The notes beneath the pieces are model-generated. The model saw only the letters and a program-made list of their open reading frames with translations. It had not been told where the DNA came from and did no database searches. 39,868 nucleotides of DNA from a virus. Positions within the stretch are counted from its first letter, which is position 1; every line of letters begins with the position of its first letter. The translations under genes and the position numbers were made by a program. Location of the stretch: positions 1-39,868 of the IMG/VR virus record IMGVR_UViG_3300042371_000286; one strand, 5' to 3'. This document shows positions 1 to 39,868 of this stretch, piece by piece.

Positions 1-1
1 C

Positions 2-118
2 GTATATAAAAATCTAGTTGGCAACAAGTTTTCGTATACACAAGAAGAACTTTTTGCGCCTGAGGCATGTATTGCGGAAGATAATCAACCTTTAACACAA
101 GGTCTAATGATTATATGA
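2..118 (+). CDS. C-terminal end of an unknown upstream protein (partial)
   Basis: The frame is open from the window edge to a TGA at 116-118 and gives 38 residues ending in TQGLMII. The stop overlaps the ATG of the next gene in an ATGA arrangement, which is typical of the translationally coupled genes in this arm. Nothing in the short tail identifies a family. Its place before the oxygenase and lysis genes suggests a late virion gene, but this is inference only. Confidence 0.6.
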   Translation, partial: VYKNLVGNKFSYTQEELFAPEACIAEDNQPLTQGLMII

Positions 119-663
119 TTATTGATAACGTGTTGCCAAAATCATATTCAAATGAAATTAAAAATTTATTATGTTCAGATATGTTTCCTTGGTATTTTAA
201 TAATGAAATAGTACCAACGGCGGTTGATTTAATGGACCCATTTCAATTTACGCATACTATTATAGTAGATGGTGAGCCTCGTTCAGACGTATATCAGTTA
301 ATTAAGCCAATGCTATATTTTATTGAATGGCATACTAATATAAAAATAAAAAAAGTTATTAGGGCTAAGGCAAACTTAATTACTAGAAACAATAGTGTAT
401 TTGACGCCTATAAAACAATGCATCAAGATAATGAAATTAACTATAAAAGTTTTTTATATTATGTAGATGATAGCGATGGCGACACCATTATTTTTGCAGA
501 CGATAAAAAGACAGAAGTTTTAAGAATAACGCCACAAGAAAATAAGGCCGTGTATTTTGATTCAACGACTTGGCATACATCAAGTATTCCAAATGTCGCA
601 AAAAAACGAGTTGTAATTAATTTTGTCTTAGAGGTTGATGATGAGTCAAGTAAAGGGGATTAA
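115..663 (+). CDS. 2-oxoglutarate/Fe(II)-dependent oxygenase (prolyl-hydroxylase-like)
   Basis: The 182-residue protein shows the facial triad of the 2OG-Fe(II) dioxygenase superfamily: H103-x-D105 in MHQDNE and H154 in TWHTSS, followed by R165 in KKRVVINF, the expected 2-oxoglutarate carboxylate contact. The family hydroxylates protein side chains, nucleobases or small molecules using O2, Fe(II) and 2-oxoglutarate. Such genes are common in tailed-phage genomes, but the substrate is usually unknown. It overlaps the partial gene upstream by 4 nt and the cupin downstream by 23 nt, so the three are probably cotranscribed. A virion-protein or host-metabolite substrate is possible; the sequence does not decide. 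Confidence 0.8.
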   Translation: MIIDNVLPKSYSNEIKNLLCSDMFPWYFNNEIVPTAVDLMDPFQFTHTIIVDGEPRSDVYQLIKPMLYFIEWHTNIKIKKVIRAKANLITRNNSVFDAYKTMHQDNEINYKSFLYYVDDSDGDTIIFADDKKTEVLRITPQENKAVYFDSTTWHTSSIPNVAKKRVVINFVLEVDDESSKGD

Positions 664-958
664 CCCTCGTCATTCATTTGAATATGACGGAACTCATGTA
701 AACGTATACCACGGCAATGTTGGCGAAGGATTGCCTAGGCACGACCATAGTTATACACATTGCACAGTTTGCTATGCTGGTAAACTTAAAGTTACTAAAG
801 AAAATTTAGAACTTATCATGACTAAAGAAAGCCAGCCTGTTGTTTTAAAAGCTGGTGAATGGCATGAACTAGAAGCAATTGAAGACGGCACAGTATGGTC
901 TAACTTATTTGCTGCTGAGTTTATGCGTTGTGATCAGGCGCAGCATAATGGCTACTAA
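641..958 (+). CDS. Small cupin-fold protein
   Basis: The 105-residue product has a single cupin barrel signature: the first motif contains H34, H36 and H40 (LPRHDHSYTHC) and the second contains H75 in AGEWHELEA, which fits a metal-binding site. I chose the third possible start (641) because GAGG at 631-634 lies 6 nt before it; TTG at 635 and ATG at 638 are too close. It overlaps the oxygenase gene upstream and the 75-residue gene downstream. Cupins have many functions, so the role is unassigned; pairing with a 2OG oxygenase is suggestive but unproven. Confidence 0.7.
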   Translation: MSQVKGINPRHSFEYDGTHVNVYHGNVGEGLPRHDHSYTHCTVCYAGKLKVTKENLELIMTKESQPVVLKAGEWHELEAIEDGTVWSNLFAAEFMRCDQAQHNGY

Positions 959-1175
959 CAAGTACCTTATTCGGTTTAACAAGTCACGTGGCCAGCCTAA
1001 TAGAGGCACAGTAGACCACGTATGGCGCGTGTTTGAAAACGGCAAAGAATTTCTATGTAAGCATGTGAACATTAACGTGCCGTCTAAAAGCGAACGTACA
1101 GGTGAAGACTGGAACATTGCATGTGAGGGTACAATGACTATTGACAAAGAAACATCAACTATAAGTATTAACTAA
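948..1175 (+). CDS. Small conserved-looking phage protein, unknown function
   Basis: The 75-residue protein beginning MATNKYLIRF starts inside the cupin gene (11-nt overlap) and ends one base before the M15 peptidase start. A longer frame from 879 would run deep into the cupin gene and is unlikely. The protein is basic at its N-terminus with several beta-like segments (HVWRVFENGKEF, CEGTMTI) and one Cys pair. No catalytic motif is visible. Its position between cupin and lysis genes suggests a late gene. Confidence 0.65.
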   Translation: MATNKYLIRFNKSRGQPNRGTVDHVWRVFENGKEFLCKHVNINVPSKSERTGEDWNIACEGTMTIDKETSTISIN

Positions 1176-1176
1176 T

Positions 1177-1617
1177 ATGAAACTATCGGAACACTTTAGA
1201 TTAGATGAGCTTACCGCATCAGAGACAGCGACACGCAAGGGGATCGACAACACACCCCCACCAGTTGTCACGGAAAAACTTCGTATGCTGGCTGCTACGC
1301 TGGAGCAAGTTCGTAGCCTTTTGGGCAATAATTCCATTCGTATATCTAGTGGTTATCGCTGCCTTGCTCTTAATCGTGCTATTGGAAGCGGTGATTTATC
1401 TGCGCACGTACTGGGTTATGCCGTTGATTTCACATGTCCGAAGTTTGGTACGATTAAAGAAGTAGCTATCAAGATTGCGGAGTCGCCAATTAAATTCGAC
1501 CAGTTAATTTACGAAGGTACTTGGGTGCATTTAAGTGTAGACCCGCGTAACCGCAGGGAAGTACTGACTGCTACCTTTAAAGGCGGTAAAGCTAAGTATT
1601 CAAAAGGAATTGCATGA
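1177..1617 (+). CDS. Peptidase M15-type endolysin (D-Ala-D-Ala carboxypeptidase-like)
   Basis: The 146-residue protein carries the zinc-site pattern of the M15 family: SSGYR near residue 58, S75-A-H77, G80-x3-D84 (GYAVDF) and W116-x-H118 (TWVHLS). H77, D84 and H118 are the predicted zinc ligands. Members cleave peptidoglycan peptide cross-links or stems, and phage versions act as endolysins. No signal peptide is seen, so it would need a holin for release. Its stop overlaps the start of the holin-like gene by 4 nt, followed by spanins, making a compact lysis cassette. Length is normal for the family. Confidence 0.88.
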   Translation: MKLSEHFRLDELTASETATRKGIDNTPPPVVTEKLRMLAATLEQVRSLLGNNSIRISSGYRCLALNRAIGSGDLSAHVLGYAVDFTCPKFGTIKEVAIKIAESPIKFDQLIYEGTWVHLSVDPRNRREVLTATFKGGKAKYSKGIA

Positions 1618-1811
1618 CAATTCAAAGCATAGGTGGCAGGCGTTTTTTGTTTGCGGTTGGACTAACGTTCCTATCCGCTGCCTTGCTCTACGCTGAAAAA
1701 TTGACTAGTGGTGACTTTACTAGCATTGTAAACTTTAACGTAATTGCATTAGTAGCCGGACACACAGCTGATAAGTTTGCAGGGAAAAAGAATGCTTCCG
1801 ATAACGTTTAA
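1614..1811 (+). CDS. Holin-like small membrane protein
   Basis: The 65-residue protein has a hydrophobic segment at about residues 11-27 (FLFAVGLTFLSAALLYA) and a second weaker one at about 38-50, separated by a short charged loop, and a basic C-terminus. It begins with an ATGA overlap with the M15 endolysin and is followed by Rz/Rz1, the usual holin position. Size, topology and context support a class II-like holin. Sequence alone cannot rule out another small membrane protein. Confidence 0.65.
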   Translation: MTIQSIGGRRFLFAVGLTFLSAALLYAEKLTSGDFTSIVNFNVIALVAGHTADKFAGKKNASDNV

Positions 1812-2283
1812 TTTAAAACACGCCCTAATTGCCGGCGGTATATTTATAGCTTTTAGTGCAGGCTGGACCGTTAATGGCTGGCGTCACGATGGCGCTATGA
1901 AAAAAGCCCTGCAAGAAAAGATAGAATTGCAACAGGCTTACGACGCCTATGCTAGGGAAGTAGCTACTAAGTTTCAAAATCAACAAGCGGAACAAGCTAT
2001 TGTATATAGAAATTTAAAAAGGAAGATAAACGATGTTACGGATAATAGGATATGTTTTGCTGACGGCAATGCTCTCAGCGTGTGGAACAGCGCTCTTACA
2101 GGGGACGTGCCCAAAGCCACCACAGGAATTACTAAAACGACCACCAGCACCGATACCTTTGGTGCCACAGACACAGAAATCCTTACCAACGTCATAGAGA
2201 ACTTTGAGCAGTCCAAACAAATACGCGACCAGCTTAATGCACTTATTGACTGGTATGAGACCAATGAAACAATAGGTAAGTAA
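1792..2283 (+). CDS. Rz-like i-spanin
   Basis: Starting at ATG 1792 (AGGGA at about 1779-1784) the protein has 163 residues: one N-terminal transmembrane segment (about residues 9-25, ALIAGGIFIAFSAGW) followed by a Gln/Lys-rich helical periplasmic domain with the pattern of an Rz coiled coil. The TTG at 1777 would add five residues and has no better ribosome site. The gene overlaps the holin-like gene by 20 nt and contains a complete Rz1 frame inside it. i-Spanins join the inner membrane to the outer-membrane lipoprotein and disrupt the outer membrane in the final step of lysis, so the host should be Gram-negative. Confidence 0.85.
   Translation: MLPITFNLKHALIAGGIFIAFSAGWTVNGWRHDGAMKKALQEKIELQQAYDAYAREVATKFQNQQAEQAIVYRNLKRKINDVTDNRICFADGNALSVWNSALTGDVPKATTGITKTTTSTDTFGATDTEILTNVIENFEQSKQIRDQLNALIDWYETNETIGK
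2033..2197 (+). CDS. Rz1-like o-spanin lipoprotein, embedded in Rz
   Basis: A 54-residue frame lies wholly inside the Rz gene in the +1 frame. It begins MLRIIGYVLLTAMLSACGT: a short signal sequence and the lipobox LSAC with the lipidated Cys at residue 17. The mature part is Pro-rich (PKPPQ, RPPAPIPLVP), the classic Rz1 composition. AAGGAAG at about 2019-2025 is a good ribosome site before the ATG. Together with Rz it should span the periplasm and fuse the membranes at lysis. The full nesting matches the lambda-type arrangement. Confidence 0.87.
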   Translation: MLRIIGYVLLTAMLSACGTALLQGTCPKPPQELLKRPPAPIPLVPQTQKSLPTS

Positions 2284-2284
2284 T

Positions 2285-4222
2285 ATGCCATTATCCAAAC
2301 TTGTATTTAAACCAGGGGTCAATAGAGACCAGACTAACTACGCCTCTGAAGGCGGCTGGTTTGATATGGATAAGGTACGCTTTCGTTCAGGCTATCCTGA
2401 AAAGATCGGGGGATGGCTAGTACAGACATTTGACCAGTATGTTGGTGAAGCACGTTTGCTATTCCCTTGGGCCCTAACTACAGGTGCTACACTATTATGT
2501 ATCGGCACTAACGAGAAAATATACGTAACGCAAGGTACATCCCTATACGATATAACCCCAATTCGCCAAACTTTTACAACAACAGCCACAGATAACTGCT
2601 TTGGCACGACTAATGGTTCTACTACCGTCTTAGTTACTATTACAGGGCACGGAGCTGACGAAGGTGCGTATGTTACATTTAGCGGTGCAGTGGCAGTGGG
2701 TGGGGTAACAGCACCGAATTTAAACAAAGAATTTAAAATAAGTAATGTTACTTCAAATACATTTACCATCACAGTAGCCTCCGCTGCAACATCAACAGTA
2801 GCATCAGGTGGCGGTACGGGCATATCAGCAGCGTTTCAAATCAATATCGGGTATGAAAACGTTACCGCAGGTTACGGCTGGGGTACAGGCACTTGGGGTC
2901 GTGGCACTTGGGGGTCAAGCTCAACAACGCCTATATTTAACAACCCTAGATTGTACTCCGCTGACAACTTTAATAACGACTTAATATTTAGTATTACTGA
3001 TGGCAGCATATACTATTGGGCATACGACTCTAACTTTACTACTCGCGCAGTATTAATGTCCTCATTAGGGGGAGCCACCGCAGTGCCACAACAAGTAGGC
3101 ACCCTAATATTTGCTCCGTCAGGACATCTAATCGCCTTAAGCTGTACCGAATATGACGCTGGCGCCGCGTCCCCTAACTACTTAGGACCTCTTAACCAGT
3201 TACTAATCCGGTGGGCTGATGTAACTGCCGATGCTGGACCTGATCCGCTATATTGGAAGCCAGAACTAACTAATACAGCCGGGTTCTTATACTTACAATC
3301 TGGCACCAGTATTATTACTGCGTACCACGCTAAACAAGAAACGCTAATCTGGACAGATATATCGCTGTCATCAATGCAATTCTTAGGTACGGCTGAAGTA
3401 TTTGGTGTTCAAGAAGTTGCTAACGGCATCTCAGTTGTAGGGCCTAACGCAGTTGCCTCAGCTAACAACGTTATTTATTGGATGGGTAATGATAAGTTCT
3501 ACACCTATAATGGTCGTGTAGATACGTTACCTTGTACATTAAGGCAGTTCGTATTTGAAGACATCAACCGTCAACAAGGTCAAATATTCTTTGCGGGTAC
3601 CAATAGCCAGTTTAACGAGATTGTTTGGTTCTATTGCTCTGCAAATGCAGCGGCAATTGACAGATATGTAATATACAACTACTCAGATAATATCTGGTAT
3701 TTTGGCACTATAAATCGTACCGCTTGGATTGACGCTGGTATATACGGTACACCCCTTGCTGTGCATGATGGGTGGCTATATGCGCATGAGTCTGGTACAG
3801 ATGACGGACAACCATTAGGTGCACCACCTGTAGGGATGGATTCATATATTCAATCTGCTGATGTTGATATCGAAGACGGCGATAAGTTTATGTTGATTCG
3901 CCGTGTTATACCTGATGTTAACTTTACTAATTCTGAAACTAATAACCCAGTGACAGGCGCTCCAGTAACACCCGAAGCAACAATTACAGTAGGTGTCCGG
4001 AACTTCCCCGGTGCTATAAGTTCAGTAACAAATGCATCTGGTGTATCAACTGCTAGACCTGTTGTAACTGCATCAGCAACAATTAACCAGTATACAAATC
4101 AAGTATTCATCAGAGCTCGTGGTCGTCAGATGAACTTTAAGATTGAGTCTAACGGGGTTGGTACGCAGTGGCAATTGGGCATGCCTAGAATAGATGCTCG
4201 TCCAGATGGAACAAGGGGTTAA
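2285..4222 (+). CDS. Tail stabilization / adaptor protein (P22 gp10-like)
   Basis: The 645-residue protein starts with PLSKLVFKPGVNRDQTNYA and GGWFDMDKVRFRSGYPEKIGGW-like spacing, the N-terminal signature of podovirus head-tail stabilization proteins in the P22 gp10 group, followed by repeated beta strands rich in Trp, Gly and Asn as in a beta-propeller-like fold. Residues about 95-185 look like an inserted Ser/Thr/Val-rich beta domain (ITGHGADEGAYVTF ... NTFTITVASAAT) that interrupts the fold and may be a surface domain. It follows the lysis genes and precedes small tail and ejection genes, which fits a structural cassette. Confidence 0.75.
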   Translation: MPLSKLVFKPGVNRDQTNYASEGGWFDMDKVRFRSGYPEKIGGWLVQTFDQYVGEARLLFPWALTTGATLLCIGTNEKIYVTQGTSLYDITPIRQTFTTTATDNCFGTTNGSTTVLVTITGHGADEGAYVTFSGAVAVGGVTAPNLNKEFKISNVTSNTFTITVASAATSTVASGGGTGISAAFQINIGYENVTAGYGWGTGTWGRGTWGSSSTTPIFNNPRLYSADNFNNDLIFSITDGSIYYWAYDSNFTTRAVLMSSLGGATAVPQQVGTLIFAPSGHLIALSCTEYDAGAASPNYLGPLNQLLIRWADVTADAGPDPLYWKPELTNTAGFLYLQSGTSIITAYHAKQETLIWTDISLSSMQFLGTAEVFGVQEVANGISVVGPNAVASANNVIYWMGNDKFYTYNGRVDTLPCTLRQFVFEDINRQQGQIFFAGTNSQFNEIVWFYCSANAAAIDRYVIYNYSDNIWYFGTINRTAWIDAGIYGTPLAVHDGWLYAHESGTDDGQPLGAPPVGMDSYIQSADVDIEDGDKFMLIRRVIPDVNFTNSETNNPVTGAPVTPEATITVGVRNFPGAISSVTNASGVSTARPVVTASATINQYTNQVFIRARGRQMNFKIESNGVGTQWQLGMPRIDARPDGTRG

Positions 4223-4224
4223 TA

Positions 4225-4455
4225 ATGGCACTTAAATCATTTGCTCCACCAACGTTGCCTTTACCACCAGCTGAATACACTCCACAGTATTTTGATCAGC
4301 TAGTGCGTTCATTAAACACATATTTTAGGCAAGTAGGCTCGACAACTCCCATCGTTGTTGATAGTATTACACTAAATAATTTACCAACCAGCGCAACAGG
4401 TTTGCCTGTCGGAAGTGTGTGGAACGATGCCGGCACTTTAAAGATAGTTACATAA
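4225..4455 (+). CDS. Small tail-associated protein, unknown function
   Basis: The 76-residue protein starts two bases after the stabilization gene. It has a Pro-rich N-terminus (FAPPTLPLPPAEYTPQYF), an amphipathic helix (QLVRSLNTYFRQV) and a C-terminal GLPVGSVWNDAGTLKIV. The last motif, G-L-P-x-G-x-x-W-N-D-x-G-x-L-K-I-V, is familiar from the ends of phage tail and adhesion proteins. Its small size and position suggest a conserved virion accessory protein. Exact role unknown. Confidence 0.65.
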   Translation: MALKSFAPPTLPLPPAEYTPQYFDQLVRSLNTYFRQVGSTTPIVVDSITLNNLPTSATGLPVGSVWNDAGTLKIVT

Positions 4456-4464
4456 GGATATAGT

Positions 4465-6309
4465 ATGTCAGGACGTGAATTAGCACAAGGGGTAGCAAGC
4501 CTAGGTCGTAATGGCGAGTCGATGCTTGTGCATATGCAGCCACGAGAAGTGGCGGGTCTTCAGGCCCTTGCAATGCAAGGTGGTGGTTCACTAACTATCA
4601 ACCCTGAAACAGGTCTACCAGAAGCAGGTTGGTTCGGTGATATTCTAGGTGCGGTTGCACCTATTGCGTTAGGTGCGTTCTTAGGTCCAGCAGGTATTGG
4701 ATTAGCGTCGTCATCATTAGGTGCAGGTATGATGACAGGTGCTATTGGGTTCCTAGCGTCTGGTGGTAATTTAGGCACTGCTTTAAGCGCTGGCTTAGGC
4801 GGTGCTGGTGGTTTTGGTCTAGGTAATAGTCTAGGCAAAGTAGGCCAAACAGCGCTAGTAGATACCGTAGCTAACCCTGAAACCGTAGGAAAATCAATTC
4901 TTGATGGCGGTGCTGGATCATTTACTTCCGGGGCAGACTCACTGTCTTCCCTAGCAGGTAATGCAGATAACTTAGTAGGTAAAGTCGCTGGGTCAGGACT
5001 TGATATAGCTGGAAATGCAGCGAACAATATTCCAGGTATGGGTATTAGAGACTTAGGTAATTCTGCTTTGGACTTAAGTGGTTCTGTAGCTAAAGTTGGA
5101 ACCCCTGCATATACTTGGGGTGATATTGGTAAGGGCGCAATGGAAGTTGCAAAAAACCCCGTAGCCGCGTGGAAAGCAGGTCAAGTTGGGATGATGGATG
5201 CCCTGACTGTTGCGTCTCCATTAATGGCTATTCAACCTAAAATGCCTAAAGCTCCCGTAGATACTGGTTATCAAATGAAATACGAAGGTGAATATACGGC
5301 ACAAGATCGTAACCCTAGAATGCCAACACAAGAAGAAATGGCTCAGTTATCTGCTCAAGGTTCACCAGAGTATAACTATTTTGGTAGCTCCAACCCATAC
5401 CCAGGGTTCAATAAAGCTCCGGGTTATGCAGCTGGTGGAATGGCTACTGGCGGTGCGCCTGATTTATTTGGTTCTCCTGATGGTACAGCAGCACAAAATA
5501 CAGTAAAAGAGGGCTATGGTTTAGGTCGTTTAAATACCTTAGCTTCTGCAGCCTCATCCGAAAACGCAAAAGAATACGGCTTTGATGCTGGTGGCGCAGT
5601 TCCTTATATGCCTGGTGCTCCTTCATACGGTGTACCTCCAACTGATTTAGCTGAAGTAGCAAAAATAGGTAGTCCTGGCCAAAAAGCAAGTACGCCTGGC
5701 GGTCTAAGTAACTTGTTAGGTAATGCAATCACAGACCCAATGGGTAGAACTACTGAGAATAATCAAGGTGGTATTGGTGGCTTTATGGGTAAAGGCGGTC
5801 AAAAAGCAAAAGGCCCTGAAGCACCAGCAGTAACTATGCAAGATTACATAAATGCAGCTACACGCACCTATGACCCGAATGCTTCTATAGCGGCGGCAAT
5901 GGACCCGACTGGCGCAGAACGTGCTCAATTTAATGTTATCAATCCACAACCTGTTAAAAAAGCAATGGGTGGTGGTTTAAAAGATGGTGGGTTTGTGGTT
6001 CCAGCAGACGTAGTTAGTCATTTAGGTAATGGTAGTACAGACGCCGGTTTAGCAGCCCTACAAAAACGTCACGGTGCACAACCTATACGAGGCGCTGGTG
6101 ATGGTATGTCTGACTCAATCAAGACTACAATTGATGGCAAGCACCCTGCTCGCATTGCAAATGGTGAAGCCTATATATCACCAGAGCAAGTAAAACGCAG
6201 CGGTGGAGCTAAGAAGTTCTATGCTATGATGGACAAAGTACGTAAAGAACGTACCGGTACTAAGAAACAAGGTAAACAAATTAACCCAAATAAATTTATG
6301 GCGGCATAA
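4465..6309 (+). CDS. Gly-rich internal virion / ejection-type protein
   Basis: The 614-residue protein has a long Gly/Ala-rich hydrophobic stretch at about residues 57-130 and repeated short Gly patches (AAGGMATGGAP, DAGGAVPYMPG, AMGGGLKDGGFVVPADV). The C-terminal 120 residues contain an ordered motif set (DGGFVVPADVVSHLG, GDGMSDSI, GEAYISPEQV, KKFYAMMDKVR, GKQINPNKFMA) that I recognise from uncharacterised phage virion proteins. It ends with a TAATG-type overlap with the GNAT-like gene. Membrane-active composition and location among virion genes suggest a role in the internal core or DNA ejection. Confidence 0.6.
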   Translation: MSGRELAQGVASLGRNGESMLVHMQPREVAGLQALAMQGGGSLTINPETGLPEAGWFGDILGAVAPIALGAFLGPAGIGLASSSLGAGMMTGAIGFLASGGNLGTALSAGLGGAGGFGLGNSLGKVGQTALVDTVANPETVGKSILDGGAGSFTSGADSLSSLAGNADNLVGKVAGSGLDIAGNAANNIPGMGIRDLGNSALDLSGSVAKVGTPAYTWGDIGKGAMEVAKNPVAAWKAGQVGMMDALTVASPLMAIQPKMPKAPVDTGYQMKYEGEYTAQDRNPRMPTQEEMAQLSAQGSPEYNYFGSSNPYPGFNKAPGYAAGGMATGGAPDLFGSPDGTAAQNTVKEGYGLGRLNTLASAASSENAKEYGFDAGGAVPYMPGAPSYGVPPTDLAEVAKIGSPGQKASTPGGLSNLLGNAITDPMGRTTENNQGGIGGFMGKGGQKAKGPEAPAVTMQDYINAATRTYDPNASIAAAMDPTGAERAQFNVINPQPVKKAMGGGLKDGGFVVPADVVSHLGNGSTDAGLAALQKRHGAQPIRGAGDGMSDSIKTTIDGKHPARIANGEAYISPEQVKRSGGAKKFYAMMDKVRKERTGTKKQGKQINPNKFMAA

Positions 6310-6731
6310 TGCAGATATCATATGTACCCTTAGAGTACTTAGAAACAGTATGGCCTCAGATTGAAGGGTATTTAGACGGAGCTGCTAGATACTCACATGG
6401 TAGATTTAAAGTAGAAGACATTAAGCATGGGATTGAAACTAAGCCACAACAATTGTGGGTAGCCTATGAAGATGAGTTTATTTACGGTGCAGTAGTTACC
6501 GAGGTTGTGACTTATCCACAAATGAAAGCATTAGACACCCATTTTACTGGCGGAATTGAGCTACCTAAATGGAAAACACCTATGTTAGAAGTATTGCAAA
6601 AATTTGCAAGGGATAACGGGTGCAATATTATTGAGAGCTACGGACGCCCAGGATGGGAAAAAGTATTTACGGATGATGGATTTAAAAAGCGGTTCATGTT
6701 CTATGAATTGCCTGTGGAGAAAGAAGCATGA
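6309..6731 (+). CDS. GNAT-like virion protein (T7 gp13-like size and position)
   Basis: The 140-residue protein resembles the GNAT-fold proteins found among podovirus internal virion genes: a helix (YLETVWPQIEGYLDGAA), strand QLWVAYEDEFIYGAVVTEV, then LEVLQKFARDNGCNIIESYGRPGWEKVFTDDGFK, where the last part is the usual C-terminal acetyltransferase hairpin. T7 gp13 is of the same length and lies in a comparable place. The acetyl-CoA loop is not clear, so enzymatic activity is uncertain. It overlaps both neighbours by 1-4 nt, so production is coupled to the ejection-type proteins. Confidence 0.65.
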   Translation: MQISYVPLEYLETVWPQIEGYLDGAARYSHGRFKVEDIKHGIETKPQQLWVAYEDEFIYGAVVTEVVTYPQMKALDTHFTGGIELPKWKTPMLEVLQKFARDNGCNIIESYGRPGWEKVFTDDGFKKRFMFYELPVEKEA

Positions 6732-8149
6732 AAGCACATTGGGATTTAGAGATGTTGCCTGAAGAGGCATTTCAAAAAGTAGGTAAGAATGTAAAACTGT
6801 ACAAAAAAGGCGGTGGCGGCGGTGCCCCTACTAGCCAAACAGTCACGCAAACTAACCTGCCTGAATACGCTAAGCCATACTTTGAAAACTTATTAAACCG
6901 CACACAGGCACAATCATACCAACAATACCAACCGTATGGTGCACCACGTATTGCTGGCTTTACTCCTGAGCAACAAGGAATAATGCAGAGTTATTCCAAT
7001 TTACAGTCTCCAGGACAATTTAATCAAGCCACTCAAGGTCTTAATGTGGCTGGTGGTATGGGTATGGCCGGTGCCAGTGCTGGTTTAAATAAAGCGTTAG
7101 CGTATCAACCCGGTAACTACAACTACGAACGAGTAGGAGCACCTAGCTTACAAAACTTTAGCATGCGGGGTGCTCAGTCAAACTACAACCCAAACTTGCA
7201 AAACTATCAAATGGCAGGCCCACAAAACGTGGCCTCTCAAAACTTTGGTCAAGCAGCTGCTGATTACTACTCAAACCCATACACACAAAACGTAACTAAT
7301 ACTGCGTTACGTGAAGCTATGCAAAAAGGGGCAATGGATAAAAATGCCTTGATGTCTGGTGCTATTGGACGTGGTACATTCGGCGGTGCTCGTAATGCAT
7401 TATTGCAAGCAGAACAAAATCGTGGCTTGAATCAGCAGTTAGGTGATATACAGTACCGTGGCGCAGCTGACGCGTATACTAATGCACAACAGCAATTCCA
7501 AGCTGACCAAGCCCGTAATATGCAAGCACAGTTAGCTAACCAACAATCAGGGTTGACTACTAACCAAGCTAACTTACAAGCATTATTACAAACACAAGGC
7601 TTGGGTGCAGGCATTGGCAAAGATATTGCACTTGCTAACTTGTCTAATGAGCAACAAGCCAACGTACAAAACTTAGCGTCTAAACTACAGACTCAAGGTT
7701 TAAGTGCAGACCAAGCATTAAGAGCAGCACTGGCTAATCAACAATCTGGACTATCTGCTAACCAACAAAACCAACAAGCCCAACAATACGCAGCGGGCTT
7801 AGGCCAACAGCTATACGGTACTGGTTTAGGGGGTGTACAAGGCGCGGCTACAGGCTTAGGCGCATTAGGTTCGGCAGAACAAACCGCTAATCTAGCACGT
7901 TTAGGCGCACAAGAAAAATCAGCTGCTAACCTACAAGCATTGCAACAAACCAAGTATGATACTGCATACCAAGACTTCTTACGTCAACGTGACTACCCAC
8001 AAGAACAATTGGGTTTCTACAGTAACATTCTTCGCGGATTGCCTGTACAATTAGCGTCTACGCAATCAACATACCAAGCACCGCCTAACCTCGGTTCACA
8101 AATTGCTGGTGCTGGCTTAGGTTTAGCTGGCTTATCTAAGTTAGTTTAA
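6728..8149 (+). CDS. Gln/Asn/Ala-rich internal virion protein
   Basis: The 473-residue protein has a Gly-rich linker at residues 30-35 and is then dominated by Gln, Asn, Ala and Leu. Residues about 250-350 are helical repeats: ANQQSGLTTNQ near residue 269 returns as ANQQSGLSANQ near 335. The C-terminus (GSQIAGAGLGLAGLSKL) is Gly-rich and weakly hydrophobic. This composition is common in core or ejection proteins of podoviruses. It overlaps the GNAT-like gene and is followed after 9 nt by another virion gene with SD AAGGA. No enzymatic motif is seen. Confidence 0.6.
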   Translation: MKAHWDLEMLPEEAFQKVGKNVKLYKKGGGGGAPTSQTVTQTNLPEYAKPYFENLLNRTQAQSYQQYQPYGAPRIAGFTPEQQGIMQSYSNLQSPGQFNQATQGLNVAGGMGMAGASAGLNKALAYQPGNYNYERVGAPSLQNFSMRGAQSNYNPNLQNYQMAGPQNVASQNFGQAAADYYSNPYTQNVTNTALREAMQKGAMDKNALMSGAIGRGTFGGARNALLQAEQNRGLNQQLGDIQYRGAADAYTNAQQQFQADQARNMQAQLANQQSGLTTNQANLQALLQTQGLGAGIGKDIALANLSNEQQANVQNLASKLQTQGLSADQALRAALANQQSGLSANQQNQQAQQYAAGLGQQLYGTGLGGVQGAATGLGALGSAEQTANLARLGAQEKSAANLQALQQTKYDTAYQDFLRQRDYPQEQLGFYSNILRGLPVQLASTQSTYQAPPNLGSQIAGAGLGLAGLSKLV

Positions 8150-8158
8150 GGATATAAT

Positions 8159-9643
8159 ATGGCAATAGCAGATCAAAACTTTAGACCAACTACTAACCCT
8201 GACTTCAATCAGCAGTATGAAGAATATCATAAGGCGCTTAGTCTAGCTCCAGAGAACTATATCAGGCATTTTATGCTTACGGGTGACCCTGTAGCTAAAC
8301 TAGCCGCAGCTGCCGTTATGGACCAAAAGGCCAAAGCTCAAACAGCGCCTCAAGCACCTACCCAGTCTGTCATCGATAAATTAGCGCAACCTCAAGGTTT
8401 AGCACAATTGCCACAAGGCTTGGCTCCACAAGGTCCTGCCGTTGCTCCACAACAAATGGCACAAGCACAAGGTCCCGTTGCGCAGATGGCTGACGGTGGT
8501 ATTGTAGGTCTACCAATGGATAGCGGCATGTTCGAGGGTGGCTACGCCGGTGGTGGTATCATAGCCTTTGATGATGGTGGTGATGTTCCTGGCTATGCTT
8601 CACAAGGGGCTGTAAAACGACCAGCGTATTTAAGCAATCCAGTAGGCAAGTACTTTAATCCTGATGAATTAACACCTTACGATGATACTGAGGTTCAAAA
8701 ACTATTAACCGAAAATCCATCATTGACAATGGATGATATCTATAAGACTCAACAAGAAGTACGTGGTAAATACGGTATTAAAGATATATATGAAGACCAA
8801 AGAAAAGCTTTGGAAGCGGATAAAGCAGAGAATGAGAAGTTCAAAGAATCCAATGAAGCTGATGCATTATTAAACGCAGCTGCGGGCTTTTTGGGTAACA
8901 CCTCACAATTCTTTGGGCCAGGAGCTGAGGCAGCTCTAAAAGGCTACACGACCACTAAACGAGAAGGTCAAAAAGAATACCGCGCTACTGCTAAAGACCT
9001 TCGTAATCTTGGCTTTGAAATTGGTAGATCAGATCAAGCAATGCGTCAAGCTGATATGGCTGGTGACCAAACATTGTATAATTCTGAACGTAGCCGTCGT
9101 GATAAACTATTAGAACGCGCTGAAGGCATCAAGTTTAAAAACACCGATAACAAAAACAATGCCCTTGCAAAAGGTTGGGATGCTGCAGCTGCATACGATA
9201 CTAATATGGCTGTTGCAAATGCTAAGGCTAGAGCCGCTGGTAAAACTGCCGGTTTAGACGTTGCAAAATTAAATGCTCAAGTATTAGATAAAGCTGAAAA
9301 AATGATGTCTGCGCAATATCCACCCGGAGAGTTTCAAACATATTTTGAAGCTAATCCTGATGAATATCAAAAGGTATTAAGTGGTTATATTCAACAAGCA
9401 GAAGATTATATTTACAGAAGTGAAATTCCTACAAAAGCACCAGGAGATAGTGTTAAGAAACCTTCTACTAGTGGACAACTTCAATTAGATGTACCAGGTT
9501 CTAAATTAAGCCCTGCTACAGCGGTCAACCCAAGTGCACTAACTAAAGCAACCATTGCTGGCCAAAAAGTTAATCCTAAGATACAATCACTACTTAGTAA
9601 GTACCCTGCCGGTAGCGGTTCTACTGAAGACGAAGATGAATAA
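8159..9643 (+). CDS. Virion protein with Gly-rich membrane-active motif
   Basis: The 494-residue protein opens with RPTTNPDFNQQYEEYHKAL, followed by a Pro/Gln-rich linker (about residues 65-108) and a Gly-rich segment at about 110-147 (ADGGIVGLP, YAGGGIIAFDDGGDVPGYA). The second half is charged and helical with Ala-rich segments (LLNAAAGFLG, AAAYDTNMAVANAKARAAG). The GGGIIAFDDGG pattern is frequent in phage tail/ejection proteins of unknown role. AAGGA precedes the start, and the stop overlaps the next ATG by one base. Likely a structural or ejection component. Confidence 0.55.
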   Translation: MAIADQNFRPTTNPDFNQQYEEYHKALSLAPENYIRHFMLTGDPVAKLAAAAVMDQKAKAQTAPQAPTQSVIDKLAQPQGLAQLPQGLAPQGPAVAPQQMAQAQGPVAQMADGGIVGLPMDSGMFEGGYAGGGIIAFDDGGDVPGYASQGAVKRPAYLSNPVGKYFNPDELTPYDDTEVQKLLTENPSLTMDDIYKTQQEVRGKYGIKDIYEDQRKALEADKAENEKFKESNEADALLNAAAGFLGNTSQFFGPGAEAALKGYTTTKREGQKEYRATAKDLRNLGFEIGRSDQAMRQADMAGDQTLYNSERSRRDKLLERAEGIKFKNTDNKNNALAKGWDAAAAYDTNMAVANAKARAAGKTAGLDVAKLNAQVLDKAEKMMSAQYPPGEFQTYFEANPDEYQKVLSGYIQQAEDYIYRSEIPTKAPGDSVKKPSTSGQLQLDVPGSKLSPATAVNPSALTKATIAGQKVNPKIQSLLSKYPAGSGSTEDEDE

Positions 9644-12600
9644 TGGCCGATATCAACAGGTTATACGATGCACTACAGCAAGCTGACGCAGCTGGCAATA
9701 AGGAAGACGCGCAGCAGTTAGCTGATTACATTCGTTCAGAATTAGCTACGCAGGGTCAGCCAGCAGAACAGCAGCTAATTAAACCAGCCGAGCAGACACC
9801 TTTAGTTAAGCCTGAAGAAACATCTTTTGGTGAACGTGCTTTAGGTTCCTTAAAGCAAGGCTTTCAATCCTTTGACGAAGCTTCTCAAGGGCGTGAATTA
9901 GGGCGCCTTAAAGAAGAAGGCAAACTCCCTGAAGCCGCTGCTAAAATGGCTGAGATAAAAGCCAAAGCAGCTGCACCACAAGCACCTACTCTATCCGCTA
10001 GTGACATCCAACGTATAGCCCATGAAAAGGGTTACCTACCTGCTACTATGCAGGTGCCTTCATTTGTTGTAGAGCAAATACTTAAATCTGGCCCTGAAAT
10101 GGCGGAGTCTTTAATTGCGGGTTACGCTTCAGGCGCATTAACCACCGCAGGTGTTGCTATGACTCCAGCCGCACCCTTTGCACCCATTGCAGGGGCTATA
10201 GTAGGTACGATAGCTGGTATTGGTACCTATGGGTATCAGCAGTATGGTCATTTCATGGACCGTCAAGCCTTAGAAAAACAAGCACCCGAAGAACTTGACC
10301 CTGCCTCAGCTAAAAAATGGGCAGCCATCACGGCTCCTATAGGATTTGCTGCGGATAAACTAACTGTTGGTGCGCTTAAATTTGGTAGTAAAGCTATAGG
10401 CACCGCTGCTGTTGAAGAGTTAGCTAAACGAACTACAGGGCAAGTAGTTAAAGAAACAGTTGAAGCCGGAGCTAAGGCAGGTGCCAAACAAGGTGCTGTA
10501 GGTATTGTTGCTGAGGCGCCAACAGAAGTTCTAGAGCAGATGGCGGAACGCTATCAAGCAGGCTTATCCCTAGATAATGAAGAAGCTAAACAAGAATATT
10601 TTGAAGCTTTTTGGGGTGCCGCTGCTATGGGTGGGGGGCTAGGCGCCGCAGCAGGTACAGCTACCGGTGCATATAAAAAGTACAATGAATTAAAAACTAT
10701 TGATGACACAGTTAACGAAGTTAACGAAGTTAAGCCAGCAAAAGAACGTGCATCCCGTGAGACTAAGCTCAAGGAGTCATGGAGCCGTCTATCTGCAAAA
10801 GGTGAAGAACTACGTAAACTTCGTGATGAACAAGACGCCGCAGAAGAGCAAGCAGTAGCTCCGGTAGAAGTAGCTAAGCCAGTTAAACGTGGTGCCAAAC
10901 CAGTCCCAGTTGTAGCCGAAACAGCTCCGATTGTAGCCGAAGAAGCAACACCAGAAGATATGACCGTAGAAGAAGCGCCTGCTACTACACCGGGTGTACT
11001 AGATGCGACTACGTTAACTTCGTTAGGGTTAAACAAACGCTCTAACGCGTTCAAAGAATTGATGGGCGTAGACCTCAATACAAGCGAAGGTCTTGCATTC
11101 TTTGATGAGACCCTAGACAATCACACAGGCAAGATTAATGAGACAGCAGTGGGCGATTACCTCAGGTCCATTGCACCAGCTGTGGAGGCTACAAATGAAC
11201 CTATCAAATCCACTCCAACTAAACCAGCAGCAGATAGAGCTGGCGTTTCAACACCTGATGAACAGCGACTCGAAATACCTGCCGAAAGAGCTGTCGAAAC
11301 TGACAGAGGAACAGTGGATGTTTCTGGAGCTGATGTTGGACAACCTGCTGGAGGAACAGAGCAAGGCGGAGCTCCATTAGAGTCATTAAAAGTTGGTGAC
11401 ACTACTGTTGTTGGAACGCAGACATACCGCAAAACAGACACAGGGTTTGAATTAGTAGCCCCGGAAGAAGCCGCAGCCCCTGAATCAATAGAAGCGACAG
11501 TAGCTGAAGAAGCCGTAGCCCCTGAATCAACAGAGGTTATGAAGTCTGCTGAAGAGCTACAAGCCGAAGACCCAACTAAGCAAGCTAAAGCCTTAGCAAG
11601 TGAACTACGTGCACTAGACCCTACCAATCCTCTCATTGAAGACCTTCGTGCATACGATGTTAACGAAGAGACCATAGCCTTCGCGCAAGAACAAATCAAT
11701 CAGCTCGTGCAAGAACGTCAGGCTAAGGGGAAAACTCAACCTAGTGAACTTCGTGAAATTGGTGAACTTAGTGATAACTTAGCGGCAACTGAAGGCGAGC
11801 CTGAAACGGAAGCTATGTACCGTTCAGAACGTACGGTTAACGAAGAGTATGGGTTTAGTACCGACGAACTTGATGCTCGCATGGCTGAAGTTCTGCCTAA
11901 ACTACGTACAGCACAAGAGAGTCTAGAAAAAACGCGTGACCAAATGTTGGATACGCATAATGAGTTAAGCTATGTCCGCTATAAAAATAAAGATTCAGAC
12001 GCTTTAAATTATTTTGAAGGAGTGTATAGACTTCTTGAGCAGCAAGAAGCAAGATTAAAAGCGGAGATTGAAGAACACGAAGACGCGATTAAAAGTATTA
12101 CGTTAGACCAAGATATTATTGGTGAGAATTATAAACGGGATCGTAAACGAGCAGCTTTATTTGAAGACAAGGATTATGATGGGCTAATTGAAGCACTTAT
12201 AGACGACAATGCAATAACCCGTAAACAAGTTGATTTCTTTAGAGCGCTACTAAATGGCGATGCTAAAGCGGCATTAAAAGCCATTGCGGAGTTACCTTTA
12301 AGTGAAGCGCAAGAAAAAATACTAGCTTCTAATGAACCTGGAGCTCCATTTCGAAGCGGTCAGAAACAGCTATTCAAATGGTATAGAAGTTTAGCCAGCG
12401 AGCTTTTAAAAGCTAAAGTAGTCCCTACTAAAGTAATATTTAGCAAACATCTAAACAATGGCACTGCGGCCGACTACAGTGCCGAAACAGATACTGTTCG
12501 TATTGATGCAGGGGATTATTTACAAACATTAGGTGCGTATAACATCTACAGCGATGTAGTAAATGTATTCTTACATGAAGTGATGCACAGTGCTACAGTT

Positions 12601-15600
12601 AACGCCATGTCCAAAGGTATGGCAAACATACGAGTATTAAGCCGTATGGAAGCCCGTGCAAAGGAATTAGAACGAGACGGTACTCCAAATCTTGCAAGGG
12701 CTTTAAGGTCAGAAAAAGAGTATAAAAGAGCAGAGGCGTACCTAAATACAACCGAAGGTATCGCAGCTAAAAACTTGTTTGATATTTTTGATTATTTACA
12801 AAAAGAATACCCGCAACAATTTACAGCTACAGCTGCATATGGCGCTACTAATCCATTAGAAATGATTTCTGAAGCATTCGTAGATGTTCGCTTCCAAGAC
12901 TTATTAGCGAGTATACAACTTCCTAAAGACTTGTTAGTTGCGGCCCCTGAGTTTAAAGGTAGGGGCTTTAAGAATATGCTGGATGCGTTTGTAGACGCCA
13001 TACGTCGTATATTACGTATGCCTGCAAATGTCTCTAATACTGCGCTGGCCGCTGTGCTAGCAAACACTTCAGCGGTTGTAAGACAGAATAGAACTGTTCG
13101 TACATCCACTATGGAAGAGAAGTATGGTCGCAGTAAAATATATGAAAAGTATAGATCTTACGGTAACACCATAGCTAGCAGAAGTAGACGCCAACCGGGT
13201 GGTGTAAGTGACGACGCTTTATTAGCTCAGACAGGCACTAAACCACCACGTCCACCCAAACCTCTCACAGCACTACAACGTTTTGGTACAAGCCCTGTGC
13301 AGACAACTACCGACATAACGCGTAAGTTTATAAGCTATTGGGCATCATTTGATTACGCCATAAACAATAAAATACTAGATGCTATGAGAAAGCGTGGTGC
13401 TACTCAAGCAGAGATTGCGGAATCGTTCTATTTATTGCAGGTAACGCAAGCTGTACGGGCAGATAGTATGGCTGATGCTTTCCTAGAGCGTGGCGATATT
13501 GCGTATGATCCTAACATATATAAATTCGTTATCACAGAATCTACAGCCAACATGAAAGTTATCCGCGATAGCTTAGACAAACTAGCTAAAGCTAACAACA
13601 TTACACTTGAGAAAATGCATGCTTACGCTAGCGCAGCTTTTATTGCTCGTCGTGAACAAGGCTTAAAAAATGCCAATCTTCGTTTACAAAGACGTGTAGT
13701 ACAGTTAGTTGCTCAAGGTAAAAAAGCACAAGCTAAAAAAATGTATGACAAGAACTACAAGCTTGTCAACATGACTCAGGCAGAGATCAATGCAGGGCTT
13801 GAGTTCTTTAAACGCTACCCAGAACTAAACGATATCTCTGATACATGGAATGATGTACGTGAAAAAGTATTAGACTTTGCTACTGAGCAAGGCTTACTTG
13901 ATCAAGATACTCGTGACCAGTTATTAGAGGTTATGGATTATGTGCCATTCTTCCGGGTTGAGCAGTTAGAGGCTAAGGCTGGACCTAAAGAGTATGGTCA
14001 AGGTTTGATTGATACTATGAAGACTGTTCATGGTATGAAAGGCAGCAACCAAGAAATAAACGATGTGTTTGACAACATGGAGCGTTGGATTAAATACACC
14101 GTTACAAAAGCTATAAAAAACCGTGCAGCTATAGAAAAAATAGCCGAGTATAAAAAAGAATTGCCTAATGACATCAGATTAAATAAAGATGGTCGTAGTA
14201 AAAATACTGTAAGCGTTTGGGAAGACGGTAAGCTAACACGCTACGAGTTCCAAGGTATTGATGGCGAAACTATGGTGCACGGCTTTACTGGGCTAGAACC
14301 GGTTATTATGCCTGCTATGAAGTATTGGAATAAAGTTACAACCTTCTTGCGTTTAAATATTGTGCTACAACCTTTCTTCTCACTAGCGCAAATACCTCAA
14401 GATATGTTTAGTGCCATGTTTGTGTCCAATGTAAAAACATTGCCTTTGTTTACAATCCCACTACAAGTAGTGAAAGAGCTAGTATTAACTCCTATAGGTA
14501 TGAGTTCCGCACGTAAACGTTTAAAAGGAACTGTTACTGTTGGTAGGCATGACTTTAGCCGTGAATACGAACGCATAGATATAGACGCATTGGAAGAGTC
14601 TAAAACATATAAAACATACGAAAAGCTAGTTAAAGCTATCTTGTCACCCCTATCCGCATTATCAATGGCCTCAGATAACGTTATTCGACAAGCTGTATAC
14701 TCGCAAATAATGCTTGAATCTAAAGATGAAGCAAAGGCTATTAACGCAGCGGACGAGTTAATTAACTTCCGCCGTTCAGGGTATGGTGGCCTTGTAAACA
14801 TAATGCGTCAACTTGCTCCATTTGTTAACGCAGGCTTACAAGCTTTGCATATAGGGTTAGCTACCATAACGGGTAAAAGTATAAACCCTATAACTCGTAA
14901 AGAAGCTTGGCTTCGTATGATGAATACTGGTGGGCAGTTAATGGTTGCAGCACTAATATACGCTGCTTTGATGGCTGATGAAGATGAATATAAAAAGTTA
15001 GACCCTTCAGAAAAAGATAGAAATATCATAATGCCTAACGGGTTTAAGTTACCAATGCGTAATGACCTGTTCACCTTTTTCTTCAAGATTGTGCCTGAGC
15101 ATATGTACAATCGCTATATTGAACAAAGCGAAGACGGCACTAAAATGCAAAGAGCTTTAGTAACGGCCTTCAAAAAGGCTATGGCGGTTCCTGGGTCATT
15201 ACCCTCTGCTATCAGCCCTATGGTAGAGTCATACTTAAACGTAGATATGAGGACTGGTCGTCCTATAGTAGGACAAGGTCAAGCGGGACTAGACCCTGAA
15301 TTACAAGTTAGCCCTAAACGAACATCCCAATTAGCCCGTATGATTGGCGAAGCTGGTGATATATCACCGCTACAAGTAGATCATTTCTTGCAAGGGTATT
15401 TTGCAGCAACAGCATCAATCATGACAATGTTTACAAATTCAGTGATTGCTGATATGCGTGGTGAAGTATTGCCTACAAAGACAGCTACAGAGATGGCGCT
15501 GGAGTTTCCGTTTGTTAGCTCCTTTGTAACTAGAGAAAATGGCGCTCGTAATATGATGGACTTTTACGAGTTACAAGAACTAGTAAACGAAGCGTATAAA

Positions 15601-15903
15601 TCCTACACTAATTTAAAACGTAACAACTACGCTAAATCACAGCAATATTTAAACATCGATAATAATCGAGAATTAGTCGCGTTAGAAAAACACATGCAAA
15701 ATATATCTAAATCATTAGCTAATTTACGAACATACGAAACTAAGCTACTTCTCGATACAACCAATCGTTGGTCTGCAGATAAAAAACGTGCTGAACTAGA
15801 CAGAATTGAAAAACGACGTCAAGATATGCTAGGTTTTCAAGATGAGATTAACAATAGAAAAGAACGTCATATACAAAAACTACGTATCCAAGGCGGTCTA
15901 TAG
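9643..15903 (+). CDS. Very large internal virion / polyvalent protein with HEXXH motif
   Basis: At 2086 residues this is by far the largest product. The first 35 residues (INRLYDALQQADAAGNKEDAQQLADYIR) form a helical repeat found at the start of many giant phage proteins. A Gly/Ala hydrophobic region lies at about 150-200 and another near 322-340. A low-complexity Glu/Ala/Pro section follows (about 360-650), then a coiled-coil section. Residues 978-982 are HEVMH, a zinc-peptidase motif. From about 1440 to 1720 the sequence resembles large polyvalent protein domains of the LPD38 type (VPFFRVEQLEAKAGP, FLRLNIVLQPFFSLAQIPQDM). A hydrophobic helix is near 1765. It probably enters the cell with the DNA, as large internal proteins do; the protease is an inference. 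Confidence 0.7.
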   Translation: MADINRLYDALQQADAAGNKEDAQQLADYIRSELATQGQPAEQQLIKPAEQTPLVKPEETSFGERALGSLKQGFQSFDEASQGRELGRLKEEGKLPEAAAKMAEIKAKAAAPQAPTLSASDIQRIAHEKGYLPATMQVPSFVVEQILKSGPEMAESLIAGYASGALTTAGVAMTPAAPFAPIAGAIVGTIAGIGTYGYQQYGHFMDRQALEKQAPEELDPASAKKWAAITAPIGFAADKLTVGALKFGSKAIGTAAVEELAKRTTGQVVKETVEAGAKAGAKQGAVGIVAEAPTEVLEQMAERYQAGLSLDNEEAKQEYFEAFWGAAAMGGGLGAAAGTATGAYKKYNELKTIDDTVNEVNEVKPAKERASRETKLKESWSRLSAKGEELRKLRDEQDAAEEQAVAPVEVAKPVKRGAKPVPVVAETAPIVAEEATPEDMTVEEAPATTPGVLDATTLTSLGLNKRSNAFKELMGVDLNTSEGLAFFDETLDNHTGKINETAVGDYLRSIAPAVEATNEPIKSTPTKPAADRAGVSTPDEQRLEIPAERAVETDRGTVDVSGADVGQPAGGTEQGGAPLESLKVGDTTVVGTQTYRKTDTGFELVAPEEAAAPESIEATVAEEAVAPESTEVMKSAEELQAEDPTKQAKALASELRALDPTNPLIEDLRAYDVNEETIAFAQEQINQLVQERQAKGKTQPSELREIGELSDNLAATEGEPETEAMYRSERTVNEEYGFSTDELDARMAEVLPKLRTAQESLEKTRDQMLDTHNELSYVRYKNKDSDALNYFEGVYRLLEQQEARLKAEIEEHEDAIKSITLDQDIIGENYKRDRKRAALFEDKDYDGLIEALIDDNAITRKQVDFFRALLNGDAKAALKAIAELPLSEAQEKILASNEPGAPFRSGQKQLFKWYRSLASELLKAKVVPTKVIFSKHLNNGTAADYSAETDTVRIDAGDYLQTLGAYNIYSDVVNVFLHEVMHSATVNAMSKGMANIRVLSRMEARAKELERDGTPNLARALRSEKEYKRAEAYLNTTEGIAAKNLFDIFDYLQKEYPQQFTATAAYGATNPLEMISEAFVDVRFQDLLASIQLPKDLLVAAPEFKGRGFKNMLDAFVDAIRRILRMPANVSNTALAAVLANTSAVVRQNRTVRTSTMEEKYGRSKIYEKYRSYGNTIASRSRRQPGGVSDDALLAQTGTKPPRPPKPLTALQRFGTSPVQTTTDITRKFISYWASFDYAINNKILDAMRKRGATQAEIAESFYLLQVTQAVRADSMADAFLERGDIAYDPNIYKFVITESTANMKVIRDSLDKLAKANNITLEKMHAYASAAFIARREQGLKNANLRLQRRVVQLVAQGKKAQAKKMYDKNYKLVNMTQAEINAGLEFFKRYPELNDISDTWNDVREKVLDFATEQGLLDQDTRDQLLEVMDYVPFFRVEQLEAKAGPKEYGQGLIDTMKTVHGMKGSNQEINDVFDNMERWIKYTVTKAIKNRAAIEKIAEYKKELPNDIRLNKDGRSKNTVSVWEDGKLTRYEFQGIDGETMVHGFTGLEPVIMPAMKYWNKVTTFLRLNIVLQPFFSLAQIPQDMFSAMFVSNVKTLPLFTIPLQVVKELVLTPIGMSSARKRLKGTVTVGRHDFSREYERIDIDALEESKTYKTYEKLVKAILSPLSALSMASDNVIRQAVYSQIMLESKDEAKAINAADELINFRRSGYGGLVNIMRQLAPFVNAGLQALHIGLATITGKSINPITRKEAWLRMMNTGGQLMVAALIYAALMADEDEYKKLDPSEKDRNIIMPNGFKLPMRNDLFTFFFKIVPEHMYNRYIEQSEDGTKMQRALVTAFKKAMAVPGSLPSAISPMVESYLNVDMRTGRPIVGQGQAGLDPELQVSPKRTSQLARMIGEAGDISPLQVDHFLQGYFAATASIMTMFTNSVIADMRGEVLPTKTATEMALEFPFVSSFVTRENGARNMMDFYELQELVNEAYKSYTNLKRNNYAKSQQYLNIDNNRELVALEKHMQNISKSLANLRTYETKLLLDTTNRWSADKKRAELDRIEKRRQDMLGFQDEINNRKERHIQKLRIQGGL

Positions 15904-16092
15904 TCTCCAAACACGAACGCCCTTGATGCCTTCTTCCACAACAATTTTGTGGATATACTCAAACTCTAAGCGCTTAGCCTCGCGTTTGATGGCATCAATG
16001 GCGGACTTCGTATCTACCGCAGGGATAAAAATAGAGCAGCCCGGTTGGAAATCAGGCCACACTATTTGATAATCGGTTCCGTTAGTTAACAC
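15898..16092 (-). CDS. Small conserved-looking protein coupled to the primase
   Basis: The 64-residue product begins inside the end of the primase gene (11-nt overlap) and is the last gene of the minus arm. It has the pattern GCSIFIPAVDTKSAIDAIKREAKRL then HKIVVEEGIKGVRVWRL: strand, helix, strand, with a conserved-looking VRVWR end. Coupling to the primase suggests a replication accessory role. Its stop codon and that of the giant plus-strand gene share the palindrome CTATAG, so the two genes overlap by 6 bp. Function unknown. Confidence 0.7.
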   Translation of the reverse strand: MLTNGTDYQIVWPDFQPGCSIFIPAVDTKSAIDAIKREAKRLEFEYIHKIVVEEGIKGVRVWRL

Positions 16093-18907
16093 TTGTTGGC
16101 AAATCCAATTGTACGTTCACATCAAAACTAGTGCTGTCAATCCACAGGCATCGCACTGCTGGACCGCTCATCTCTAGACCCTTATGCATCGCTTTACTCT
16201 CCCCACTCTTGCTTAGTAGTAAGTTGCTGTCTTTCAACCCCTTAACAAAGTCGTTGTACTCAACTTGCACGGAGTGTAAATAAGTCTTGATAATACTGCA
16301 AGGGATATATAGCGTTTTAACATCAGGCTCATACCTAACTCGCAAGTCATTTTGAGGCTTGATAATAGGCGCATCGCCAAACCCTGTACGTGCATCAATC
16401 TTATTGTTTACGACAAGCGTATTACGTGCTAGGTTCTCATCCAAGAAGTTACCAAGCGTCTCCACAGCATCAAAGTTGTTCTCTTTAATTACATCTTTAA
16501 ACGTTTTAAACTCTTTGGCTATAGCCTTGAATACAGGTTCAATAGGTATGTTATGTATGCCTAAACGCTTAGCGATGATAGCACCTAGGAATACAGCAGC
16601 TAAGTTGGTAGAGAACTTACGATCAGGACCTTTGAAGTTCATCAGCTTATCAATCTTAACCTGCATTTCCTTAAGCTCTTTTTTAACCTTGTCAAGGTTT
16701 TGTATCAGGTATTGTGCATATATCTCACAGGCGTGACCATAGTTGTCAAATATCTTGCTTAGGATATCATCTACCTCACTCTTAGATAGCACATCATCCA
16801 TCTCAATGCGTAGCTGAATAAACCTAGCCATCTCACCACTGGCCTTTGCTTTCTTGGCAAACATAACCGTTCTGAAGTCCGTGTTGCTAGAGACTACGCA
16901 GATTAAGTTAAACACAGTGTCGTTGTTACGCTCTCTGTTAACTCCGTTACCCATACGGTTTTTACCACGGCCTGACGCAATAAATTTCAAGAAGGTGTGT
17001 AGGGCTTCGGGTGTTACATCTGTCATCTCATCCACACCAGCACCTAGGTTCTTCATATAGCCTAAGCGGTTAATGATTGAGTTCTCGGTATCGCCCCAAA
17101 CGTTAATTAGCTTGGCATCAATATCAGGGTTGCCGTATATGCTGGTCATCATCTGCAAGATAGAGGTCTTACCTTGTCCTGCTTCAGGGTTGTACATGTT
17201 GATTACGGCAGACTTCTCTTTGGAGTCAAACAACGGCATGAGTAGTGAGCCGAAGCCACAGAAGAAACCAAATGCACGAAGTTCAAGTCCTGGACGTTCA
17301 TAGAACGATATAGCACTCTTCCATTCTTCGTAAGAACCTTTCTTAACAAGTGTCGGGGTGACTTGGTTCAGTTCTTCTGACACAGGTACATAGGTGACAC
17401 CAAACGCAGTAATCTCACGATTGCCGATAATGATTTTGTTCTTAGCATCGTTCCAACCAAATTGTTTGTGCATGTGCGAAGCACCCTTACTCCGTTGACG
17501 GTCGTTCAATGCCGTTCTCATGTACTCGATGATTGCATCTAAAGGCTTGCCACGTTCGAATATACCGATGTTGTTGACAATCTCCCTAGCCTTCTCTGTA
17601 CTCATTAGGCTAGACACAGGTGCAATAAACTCACGCACACCATCGTTAGGCAAGTGCAGTTTGAACCATGCGCAGTCACCAATAGCTGGGTCGTTCAAGC
17701 GATCGACTAGGTAGAAGTCATACTCGTATATTTTCTTACCATCATCGTCATCGTCCTCATAGGCTAGATAGATACCGCCAGCTTTACCACGGAAGTACGG
17801 GTATGGGTACTCAGGGATTTGATAGGTCATCAACTCACCCAACGCCTCGCTCTTTGCTTGTATCACGTTGTCAGCGCCACGGGCTTTGGGGACTATCATA
17901 CCAAGTGAGATAGGCGTAGTGATGGTACCTTTATACTTGCAGTTCTTACAACCCTCAGGGCGTAGTGACTCGAACTGGTCGCAGGTGTGGGGCTTAGGGA
18001 TCCCAGCTACTTTAGCTTCTATCTTTGCGTGTGAGTATTCGGGGTGCTGCATAGATATCTTGTGTATGGCGATGTCGCGGTCTTCACAGAACGCAGCGAT
18101 GGATAGAGCTGACCGCCATAGGGGTTCGGATATCTCTTTCTGCTTCATAACGATATGCTGTAGTTGTGCGCAGCCATCACCGTTTATTGTGCGGTTCATT
18201 ATCTTCTTGAACTGCGCTACCTTCTCAAACTTCTTATTGTTGTTAACTTCGTGCTTAGGTTTAGAACTATTGGAACCTACGTGTATAGGGATAAGCCTTG
18301 CTAGCTCATCAAACGAGGTATGCTCCCCTGTCACCAGTACAACTACAGGTAAAGGGTTTTTCACATCTTTATAGTTCTTTGTGTTTGGTACACGGAGTAT
18401 ACGGGCAGCATCAGCAGTGCAAGCACCATCGGCATGTAGACCATGCTTGATACATAGAAACTTGAGGCCTTCTGCAATAGGATGCCACACCTCTCTAGCT
18501 ACAGGCACAGCGAATGTCCAATAGCAGTGGATGCCACGGCCCGAGTCTACAATGGTCGGTTCAGGAAGCTGGGTAGCATCGGTGAATGCGCGTAAGGCGA
18601 CTAGTGCTGCATCTTTGGTCTTGTAGTCTTTGAACTGGTTCTTCTTCTCATCAAAGCCACAATCAATATCTAACCACAGAGCCTTCTCTTCTTTGGCATT
18701 ATTCTTGGTGCGCTCTGTAGGGTACTTGTATGTAGAGCAGGCAAAATACACATCGTATTTATCTGCTAATAGTTTCTCTGAAGCTGCGGTCGCTTCTTCA
18801 ATAGTGTTTACAAACTTGGGAGATATATTGTTTTGTTGGTCTTTTCCAACTACGCAATAGACGCCTTCGGCCGGCCATATGTGCCGTAAAAATTCTGATG
18901 TTTGCAT
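16082..18907 (-). CDS. Primase-helicase: AEP-like primase fused to P-loop ATPase
   Basis: The ATG at 18907 gives 941 residues; GTG at 18919 would add four. The N-terminal part carries archaeo-eukaryotic primase features: D80-x-D82 in ALWLDIDCG, H127 in GRGIHCYW and a basic RILRVPNTKNYK strand. Cysteines C309, C320 and C323 form a probable zinc site. The C-terminal half is a P-loop ATPase resembling DUF927/SF3-type helicases: Walker A with K580 (EAGQGKTS), Walker B D626-E627 (GVDEMTD) and a sensor Asn in VSSNTD. Such fusions synthesise primers and unwind DNA at phage forks. It lies in one unit with an HTH protein and the candidate SSB. Confidence 0.85.
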   Translation of the reverse strand: MQTSEFLRHIWPAEGVYCVVGKDQQNNISPKFVNTIEEATAASEKLLADKYDVYFACSTYKYPTERTKNNAKEEKALWLDIDCGFDEKKNQFKDYKTKDAALVALRAFTDATQLPEPTIVDSGRGIHCYWTFAVPVAREVWHPIAEGLKFLCIKHGLHADGACTADAARILRVPNTKNYKDVKNPLPVVVLVTGEHTSFDELARLIPIHVGSNSSKPKHEVNNNKKFEKVAQFKKIMNRTINGDGCAQLQHIVMKQKEISEPLWRSALSIAAFCEDRDIAIHKISMQHPEYSHAKIEAKVAGIPKPHTCDQFESLRPEGCKNCKYKGTITTPISLGMIVPKARGADNVIQAKSEALGELMTYQIPEYPYPYFRGKAGGIYLAYEDDDDDGKKIYEYDFYLVDRLNDPAIGDCAWFKLHLPNDGVREFIAPVSSLMSTEKAREIVNNIGIFERGKPLDAIIEYMRTALNDRQRSKGASHMHKQFGWNDAKNKIIIGNREITAFGVTYVPVSEELNQVTPTLVKKGSYEEWKSAISFYERPGLELRAFGFFCGFGSLLMPLFDSKEKSAVINMYNPEAGQGKTSILQMMTSIYGNPDIDAKLINVWGDTENSIINRLGYMKNLGAGVDEMTDVTPEALHTFLKFIASGRGKNRMGNGVNRERNNDTVFNLICVVSSNTDFRTVMFAKKAKASGEMARFIQLRIEMDDVLSKSEVDDILSKIFDNYGHACEIYAQYLIQNLDKVKKELKEMQVKIDKLMNFKGPDRKFSTNLAAVFLGAIIAKRLGIHNIPIEPVFKAIAKEFKTFKDVIKENNFDAVETLGNFLDENLARNTLVVNNKIDARTGFGDAPIIKPQNDLRVRYEPDVKTLYIPCSIIKTYLHSVQVEYNDFVKGLKDSNLLLSKSGESKAMHKGLEMSGPAVRCLWIDSTSFDVNVQLDLPTSVN

Positions 18908-18932
18908 TGTATCTCTCACAACGTTTAGGGGT

Positions 18933-18958
18933 GGGGGTACTACCTCATGGTCTCCCCC
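18933..18958 (-). other. G/C-rich leader hairpin before the primase
   Basis: The 61-nt gap between the HTH gene and the primase holds five G's and five C's in inverted order around an inner ACC/GGT stem. In the transcript this would fold into a hairpin ending about 25 nt before the primase start. There is no U-run after it, so it is not a standard terminator. It could attenuate transcription or affect primase translation. Function is not shown. Confidence 0.4.
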
Positions 18959-18968
18959 CTATTGAAAC

Positions 18969-19199
18969 TTATTCTGCTGTTAACTTATCGATTAGATTTG
19001 TTATAGCTACAGTCTTTGACCGCAAGGGCTTTGCTTTGCCCGAAATCCAATCATAGACCGTCTGTCGAGAAACTTCAAGCTCAACAGCTACTCTGCTTAC
19101 TGGGTACTTTTTAACAATCAACAAGGCGCCAAGCGTAACCCCTAATCCGGGGTCAGCACTTTGGTTAGCCTCAATTACAATCTGTGAATAACCTCTCAC
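18969..19199 (-). CDS. Small helix-turn-helix DNA-binding protein
   Basis: I chose GTG at 19199 because AGGAG lies 7 nt before it; the TTG at 19220 has no SD. The 76-residue protein has an HTH at about residues 33-55 (YPVSRVAVELEVSRQTVYDWISG), with the recognition helix SRQTVYDWI. It lies between the candidate SSB and the primase and overlaps neither. A regulator of the replication operon or a DNA-binding accessory protein fits. Its target is unknown. Confidence 0.7.
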   Translation of the reverse strand: MRGYSQIVIEANQSADPGLGVTLGALLIVKKYPVSRVAVELEVSRQTVYDWISGKAKPLRSKTVAITNLIDKLTAE

Positions 19200-19210
19200 T
19201 GTCGCTCTCC

Positions 19211-20143
19211 TTATGTCCAATCAGCAACTAAGTCATCTAGGCTTACATCACCTGAATCTACTTTAGCTGGTGGTGGTGCTGGTGGGGTAGGAGCTGGTTT
19301 AGCTTCTGCTGCTGAACGTTTAACTGGCTCAGGGATAGCTTCTTCTACAGGCTCTTCAACGATTGGTTGACGTGTAGCTGGGCGAGGTGCTGCTTGTGGA
19401 ACTGGAGCAAACTCTTCACCATTCTCATCACGATCCGTAGCAACAGACAAGGTGATCGCACGTACTGCCTCTTCTTCTTGCGTACGGGCACGACAGGTAT
19501 CAAACTCATCATCAGACAAACGAGCAACAGCTTTGAAGCCGATGTTAGATGTATCTTCACCTACAATCATGCGTGATACAACTGAACCTAGACCTTCGCC
19601 ATTAGCTACTAAATAGTCACGATACTCGTGGAACGGACGGCGGTCGTTGTTACCATTACCGAACACAGATGTAGCAGACAACTTAACGCGGTAGATATCA
19701 CCATGCAAATCATCAGCCAATACTACTGCGATGTAGCGGTGGAAACGGCAAGCCTTAGTTTTGCCTGGACCTGAACCAGCAATGTTTTGTGGGCAGTCAG
19801 AACATTTGTCCGCTTGCTTTTCACGTGATTGAGGGTCAGGTGTTTGGCTGTCATGACTCCAGCATTTAGGCGGTGTACGCTTCTGTGCTTTAGGGTCAAA
19901 TGTCTCTGCATAAAACATACGGTTAACCGATGGTGCAGCATTAACAATGACTACATCAATGAAGCCTTGGTCAGTCTTGCTAATCTCTTTACCATTCACC
20001 ATCAAACGGAACTTGTTGTTTACGATGGTAATGCTTTTTGATGTGATAGAAGAACCACCAACGTTACTGGTGAAACCATCATCACGACGGTTACGTACTG
20101 CTACTGCGCCGCCTTGTTGGAAAATATCTAGTTCTGTACTCAT
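19211..20143 (-). CDS. Candidate single-stranded DNA-binding protein
   Basis: The 310-residue protein has a folded N-terminal region with a likely zinc site (C94, C114, C117, C132, within KCWSHDSQTPD, CSDCPQN and KACRFHRYI), then a long Pro/Ala/Glu linker (about 245-295) and an acidic tail ending GDVSLDDLVADWT. A flexible linker plus acidic, aromatic-ended tail is how many SSBs recruit partners. It lies in the replication operon with the primase and starts with a good AAGGAG. The assignment rests on tail, zinc site and context, with no OB-fold motif directly visible; it could be another replication scaffold. Confidence 0.5.
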   Translation of the reverse strand: MSTELDIFQQGGAVAVRNRRDDGFTSNVGGSSITSKSITIVNNKFRLMVNGKEISKTDQGFIDVVIVNAAPSVNRMFYAETFDPKAQKRTPPKCWSHDSQTPDPQSREKQADKCSDCPQNIAGSGPGKTKACRFHRYIAVVLADDLHGDIYRVKLSATSVFGNGNNDRRPFHEYRDYLVANGEGLGSVVSRMIVGEDTSNIGFKAVARLSDDEFDTCRARTQEEEAVRAITLSVATDRDENGEEFAPVPQAAPRPATRQPIVEEPVEEAIPEPVKRSAAEAKPAPTPPAPPPAKVDSGDVSLDDLVADWT

Positions 20144-20541
20144 TCTGATTGCTCCTTGCTTTTACGGATTGAAATAACATACTCATTCATCGGTGATAAA
20201 CCTGCTGGACACTTGTCAGGATTAGCATCTAGAAACTCTTTAATATTGGTACTTGATAGGCGCTTGTGTAAGAACTCAGGTACATCGTTCTCTTTAATAA
20301 ACGCATACAATGCAGGCCAGTTGTTGGTAATGTAGCTGGTCTTTACTGTACGTGATAACGTGCCTATCTTTGTTTTAAGACTGCTTACGTTTAGTGACTT
20401 GCATGCTTCATGTAAAGCAAACTGTATTTGGTCACGCTTCTGCTTAATATCGCTAATCTGACTTTCAAGTTCAGCCATCTTCTCACGCATATTAATATCA
20501 GCTTGCATAAGCTTTTCAAGGTTGATTTCATCTAATTCCAT
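20140..20541 (-). CDS. Coiled-coil protein in the replication operon, unknown
   Basis: The 133-residue protein has an N-terminal coiled coil at about residues 5-50 (EKMAELESQISDIKQKRDQ) and a smaller folded C-terminal half with NNWPALYAFIKENDVPEFLHKRLSS-type helices. It is the first gene after a strong promoter and has SD AGGAGGG. Its stop overlaps the next ATG. Some phage nuclease inhibitors and recombination proteins have this sort of coiled coil, but there is no firm match. Confidence 0.7.
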   Translation of the reverse strand: MELDEINLEKLMQADINMREKMAELESQISDIKQKRDQIQFALHEACKSLNVSSLKTKIGTLSRTVKTSYITNNWPALYAFIKENDVPEFLHKRLSSTNIKEFLDANPDKCPAGLSPMNEYVISIRKSKEQSE

Positions 20542-20569
20542 ACACCCTCCTTTTCAAATTAGAACTAGT

Positions 20570-20597
20570 AGTATACCACAACTATTTACTTTGTCAA
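20570..20597 (-). promoter_or_regulatory. sigma70-type promoter for the primase/SSB operon
   Basis: On the minus strand TTGACA (20592-20597) and TATACT (20570-20575) are 16 nt apart, upstream of the 133-residue coiled-coil gene. The -35 box overlaps the last codons of the helicase gene. Transcription should begin about 20563 and run through the SSB candidate, HTH and primase. Confidence 0.75.
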
Positions 20598-22168
20598 GCC
20601 TCTACTTCTTCTCTGTATAGGTCAACCAGCTTGGTGTGGGTATCTATTTTATTTTGAAGCATGGCGTAAATCTTTTTCTCAACGGGGGAGCCCTGTAGGT
20701 GGACTACGGTCATCGGGTTTCGCTGACCAGCGCGATCGACCCTAGCGCAGCATTGTATGTAGGTTTCCACCGACATCACTGGTGACCAAAACACCACTAC
20801 GTTCGCAGCGTGTAACGTAACGCCATGTGACGCAGCTTGCGGTTGGATAACCAATACTTGAGGGTCTTTGTTCTCTTGGAAGTCTTTGAATATCTGCGAC
20901 CGCTTGGTCATGTTGATATCACCATGTATGGCTTCACAGGGTATCTTGTCCTTATTCAACTCGGACATAATCTTGTCTATACTATGCCTAAACGGACAGA
21001 ATATGAGAACTTTGTGACTGGCCTCATTGATAATCTCTTTGAGCGCAGTCATGCGGTTACTCATGTCAAACTCGATAATCTCACGGGAGTCAGCGTATAT
21101 AGCACCACTAGATACCTGTAACAACTTCGTGAGCATAACCCCAGCGTTCACTGCGGTAACGTCTTCCCCAGCAGCCTCAATGAAGAACTCTTTCTTAAGC
21201 TTTTTGTAATACTTGTCTTGCTGTGCTGTAAGAGGTATGTCACGCGTTTGATACATGACGTCAGGTAAGTCTAGGCAATCGGCCTTGGTGTAGCGTATCG
21301 CTGGCTGCAAGGTCTTGAATACGATGTCTTGTGCGTTGAACCTAGGTATCCATGTGAACTGGCTTATCTTCTGCATCACCATATCTTTGAATGTGCCAGC
21401 GTATTTAGGCACGGATGCTGGGTTGACAAGTTTAGCCAAGCCATAGGCATCGGCTGGTGATTGAGATGCTGGCGTACCTGTCATCATCCACAGCCATGTG
21501 TCAGGTTGGAGCACCCTGTTGAGCGCCTTCCATCTACGGGTTGTAACTGTCTTAACATAGTTAGCTTCGTCAACCACTATCAAGTCGAAGTTGCCTGCCT
21601 TAATTTCCTTCTCGACAATCTCCACACCATCGTAGTTGATGATGACCACTTCTGCGGTACCCTTGACTATCTCCTTACGCTTCTCTGCGGTGCCGTAAGC
21701 TACGGCTACTGTTCGATGCATCGCTGTCTTAAAGAAGTCTGACTGCCACGCTGCTTGCATAATAGATAGGGGGCATACCACTAGCATACGCTTAATCTTA
21801 CCTTTGTTCATCAGGTAGTCGGCAGCCCATATCACAGCAGAGGTCTTGCCTGTCCCTGCTTCAGATAGGCAGTAAGCCCTAGGGTTAGCGGATAAGAATT
21901 GCGCGGTGGTCTTTTGATGGTCAAACGGCGTGTGTACACCCGGCCATTTGTATTCTTTTGTTATGGGTGATGGGGCATTCTTAATGCGCATCGATGACAA
22001 GGTTAGTACCTCGTCCAGTTCCCAGTTAACAATCACTTGGGTAATGCCGTTATCGTAGGCCTTGACAACTTTACTCTTAGGTATCTTGTCAAGGATTAAC
22101 TCAGGACGGCGAGTGTTTACTATTAAGGCTTTGTCTTTATAGATTTCCATGTGTAAGTCACTTATCAT
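20594..22168 (-). CDS. SNF2-type superfamily 2 DNA helicase/translocase
   Basis: The 524-residue protein shows SF2 motifs in order: Walker A with K108 (EAGTGKTSAV), D200-E201 in VVDEANYV (motif II), MTGTPASQSPADAYGL (motif III), HGDINMTKRS and GVTLHAANVVVFWSP, and motif VI near residue 478 (QCCARVDRAGQ). The CxARxxRxGQ form and VTLHAANVV point to the SNF2 group, which translocates on duplex DNA and may remodel forks or proteins. An internal ATG at 22150 is an alternative start; neither start has a strong SD. It has its own promoter right after a terminator. Confidence 0.9.
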   Translation of the reverse strand: MISDLHMEIYKDKALIVNTRRPELILDKIPKSKVVKAYDNGITQVIVNWELDEVLTLSSMRIKNAPSPITKEYKWPGVHTPFDHQKTTAQFLSANPRAYCLSEAGTGKTSAVIWAADYLMNKGKIKRMLVVCPLSIMQAAWQSDFFKTAMHRTVAVAYGTAEKRKEIVKGTAEVVIINYDGVEIVEKEIKAGNFDLIVVDEANYVKTVTTRRWKALNRVLQPDTWLWMMTGTPASQSPADAYGLAKLVNPASVPKYAGTFKDMVMQKISQFTWIPRFNAQDIVFKTLQPAIRYTKADCLDLPDVMYQTRDIPLTAQQDKYYKKLKKEFFIEAAGEDVTAVNAGVMLTKLLQVSSGAIYADSREIIEFDMSNRMTALKEIINEASHKVLIFCPFRHSIDKIMSELNKDKIPCEAIHGDINMTKRSQIFKDFQENKDPQVLVIQPQAASHGVTLHAANVVVFWSPVMSVETYIQCCARVDRAGQRNPMTVVHLQGSPVEKKIYAMLQNKIDTHTKLVDLYREEVEA

Positions 22169-22190
22169 GTGTTTAAGATGCGGGTTACTT

Positions 22191-22218
22191 AGTATACATG
22201 GTTTTTTGGAAATGTAAA
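22191..22218 (-). promoter_or_regulatory. sigma70-type promoter for the helicase gene
   Basis: Minus-strand TTTACA (22213-22218) and TATACT (22191-22196) are 16 nt apart, 23 nt upstream of the first helicase ATG. The -35 box starts within the T-rich tail of the terminator hairpin just upstream, so termination of one operon and the start of the next are packed together. Confidence 0.65.
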
Positions 22219-22220
22219 GA

Positions 22221-22260
22221 AAATAGGCTGACCACGGAGAGATGTGTGGCCAGCCTATTT
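22221..22260 (-). terminator. Intrinsic terminator of the DNA polymerase/nuclease operon
   Basis: A perfect 10-bp stem (AAATAGGCTG at 22221-22230 with CAGCCTATTT at 22251-22260), one mismatch, then 4 more base pairs (CCAC/GTGG) surround a 10-nt loop. On the minus strand the stem is followed by TCTTT. The A/T-rich foot on both sides means it could also work on the plus strand. Confidence 0.75.
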
Positions 22261-22368
22261 AACCCGTCTCGTGGGTGTTCGGTTAATACCTAGGTATGAG
22301 TAAACTTCGAAAGGACTTCCTATTATTAACTGACATGGTTAACGCACTCATGCCTTGCGGACCGTCTG
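22261..22368 (-). other. 108-bp gap after the HNH gene, possible structured RNA
   Basis: No convincing gene is present; the best frame gives 22 residues without an SD. The transcript has inverted segments (TTAACC ... GGTTAA around a 16-nt loop) just before the terminator. It may be a structured 3' untranslated region or a remnant linked to the HNH gene. Confidence 0.35.
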
Positions 22369-22638
22369 TTACTTTTTAGGTGTGTTCTTTTTCACACTGT
22401 TATCAGCGTTTCGGCTGAAGCTACTATTCTTACTTTTTGATCGGATACGAGTATTTGATTTGTCGTTACTGCCTCCTTTGGATAGTGGAATAATGTGGTC
22501 AATCTCTTTACCATCACCTTTCTTAACACGTCCATCCCGTATAGCTTCACGCCTTGCTTTATTACGTGCAACACGTTTAGCTATTTGGTCGGGCTTACTC
22601 TTATACAGCTCGTTTTCTCTTTGGTAATCTCTAGCCAT
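22369..22638 (-). CDS. HNH endonuclease
   Basis: The 89-residue protein has a basic N-terminal half and an HNH core: D47-H48 in EIDHIIPLSKGGSNDKSN, and N71 after RIRSKSK, matching the compact phage HNH type DHIxPLxKGGx(n)N. These enzymes nick or cut DNA with one metal ion and serve in homing, packaging or restriction. It is coupled directly to the Cas4-like gene (one base apart) and is the last gene before the terminator. A free-standing homing role or a recombination role are both possible. Confidence 0.85.
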   Translation of the reverse strand: MARDYQRENELYKSKPDQIAKRVARNKARREAIRDGRVKKGDGKEIDHIIPLSKGGSNDKSNTRIRSKSKNSSFSRNADNSVKKNTPKK

Positions 22639-23313
22639 CTATTTTCCCCAATGTTGGCAACTTTGTACTGGGCAAAACCGTTTACACGCAAAGTTAGGAG
22701 CGGCATTAAATACGTTGGTATCATAAGCTGTCTCTAACCGTTTGATTAGGGTATCCCATTCGCCTATCATATCATCGAAGTTATCCATTTTATAGTCTTC
22801 TTTTAATATTTCTTTGCTGACTAAAAACACTAAGCCTGACTTGATTACCTCTACCTCGGGAAAGTGTTTAAACACTGCTGCACCTAATAGAGATAACTGA
22901 CGAGTGTCGGCATACTGGCTAGACTTACCTGTCTTATAGTCGATAACCGTAGCTGTCTTTGTTTCAGGGTTCACGATGAGCAAGTCGATCGCACCGCGCC
23001 ACCATACGTCATCGGAAAAGAAGCCTGTAGGTTGTAGGTCACGCGTTAAGCCAACCTTGTGCTCACAGTATTTCTTACCTGGGATTTGTTTTAGTCGGTC
23101 TAACGAAGGCTGAAACTGCCAAAACTTTTCAGGTAGTGGGACATTGTCTCGCACATACAACTCAGCAGCTTTGTGAACTTCGTTACCATACAGAAAGTGT
23201 TCTGTATTAGGGTCTTGCTTTATATCTTTGGCTACGTAAAGATGGAAGTATTGTTTCGGACACTTCTCGAATGTAGTAGCAGCCGAATACGACCATGTTT
23301 TTAAACCTGCCAT
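22639..23313 (-). CDS. Cas4/RecB-like PD-(D/E)XK exonuclease with Fe-S cysteines
   Basis: The 224-residue protein has nuclease motifs H47 (YGNEVH), D110 (RGAIDLL), D125-x-K127 (VIDYKTGK) and Q139 (TRQLSLLG), the RecB-type order. Four cysteines, C18 near the N-terminus and C210, C214, C219 at the C-terminus (FACKRFCPVQSC), match the Fe-S cluster of Cas4/AddB-like nucleases. Such phage enzymes resect DNA ends for recombination or replication. Not part of a CRISPR locus: no cas1/cas2 or array is present. It starts in TAATG overlap with the zinc-ribbon gene upstream. Confidence 0.88.
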   Translation of the reverse strand: MAGLKTWSYSAATTFEKCPKQYFHLYVAKDIKQDPNTEHFLYGNEVHKAAELYVRDNVPLPEKFWQFQPSLDRLKQIPGKKYCEHKVGLTRDLQPTGFFSDDVWWRGAIDLLIVNPETKTATVIDYKTGKSSQYADTRQLSLLGAAVFKHFPEVEVIKSGLVFLVSKEILKEDYKMDNFDDMIGEWDTLIKRLETAYDTNVFNAAPNFACKRFCPVQSCQHWGK

Positions 23314-23558
23314 TATTTTTCTTCCTCGTAATGTTCACCCGTCGGGCCGTTCTGTCCTATGATATCTACGCGAGCCTCGTCCCAGTTTAGGGGGCATCCA
23401 GTCCACGCGCATTCTTTTGTAGCAGTTAAACTCTTACCACACACATCACATAGTGGGTCTTTGTTCTTCCTAAAGATTTTGTCAAAGTTATCTTCAAACT
23501 CTTTGCTGTTCTTCCGACTTTTTATTAAGTCGCCTGTTACATCATTTCGTGATGCCAT
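23313..23558 (-). CDS. Small zinc-ribbon protein, unknown function
   Basis: The start at 23558 is supported by AAGGAG upstream; a longer frame from 23585 is not. The 81-residue product has a charged helical N-terminus (SRKNSKEFEDNFDKIFRKN) and a C37-x2-C40 ... C50-x4-C55 set (LCDVCGKSLTATKECAWTGC) that should bind zinc. It is coupled to the Cas4-like nuclease by TAATG and overlaps the 57-residue gene upstream by 17 nt. It may act with the nuclease. Confidence 0.7.
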   Translation of the reverse strand: MASRNDVTGDLIKSRKNSKEFEDNFDKIFRKNKDPLCDVCGKSLTATKECAWTGCPLNWDEARVDIIGQNGPTGEHYEEEK

Positions 23559-23715
23559 TTTCTTTCTCCTTCTTAGCCCTATCAAGCCCTCGCCTTATCA
23601 ACGCTTCAAAACCTTGTTGCATTAGGTACATCTTACCTTCCTCGTCCACGTCCAGCTGGGCTATGGCACTGCCATCGGGTTGGTCAATCAAGTCACCAAT
23701 CAATTCTATTTTCAT
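23542..23715 (-). CDS. Small protein of 57 residues, first gene of the nuclease operon
   Basis: The frame begins MKIELIGDLIDQPDGSAIAQ and ends KKEKENGITK. Its beta-rich N-terminus and helical C-terminus (QQGFEALIRRGLDRAKKEKE) look protein-like. It lies 34 nt after a promoter and overlaps the zinc-ribbon gene by 17 nt. The SD of the zinc-ribbon gene lies inside its codons. Function unknown. Confidence 0.65.
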   Translation of the reverse strand: MKIELIGDLIDQPDGSAIAQLDVDEEGKMYLMQQGFEALIRRGLDRAKKEKENGITK

Positions 23716-23748
23716 ATCTGTATCCTATGGTTTACATTTTTCCTATTT

Positions 23749-23777
23749 TGTATACTATGTGAGCGTTTTTAGTTCAA
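23749..23777 (-). promoter_or_regulatory. sigma70-type promoter for the Cas4-like/HNH operon
   Basis: Minus-strand TTGAAC (23772-23777) and TATACA (23749-23754) are 17 nt apart, in the 159-bp gap between the 74-residue membrane protein and the 57-residue gene. The rest of the gap is AT-rich without an ORF. Confidence 0.6.
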
Positions 23778-23784
23778 AACTAAA
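23768..23784. promoter_or_regulatory. Inverted repeat over the -35 box, possible operator
   Basis: TTTAGTT-CAA-AACTAAA is a perfect 7-bp inverted repeat with a 3-nt centre and covers the -35 box of the promoter at 23749. A repressor bound here would block RNA polymerase. Which protein would bind is not known. Confidence 0.4.
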
Positions 23785-23874
23785 CTAATAGTGTAGACTT
23801 GTGTGTAATTTTAAACCGTTTATTCAACACAAACTTTTTTGTCTATTACGAATTAAACGCAAAAAAGTGATATA

Positions 23875-24099
23875 TCAAACAGTCTTACCTATATAAGTTG
23901 CCTTAACGTTATTATCAAACTGCAACGTCACAGCGCACTCTTGCCCTTTGTTTCCATTAAAAAGTTTATAAACTCCAAATCCAATGGAAACTATACAGAT
24001 AAGTAGTAACGTTGCTACAACCACAGTAGCACGGTCTACGCTTCTATCACGTCCGCAGTCACACTTACGGCCTTGCTCACAATCTTGATTACACGGCAT
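23875..24099 (-). CDS. Cys-rich single-pass membrane protein
   Basis: Three ATGs follow AGGAG; the third (24099) has the best spacing of 6 nt. The 74-residue product has cysteines C3, C7, C13 and C15 (CNQDCEQGRKCDC), a charged segment, one transmembrane helix at about 24-45 (ATVVVATLLLICIVSIGFGVY), and a beta-like tail. A zinc-binding head facing the cytoplasm is possible. It overlaps the upstream 67-residue gene by 11 nt. Function unknown. Confidence 0.7.
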   Translation of the reverse strand: MPCNQDCEQGRKCDCGRDRSVDRATVVVATLLLICIVSIGFGVYKLFNGNKGQECAVTLQFDNNVKATYIGKTV

Positions 24100-24292
24100 C
24101 ATCATCTCCTGTAAAGTATGCAATTACTGTATCCAATGCCCCTATTACTTTGGTGTCGTACTCCACGTCGTCGGGGTGGGTTGAGTGCCAGTCAACTATC
24201 TGTCTCCTACTTGACTTCAAGTGTGCGCCTACTATGGCGTCCAGTATCTCGGCTAACTGCGTTGTGTCTGATAAGTCTAATGTGATTTTCAT
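24089..24292 (-). CDS. Small acidic protein, unknown function
   Basis: The 67-residue protein (MKITLDLSDTTQLAEILDAI ... FTGDDDAV) is acidic with two or three predicted helices. GGGGCGAG precedes the ATG. It sits 16 nt after the stop of the 231-residue gene and overlaps the Cys-rich membrane protein gene. No motif is recognised. Confidence 0.6.
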   Translation of the reverse strand: MKITLDLSDTTQLAEILDAIVGAHLKSSRRQIVDWHSTHPDDVEYDTKVIGALDTVIAYFTGDDDAV

Positions 24293-24308
24293 TACTCGCC
24301 CCTTAAAG

Positions 24309-25004
24309 TTAATCGTAATGTTTCTTGTGGTGAAATATTCTTAGGTATGCGTCATACAGATAAGCTTCAATTTTTGTTCGTTTCCTTCGCTCTTCTAATA
24401 CACATTCATGCGTATAGTTTTCTCGTTTAAATGGGAATACACACACTAAAGGTGTACCCGCTTTAATAATAAAATCGCCCCCTTTTAATAATAGACTAGG
24501 GAATTGAACAGGATTATCGTATACATCAGTATCTACAATTCCAGGCAACACTCTAAACCTATCCTCAAAAAACATTTCAGGCGGATAAAACAAGCATGAA
24601 TATCCACTTGGAGTGGTAATTGTCCAGTCATTTCCAAATTTAATATATTTGTTAGGCTCTCCATTTGTAGACAATGGAAGTTGCTTGTAAGGGTGAGGGT
24701 TTTCCATAGCATAGTTAGTTTTATAAAATGAAAAATTATCTTCCCCAACATCAGAGTTAATTACAATATCCCCTTGAGTGACTAATAAATATCCCGATGA
24801 CATATAATCTCTTAAAGGTATACATGCCTTTGCCGTTCTTTTAGGTTTACCTTCGTAGTAAGAAAATACTTTATTTAATGGGCAATTATTTTGCTCAGTA
24901 TCTAATTCTTTGTACCATTTTGGAAAGACTGATTTGATAGGAACAGGCTTAAACAAGGCATTTGTTACTTCGTTATGTGTGGTAAATTTTATTTTTACAC
25001 TCAT
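24309..25004 (-). CDS. 231-residue beta-rich protein, unknown function
   Basis: The protein has segments ALFKPVPIKSVFPKWYKEL, ACIPLRDYMSSGYLLVTQGDI, TTPSGYSCLFYPPEMFFEDRF and FIIKAGTPLVCVFPFKRE. The alternating hydrophobic strands and GxPLVCVFPF near the end suggest a double-stranded beta-helix fold, as in cupin-like proteins, but no metal triad is clear. Base composition is more AT-rich than its neighbours, so it may be a recent acquisition. It overlaps the 58-residue gene upstream by 4 nt, so it is cotranscribed with the replication operon. Confidence 0.65.
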   Translation of the reverse strand: MSVKIKFTTHNEVTNALFKPVPIKSVFPKWYKELDTEQNNCPLNKVFSYYEGKPKRTAKACIPLRDYMSSGYLLVTQGDIVINSDVGEDNFSFYKTNYAMENPHPYKQLPLSTNGEPNKYIKFGNDWTITTPSGYSCLFYPPEMFFEDRFRVLPGIVDTDVYDNPVQFPSLLLKGGDFIIKAGTPLVCVFPFKRENYTHECVLEERRKRTKIEAYLYDAYLRIFHHKKHYD

Positions 25005-25177
25005 AGTTCCACCCCATCGTTATGTACATCAAGTTCATCAATGTCTATCTCTGACTCTTTACCGCTAGGTAGCTTGCCTATTATGGTAGTCGGGAAGTGT
25101 CCTGTTTTAATTACTTCAACTACACACTCACCTGTTTTCCACCATACCCACCTAGGCATTGTCCGTTTCACTTTCAT
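25001..25177 (-). CDS. Small beta-barrel-like phage protein of 58 residues
   Basis: The frame encodes MKVKRTMPRWVWWKTGEC followed by strands VVEVIKTGHFPTTIIGKLPSG and an acidic IDIDELDVHND. The pattern of a basic N-terminus and several short strands fits a small SH3-like barrel. AAAGGAAA precedes its start, and its stop overlaps the next ATG. Conserved appearance, function unknown. Confidence 0.65.
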   Translation of the reverse strand: MKVKRTMPRWVWWKTGECVVEVIKTGHFPTTIIGKLPSGKESEIDIDELDVHNDGVEL

Positions 25178-25352
25178 TTTGGTTTCCTTTCTTTGGTTGT
25201 CTAAAGCCGTTTGGTACTTGGCCTGCTGTTAGGTTTTGCATTACCATCATCAACTGTTCAAGCACTTTCTCGTGGTCATCGAGCCTAGCTTGCATGTTAA
25301 GTAAGCCGTGGTGCATGGCCTTTAGTGCGTCTTCTACTTGTTCTTGGGTCAT
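25152..25352 (-). CDS. Short coiled-coil protein
   Basis: The 66-residue protein is almost entirely helical with a heptad-like pattern at about 3-45 (VEDALKAMHHGLLNMQARLDDHEKVLEQLM) and a polar tail. It overlaps the DUF3310 gene upstream in ATGA fashion and the 58-residue gene downstream by 26 nt. Likely an oligomerising accessory protein. Confidence 0.65.
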   Translation of the reverse strand: MTQEQVEDALKAMHHGLLNMQARLDDHEKVLEQLMMVMQNLTAGQVPNGFRQPKKGNQNESETDNA

Positions 25353-25597
25353 TTGTTTGCTCCGTATTTAGTTTGTAATAATAACTCGCAGTAGTGGATT
25401 GCTTTCTTGATATCCTCTGCGCCATTCTTAGCGTGGTGTCGGCATACATACTTAACTATGTTGCCTTCGAGAAAGCCCAACTCATTCTCTACGATAAACT
25501 CTACTGGTTGTATCGCCATGCTTGCATAGTGATTACCACCAATCTGTTTCTTAAGTGCGTTTTCTTCCTCAAACATGTCTGTCATTCCGTCGCTCAT
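25349..25597 (-). CDS. DUF3310 family protein
   Basis: The 82-residue protein matches the DUF3310 pattern: KQIGGNHYASMAIQPVEFI, then GNIVKYVCRHHAKNGAEDIKKAIHYCELLL. The family is widespread in phages, is annotated in some databases as unknown or nucleotide-kinase-like, and often lies beside DNA polymerase genes as here. AGGAGAG lies before the ATG. Function is not established. Confidence 0.85.
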   Translation of the reverse strand: MSDGMTDMFEEENALKKQIGGNHYASMAIQPVEFIVENELGFLEGNIVKYVCRHHAKNGAEDIKKAIHYCELLLQTKYGANK

Positions 25598-25685
25598 ACA
25601 TCTCTCCTAATAAATACATACATAACATACCCAACCCAAAGGCTTGCCAATAGCATTGGATATACTCAATAACTAGATTTACCAT
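25569..25685 (-). CDS. Possible 38-residue membrane peptide
   Basis: A frame between the 55-residue gene and DUF3310 encodes MVNLVIEYIQCYWQAFGLGM followed by a hydrophobic run and a charged end. GAGGG lies about 9 nt before the ATG. It overlaps DUF3310 by 29 nt and carries that gene's SD. It fills an otherwise empty gap, but its shortness leaves real doubt. Confidence 0.4.
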   Translation of the reverse strand: MVNLVIEYIQCYWQAFGLGMLCMYLLGEMYERRNDRHV

Positions 25686-25833
25686 TGGCTCTGTCCCTCG
25701 CATCACGTTCGGCTTCTTTATCTAGCATTAGGTAATACCCTGCTATTACTCTACCCTTTTCTTCTTCCGACATATCGTCGGCTGCTACCTTATTAACGTA
25801 ATACCCTAGCCTAAAATAATGAATATCTTCCAT
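25666..25833 (-). CDS. Small protein of 55 residues, unknown
   Basis: The frame begins MEDIHYFRLGYYVNKVAADD and contains charged helical stretches (SEEEKGRVIAGYYLMLDKEAERDARDRA in part). Its ATG overlaps the stop of the 153-residue gene (ATGA), so translation is coupled. No family is recognised. Confidence 0.6.
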   Translation of the reverse strand: MEDIHYFRLGYYVNKVAADDMSEEEKGRVIAGYYLMLDKEAERDARDRANGKSSY

Positions 25834-26294
25834 CACCAACTCCCAAACATGTTCATACTACTCTGCATGTTACCGATAGACGAACTTCTAGCCTTTTCTC
25901 GTTGGGCTTTTGTCATTGGTTCTTGTTTTTCTCGATCCATTAACTTAAACACCCTAGTGACACTCTGCACAAGTTTGTCGGCATTGGTAGTAGCAACATC
26001 AGGTATGTCCGATACAGGTTTCACGTAGGGTATCGCTGCGTTATACACATACTGACGAGCACCATTCACTGTTTTCTTAACCCTAGTCAAGTGCCCTCTA
26101 AGTGCTAGCCACTCTAGGTATGCCTTACCCTTTGCAAAGAACTCCAACTCGGTAACACACGGTGTTGCTAGCACATCTTTACGCGCAGCAACATAGTTAT
26201 ACACAATCTCTTTGTTTGTGTTTACTTCAGCATCTATCTCAGCTTTCTTCCTTGCTGACCGCTCTCTTTCTAAAATATCTGATTGTTTTGACAT
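25833..26294 (-). CDS. Basic helical protein, possible winged helix
   Basis: The 153-residue protein begins with a charged helix (SDILERERSARKKAEIDAEV). The middle (CVTELEFFAKGKAYLEWLALRGHLTRVKK followed by YVYNAA) has the helix-helix-wing pattern of a winged-helix domain, and the C-terminus is Ser/Met-rich. It starts in the stop of the DNA polymerase gene (TAATG) with GGAGAGG upstream. A DNA-binding partner of the polymerase is possible but unproven. Confidence 0.65.
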   Translation of the reverse strand: MSKQSDILERERSARKKAEIDAEVNTNKEIVYNYVAARKDVLATPCVTELEFFAKGKAYLEWLALRGHLTRVKKTVNGARQYVYNAAIPYVKPVSDIPDVATTNADKLVQSVTRVFKLMDREKQEPMTKAQREKARSSSIGNMQSSMNMFGSW

Positions 26295-28120
26295 TATTTA
26301 GCCTCTCCATAGTTATCACCAACACCTACTTCACAACCAAGTGGTAAGTCAGGACACCATGTAGGTGCCGTAGTCATGCACTTGGTCACATACGCTATGC
26401 AATTGTCGACATCATCTTCGGGGCATAGCATCACCAACTCATCGTGAATGGTCATCACGACGTTATACTTCTTAGCCACCGCTACTAACTGTTCACCAAT
26501 GATGTCACGTGCTAGGCTTTGTATACATCGTTGGAATGTTTTAGACGGGTGTATGTATTCAGGTATAAGCGAACGACCCATCAGCTTATCATAGACCCAC
26601 GCTTCCTTACCATCTTCACCGCGTATCTTGCGTAGGTTAGGTAAGCCAAGCGCCATGCCATTAGGCTTCATCATGCCATGCTCTATACTACTTATGATGT
26701 TGCCGTTACCCATGCTGTAGTTCTTATTGTCACGCACTGCCTCAAGCATAGTGCCAGCATCAGCCCATGCACGAATTAACTCAGGGTTAGCATCTCGATA
26801 CGCATACACAATACGTTTAACTTCGTCTAGACTTTTGTTTACACCACCTTGTTTCAGTATGCTGTGCATCTTAGCTGCGCCAACACCGTAAATACCTGAT
26901 AGGTTGACTACCTTAAATATAAACCGTAAGTCTTTGTCAACTTCGTCATAGGGTGTATTCGTTATCTCCGCAGCGGATTGTTTATACAAGTCTATACCGT
27001 TATTGATTTGATCGATTTTACTGTATGACTTAGCGAACCAATACGCCAACCGTAACTCGATGTTGCTCAAGTCAGCTGCCACTAGCTTCATACCTTTAGG
27101 CGCACATATCGCATTACGTAAGGGTGAGGAGCGGGGTAGATTTTGGAGGTTGATACCATCCACACCTGACCATCGATGCGATACAGTAGCCCCTGCATAC
27201 TTAAGTGGAACAGGTAGTAGCCCACGATTACCTATGTTAATAAAGTTCTCTGTCCTAGTTTCCTCTAGCGTAGACTTGTTACCCAGCCTAGCAGTGGCTA
27301 GCACTTGCACTATAGGGTTGTCGTGTTCGAGTAGGGCTTTGAACTCCTCGTCTGTCTTAGCAAAGGCAAACGTTTCCTTGCCTGTGGTGTGACTAATCTT
27401 CATAGGCGGTTCGATACCTTGCTGTCTAAGTAACTCCGCAAACTTAGGGTTACTCATCAGGTCTTCTTTATCTACGTCAGCCGATGCCAGTAGCTTTTCT
27501 TTCTTGTCCCTGACATCCATCAAGTGACGCACCAATAGCCCTTTGTTTAGCTCTAGCTTAGGCTCAGAGAACATCTTGATTGTTAAGTCAATCAAGCGCA
27601 TCTCCATAGGCGCTATCCTATCCTTGAGTTTGTTAAACAACTCATAGGTTAAGTCAACGTCGTTCTTGCAGTATTGCCCATACTGGTGTAGGTCTTGTGG
27701 TGTGAAGTCTACTCGGTGCTTACCCAACGCATCCAATACTTCCGTGCCCTTGACACCGATGTTATATAAGGTAGCTAAGTTGGATAGGGATACTGACTCG
27801 GTTAGGCCGTGAAGAATTTGCGCCATACCCATAGTATCGAACAGTCCACGAGGGTGTATATCATACTGCCAACTGAGAATAGCAGCGTCGAAACGCATAT
27901 TGTGCCCAAGTACAAAACTGTTAGCCCAATCATACCTATCCAAAAACGTAGCGATTTCAGCATGCTTACCACTAAACCATATAGTTTCACCATCGTTCTC
28001 CTTTACTGCAACGCCAATCGTTTCAAACTGCTCGTCACGTATATACTCTTCCGTGGTGAACTTCTTAAGCCCATACTCTTTCGAGTAGTATGTCTCAAAG
28101 TCAATCGTTATTAGGTTCAT
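26294..28120 (-). CDS. polA-like: Family A DNA polymerase with 3'-5' exonuclease
   Basis: The 608-residue enzyme begins with a DnaQ-like exonuclease: D-x-E in ITIDFETYY, NMRFDAAIL and YCKNDVDLTYEL. The polymerase domain follows: motif A D350 (AADLSNIELRL), motif B R399-x3-K403-x7-Y411-G412 (RFIFKVVNLSGIYG), and motif C H559-D560 (TIHDELV). It lacks the 5' nuclease domain, as is usual for replicative phage family A enzymes (the T7 gp5 arrangement). Position 4 of motif A is Asn rather than the more usual Gln. The gene is in the middle of the replication operon. Confidence 0.95.
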   Translation of the reverse strand: MNLITIDFETYYSKEYGLKKFTTEEYIRDEQFETIGVAVKENDGETIWFSGKHAEIATFLDRYDWANSFVLGHNMRFDAAILSWQYDIHPRGLFDTMGMAQILHGLTESVSLSNLATLYNIGVKGTEVLDALGKHRVDFTPQDLHQYGQYCKNDVDLTYELFNKLKDRIAPMEMRLIDLTIKMFSEPKLELNKGLLVRHLMDVRDKKEKLLASADVDKEDLMSNPKFAELLRQQGIEPPMKISHTTGKETFAFAKTDEEFKALLEHDNPIVQVLATARLGNKSTLEETRTENFINIGNRGLLPVPLKYAGATVSHRWSGVDGINLQNLPRSSPLRNAICAPKGMKLVAADLSNIELRLAYWFAKSYSKIDQINNGIDLYKQSAAEITNTPYDEVDKDLRFIFKVVNLSGIYGVGAAKMHSILKQGGVNKSLDEVKRIVYAYRDANPELIRAWADAGTMLEAVRDNKNYSMGNGNIISSIEHGMMKPNGMALGLPNLRKIRGEDGKEAWVYDKLMGRSLIPEYIHPSKTFQRCIQSLARDIIGEQLVAVAKKYNVVMTIHDELVMLCPEDDVDNCIAYVTKCMTTAPTWCPDLPLGCEVGVGDNYGEAK

Positions 28121-28385
28121 TTATACTCTCCGCCAACCCCAACAACACTGCCTTAGCTGTGTCGGTATGGCCCCCTCCATGATTTAGATAAAGAAACACC
28201 GCTTGTTCTATCGCGGTGTCCATCAATTTATAACCTAAGTTCTCAAACTGTTGCTCCGTTAACTTCGTGACTGTTAACTTGCCTGACTTCATTGCTATGG
28301 TGTATATAAACTTACGTCCACGCTTATACACGATAGCTGTTTTTGCGTTGTGGTTTATCACCACTGACGGCACTGTGATTACCAC
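28101..28385 (-). CDS. Unknown 94-residue protein before DNA polymerase
   Basis: The protein starts at a GTG with AGGAG 6 nt upstream. It has a beta-rich first half (VITVPSVVINHNAKTAIVYKRGRKFIYTIAM) and a helical second half. It overlaps the polymerase gene by 20 nt. No motif is recognised, though its coupling suggests a replication accessory. Confidence 0.65.
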   Translation of the reverse strand: MVITVPSVVINHNAKTAIVYKRGRKFIYTIAMKSGKLTVTKLTEQQFENLGYKLMDTAIEQAVFLYLNHGGGHTDTAKAVLLGLAESINEPNND

Positions 28386-28394
28386 GTCTCTCTC

Positions 28395-28589
28395 CTATTT
28401 ATTTGTTCGGTGCTCATAATCGTCACGACAATCTTGATCGCACCAACGCCAATCCTTTCTTATTGGTTCACCGCAGTTCAAGCAATAGCCCATGCCCTTT
28501 ATAGGCGTAGCCTCTTGCTTACGATACCGCTTACGTATTGTTTCTTCTAACTCTAATCGTTCTTGTGTTTTATCTACGTCGTCCGACAT
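28395..28589 (-). CDS. Small treble-clef/zinc-ribbon protein
   Basis: The 64-residue protein has a charged helical N-terminus and a C-terminal zinc site C36-x2-C39 and C50-x3-C54 (YCLNCGEPIRKDWRWCDQDCRDDYE). This CxNCGxPI ... WCDxxCRDxxE layout is common in phage and bacterial zinc-finger proteins of unknown role. It overlaps the 52-residue gene upstream by 20 nt. Confidence 0.75.
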   Translation of the reverse strand: MSDDVDKTQERLELEETIRKRYRKQEATPIKGMGYCLNCGEPIRKDWRWCDQDCRDDYEHRTNK

Positions 28590-28728
28590 TCTTTATCTTC
28601 TGTATAACAATTCTTACTATGAATAAATCTATAACTATTGAATAGTCATAGGGCATATAAGGCTCTTGAAAGCTAACTTCTAGACCTACCATAACGCCTG
28701 ATATAAACGAGCATTGAAATAATATCAT
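28570..28728 (-). CDS. 52-residue membrane-associated phage protein
   Basis: The frame begins MILFQCSFISGVMVGLEVSF, has an acidic Tyr/Pro-containing middle and ends in YSIVIDLFIVRIVIQKIKN. AAAGGAAC is a good SD. The layout of an N-terminal hydrophobic strand and a C-terminal IDLFIVRI segment is familiar from small phage proteins. Probably peripheral or membrane-bound; role unknown. Confidence 0.65.
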   Translation of the reverse strand: MILFQCSFISGVMVGLEVSFQEPYMPYDYSIVIDLFIVRIVIQKIKNVGRRR

Positions 28729-28737
28729 TGTGTTCCT

Positions 28738-28914
28738 TTAAAACGGTGCTTCTTCTAATATATCGAACACGCTCTTTATCGTTTCGACAGGTAGTTCTAC
28801 TATCGTAGCATTATCTTTATTGCCTGTAAACCATTTAGCCTCACGTAGCGACCTAAATTTCTTATATGGTTCTCCATCTAGGCACACCACGTGAGTGAAC
28901 GGTAGATTAGACAT
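28738..28914 (-). CDS. Unknown 58-residue protein
   Basis: I chose ATG 28914 (MSNLPFTHVVCLDGEPYK), which overlaps the stop of the upstream gene by 8 nt; ATG at 28932 is an alternative. Neither has a clear SD, so translation is probably coupled. The product has strand-strand-helix (SLREAKWFTG) with an acidic end. No family recognised. Confidence 0.55.
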   Translation of the reverse strand: MSNLPFTHVVCLDGEPYKKFRSLREAKWFTGNKDNATIVELPVETIKSVFDILEEAPF

Positions 28915-29290
28915 CGGGGGCTCGCATGACATAGAAGTCCGTATCCGAAGTGCGAACGCCTACATCCTTAAGCACTTCTCCAATAGCTATTAACTTTAAC
29001 ATGGCTATTTTTGGGTCATCGGATGTTACCCCAGCAGGTAAATGATGGTGTGTCATTGACCAACCAATCGCAACAGCATAGTTTTTAACCGCATACACAG
29101 CCGTATCAGGGGTTGCGAAGTATGATTGCTGATTGTTCACTGCGACAATAGACCCTCTAGCCTGAGCTGCGGCATACGGATTACCCAATGGTGACGTTGA
29201 CGATGTCGAATTCATTAACGATGAAGCATAGGGTGGTGGCGGTGGTGGGGGTAATCCAATACCTCCTAAAATTCCGTTATACCATGCCAT
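28907..29290 (-). CDS. Pro-rich unknown protein of 127 residues
   Basis: The N-terminus contains a run of prolines (GLPPPPPPPYA) followed by Ser/Thr/Ala-rich linker, then a likely folded domain (YFATPDTAVYAVKNYAVAIGWSMTHHHLPAG) and helix (IAMLKLIAIGEVLKDVGV). AAGGAG precedes the start. It overlaps the VRR-NUC gene by 14 nt. No catalytic motif is clear. Confidence 0.6.
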   Translation of the reverse strand: MAWYNGILGGIGLPPPPPPPYASSLMNSTSSTSPLGNPYAAAQARGSIVAVNNQQSYFATPDTAVYAVKNYAVAIGWSMTHHHLPAGVTSDDPKIAMLKLIAIGEVLKDVGVRTSDTDFYVMRAPDV

Positions 29291-29576
29291 ATAGCATCTC
29301 CTTTAATTGGTCTAGGTTGTTTTCATCTATAACAACAGCGATGCCACCGTTCTTCTTAATGGCAACGAGGTTGCGGTCTTGTATCTCTGTAGTTCTATTG
29401 CCATTCGCCTTGCACTCTATCCCTAGAAAGTGGCTCTTGTAGCACACCACGATATCAGGCACACCTGTCCGCATGTAGCCACTCGCTACAGGATAGAAGT
29501 AATAGGCGTCTAGCTCTTTCAGCATCTTAACTACTTGGGCTTTCACCCACTTCTCAGTTACTTTCTTTTCGGGCAC
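29277..29576 (-). CDS. VRR-NUC domain nuclease
   Basis: The 99-residue protein starts at GTG with AAGGAG. It has the compact PD-(D/E)XK pattern of VRR-NUC enzymes: D41 (TGVPDIVV), E54-x-K56 (GIECKANG), Q66 (IQDRNL) and a C-terminal GGIAVVID. Stand-alone VRR-NUC proteins of phages resolve Holliday junctions or cut branched DNA. It lies in the middle of the operon that also encodes DNA polymerase and other nucleases, which fits a role in recombination or packaging. Confidence 0.87.
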   Translation of the reverse strand: MPEKKVTEKWVKAQVVKMLKELDAYYFYPVASGYMRTGVPDIVVCYKSHFLGIECKANGNRTTEIQDRNLVAIKKNGGIAVVIDENNLDQLKEMLYGMV

Positions 29577-29861
29577 TTATTTTCTCCTTTCAATACGGTT
29601 TTGCTCTTCAAATATTTCACGTGCTTTGGCACGTAACCGTAATAATTTAACATCATCAACAAGACTAGGGTTTGTATCTAAGAACATATAAGCTAAGTAT
29701 TGCTCGTCGTCATCACCTTCTGTCAGTAAGAAGAACTCGTTGTCTCTAATACCTATACCTTCAAGGTATTTACCGTTCTCTGTTAGCTTAAGCATAGCTA
29801 CCTTTTGCTTCTGTCGCTTTGTTAACTTCGTTTCTTCATCGTCAATACGGATTACTTTCAT
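29577..29861 (-). CDS. Unknown charged 94-residue protein
   Basis: The protein is rich in Lys, Glu and Asp (IDDEETKLTKRQKQKVAMLKL ... EGDDDEQYLAYMF) and ends in a basic helix (LLRLRAKAREIFEEQNRIERRK). It directly precedes VRR-NUC (one base apart) and follows the DUF3150-like gene after one base. Function unknown. Confidence 0.6.
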   Translation of the reverse strand: MKVIRIDDEETKLTKRQKQKVAMLKLTENGKYLEGIGIRDNEFFLLTEGDDDEQYLAYMFLDTNPSLVDDVKLLRLRAKAREIFEEQNRIERRK

Positions 29862-29862
29862 A

Positions 29863-30705
29863 TTAAATCATGTCCATAATTTCGGTAACACGTGCTAACA
29901 CTTCGTCACGTGCACCAACACTTGTCCGTAACTCATCGGGAGTTACACCGACTAACGATTTCTCTAGCGCCTTTCTCGCTTCCTCTAGTTTAGGGTCTTT
30001 GGTTACGTTCAACTTCGTGAGTAGACTGGTCAGTTCAAGCGCATTTTCGATCAAACTGTTGCGGAATATCTTTTTGTCCTCACCGCTTAGTCTGTCTATC
30101 ATGTGCTCAAGTGTTACATGTAACCGTGACCATGCGTCTTGCATAGCTGTCTCTACCCTTGAGTCGTAGGCTTTCTCATACTCGGCTCTCATCTCGTCAC
30201 GTATGGCGTCCTCAACGTCTATGCGGAAGTCGCTAACTTCGGGCACAGGCATAATAGTGTATTTCATATTAAACTTCGTAGCAATCTTGTGTGCGTCGGG
30301 GTATTCCGAGCGGTCGAACAACTGTCCAAGGCGATAAGCCATGACCGTAATGATGTTCGGGTATTCATTGATAAAGGTATTCACACGTGATTGAAACTCT
30401 GCTTCGTATACGCCTAGCTGTTCTTTGTAGTCGAAGAAGTTATTCATCGGCAACAGACGTGTGCCTGTGTCCGACCATGGTAGCGTTTGCCTAGCATGCC
30501 ACTCACGTATCTCCCCCGCCAACTTCGTGATAGCTTCGAGGTGGTCTGACCCTGCGAGGATATGCTTGTTGTAGTTACCAGCCTTAGTGGTGGTGCGTTT
30601 GTTTATGTCAATTTCTTTTGACACGTTCTTGTCTAACTTACGCGCAGTCCATAGTGATATGTTTAGGTCTATCAATACTGCGCTTGATGCGATACTAACT
30701 GCCAT
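29863..30705 (-). CDS. DUF3150-like protein of the MoxR/VWA module
   Basis: The 280-residue protein begins with an aliphatic strand (VLIDLNISLWTARKLDKNV) and has KAGNYNKHILAGSDHLEAI, then a long helical region rich in charged residues. This N-terminal pattern matches what I recall of DUF3150, a family commonly encoded beside MoxR-type ATPases and VWA proteins in phages. Both partners are encoded upstream in the same direction. SD AAAGGAGAG is strong. The role is unknown; a substrate or adaptor of the ATPase is an inference. Confidence 0.65.
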   Translation of the reverse strand: MAVSIASSAVLIDLNISLWTARKLDKNVSKEIDINKRTTTKAGNYNKHILAGSDHLEAITKLAGEIREWHARQTLPWSDTGTRLLPMNNFFDYKEQLGVYEAEFQSRVNTFINEYPNIITVMAYRLGQLFDRSEYPDAHKIATKFNMKYTIMPVPEVSDFRIDVEDAIRDEMRAEYEKAYDSRVETAMQDAWSRLHVTLEHMIDRLSGEDKKIFRNSLIENALELTSLLTKLNVTKDPKLEEARKALEKSLVGVTPDELRTSVGARDEVLARVTEIMDMI

Positions 30706-30856
30706 GGTTCTCTCCTTTAAGTTGTCTTACTAACATCATTGCATCTGCATGTTGATATGCTTCAATCGCTACCGAGTTTGGGTCTCTTGTTCGATTAGTT
30801 AACATACCGCACATGGCTAGCATAGCGAATAAATCTCTTACGTTAAGGTCGTCCAT
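30695..30856 (-). CDS. Small 53-residue protein
   Basis: ATG 30856 follows GGAGAGAAAGA, so I prefer it to the longer frame from 30907. The product (MDDLNVRDLFAMLAMCGML ... ADAMMLVRQLKGENHGS) is helical with several Met. It overlaps the DUF3150-like start by 11 nt and the 55-residue gene by 14 nt. No family recognised. Confidence 0.6.
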   Translation of the reverse strand: MDDLNVRDLFAMLAMCGMLTNRTRDPNSVAIEAYQHADAMMLVRQLKGENHGS

Positions 30857-31010
30857 TCTTTCTCTCCATAGGTTTAGCCAACAAATACTTGTCGCCCATT
30901 GATTCAATTACTGCTTTAATCTTTTCTTCACGTATCCTTACTAGTTCAGGGTCAGGCTTGATATCAGCCCCATACAATGACGTGAGTATTACTGACGGGT
31001 TAAAAAACAT
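30843..31010 (-). CDS. Small 55-residue protein
   Basis: The frame begins MFFNPSVILTSLYGADIKPD and continues with a charged helix (LVRIREEKIKAVIESMGDKYLL in part). Its ATG overlaps the stop of the 199-residue gene (TAATG), so it is translationally coupled. It fills the gap to the 53-residue gene. Function unknown. Confidence 0.6.
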   Translation of the reverse strand: MFFNPSVILTSLYGADIKPDPELVRIREEKIKAVIESMGDKYLLAKPMERKNGRP

Positions 31011-31609
31011 TATGCTGCCTCCTTATCTAAATCGTTAGCTTGAATTGCATCCCACACTGACTCATCAGAAGTGAGTGCGTCATACTCGTCACGCAGTGCG
31101 TCATACAACAGCCCACATAGGTCAGCTACTATATCACCTATCAGTGCATCGACCATCTCTATTTCCTTGTCAAACTGCTCTTGCCATACCTCAGCAAAGG
31201 GGTGGTCATCAACAAGGTAATACGCTATTGGTTCTACTTCGATATCACGCATGGTTACGTTATTGTGCCTACCCAAGCCCCATGACATACGAACATACCC
31301 ATCGAGGTCTTCGACATACTTTTGGAATATCGGATAGTCATCATAAAAAGAACCCAAGGCTAGCTTGAAGTCTACTACCCTACCTGCAAAGGCAGCACCA
31401 TCACCTTGTGACCAAAAGCCTGACCACGTTATGTCCCTCTCACGCACAGATTGAACGATGCCACGTCTGTTATAGTTACGAGGTGTCGTGCTGATTTGAA
31501 TGCCACGTTCCTTGCACTGTTCATCAAACCACTCATAGACAGACTCATGCCACCACTCACCATCGACATTGATTTCCCTATGCTTTTCTATTAGTTCGTC
31601 TTTAGTCAT
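31010..31609 (-). CDS. Unknown phage protein with GFWSQGDGA motif
   Basis: The 199-residue protein contains WWHESVYEWFDEQCKERGI, ITWSGFWSQGDGAAFAGRV and a highly acidic helical C-terminal part. The GFWSQGDGA-x-F-x-G-x-V segment is a motif I recognise from phage proteins without known role. Its ATG overlaps the stop of the 172-residue gene. An SD is weak, so coupling probably drives translation. Confidence 0.65.
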   Translation of the reverse strand: MTKDELIEKHREINVDGEWWHESVYEWFDEQCKERGIQISTTPRNYNRRGIVQSVRERDITWSGFWSQGDGAAFAGRVVDFKLALGSFYDDYPIFQKYVEDLDGYVRMSWGLGRHNNVTMRDIEVEPIAYYLVDDHPFAEVWQEQFDKEIEMVDALIGDIVADLCGLLYDALRDEYDALTSDESVWDAIQANDLDKEAA

Positions 31610-32124
31610 GTCAAATCCAATTCGATCGAGTTAATCTCTCTCGTCAGTATTTTGTTTAAGTAGGCATGCACGTTGTGGTCAGCTGGCACCTCTACCTTAG
31701 CTGCATCTTTGATAATCTTCTTACATTCATTAGACATGTAATAGATACCTACTGACCCTGCTGGGTATCGATTCTCTGCTACACGAAGTGACTCCTCTAA
31801 GTTACGCATATACCATCCTGTGGTTCTATCCGACTCTAGTTTGGTTAGTGCTACTGCCTGTGTAATCGCATCAAATATAGGGTGCGTAGACTTCAGCTCT
31901 TTATACGCTATATTCCAACCACTAAACCTAATGAATGGCGAGTCCATTCTATGCGCTATCTCTCTAGCCAAGCGTGATGTAGCTGACTCACCGTCTGATA
32001 TAGAACCTGTGCTAACTTGTTTCGCTATGTTTTTCAGTTGTCGGTCTGTAAACGTAGTTAAATCTATCTTCAATGTCAACGCCTTTGAATGGCGTAGTAA
32101 ATACGTTGGAACGTTAATGCTCAT
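31606..32124 (-). CDS. Unknown 172-residue protein
   Basis: The protein is mixed alpha/beta with a basic N-terminal half (ALTLKIDLTTFTDRQLKNIAKQV) and central GWNIAYKELKSTHPIFDAI. It is the first gene after the dyad element at 32139 and has SD AAAGGAG. No known motif. The element may set the expression of this gene and those after it. Confidence 0.65.
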   Translation of the reverse strand: MSINVPTYLLRHSKALTLKIDLTTFTDRQLKNIAKQVSTGSISDGESATSRLAREIAHRMDSPFIRFSGWNIAYKELKSTHPIFDAITQAVALTKLESDRTTGWYMRNLEESLRVAENRYPAGSVGIYYMSNECKKIIKDAAKVEVPADHNVHAYLNKILTREINSIELDLT

Positions 32125-32138
32125 GATGTTTCTCCTTT

Positions 32139-32170
32139 GTTAACTTCGTGGCAAACTTGCCACAATGTTA
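32139..32170 (-). repeat. 32-bp dyad element, copy 1
   Basis: On the minus strand it reads TAACATT, then GTGGCA-AGTT-TGCCAC, then GAAGTTAAC. Its first three bases are the stop codon of the 93-residue gene, and it is followed at once by AAAGGAG and the ATG of the 172-residue gene. It therefore fills the whole intergenic space inside an operon. It may act as an RNA hairpin or as a protein-binding dyad. Confidence 0.85.
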
Positions 32171-32449
32171 CGACTGTAATTTATATACCGCTACTAATTC
32201 ATTTACCTTGTCTACTACACTATCGGTATTGCTGCACACGTGTGTCTCCGACTCATGGCTGACGTTAGTCTCCATGCTGACATTTACTACCCAACCATTG
32301 GCTACCTTGTGCACTCGAATGTTAAGGCTACTCTCTCCTTCGACAGATACACGAGCGGTCTCCTCTATCTCAAATAGTTTTCGTGATGGTTGTGTTAATA
32401 TTTTGTTTCGCGTTATCGCGTCACGTATTGCTTTGGTTAAACTTGTCAT
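32168..32449 (-). CDS. Unknown 93-residue protein
   Basis: The product has a basic helix (LTKAIRDAITRNKIL), then beta strands (ARVSVEGESSLNIRVHKV, WVVNVSMETNV). AGGAG precedes the start, one base after the VWA gene stop. Its stop is the first codon of dyad copy 1. No family recognised. Confidence 0.6.
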   Translation of the reverse strand: MTSLTKAIRDAITRNKILTQPSRKLFEIEETARVSVEGESSLNIRVHKVANGWVVNVSMETNVSHESETHVCSNTDSVVDKVNELVAVYKLQS

Positions 32450-32450
32450 A

Positions 32451-33653
32451 TCATTCTCCTAAGTAAATGCTCTTGCCATGTGGCGAGGTTATACCCTTGC
32501 TAGTGATAGCCCATAGAGTAGGTGCTTCCCAATCCCCACCCCAATCCTGTTCGACATAGCCGTCAGTCAATACGATGATAGCTTCAGGCGTGATGCGCTT
32601 GTCCTTGAGATACGAGTTCAAGCTACCGACACGTGTGCCACCCCCACCCGCAGGTTTGGTTGTGGTTGCTAACCCATCGTAGTCACCGATGTTGTAGGTT
32701 TCGTGAGCAGCTACATCGTAGTCCCAGTAGATAAGTTCTAGGCTTTCGGGTGTCACGTCATCACATATACCAACAACTTCTGACAAGAACTCGTTAAGCT
32801 CCTCGTTACCGATAGAGCCTGACGTGTCGATGCCTACGACTAGCTTGCCTACTGTCTCACCTATCATCGAGGGCATGTAGATGTCCTGTCCGATAAACCT
32901 ACGTGATGGGCGTTTCCAAGATGTCTTATCCTTGTTCTTGCATGTAGCGTTGACAAACTCACGCAACTGCTCACGCCAATCTACCTTGGGTTCAAGTAGT
33001 TCTTGGATAGAACGGTTCTGATTGCCTGCCATTTTGCCACGAATAATCTCACCTTGACGTAGTGCTTGGTCAATCTGCTTTTGAACTTCTTTAACTTCGT
33101 CAGCAGTCAACTGTTCGGCACCTTCCCAGTCATGATGGTCGTGTCCACCTTGCTTGCTACCCTCACCAGTCTCACCTCCACCATCACCACTGTCCTTACC
33201 ACCGCCCGAAGGTGGTGGCTCTTGCTTGAGAATGTCAAACACTTGCTTAGTAGTCATGTTGGCAAAGCGTTTGTCATACAAACACATCTCAGGCATAGAC
33301 GCTACTTCCCCATGTGGGTCAGCTTCAACGATGGTATTGTTCACCACGTAGTCAGCTGCAATGTTGGCAAGCATAGGGTTTTCTTTCCATAGCTTGCGCC
33401 ATATCGTCATGTGCTGAAAGACTTTGTGTAACGCCTCATGTAACACGACGAACGTCAACTGCTTGTCAGTCAACGTGTCGATAAAGTTAGGGTTATACAT
33501 TACATCACGACCATTGGTCGCAGCTGTTGGTAAGTCTTCAGTGAACGTGACTTTGCCTATTGATAATACACCAGCGAATAAGCAGAATTGCTTAGAGCGC
33601 ATTATGCTGATGTGCGACTTCGTCACTCGCTGTTGCGAATTCAAAACTGGCAT
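32451..33653 (-). CDS. VWA domain protein with HEXXH metallopeptidase motif (DUF2201-like)
   Basis: The ATG at 33653 has AGGAG 7 nt upstream and gives 400 residues. An N-terminal metallopeptidase-like domain has H72-E73-x2-H76 (VVLHEALHKVF) and a downstream IAADYVVN helix that may supply a third ligand. A Gly/Asp/His-rich linker (150-180) follows, then a VWA domain with MIDAS D276-T-S-G-S280, T340 and T363-D-G365. The architecture matches DUF2201-type VWA-like metallopeptidases that pair with MoxR ATPases as chaperone or maturation systems. The gene begins inside the 87-residue gene (62-nt overlap). Confidence 0.85.
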   Translation of the reverse strand: MPVLNSQQRVTKSHISIMRSKQFCLFAGVLSIGKVTFTEDLPTAATNGRDVMYNPNFIDTLTDKQLTFVVLHEALHKVFQHMTIWRKLWKENPMLANIAADYVVNNTIVEADPHGEVASMPEMCLYDKRFANMTTKQVFDILKQEPPPSGGGKDSGDGGGETGEGSKQGGHDHHDWEGAEQLTADEVKEVQKQIDQALRQGEIIRGKMAGNQNRSIQELLEPKVDWREQLREFVNATCKNKDKTSWKRPSRRFIGQDIYMPSMIGETVGKLVVGIDTSGSIGNEELNEFLSEVVGICDDVTPESLELIYWDYDVAAHETYNIGDYDGLATTTKPAGGGGTRVGSLNSYLKDKRITPEAIIVLTDGYVEQDWGGDWEAPTLWAITSKGITSPHGKSIYLGE

Positions 33654-33858
33654 AAAAGTTCTCCTCATGTGCGGTTAATTGTTTAATGCTTTCGATCAAA
33701 TGGAATGCTTTAATCGGTGTGCACTTATACTCGGTATCACGCCAAATGATTTTTACTTCATTGGGGCTGATAACAAAGTCAACATCGGGTAAATCCCTAG
33801 TGATGTCTTGTAATGTTTTAAATGCGTTACGGACTTGCAATAGTTCTTGTGAAGCCAT
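33592..33858 (-). CDS. Small protein between MoxR ATPase and VWA genes
   Basis: The start at 33858 has AGGAG 7 nt upstream; the longer frame from 33903 would run into the ATPase gene. The 87-residue product (MASQELLQVRNAFKTLQDI ... DVDFVISPNEVKIIWRDTEY) is helix-strand-strand-helix. It overlaps the VWA gene by 62 nt in another frame, which is long for this genome. Its steady place between ATPase and VWA suggests an adaptor. Confidence 0.65.
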   Translation of the reverse strand: MASQELLQVRNAFKTLQDITRDLPDVDFVISPNEVKIIWRDTEYKCTPIKAFHLIESIKQLTAHEENFYASFEFATASDEVAHQHNAL

Positions 33859-33872
33859 TCTATTTCTCCTAA

Positions 33873-34919
33873 TTAAAAGTATTGATTGTTTGATACTGCC
33901 CACGTAACAAAGGATTTGTTAGTCGCGGCTACTGCTTTACGGCTTGACGCCATAATGTTTATTGCAAATAGTGCTTGTGTTTCCATGGGTAGACGTTGAA
34001 TGTATTTCATCCACGCATCCATGTGTTCCTCAGTGATTGTCATTAACTCACGCATCACTAAGATTACCCTTGCCGATGGGTCTTTCGGGACCATCGCTTT
34101 CTCAGGTTCTTTGTAGACAGACTCACGACTTGGCAGTCCATCAGCTAGACTAAAGTATGCAGACATATCCCTTGCAGCTGACTCGCCGATAGTGCCGACT
34201 AGAGCCGTCAGGGTGGTATCCTCTCCCAACACGTCACGATTTTTAACAATCAGCGAAGCTTTCGCTAGTGACCGTGGTGATACAAAAGAGTCCTGTTGTT
34301 TGCGTGGGTTATACATATACATGTTCTCTTTCTGAGACTCGTCTGTATACATAGCTAGGCAGTGGGGGAACTGCTTGACCCATGCCAATACCTCGGGCGC
34401 AATGCCATTGTCTACACCCCAGTTAATCCACTCGTCATCGTTCGGGTTACGCACAGTGACCATAGTCAATCTGTTCTTAGCATGGGCTTTCATCGCATCG
34501 CCCACACCATCTGTCGTTAAGTTACCTGTTGAATACACAATCGAGTCGGGGTGAAACTTCACCGAGCCTAGACGTCTCTCTAACATTACAGGTAACAACA
34601 TGTTCTTAACAGGCTCACTAGCCTTGGTTATCTCGTCTAGCATAATCAACACTGGCTTGCCATGTTGCAGGCTAAAGCGTTCATTAGGATAGAACGAGGT
34701 GGTCTTGTCATTGTGGTTCATGGCTGGCATGGCTAAGTCGCCTAAGTCTAAGTCAGCACAATCTATATACACAGGGATATGGTCTGGAAACCGTTTGCCT
34801 AGTGTCTGTAAGATAGAACTCTTACCAATGCCGGGTTGACCTCGTAGGTGGACAGTCACGTCTTTGCCCACTGTTGCTATCAATTCTTCTGCTTGTTTCA
34901 AACTCATCATTTGTTGCAT
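33873..34919 (-). CDS. MoxR-type AAA+ ATPase
   Basis: The 348-residue protein has Walker A with K33 (RGQPGIGKSS), Walker B D95-E96 (VLIMLDEITKA), a sensor-1 Asn in VYSTGNLTTDGVGD and a following NRLTMVTVRNPNDDEW segment, as in MoxR/CbbQ-type AAA+ proteins. These work with VWA proteins to insert cofactors or remodel targets. The VWA partner is encoded just downstream. SD GAGGAG. The target in this phage is unknown. Confidence 0.9.
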   Translation of the reverse strand: MQQMMSLKQAEELIATVGKDVTVHLRGQPGIGKSSILQTLGKRFPDHIPVYIDCADLDLGDLAMPAMNHNDKTTSFYPNERFSLQHGKPVLIMLDEITKASEPVKNMLLPVMLERRLGSVKFHPDSIVYSTGNLTTDGVGDAMKAHAKNRLTMVTVRNPNDDEWINWGVDNGIAPEVLAWVKQFPHCLAMYTDESQKENMYMYNPRKQQDSFVSPRSLAKASLIVKNRDVLGEDTTLTALVGTIGESAARDMSAYFSLADGLPSRESVYKEPEKAMVPKDPSARVILVMRELMTITEEHMDAWMKYIQRLPMETQALFAINIMASSRKAVAATNKSFVTWAVSNNQYF

Positions 34920-34941
34920 GGTAATACTCCTCTCGGTTAAG

Positions 34942-35736
34942 TTAATTTACTACGTCTAACACTTGTGGGTTGACTGCTTTTAAGGCATCATCAACCAATT
35001 TCTTCATGGCATTGGGTTGTCGCACATACACACGTTGACTTGACTTGTGGTCCCAATTACTTCTTTGTGTCTGCCACGCTATACACTCAAACATATCCCA
35101 CCATTGTTCTTCAACCCCTAAGTTAGCTATAACTTTATAGCTGTCTCTGTATGGTGAGTCCCAATAGTTTTTAAATGCTACATCCATATCACCTACCAAG
35201 TTGTCCATCGCATCTATGTAGTTATAGAACGGTTTGGCTGTCTTGCGAACTTCGTTCATGCGCTTACGATTAACCTTATACTTTGTTGGTTGTTCTAACA
35301 CGGTTATCGGTGTGTTGTCATAATTGAAATCGTAAACTTTGTGACTCTTAATTGGGTAGTAGTTAAAGAGTATGTTCCAATCGAAGTCCACCTTGAAACC
35401 CTTAGGCACATAGGCTTTCTCACTTAGGTTATACACTGGCACACCCAGCACTGCTTCAATAAACAATCGTGTGCTCATTGAGTAGTAGCCATGCATAGAT
35501 AACTTGTAGTGTGTTGGGTAGTAGGTAACTAAATCGGTGTAATGAAACCCAGCTACATACACGTCTACCCCATCACGTATCTCATGCTTGAGCCATTTTG
35601 TTTCGTCGCTACGATTACCGATACGACGTAGGCTTTGGTCACCACCACGTATCGGGGTGAGATTGTTAAACATATCTTTCGCTTGCTGATAACTGCCCAT
35701 CTTTTTAATTGGCTTTATATCTATATGAAACGCCAT
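34942..35736 (-). CDS. Unknown 264-residue first gene of the MoxR/VWA operon
   Basis: The protein is rich in Tyr, Asp and Lys (IDIKPIKKMGSYQQAKDMF, YYPTHYKLSMHGYYS, NYYPIKSHKVYDFNYDNTPI) and has a helical C-terminus. It is first after a strong promoter and a dyad element, and is separated from the ATPase by 22 nt. No family is recognised. As the first gene of the module, it may be the substrate or a regulator of the ATPase/VWA pair. Confidence 0.7.
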   Translation of the reverse strand: MAFHIDIKPIKKMGSYQQAKDMFNNLTPIRGGDQSLRRIGNRSDETKWLKHEIRDGVDVYVAGFHYTDLVTYYPTHYKLSMHGYYSMSTRLFIEAVLGVPVYNLSEKAYVPKGFKVDFDWNILFNYYPIKSHKVYDFNYDNTPITVLEQPTKYKVNRKRMNEVRKTAKPFYNYIDAMDNLVGDMDVAFKNYWDSPYRDSYKVIANLGVEEQWWDMFECIAWQTQRSNWDHKSSQRVYVRQPNAMKKLVDDALKAVNPQVLDVVN

Positions 35737-35750
35737 GATAATTCTCCTTT

Positions 35751-35782
35751 GTTAACTTCGTGGCAAACTTGCCACTTTGTTA
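35751..35782 (-). repeat. 32-bp dyad element, copy 2
   Basis: Minus strand: TAACAAA, GTGGCA-AGTT-TGCCAC, GAAGTTAAC, then AAAGGAG and the ATG of the 264-residue gene. It lies in the 5' leader of the MoxR/VWA operon about 50-80 nt after the predicted transcription start. The central 16 bp are identical to copy 1. Confidence 0.85.
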
Positions 35783-35792
35783 CTAAATCGTA

Positions 35793-35808
35793 GTAACATA
35801 TATGTTAC
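35793..35808. promoter_or_regulatory. 16-bp perfect palindrome, candidate operator
   Basis: GTAACATA/TATGTTAC is a perfect palindrome between the promoter at 35841 and dyad copy 2. Flanking GTAGTAACA and TGTTACTAC give a further overlapping inverted repeat. A dimeric repressor could bind just downstream of the transcription start. Confidence 0.55.
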
Positions 35809-35840
35809 TGTTACTACAGCTAATCAACGACTGAACTAAC

Positions 35841-35869
35841 ATTGTAACACATACGCACTACATTGTCAA
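35841..35869 (-). promoter_or_regulatory. sigma70-type promoter for the MoxR/VWA operon
   Basis: Minus strand TTGACA (35864-35869), 17-nt spacer, TACAAT (35841-35846). The 17 bp from the base before the -35 box are identical to those near 39000. It should drive the 264-residue gene, MoxR, VWA, DUF3150-like and probably the genes beyond. Confidence 0.8.
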
Positions 35870-36044
35870 GTTAGTGTTATGGGGTTCAGCTCTTGTAAGT
35901 CCTACAAGTCGGGACACCACCATTCCCTCCTGCGCTATGTATTGAGGTTCCTTGCTACACATGCCAGTTCAAGTAGCTCGTTCACGTGTGGTTTATACCC
36001 ACTCCAGTCCTCTCTGTCCGATGGACTACGCACCATCGTTTGCG
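35870..36044 (-). other. 175-bp region without a sure gene
   Basis: This stretch between the 46-residue gene and the promoter holds a small inverted repeat (CTTGTA-AGTCC-TACAAG) at about 35893-35909 and a 33-residue frame at 35935-36036 with no well-placed SD. It may be a leader, a 3' untranslated region or a small peptide gene. I see no terminator with a T-run. Confidence 0.4.
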
Positions 36045-36185
36045 TTACTCTTCCTCCTCGTCATCATCGTTGAGTTCTTTGGTTTTGTAGCTGACACCCA
36101 CTAGGTATTTCGATACCATTTCAGATATCATTTCAGACGCTTGCTCTTCTGTTTTTGCATACCATACTGCTTCAACCTTAATCAT
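36045..36185 (-). CDS. 46-residue acidic-tailed protein
   Basis: The frame MIKVEAVWYAKTEEQASEMI continues with a helix and ends in ELNDDDEEEE. AAAGGAGG is a strong SD, located within the end of the zinc-ribbon gene. The first strand and helix look like a small ferredoxin-like half. Function unknown. Confidence 0.65.
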   Translation of the reverse strand: MIKVEAVWYAKTEEQASEMISEMVSKYLVGVSYKTKELNDDDEEEE

Positions 36186-36388
36186 TTCAATCCTCCTTTG
36201 TGTGAACTGTTCAACCCTTGCAACAACGACATGTCAGTCACGACAATGTAATTGCTCTTGGGCATAGGCACGATGGTGTGCTTAACAAGACGCGCCTCTT
36301 CCTCGCCACAGAACAAGCAAGTCTTGTAACCTATGTTATATCTGCGGTCTTCCACATCATCACCGCACCTTACACATTGACTGGTCAT
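36182..36388 (-). CDS. Zinc-ribbon phage protein with LNSSHKGG end
   Basis: The 68-residue protein has C5-x2-C8 and C24-x2-C27 (CVRCGDDVEDRRYNIGY, TCLFCGEEEA), then VPMPKSNYIVVTD and LLQGLNSSHKGG. This layout, zinc ribbon followed by MPKSNYxxVTD and LNSSHKG, is one I recognise from many phages with unknown role. SD AAGGAG. It overlaps the 46-residue gene by 4 nt. Confidence 0.75.
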   Translation of the reverse strand: MTSQCVRCGDDVEDRRYNIGYKTCLFCGEEEARLVKHTIVPMPKSNYIVVTDMSLLQGLNSSHKGGLK

Positions 36389-36389
36389 G

Positions 36390-36593
36390 CTATTGCTCCT
36401 TGTTTTCTACTACACGAATGTCCACATTGAAGCCCATGTTTTCAAGGGCGCCAATCATTCTCCACCTAACACCATCTGCATGTAGGAAGTCATACATCGT
36501 ATCTGCACAGTCCTCCCACTCCTCCTCCATTTGATCGGTGTAGTCATACCATAACTCTGCTGTTACTAGATACTTCTTCATTTTATTAGCCAT
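36390..36593 (-). CDS. Unknown acidic 67-residue protein
   Basis: The product has a strand (KKYLVTAELWYDYTD), an acidic helix (MEEEWEDCADTMYDFL) and a second strand (MGFNVDIRVVEN), suggesting a small alpha/beta fold. AGGAG lies 7 nt before the start. It is one of a series of small genes after dyad copy 3. Confidence 0.65.
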   Translation of the reverse strand: MANKMKKYLVTAELWYDYTDQMEEEWEDCADTMYDFLHADGVRWRMIGALENMGFNVDIRVVENKEQ

Positions 36594-36603
36594 TACAGTT
36601 CTC

Positions 36604-36822
36604 CTAGTTAAAGTCTTCGTCAGTTAATACAGGTTGTGTCAATGCTTTTTGTAGCCTGTCCACTAACTCTTGCATTTCTTCGGGTGTGTTGCCCACCATG
36701 AACGGCTCACCATACGATGATGGTTTGTCTTTCTTATCATAGTGCACCTCAACAAACCGATAGGTTGAAAAGTCGGGGTCTTCGTTGGGTTCAAAAATTA
36801 CGCGGTGATTCCATGTAAACAT
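36604..36822 (-). CDS. Unknown 72-residue phage protein
   Basis: The sequence MFTWNHRVIFEPNEDPDFS, with strand RFVEVHYDKKDKPSSYGEPF and helix EEMQELVDRLQKAL, is typical of a small strand-strand-helix protein seen in phages. SD AGGAG. Its start shares a base with the stop of the DUF6915-like gene. Function unknown. Confidence 0.65.
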   Translation of the reverse strand: MFTWNHRVIFEPNEDPDFSTYRFVEVHYDKKDKPSSYGEPFMVGNTPEEMQELVDRLQKALTQPVLTDEDFN

Positions 36823-37166
36823 TACAATTCTCCTTCGGGTATCTCATAACCCCTGTTCATCCATGATTTGATCGTGATGTTTTCGAACCAGTCCTTGACT
36901 GTTGGAATTATCCCGCCACAATCTTCCTTAACGTGTTGCTCGCCGATGTAACGGACAGGCACCTCTCGCCCATCGCTGTTCACAATCATGTGACCAAACA
37001 CACGCTCGCACTCAAAGATACCTTGCGAGTGATGACGTAACGCACGATGCCTAGCATCTGCCCACACTTCCTTAGTGGCGTCGAACCAATCGTGTATCGC
37101 TGTGTAGTCCTCGACCTTACCGCCCCACTTCTTAACAGTGGTTAGTGCATGATGGTTGGGGTGCAT
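36822..37166 (-). CDS. DUF6915-like protein
   Basis: ATG 37166 (MHPNHHALTTVKKWGGKVEDY) has AGGAG upstream; a start at 37202 would invade the neighbour. The 114-residue protein contains IHDWFDATKEVWADARHRALRHH, NSDGREVPVRYIGEQHV and EDCGGIIPTVKDW, which match my memory of DUF6915. Conserved His pairs may bind metal. No function is known for the family. Confidence 0.7.
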   Translation of the reverse strand: MHPNHHALTTVKKWGGKVEDYTAIHDWFDATKEVWADARHRALRHHSQGIFECERVFGHMIVNSDGREVPVRYIGEQHVKEDCGGIIPTVKDWFENITIKSWMNRGYEIPEGEL

Positions 37167-37167
37167 G

Positions 37168-37623
37168 TTATTTCTCCTCGTAGAATGAAGCTTCATCGTC
37201 ATACGGGTCGTATGTGAAGTCGTAGTCTTCGGTGTGAGTTACGTTAATCTCCATGCCTACCTCGATAACAGGTAACTCACCCTCGAAGTTGATGGTCATT
37301 GTGCCTTGCCCACCCTCATTGTTATACCAGTCCATGCCTGTCGCATCGAGCACACGGTAGCCAATGTCATCTAATGCTTTATCTATAGAGATGTTTGACT
37401 GTGTTTTTACTTGGTCGCCATACACTTGCTTTGTCCAAGACACCATGTCAGAAGGCATTTCCATAGCCTCATTGTTCATGTTATACAGGTCGATGCTGTA
37501 TATCTCACCGCTGTCACCGCCACCTTGGTATGATATACCCACATACTTAACACCTAGCATTTTCATTTGCGCAGTGAGCGCAACCATTTCTTCCTTACTG
37601 TCAAAAAACTTTTCTCTAGCCAT
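37168..37623 (-). CDS. DUF6878-like protein
   Basis: The 151-residue protein contains VKYVGISYQGGGDSGEIYSID and, further on, DWYNNEGGQGTMTINF, and ends acidic. The GxGDSGxI and WYNNxGGxGT motifs resemble DUF6878, a family of phage and plasmid proteins. It is the first gene after dyad copy 3 and has a good SD. Function unknown. Confidence 0.65.
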   Translation of the reverse strand: MAREKFFDSKEEMVALTAQMKMLGVKYVGISYQGGGDSGEIYSIDLYNMNNEAMEMPSDMVSWTKQVYGDQVKTQSNISIDKALDDIGYRVLDATGMDWYNNEGGQGTMTINFEGELPVIEVGMEINVTHTEDYDFTYDPYDDEASFYEEK

Positions 37624-37636
37624 AATTCTCTCCTTT

Positions 37637-37668
37637 GTTAACTTCGTGGCAGGATTGCCACTTTGTTA
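37637..37668 (-). repeat. 32-bp dyad element, copy 3
   Basis: Minus strand: TAACAAA, GTGGCA-ATCC-TGCCAC, GAAGTTAAC, then AAAGGAG. The first three bases are the stop codon of the 95-residue gene; the next gene starts right after. Like copy 1 it is inside an operon and forms the entire intergenic region. Confidence 0.85.
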
Positions 37669-37953
37669 CTCGATACTAAATAATAAATAAACAAATACCC
37701 AAAACCCAAACAGACCAAGCGTAGCCATAGCAACAGTAAACAGTGCCTCTCGCACTACCTCTTTGGTGCGTGATATGACTGCGACCACACGATAGTTCTG
37801 CATATCGTCTTGGCTCTCGCTATGCACCCACTTAATCCATATTTCAGCCATGCCTTTGGTATCAAACAAACAACCAGCATGTTCGGGGTCTTTGTATATA
37901 TCAACCCACCTACCATTTACTTTTTCCTGCACTTTATAACGTATGTCAGCCAT
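37666..37953 (-). CDS. C-terminally anchored membrane protein
   Basis: The 95-residue protein has a soluble N-terminal domain (VQEKVNGRWVDIYKDPEHAGC ... MAEIWIKWVHSE in part) and one C-terminal transmembrane helix at about 71-93 (ALFTVAMATLGLFGFWVFVYLLF). The stop is the first codon of dyad copy 3. SD GGGGAA. Function unknown; early phage membrane proteins often alter host envelope functions. Confidence 0.65.
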   Translation of the reverse strand: MADIRYKVQEKVNGRWVDIYKDPEHAGCLFDTKGMAEIWIKWVHSESQDDMQNYRVVAVISRTKEVVREALFTVAMATLGLFGFWVFVYLLFSIE

Positions 37954-37963
37954 GCCGTTCCCC

Positions 37964-38110
37964 TTACCAAAGTAATAGTTCTAATTGTTTCTGTTGACTA
38001 GCCAACACGTGCACAGGTCGATTGTCAAATAGACACTCAAGGTATGCACGTATCCACCGTATGTTAGCTTTGCCATGCGCTTGCTTTATTGCCCACAGTT
38101 CTTTGTTCAT
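37964..38110 (-). CDS. 48-residue basic protein
   Basis: The frame encodes MNKELWAIKQAHGKANIRWI, then RAYLECLFDNRPVHVLASQQ and ends in QLELLLW. AGGGGAA lies before the ATG. It is in line with the 30-residue peptide upstream and the membrane protein downstream. Function unknown. Confidence 0.6.
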   Translation of the reverse strand: MNKELWAIKQAHGKANIRWIRAYLECLFDNRPVHVLASQQKQLELLLW

Positions 38111-38119
38111 GTCGTTCCC

Positions 38120-38212
38120 CTAGATATACACAACAGTGAAGTAGCACACAGCCACGATGACTGCGTAGATAAACAACAAGAACCCATACCCATCTTTTGT
38201 AAAACGTCTCAT
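38120..38212 (-). CDS. 30-residue transmembrane peptide
   Basis: The frame MRRFTKDGYGFLLFIYAVIV continues to AVCYFTVVYI: a positive N-terminus followed by one transmembrane helix. It has GGAG 8 nt upstream and is the first gene after the perfect promoter at 38291 and dyad copy 4. A tiny early membrane peptide is plausible, but the size limits certainty. Confidence 0.55.
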   Translation of the reverse strand: MRRFTKDGYGFLLFIYAVIVAVCYFTVVYI

Positions 38213-38224
38213 AATGTATACTCC

Positions 38225-38256
38225 GTTAACTTCGTGGCAAAGTTGCCACATTGTTA
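38225..38256 (-). repeat. 32-bp dyad element, copy 4
   Basis: Minus strand: TAACAAT, GTGGCA-ACTT-TGCCAC, GAAGTTAAC, followed by GGAG and the start of the 30-residue peptide. It lies in the 5' leader about 30 nt after the predicted start from the promoter at 38291. Confidence 0.85.
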
Positions 38257-38290
38257 CGTTGTGTGCGCACTATGCTCACCCAACAACTAC

Positions 38291-38319
38291 ATTATATACT
38301 AACTAGTGGACATTGTCAA
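38291..38319 (-). promoter_or_regulatory. Perfect-consensus sigma70 promoter
   Basis: Minus strand TTGACA (38314-38319), 17-nt spacer, TATAAT (38291-38296): exact consensus with optimal spacing. It should be very strong and recognised by host RNA polymerase at once after infection, driving the small-gene operon that begins with the 30-residue peptide. Confidence 0.88.
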
Positions 38320-38343
38320 GTCAGTGTTACGCCCTTTCTACGG

Positions 38344-38553
38344 TCATAGCTTGACCACACCTGTTCGTATCATCTCGCATTTGATGGCATACAGTTCCCA
38401 GTAGGCGTAGGGCATGGGGGTATCGCCCCTCTCCCATCGGTGCCATGTGCGCGTGTTCACGTGCAATAGGTTCGCACATTGTTTCGCCTCAAGCTTCATG
38501 CCTAAACGAAGTTCACGTATCTCACTGGGTTGGGGTGGTTTAATTATCTGCAT
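38344..38553 (-). CDS. XRE-type HTH regulator, second of a pair
   Basis: The 69-residue protein has an XRE helix-turn-helix at about residues 16-45 (LRLGMKLEAKQCANLLHVNTRTWHRWERG) and the ending MPYAYWELYAIKCEMI. It overlaps the 126-residue XRE gene by 14 nt. The shared layout, TWxRxExGxxxMPxxxWEL, shows the two are related. It ends just before the perfect promoter at 38291 and may control it. Confidence 0.8.
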   Translation of the reverse strand: MQIIKPPQPSEIRELRLGMKLEAKQCANLLHVNTRTWHRWERGDTPMPYAYWELYAIKCEMIRTGVVKL

Positions 38554-38920
38554 TTCGATCGCCCTTTGTTGTGTCTTTCAGTATCCCCTGTGCTATGCGG
38601 TCTTTGCGCCATTCTTCGTATGCTTCATCTTGTGCAATCTCTTCAGCACTGCGCCAATCAGAAAGAAGGTCGACCATCGCTTGATGTTCCGCATCTACAT
38701 CTCTCGCAGTAGGTTTCGCATGACCTTTAACAGATAGTTCTGCGACTTTCATAATGAACAGTTCCCATACAGGCGCAGGCATTTGTATGCGACCTTGCTC
38801 GTATCGTGCCCATGTATTGGGTTGGGTCATGCATAGTTCTGCTGCTGCTTGCTGTGTTAACTTCGTGTCAATCCGTGCACTTCTTACCTCATCGGCGGTG
38901 GGTATGTAATACTTTGCCAT
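38540..38920 (-). CDS. XRE-type HTH regulator, first of a pair
   Basis: The 126-residue protein has an XRE HTH at about residues 12-46 (VRSARIDTKLTQQAAAELCMTQPNTWARYEQG), then IQMPAPVWELFIMKV and an acidic helical tail (SDWRSAEEIAQDEAYEEW). SD AGGAG. It follows dyad copy 5. Phage XRE proteins bind short dyads and often control early promoters, so the dyads near 38978, 39223 and 39615, or the 32-bp elements, are candidate targets. Confidence 0.82.
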   Translation of the reverse strand: MAKYYIPTADEVRSARIDTKLTQQAAAELCMTQPNTWARYEQGRIQMPAPVWELFIMKVAELSVKGHAKPTARDVDAEHQAMVDLLSDWRSAEEIAQDEAYEEWRKDRIAQGILKDTTKGDRNADN

Positions 38921-38933
38921 TGTGTTTCTCCTT

Positions 38934-38965
38934 GTTAACTTCGTGGCAAAAGTGCCACTTTGTTA
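38934..38965 (-). repeat. 32-bp dyad element, copy 5
   Basis: Minus strand: TAACAAA, GTGGCA-CTTT-TGCCAC, GAAGTTAAC, then AAGGAG and the start of the 126-residue XRE gene. It lies in the leader of the regulator operon, which would allow autoregulation if the XRE protein or its transcript is involved. Confidence 0.85.
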
Positions 38966-38977
38966 GGGTTAAAATTA

Positions 38978-38992
38978 GCGACAAAATGTCGC
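38978..38992. promoter_or_regulatory. GACA-N3-TGTC dyad 1, candidate XRE operator
   Basis: GCGACA-AAA-TGTCGC is a perfect dyad just upstream of the XRE operon leader. A TTGACA hexamer (39000-39005 on the minus strand) lies next to it, and the dyad takes the place where a -10 box would be expected at 17-nt spacing. This suggests an autoregulatory site. Confidence 0.5.
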
Positions 38993-39091
38993 ACTACATT
39001 GTCAAGACCAAATTACGTGATTTTGAAAGTTTTGTAAGAGGGTCTTGTAAGGGGTCAAATTATACCCTTTTTTCTATACGATTGGTATAGG

Positions 39092-39169
39092 CGTTTGGTA
39101 TAGTTTTTATACGATACGACTAGTCGTTTGGTATAGTTTTTATACGATACGACTAGTCGTTTGGTATAG
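39092..39169. repeat. 33-bp tandem repeats (2.4 copies)
   Basis: Two exact 33-bp units (39092-39124 and 39125-39157) starting CGTTTGGTATAG and ending CGACTAGT are followed by 12 bp of a third. A fourth TTGGTATAG lies just before. Each junction forms CGACTAGTCG. A period near three helical turns with A/T-rich neighbours is iteron-like and fits an origin or a multi-site operator. Confidence 0.8.
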
Positions 39170-39222
39170 TAAAATGGGGTATTTTTGGGGTGTAAATTGA
39201 CAGTGTAAACACCAAATTACGT

Positions 39223-39239
39223 AGAGACATTTTGTCTCT
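39223..39239. promoter_or_regulatory. GACA-N3-TGTC dyad 2
   Basis: AGAGACA-TTT-TGTCTCT is a perfect 17-bp dyad and shares the GACA-N3-TGTC core and spacing with dyads at 38978 and 39615. Candidate binding site for one of the XRE regulators. Confidence 0.5.
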
Positions 39240-39286
39240 GAAAGTTAAGTGTTTGATTTTGTTCACTTTGTTCACTTCGTGATTTG

Positions 39287-39530
39287 TCAGGATTTACGTA
39301 ATAAGTCTTTGTTTTATATAGCGAATTACGTAGTTAGTGGACACTAACTTATTTCGTGAACTTCGTAACCTATTGATTTATATAGCGAATTACGTAATTA
39401 CGTGATTTTGCAGAAAAGTCGCATTGCGCGAGGTCACTTGAACGACGTTAACGAAGTTTACAAATCAAAAACTATTTGGAACCTCTAGATAGTTTATAAC
39501 GTATTTACGTAATTACGTAAATTTATTGTC
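39287..39530. repeat. Cluster of TTACGTAA-type words and short direct repeats
   Basis: TTACGT occurs repeatedly, including two TTACGTAATTACGT-type double sites near 39387 and 39505. A direct repeat TTATATAGCGAATTACGTA appears near 39314 and 39378. The palindromic TACGTA core and AT-richness suggest sites for a dimeric protein or an unwinding region. Confidence 0.6.
39332..39349. promoter_or_regulatory. 18-bp dyad AGTTAGTG/CACTAACT
   Basis: Eight-base perfect arms surround GA. Related half-sites (CACTAGTTAGT, ACACTAAC) occur around the promoters at 38291 and 35841, so it may be an operator of the same regulator. Confidence 0.45.
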
Positions 39531-39614
39531 CAGTTACTTTATGCATCAATGACTTACATGCATTACGTGACAAAAGTTGCACGTATTTTACGCAGACAAT
39601 GTCAAGTGCCGTCT

Positions 39615-39631
39615 AGAGACATTCTGTCTTT
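39615..39631. promoter_or_regulatory. GACA-N3-TGTC dyad 3
   Basis: AGAGACA-TTC-TGTCTTT matches dyad 2 at nearly all positions, with one broken pair. A TTGACA hexamer on the minus strand lies about 10 nt away, at 39602-39607. Confidence 0.45.
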
Positions 39632-39768
39632 ATTGTCACGAAGTTTACGTAGTTAACTACTATACAACCTGTATATACGTAATGACTAGGTGAACTTCGT
39701 GTAATTGAACTCACTCTCGGACTCACTCTCTTTCATATTACGGTCATAACTGCGCAAACGATAGGCGC

Positions 39769-39796
39769 AAAAAAGCCCACCAAAAATCGGTGGGCT
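39769..39796 (-). terminator. Intrinsic terminator of the gene entering from the right
   Basis: On the minus strand GCCCACC (39789-39795) pairs with GGTGGGC (39775-39781) around a 7-nt loop and is followed by six T's (A's at 39769-39774 on the plus strand). It lies about 30 nt after the stop of the partial minus-strand gene. Confidence 0.88.
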
Positions 39797-39798
39797 AA

Positions 39799-39830
39799 TT
39801 TAACTTAGTGGCAGAATTGCCACAATGTTA
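39799..39830 (-). repeat. 32-bp dyad element, copy 6 (variant, after a gene)
   Basis: Minus strand: TAACATT, GTGGCA-ATTC-TGCCAC, TAAGTTAAA. It differs from the others in the downstream flank (TAAGTTAAA for GAAGTTAAC), is followed by a terminator and not by an SD, and begins with the stop codon of the partial gene. Confidence 0.75.
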
Positions 39831-39868
39831 CTTGGTTGATTTTGCCAATTTAGCAATCTCACCAAAAT
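39828..39868 (-). CDS. C-terminal end of an unknown protein (partial)
   Basis: A frame open to the window edge ends in FGEIAKLAKSTK and a TAA at 39828-39830. The basic helical end, the following terminator and the coincidence of the stop with dyad copy 6 (as at copies 1 and 3) support a real gene end. Identity cannot be determined. Confidence 0.5.
   Translation of the reverse strand, partial: FGEIAKLAKSTK

Follow-up and report, generated by a model that had tools for sequence, protein, structure and literature searches.

Dyad copies in the early region

The window analysed here is a 39,868-nucleotide stretch of viral DNA (positions 1 to 39,868 of IMG/VR record IMGVR_UViG_3300042371_000286), and the element copies, promoters, terminator and R gene segment located in it below lie on the minus strand. 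Its early region carries six copies of a dyad element, all at the positions given in the initial annotation and with the exact GTGGCA/TGCCAC arms, variable centres and outer TAAC/GTTA arms (6 of 6) described there. Copy 1 (32139..32170, centre AGTT) precedes an SD sequence and the ORF 31606-32124. Copy 2 (35751..35782, centre AGTT) lies in the leader of the ORF 34942-35736 and starts at about +52 from the estimated start site of a putative sigma70-type promoter, TTGACA-17-TACAAT (35841..35869), assigned by consensus match only. Copy 3 (37637..37668, centre ATCC) is found ahead of the ORF 37168-37623 (DUF6878), and copy 4 (38225..38256, centre ACTT) ahead of a 30-aa ORF (38120-38212), at about +28 from the estimated start site of a predicted promoter with the perfect sigma70-type consensus TTGACA-17-TATAAT (38291..38319). 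Copy 5 (38934..38965, centre CTTT) precedes the XRE-like ORF 38540-38920, and no good -10 sequence was found upstream of it. Copy 6 (39799..39830, centre ATTC) closes the gene of a candidate cognate regulator of 232 aa, here termed R, the last codons of which occupy 39828..39868 and the full gene L013:4394-5092 on an overlapping contig.

As previously noted, the first bases of copies 1, 3 and 6 are the stop codon of the preceding gene, TAA in each case, namely those of the ORFs 32168-32449 and 37666-37953 and of the R gene, respectively. The proposed placement before an SD and a start holds for copies 1-5, which are followed by an SD and then an ATG, but not for copy 6, where a putative intrinsic terminator, recognised from its sequence (39768..39796), comes next in place of an SD and gene start. 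Likewise, the asymmetric right flank GAAGTTAAC that had been made part of the element is present in copies 1-5, while copy 6 has TAAGTTAAA instead. A seventh copy, TAACATTGTGGCGATATTGCCACTTTGTTA, is located on the overlapping contig 0.8 kb past the window end (L013:4269-4298), immediately upstream of a promoter, and since it carries the symmetric form (TTTGTTA) in its right half, GAAGTTAAC does not appear to be an essential part of the element.

The repetition is far beyond chance. The six exact copies of GTGGCAN4TGCCAC in the early region compare with approximately 0.001 expected from base composition, and with up to two mismatches allowed the pattern has 8 matches against a shuffle mean of 1.45, a count reached in 0 of 100 shuffles. 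A dyad finder likewise detected a family of six members in the real window, whereas 10 shuffled versions yielded none.

One layout with many sequences in related phages

Elements in related metagenomic phages were called by a within-locus family criterion, which replaced a loose dyad scan that was too noisy, and terminators and shifted duplicates were removed manually from the final list. It holds approximately 195 elements of one geometry across 45-46 loci, and common to all of them is the order of an outer arm, an AT-rich spacer, an inner arm and a 4-bp centre. The expected conservation in relatives is thus seen in the layout, which recurs at the same places, but not in the arm sequence, which is phage-specific and falls into at least 23 types; at the position orthologous to that of copy 1, for example, the relatives have elements of other types. 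The recurrence of the same layout in so many versions supports the earlier proposal that several early operons are coordinated through a dyad with a variable centre and a dimeric protein. Stray elements of another type are found in the mosaic phages L045, L027, L033 and L022. Among isolated phages that have a related terminase, HTVC027P, HTVC023P, 023Pt_psg01 and DSL-LC04 show no comparable element family in the 50 kb covered of each, a comparison from which a fifth record, Planktothrix phage Pag-Yong1, was left out.

The elements are placed in a consistent manner relative to promoters and genes. A near-consensus sigma70 promoter lies upstream of 61 elements, compared with 3% of random positions, and nearly all of the elements with such a promoter start at +22 to +63, mostly at +28 to +39, that is, outside the promoter itself. 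The median gap length is 66 nt for gaps with an element and 1 nt for those without. The element could in principle itself be a promoter for a phage RNA polymerase, of the N4 hairpin type or the T7 type, as it is repeated, phage-specific and found in one orientation before genes, in a phage whose ATPase/VWA pair resembles that of N4-like phages. The 61 sigma70 promoters upstream of the elements nevertheless make such a role hardly credible, and an RNA polymerase was not found among the window proteins searched. Moreover, N4 promoters differ in having a 3-nt loop and no outer arms.

The initial annotation had also named the two XRE proteins of the window as possible binders. Dyads are bound by XRE dimers, an XRE gene directly follows copy 5, and weak HTH matches to Aca2/YdiL and MqsA point to autoregulators, so that the element might be the operator of one of the XRE/HTH_31 proteins encoded at 38344-38920, autoregulating that operon along with others. 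However, these proteins have no counterpart in the relatives that were clustered, and are unlikely to be the cognate factor: the XRE gene cluster is found in the present phage only, whereas the element system is present in relatives. In addition, the perfect palindromes GCGACAAAATGTCGC (38978-38992) and GAGACATTTTGTCTC (near 39224) are better placed to serve the XRE proteins, and we regard an XRE operator as very improbable.

DNA site or RNA hairpin

The fixed placement of the element had further been taken to fit an RNA element acting in translation control, processing or mRNA protection, and a hairpin that works in the mRNA leader by controlling translation, by being processed by RNase or by protecting the 5′ end does have arguments in its favour. 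Most copies stand directly before an SD, mostly within transcripts, although placement before an SD is equally expected from a compact genome. The predicted RNA fold is stable, with a median of -11.9 kcal/mol. The flanks of the elements are asymmetric, being C-rich upstream, a feature for which a purely symmetric operator has no need and which counts against an operator; downstream there is simply an A/G-rich SD region with no 13-bp motif.

The remaining features point to recognition as duplex DNA. First, the two half-sites have equal base frequencies on the left and right at offsets 1-13, including a common ACA/TGT core, and this symmetry extends into the centre, which has A at position 1 and T at position 4 in 70 of the 154 unique elements. 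Next, mismatches in the core of the elements are A·C in 52 cases and G·T in 32, while terminator hairpins of the same contigs have 13 G·T and 2 A·C (Fisher p 0.0006 against the elements). The A·C mismatches are thus at least as frequent as those that would form G·U in RNA, and as the pattern is opposite to that of the terminators, the paired bases do not appear to be kept as RNA pairs. Finally, copies occur at positions poorly suited to a leader hairpin: some lie inside the R ORF (L026 2235, L043 3999 and L106 2588), one is found upstream of a -35 box (L013 4269), and others come ahead of terminators (L013 5103 and L063 4546). A search of the window against Rfam 15 gave nothing above the gathering score. 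At the level of sequence, the symmetry, mismatches, centre and placement favour a duplex-DNA operator over an RNA hairpin, which we now consider improbable.

Candidate regulator R and comparison with known systems

The most plausible partner of the element is R, an unannotated, fast-evolving protein of 190-245 aa with its gene in the control region, which was recovered in 19 loci at the same control-region position. The distance between R proteins correlates with that between half-sites (Mantel rho 0.33, p 0.0005, n=17), with rho rising to 0.56 in the close group and being 0.59 after allowing for ATPase distance, while the distance of the conserved ATPase itself shows no covariation with the element (rho -0.11, p 0.82). 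Of the 31 protein families compared, R does not have the highest rank correlation with the element, being exceeded by two small families of patchy occurrence (n=10 and n=9 loci). Elements were also predicted from R: of 8 further loci identified through a GTATA-type R, 7 have matching elements, usually one just before R, and a TCATA-type R locus has elements of its own type; as the R-found loci are largely relatives of loci already used, the Mantel and prediction tests are not fully independent. The covariation of arm sequence with one phage protein lends support to the suggestion that the dyad is recognised by a dimeric protein.

Neither sequence nor predicted structure links R to DNA binding by homology. 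R had no match above cut-off in Pfam or PHROG, R and the ORF after copy 2 had none in 50,697 phage records, and a fold search of two R models against solved structures gave no significant match. Both models consist only of a helical bundle plus long helices, with middling Z values to helical bundles. Cre chains were among the top Foldseek matches (E 0.3 or worse) and hhalign gave one plausible-looking alignment of R with Cre (P 0.06). The alignment was nevertheless not taken as evidence of a link to the Cre core-binding domain, as with a profile of eight recombinases, Cre relatives included, the match moved elsewhere and no matching domain was found (P 0.15; controls P 0.6-0.85).

Judging from sequence comparison, we propose, with a probability of roughly 60%, that the element is a palindromic operator bound by a dimer of R which blocks early transcription as a roadblock. 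The operator would span approximately 30 bp, with a half-site of 13-14 bp on either side of a 4-bp centre that leans to A/T, and would be present in 6-7 copies in the early region. Most copies appear to lie within transcribed DNA, some about 30 bp past strong early promoters of the sigma70 type and others between successive genes of these operons. R bound there would thus halt RNA polymerase rather than hide the promoter, and the roadblocks would shut down early transcription, that of the R gene included. R might instead be an activator, an antiterminator or a partition/replication protein. Multi-site palindromes near the control region would also fit plasmid-type global DNA-binding proteins, and the sites closely follow promoters that are strong as they stand. 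An activator would, however, be superfluous at near-consensus promoters, copies between genes and far from promoters fit roadblocks better, and no partition ATPase was noticed in an incomplete search of the window proteins, so that such roles for R seem rather unlikely.

If R is a roadblock repressor, it may serve early shut-off or keep out superinfecting relatives, and not serve lysogeny. Neither an integrase nor a serine recombinase was found in 14 records, several of approximately 66 kb, which may be fragments, and a search of 84,980 bacterial and archaeal genomes did not recover the lineage. A tentative extension, which we consider conceivable though not probable, is that R represents a new DNA-binding family with which phages that do not integrate silence their early transcription through roadblocks at many sites, and that the at least 23 specificities are the outcome of virulent relatives excluding one another from superinfection, amounting to immunity groups without lysogeny. 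This raises the question of whether repressor-operator immunity groups, otherwise described for temperate phages, exist in phages without an integrase. Within this one lineage, nature offers at least 23 operator sequences in one fixed layout, for many of which a candidate partner protein is available, and with such a set the rules that match a new family of proteins to their DNA sites are directly testable. The mosaic phages with stray sites may represent such a system caught in changing its specificity.

The initial annotation knew of no described element of this form, which stands for the sequence but not for the kind, as phage operators and stoperators, ESAS and SPBRE are comparable. The ESAS of cluster K mycobacteriophages have 17-bp imperfect inverted-repeat arms with a 4-13 bp spacer and are tied to the 13-bp SAS GGGATAGGAGCCC; the portions available of these reports describe the function as untested and propose no cognate protein (PMC3203893, PMC12699233). 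ESAS resemble the element as imperfect, short-spaced inverted repeats found immediately before the starts of some non-structural genes, and in a consensus that varies by subcluster, although the divergence is far larger here, the arms are 13-14 bp with a 4-bp centre and no SAS-like motif was noticed. SPBRE of the Bacillus phage SPbeta is likewise a repeated intergenic element, shown to be a multi-site operator of the master repressor MrpR, which maintains lysogeny and, like R, is not recognisable as a classical HTH repressor (PMC10516654). MrpR has a tyrosine-recombinase fold, whereas R has no accepted link to recombinases. The stoperators of the cluster A mycobacteriophages L5 and Bxb1, which are temperate, are asymmetric, 13 bp long and bound by an HTH repressor that is monomeric (PMC6550527, PMC9283540), in contrast to the base-symmetric palindrome of approximately 30 bp, the R family, unrelated by the searches run, and the lack of a detected integrase here. 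In both systems, however, many sites are spread over the genome in short intergenic gaps and near promoters, in the present phages those of early genes, the motif varies between related phages along with the repressor or, here, the candidate R, and the blocking of elongation by stoperators is the same mode of action that we propose for R (PMC6550527, PMC9283540).

Copies of the element in and around the window

The six minus-strand copies of the dyad element (32139-39830) match their first description exactly. At this base composition such exact arms would be expected about 0.001 times by chance, and an unsupervised search for dyad families returned these six from the window, a virus record of 39,868 bases, and nothing from shuffled windows. 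The contigs L001-L006 and L013, which overlap the window and are nearly identical to it, prolong its sequence and carry a seventh copy beyond it, just upstream of a predicted promoter. The stop codon within copy 6 belongs to a 232-aa gene, most of which lies beyond the window; an intrinsic terminator comes directly after this copy.

The control region holds further palindromes at 38978-38992, 39224-39240 and 39618-39628, of the form GCGACAAAATGTCGC / GAGACATTTTGTCTC / GACATTCTGTC, which are possible operators for the two XRE proteins encoded nearby (38344-38920); the first lies close to the start of the XRE operon. Within the long non-coding part of this region a unit of about 34 bp (TATACGATACGACTAGTCGTTTGGTATAG...) is repeated in tandem (39070-39170) and could be an iteron or other regulatory array. 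Elsewhere in the window, a 2086-aa protein carrying an LPD38 domain (9643-15903) is probably an ejected polyvalent protein.

Variation of the element and of protein R

Related loci, 38 at first and later 64, were collected with the conserved AAA ATPase (33873-34919, minus strand) as query. At the corresponding positions, namely before the ATPase gene, the ORF families c0 and c2/c12 and the first early gene, these loci have a dyad with an identical layout but in quite different letters: GTTCYG-TTT-TGCACT, GAACA-TTC-TTACT, GCGACA-AT-CGTATA, GTGACA-AA-GTTATA, GACATT-CCTACC, GTTCACAAA-CCCTCG, TGTGAATAT-CTCACG and others. Counting dyads that recur within one locus, there are 195 elements in 46 loci; 154 of them have unique arms, and no fewer than 23 types can be distinguished. 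Inside one phage the arms hardly vary, yet between phages they differ even at 80-85% ATPase identity. The L015 element, GTAACAAAGTTCACGAAGTTCCACAAAGTTAAGGAG (144-180, 1561-1597, 2167-2203 and 5259-5295), has unlike halves, mostly forms no simple dyad and is possibly a site in transition.

Clustering of all ORFs of the loci yielded a candidate cognate regulator, R, a protein of 190-245 aa. Its gene lies in the control region and was found in 19 loci, usually with its own promoter and its own element. Mean R identity is 73% among loci that share an element type and 7% across types, where the ATPases are 82% identical. The distance between R proteins rises with that between half-sites (rho 0.33, p 0.0005, 17 loci; 0.39 as a partial correlation on the ATPase), also in the close group of 13 loci (0.56, partial 0.59), whereas the ATPase distance is not significantly correlated with it (rho -0.11 and -0.08). 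R ranks third by rho among 31 protein families; the two above it are small and patchy (10 and 9 loci; L054 3778-4056 and L061 10705-11046), and their higher values may reflect chance or hitchhiking. When R served as query, matching elements were found in seven of eight further GTATA-type R loci and in the single TCATA-type locus, mostly immediately before R and, for the TCATA type, inside it; the CTACC-type R was found in the record bearing CTACC elements.

No relative of R was recognised in Pfam, PHROGs, PDB or phage records. The predicted models of R are all-helical; a likeness to Cre did not hold up on further comparison.

Some loci are mosaic. L045 has a CTCACG-type control region, yet retains two GTATA elements (6188 and 9961), and L027 (12336), L033 (4580) and L022 (3154) have one foreign-type element each, a pattern that would fit replacement of R first and conversion of the sites afterwards.

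Duplex DNA or RNA

Four lines of evidence favour action as duplex DNA. First, base frequencies at every offset from the centre are equal in the left half and in the right half read as its reverse complement, and an ACA/TGT core is common to the element types in both halves. Second, A·C mismatches in the core (52) are no less common than G·T (32), whereas terminator-like hairpins of the same contigs have 13 G·T and 2 A·C (Fisher p 0.0006). Third, the centre is A..T in 70 of the 154 unique elements, which no RNA tetraloop would require. Finally, copies lie within the R ORF (L026 2235, L043 3999, L106 2588), in L013 also upstream of a -35 box, and in both L013 and L063 between a stop codon and a terminator. 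The in-ORF site falls near codon 34 and thus also encodes VTKSSLNEIVTS-like residues.

The initial annotation had proposed both a protein-recognised dyad and an RNA element; the former gains from these results and the latter is weakened, even though the predicted hairpins would be stable and a weak C-rich asymmetry lies upstream of the element. The placement before an SD, taken as a sign of RNA function, loses its force since a compact genome gives it anyway (median gaps of 66 nt with an element and 1 nt without). In many loci a G-poor, C-rich AACC-like stretch just precedes the left arm, in leader and intergenic copies alike.

A candidate operator and known systems

Promoters were scored by match to TTGACA/TATAAT. 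A predicted promoter scoring at least 10/12 accompanies 61 elements, compared with 3% of random positions, and the first base of the element, counted from the estimated start site, falls with few exceptions between +22 and +63 and mostly between +28 and +39; in the window copy 2 (+52) and copy 4 (+28) follow this spacing. A protein bound there would leave the promoter free and obstruct the elongating polymerase. In one 66-kb record the sites are confined to the early region, adjoining the R gene. Most likely the element is an operator for an R dimer that would act as a transcription roadblock, repressing the early region, and would also regulate R itself.

Among 14 records of the lineage neither tyrosine nor serine recombinases were found, and a set of 84,980 bacterial and archaeal genomes did not contain the lineage, which suggests that the phage may not integrate. 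By terminase, the closest isolates include Pelagibacter phage HTVC027P (50% identity); the element system was not found in the 50 kb covered of each.

Judged by the defining features tested, the element falls outside both the class of L5-type stoperators and that of the ESAS of cluster K phages. The proposed mode of action is nevertheless like that of the L5-type stoperators (PMC6550527, PMC9283540), and in placement the element resembles both the ESAS (PMC3203893) and the SPBRE of SPbeta, which is bound by the repressor MrpR (PMC10516654).
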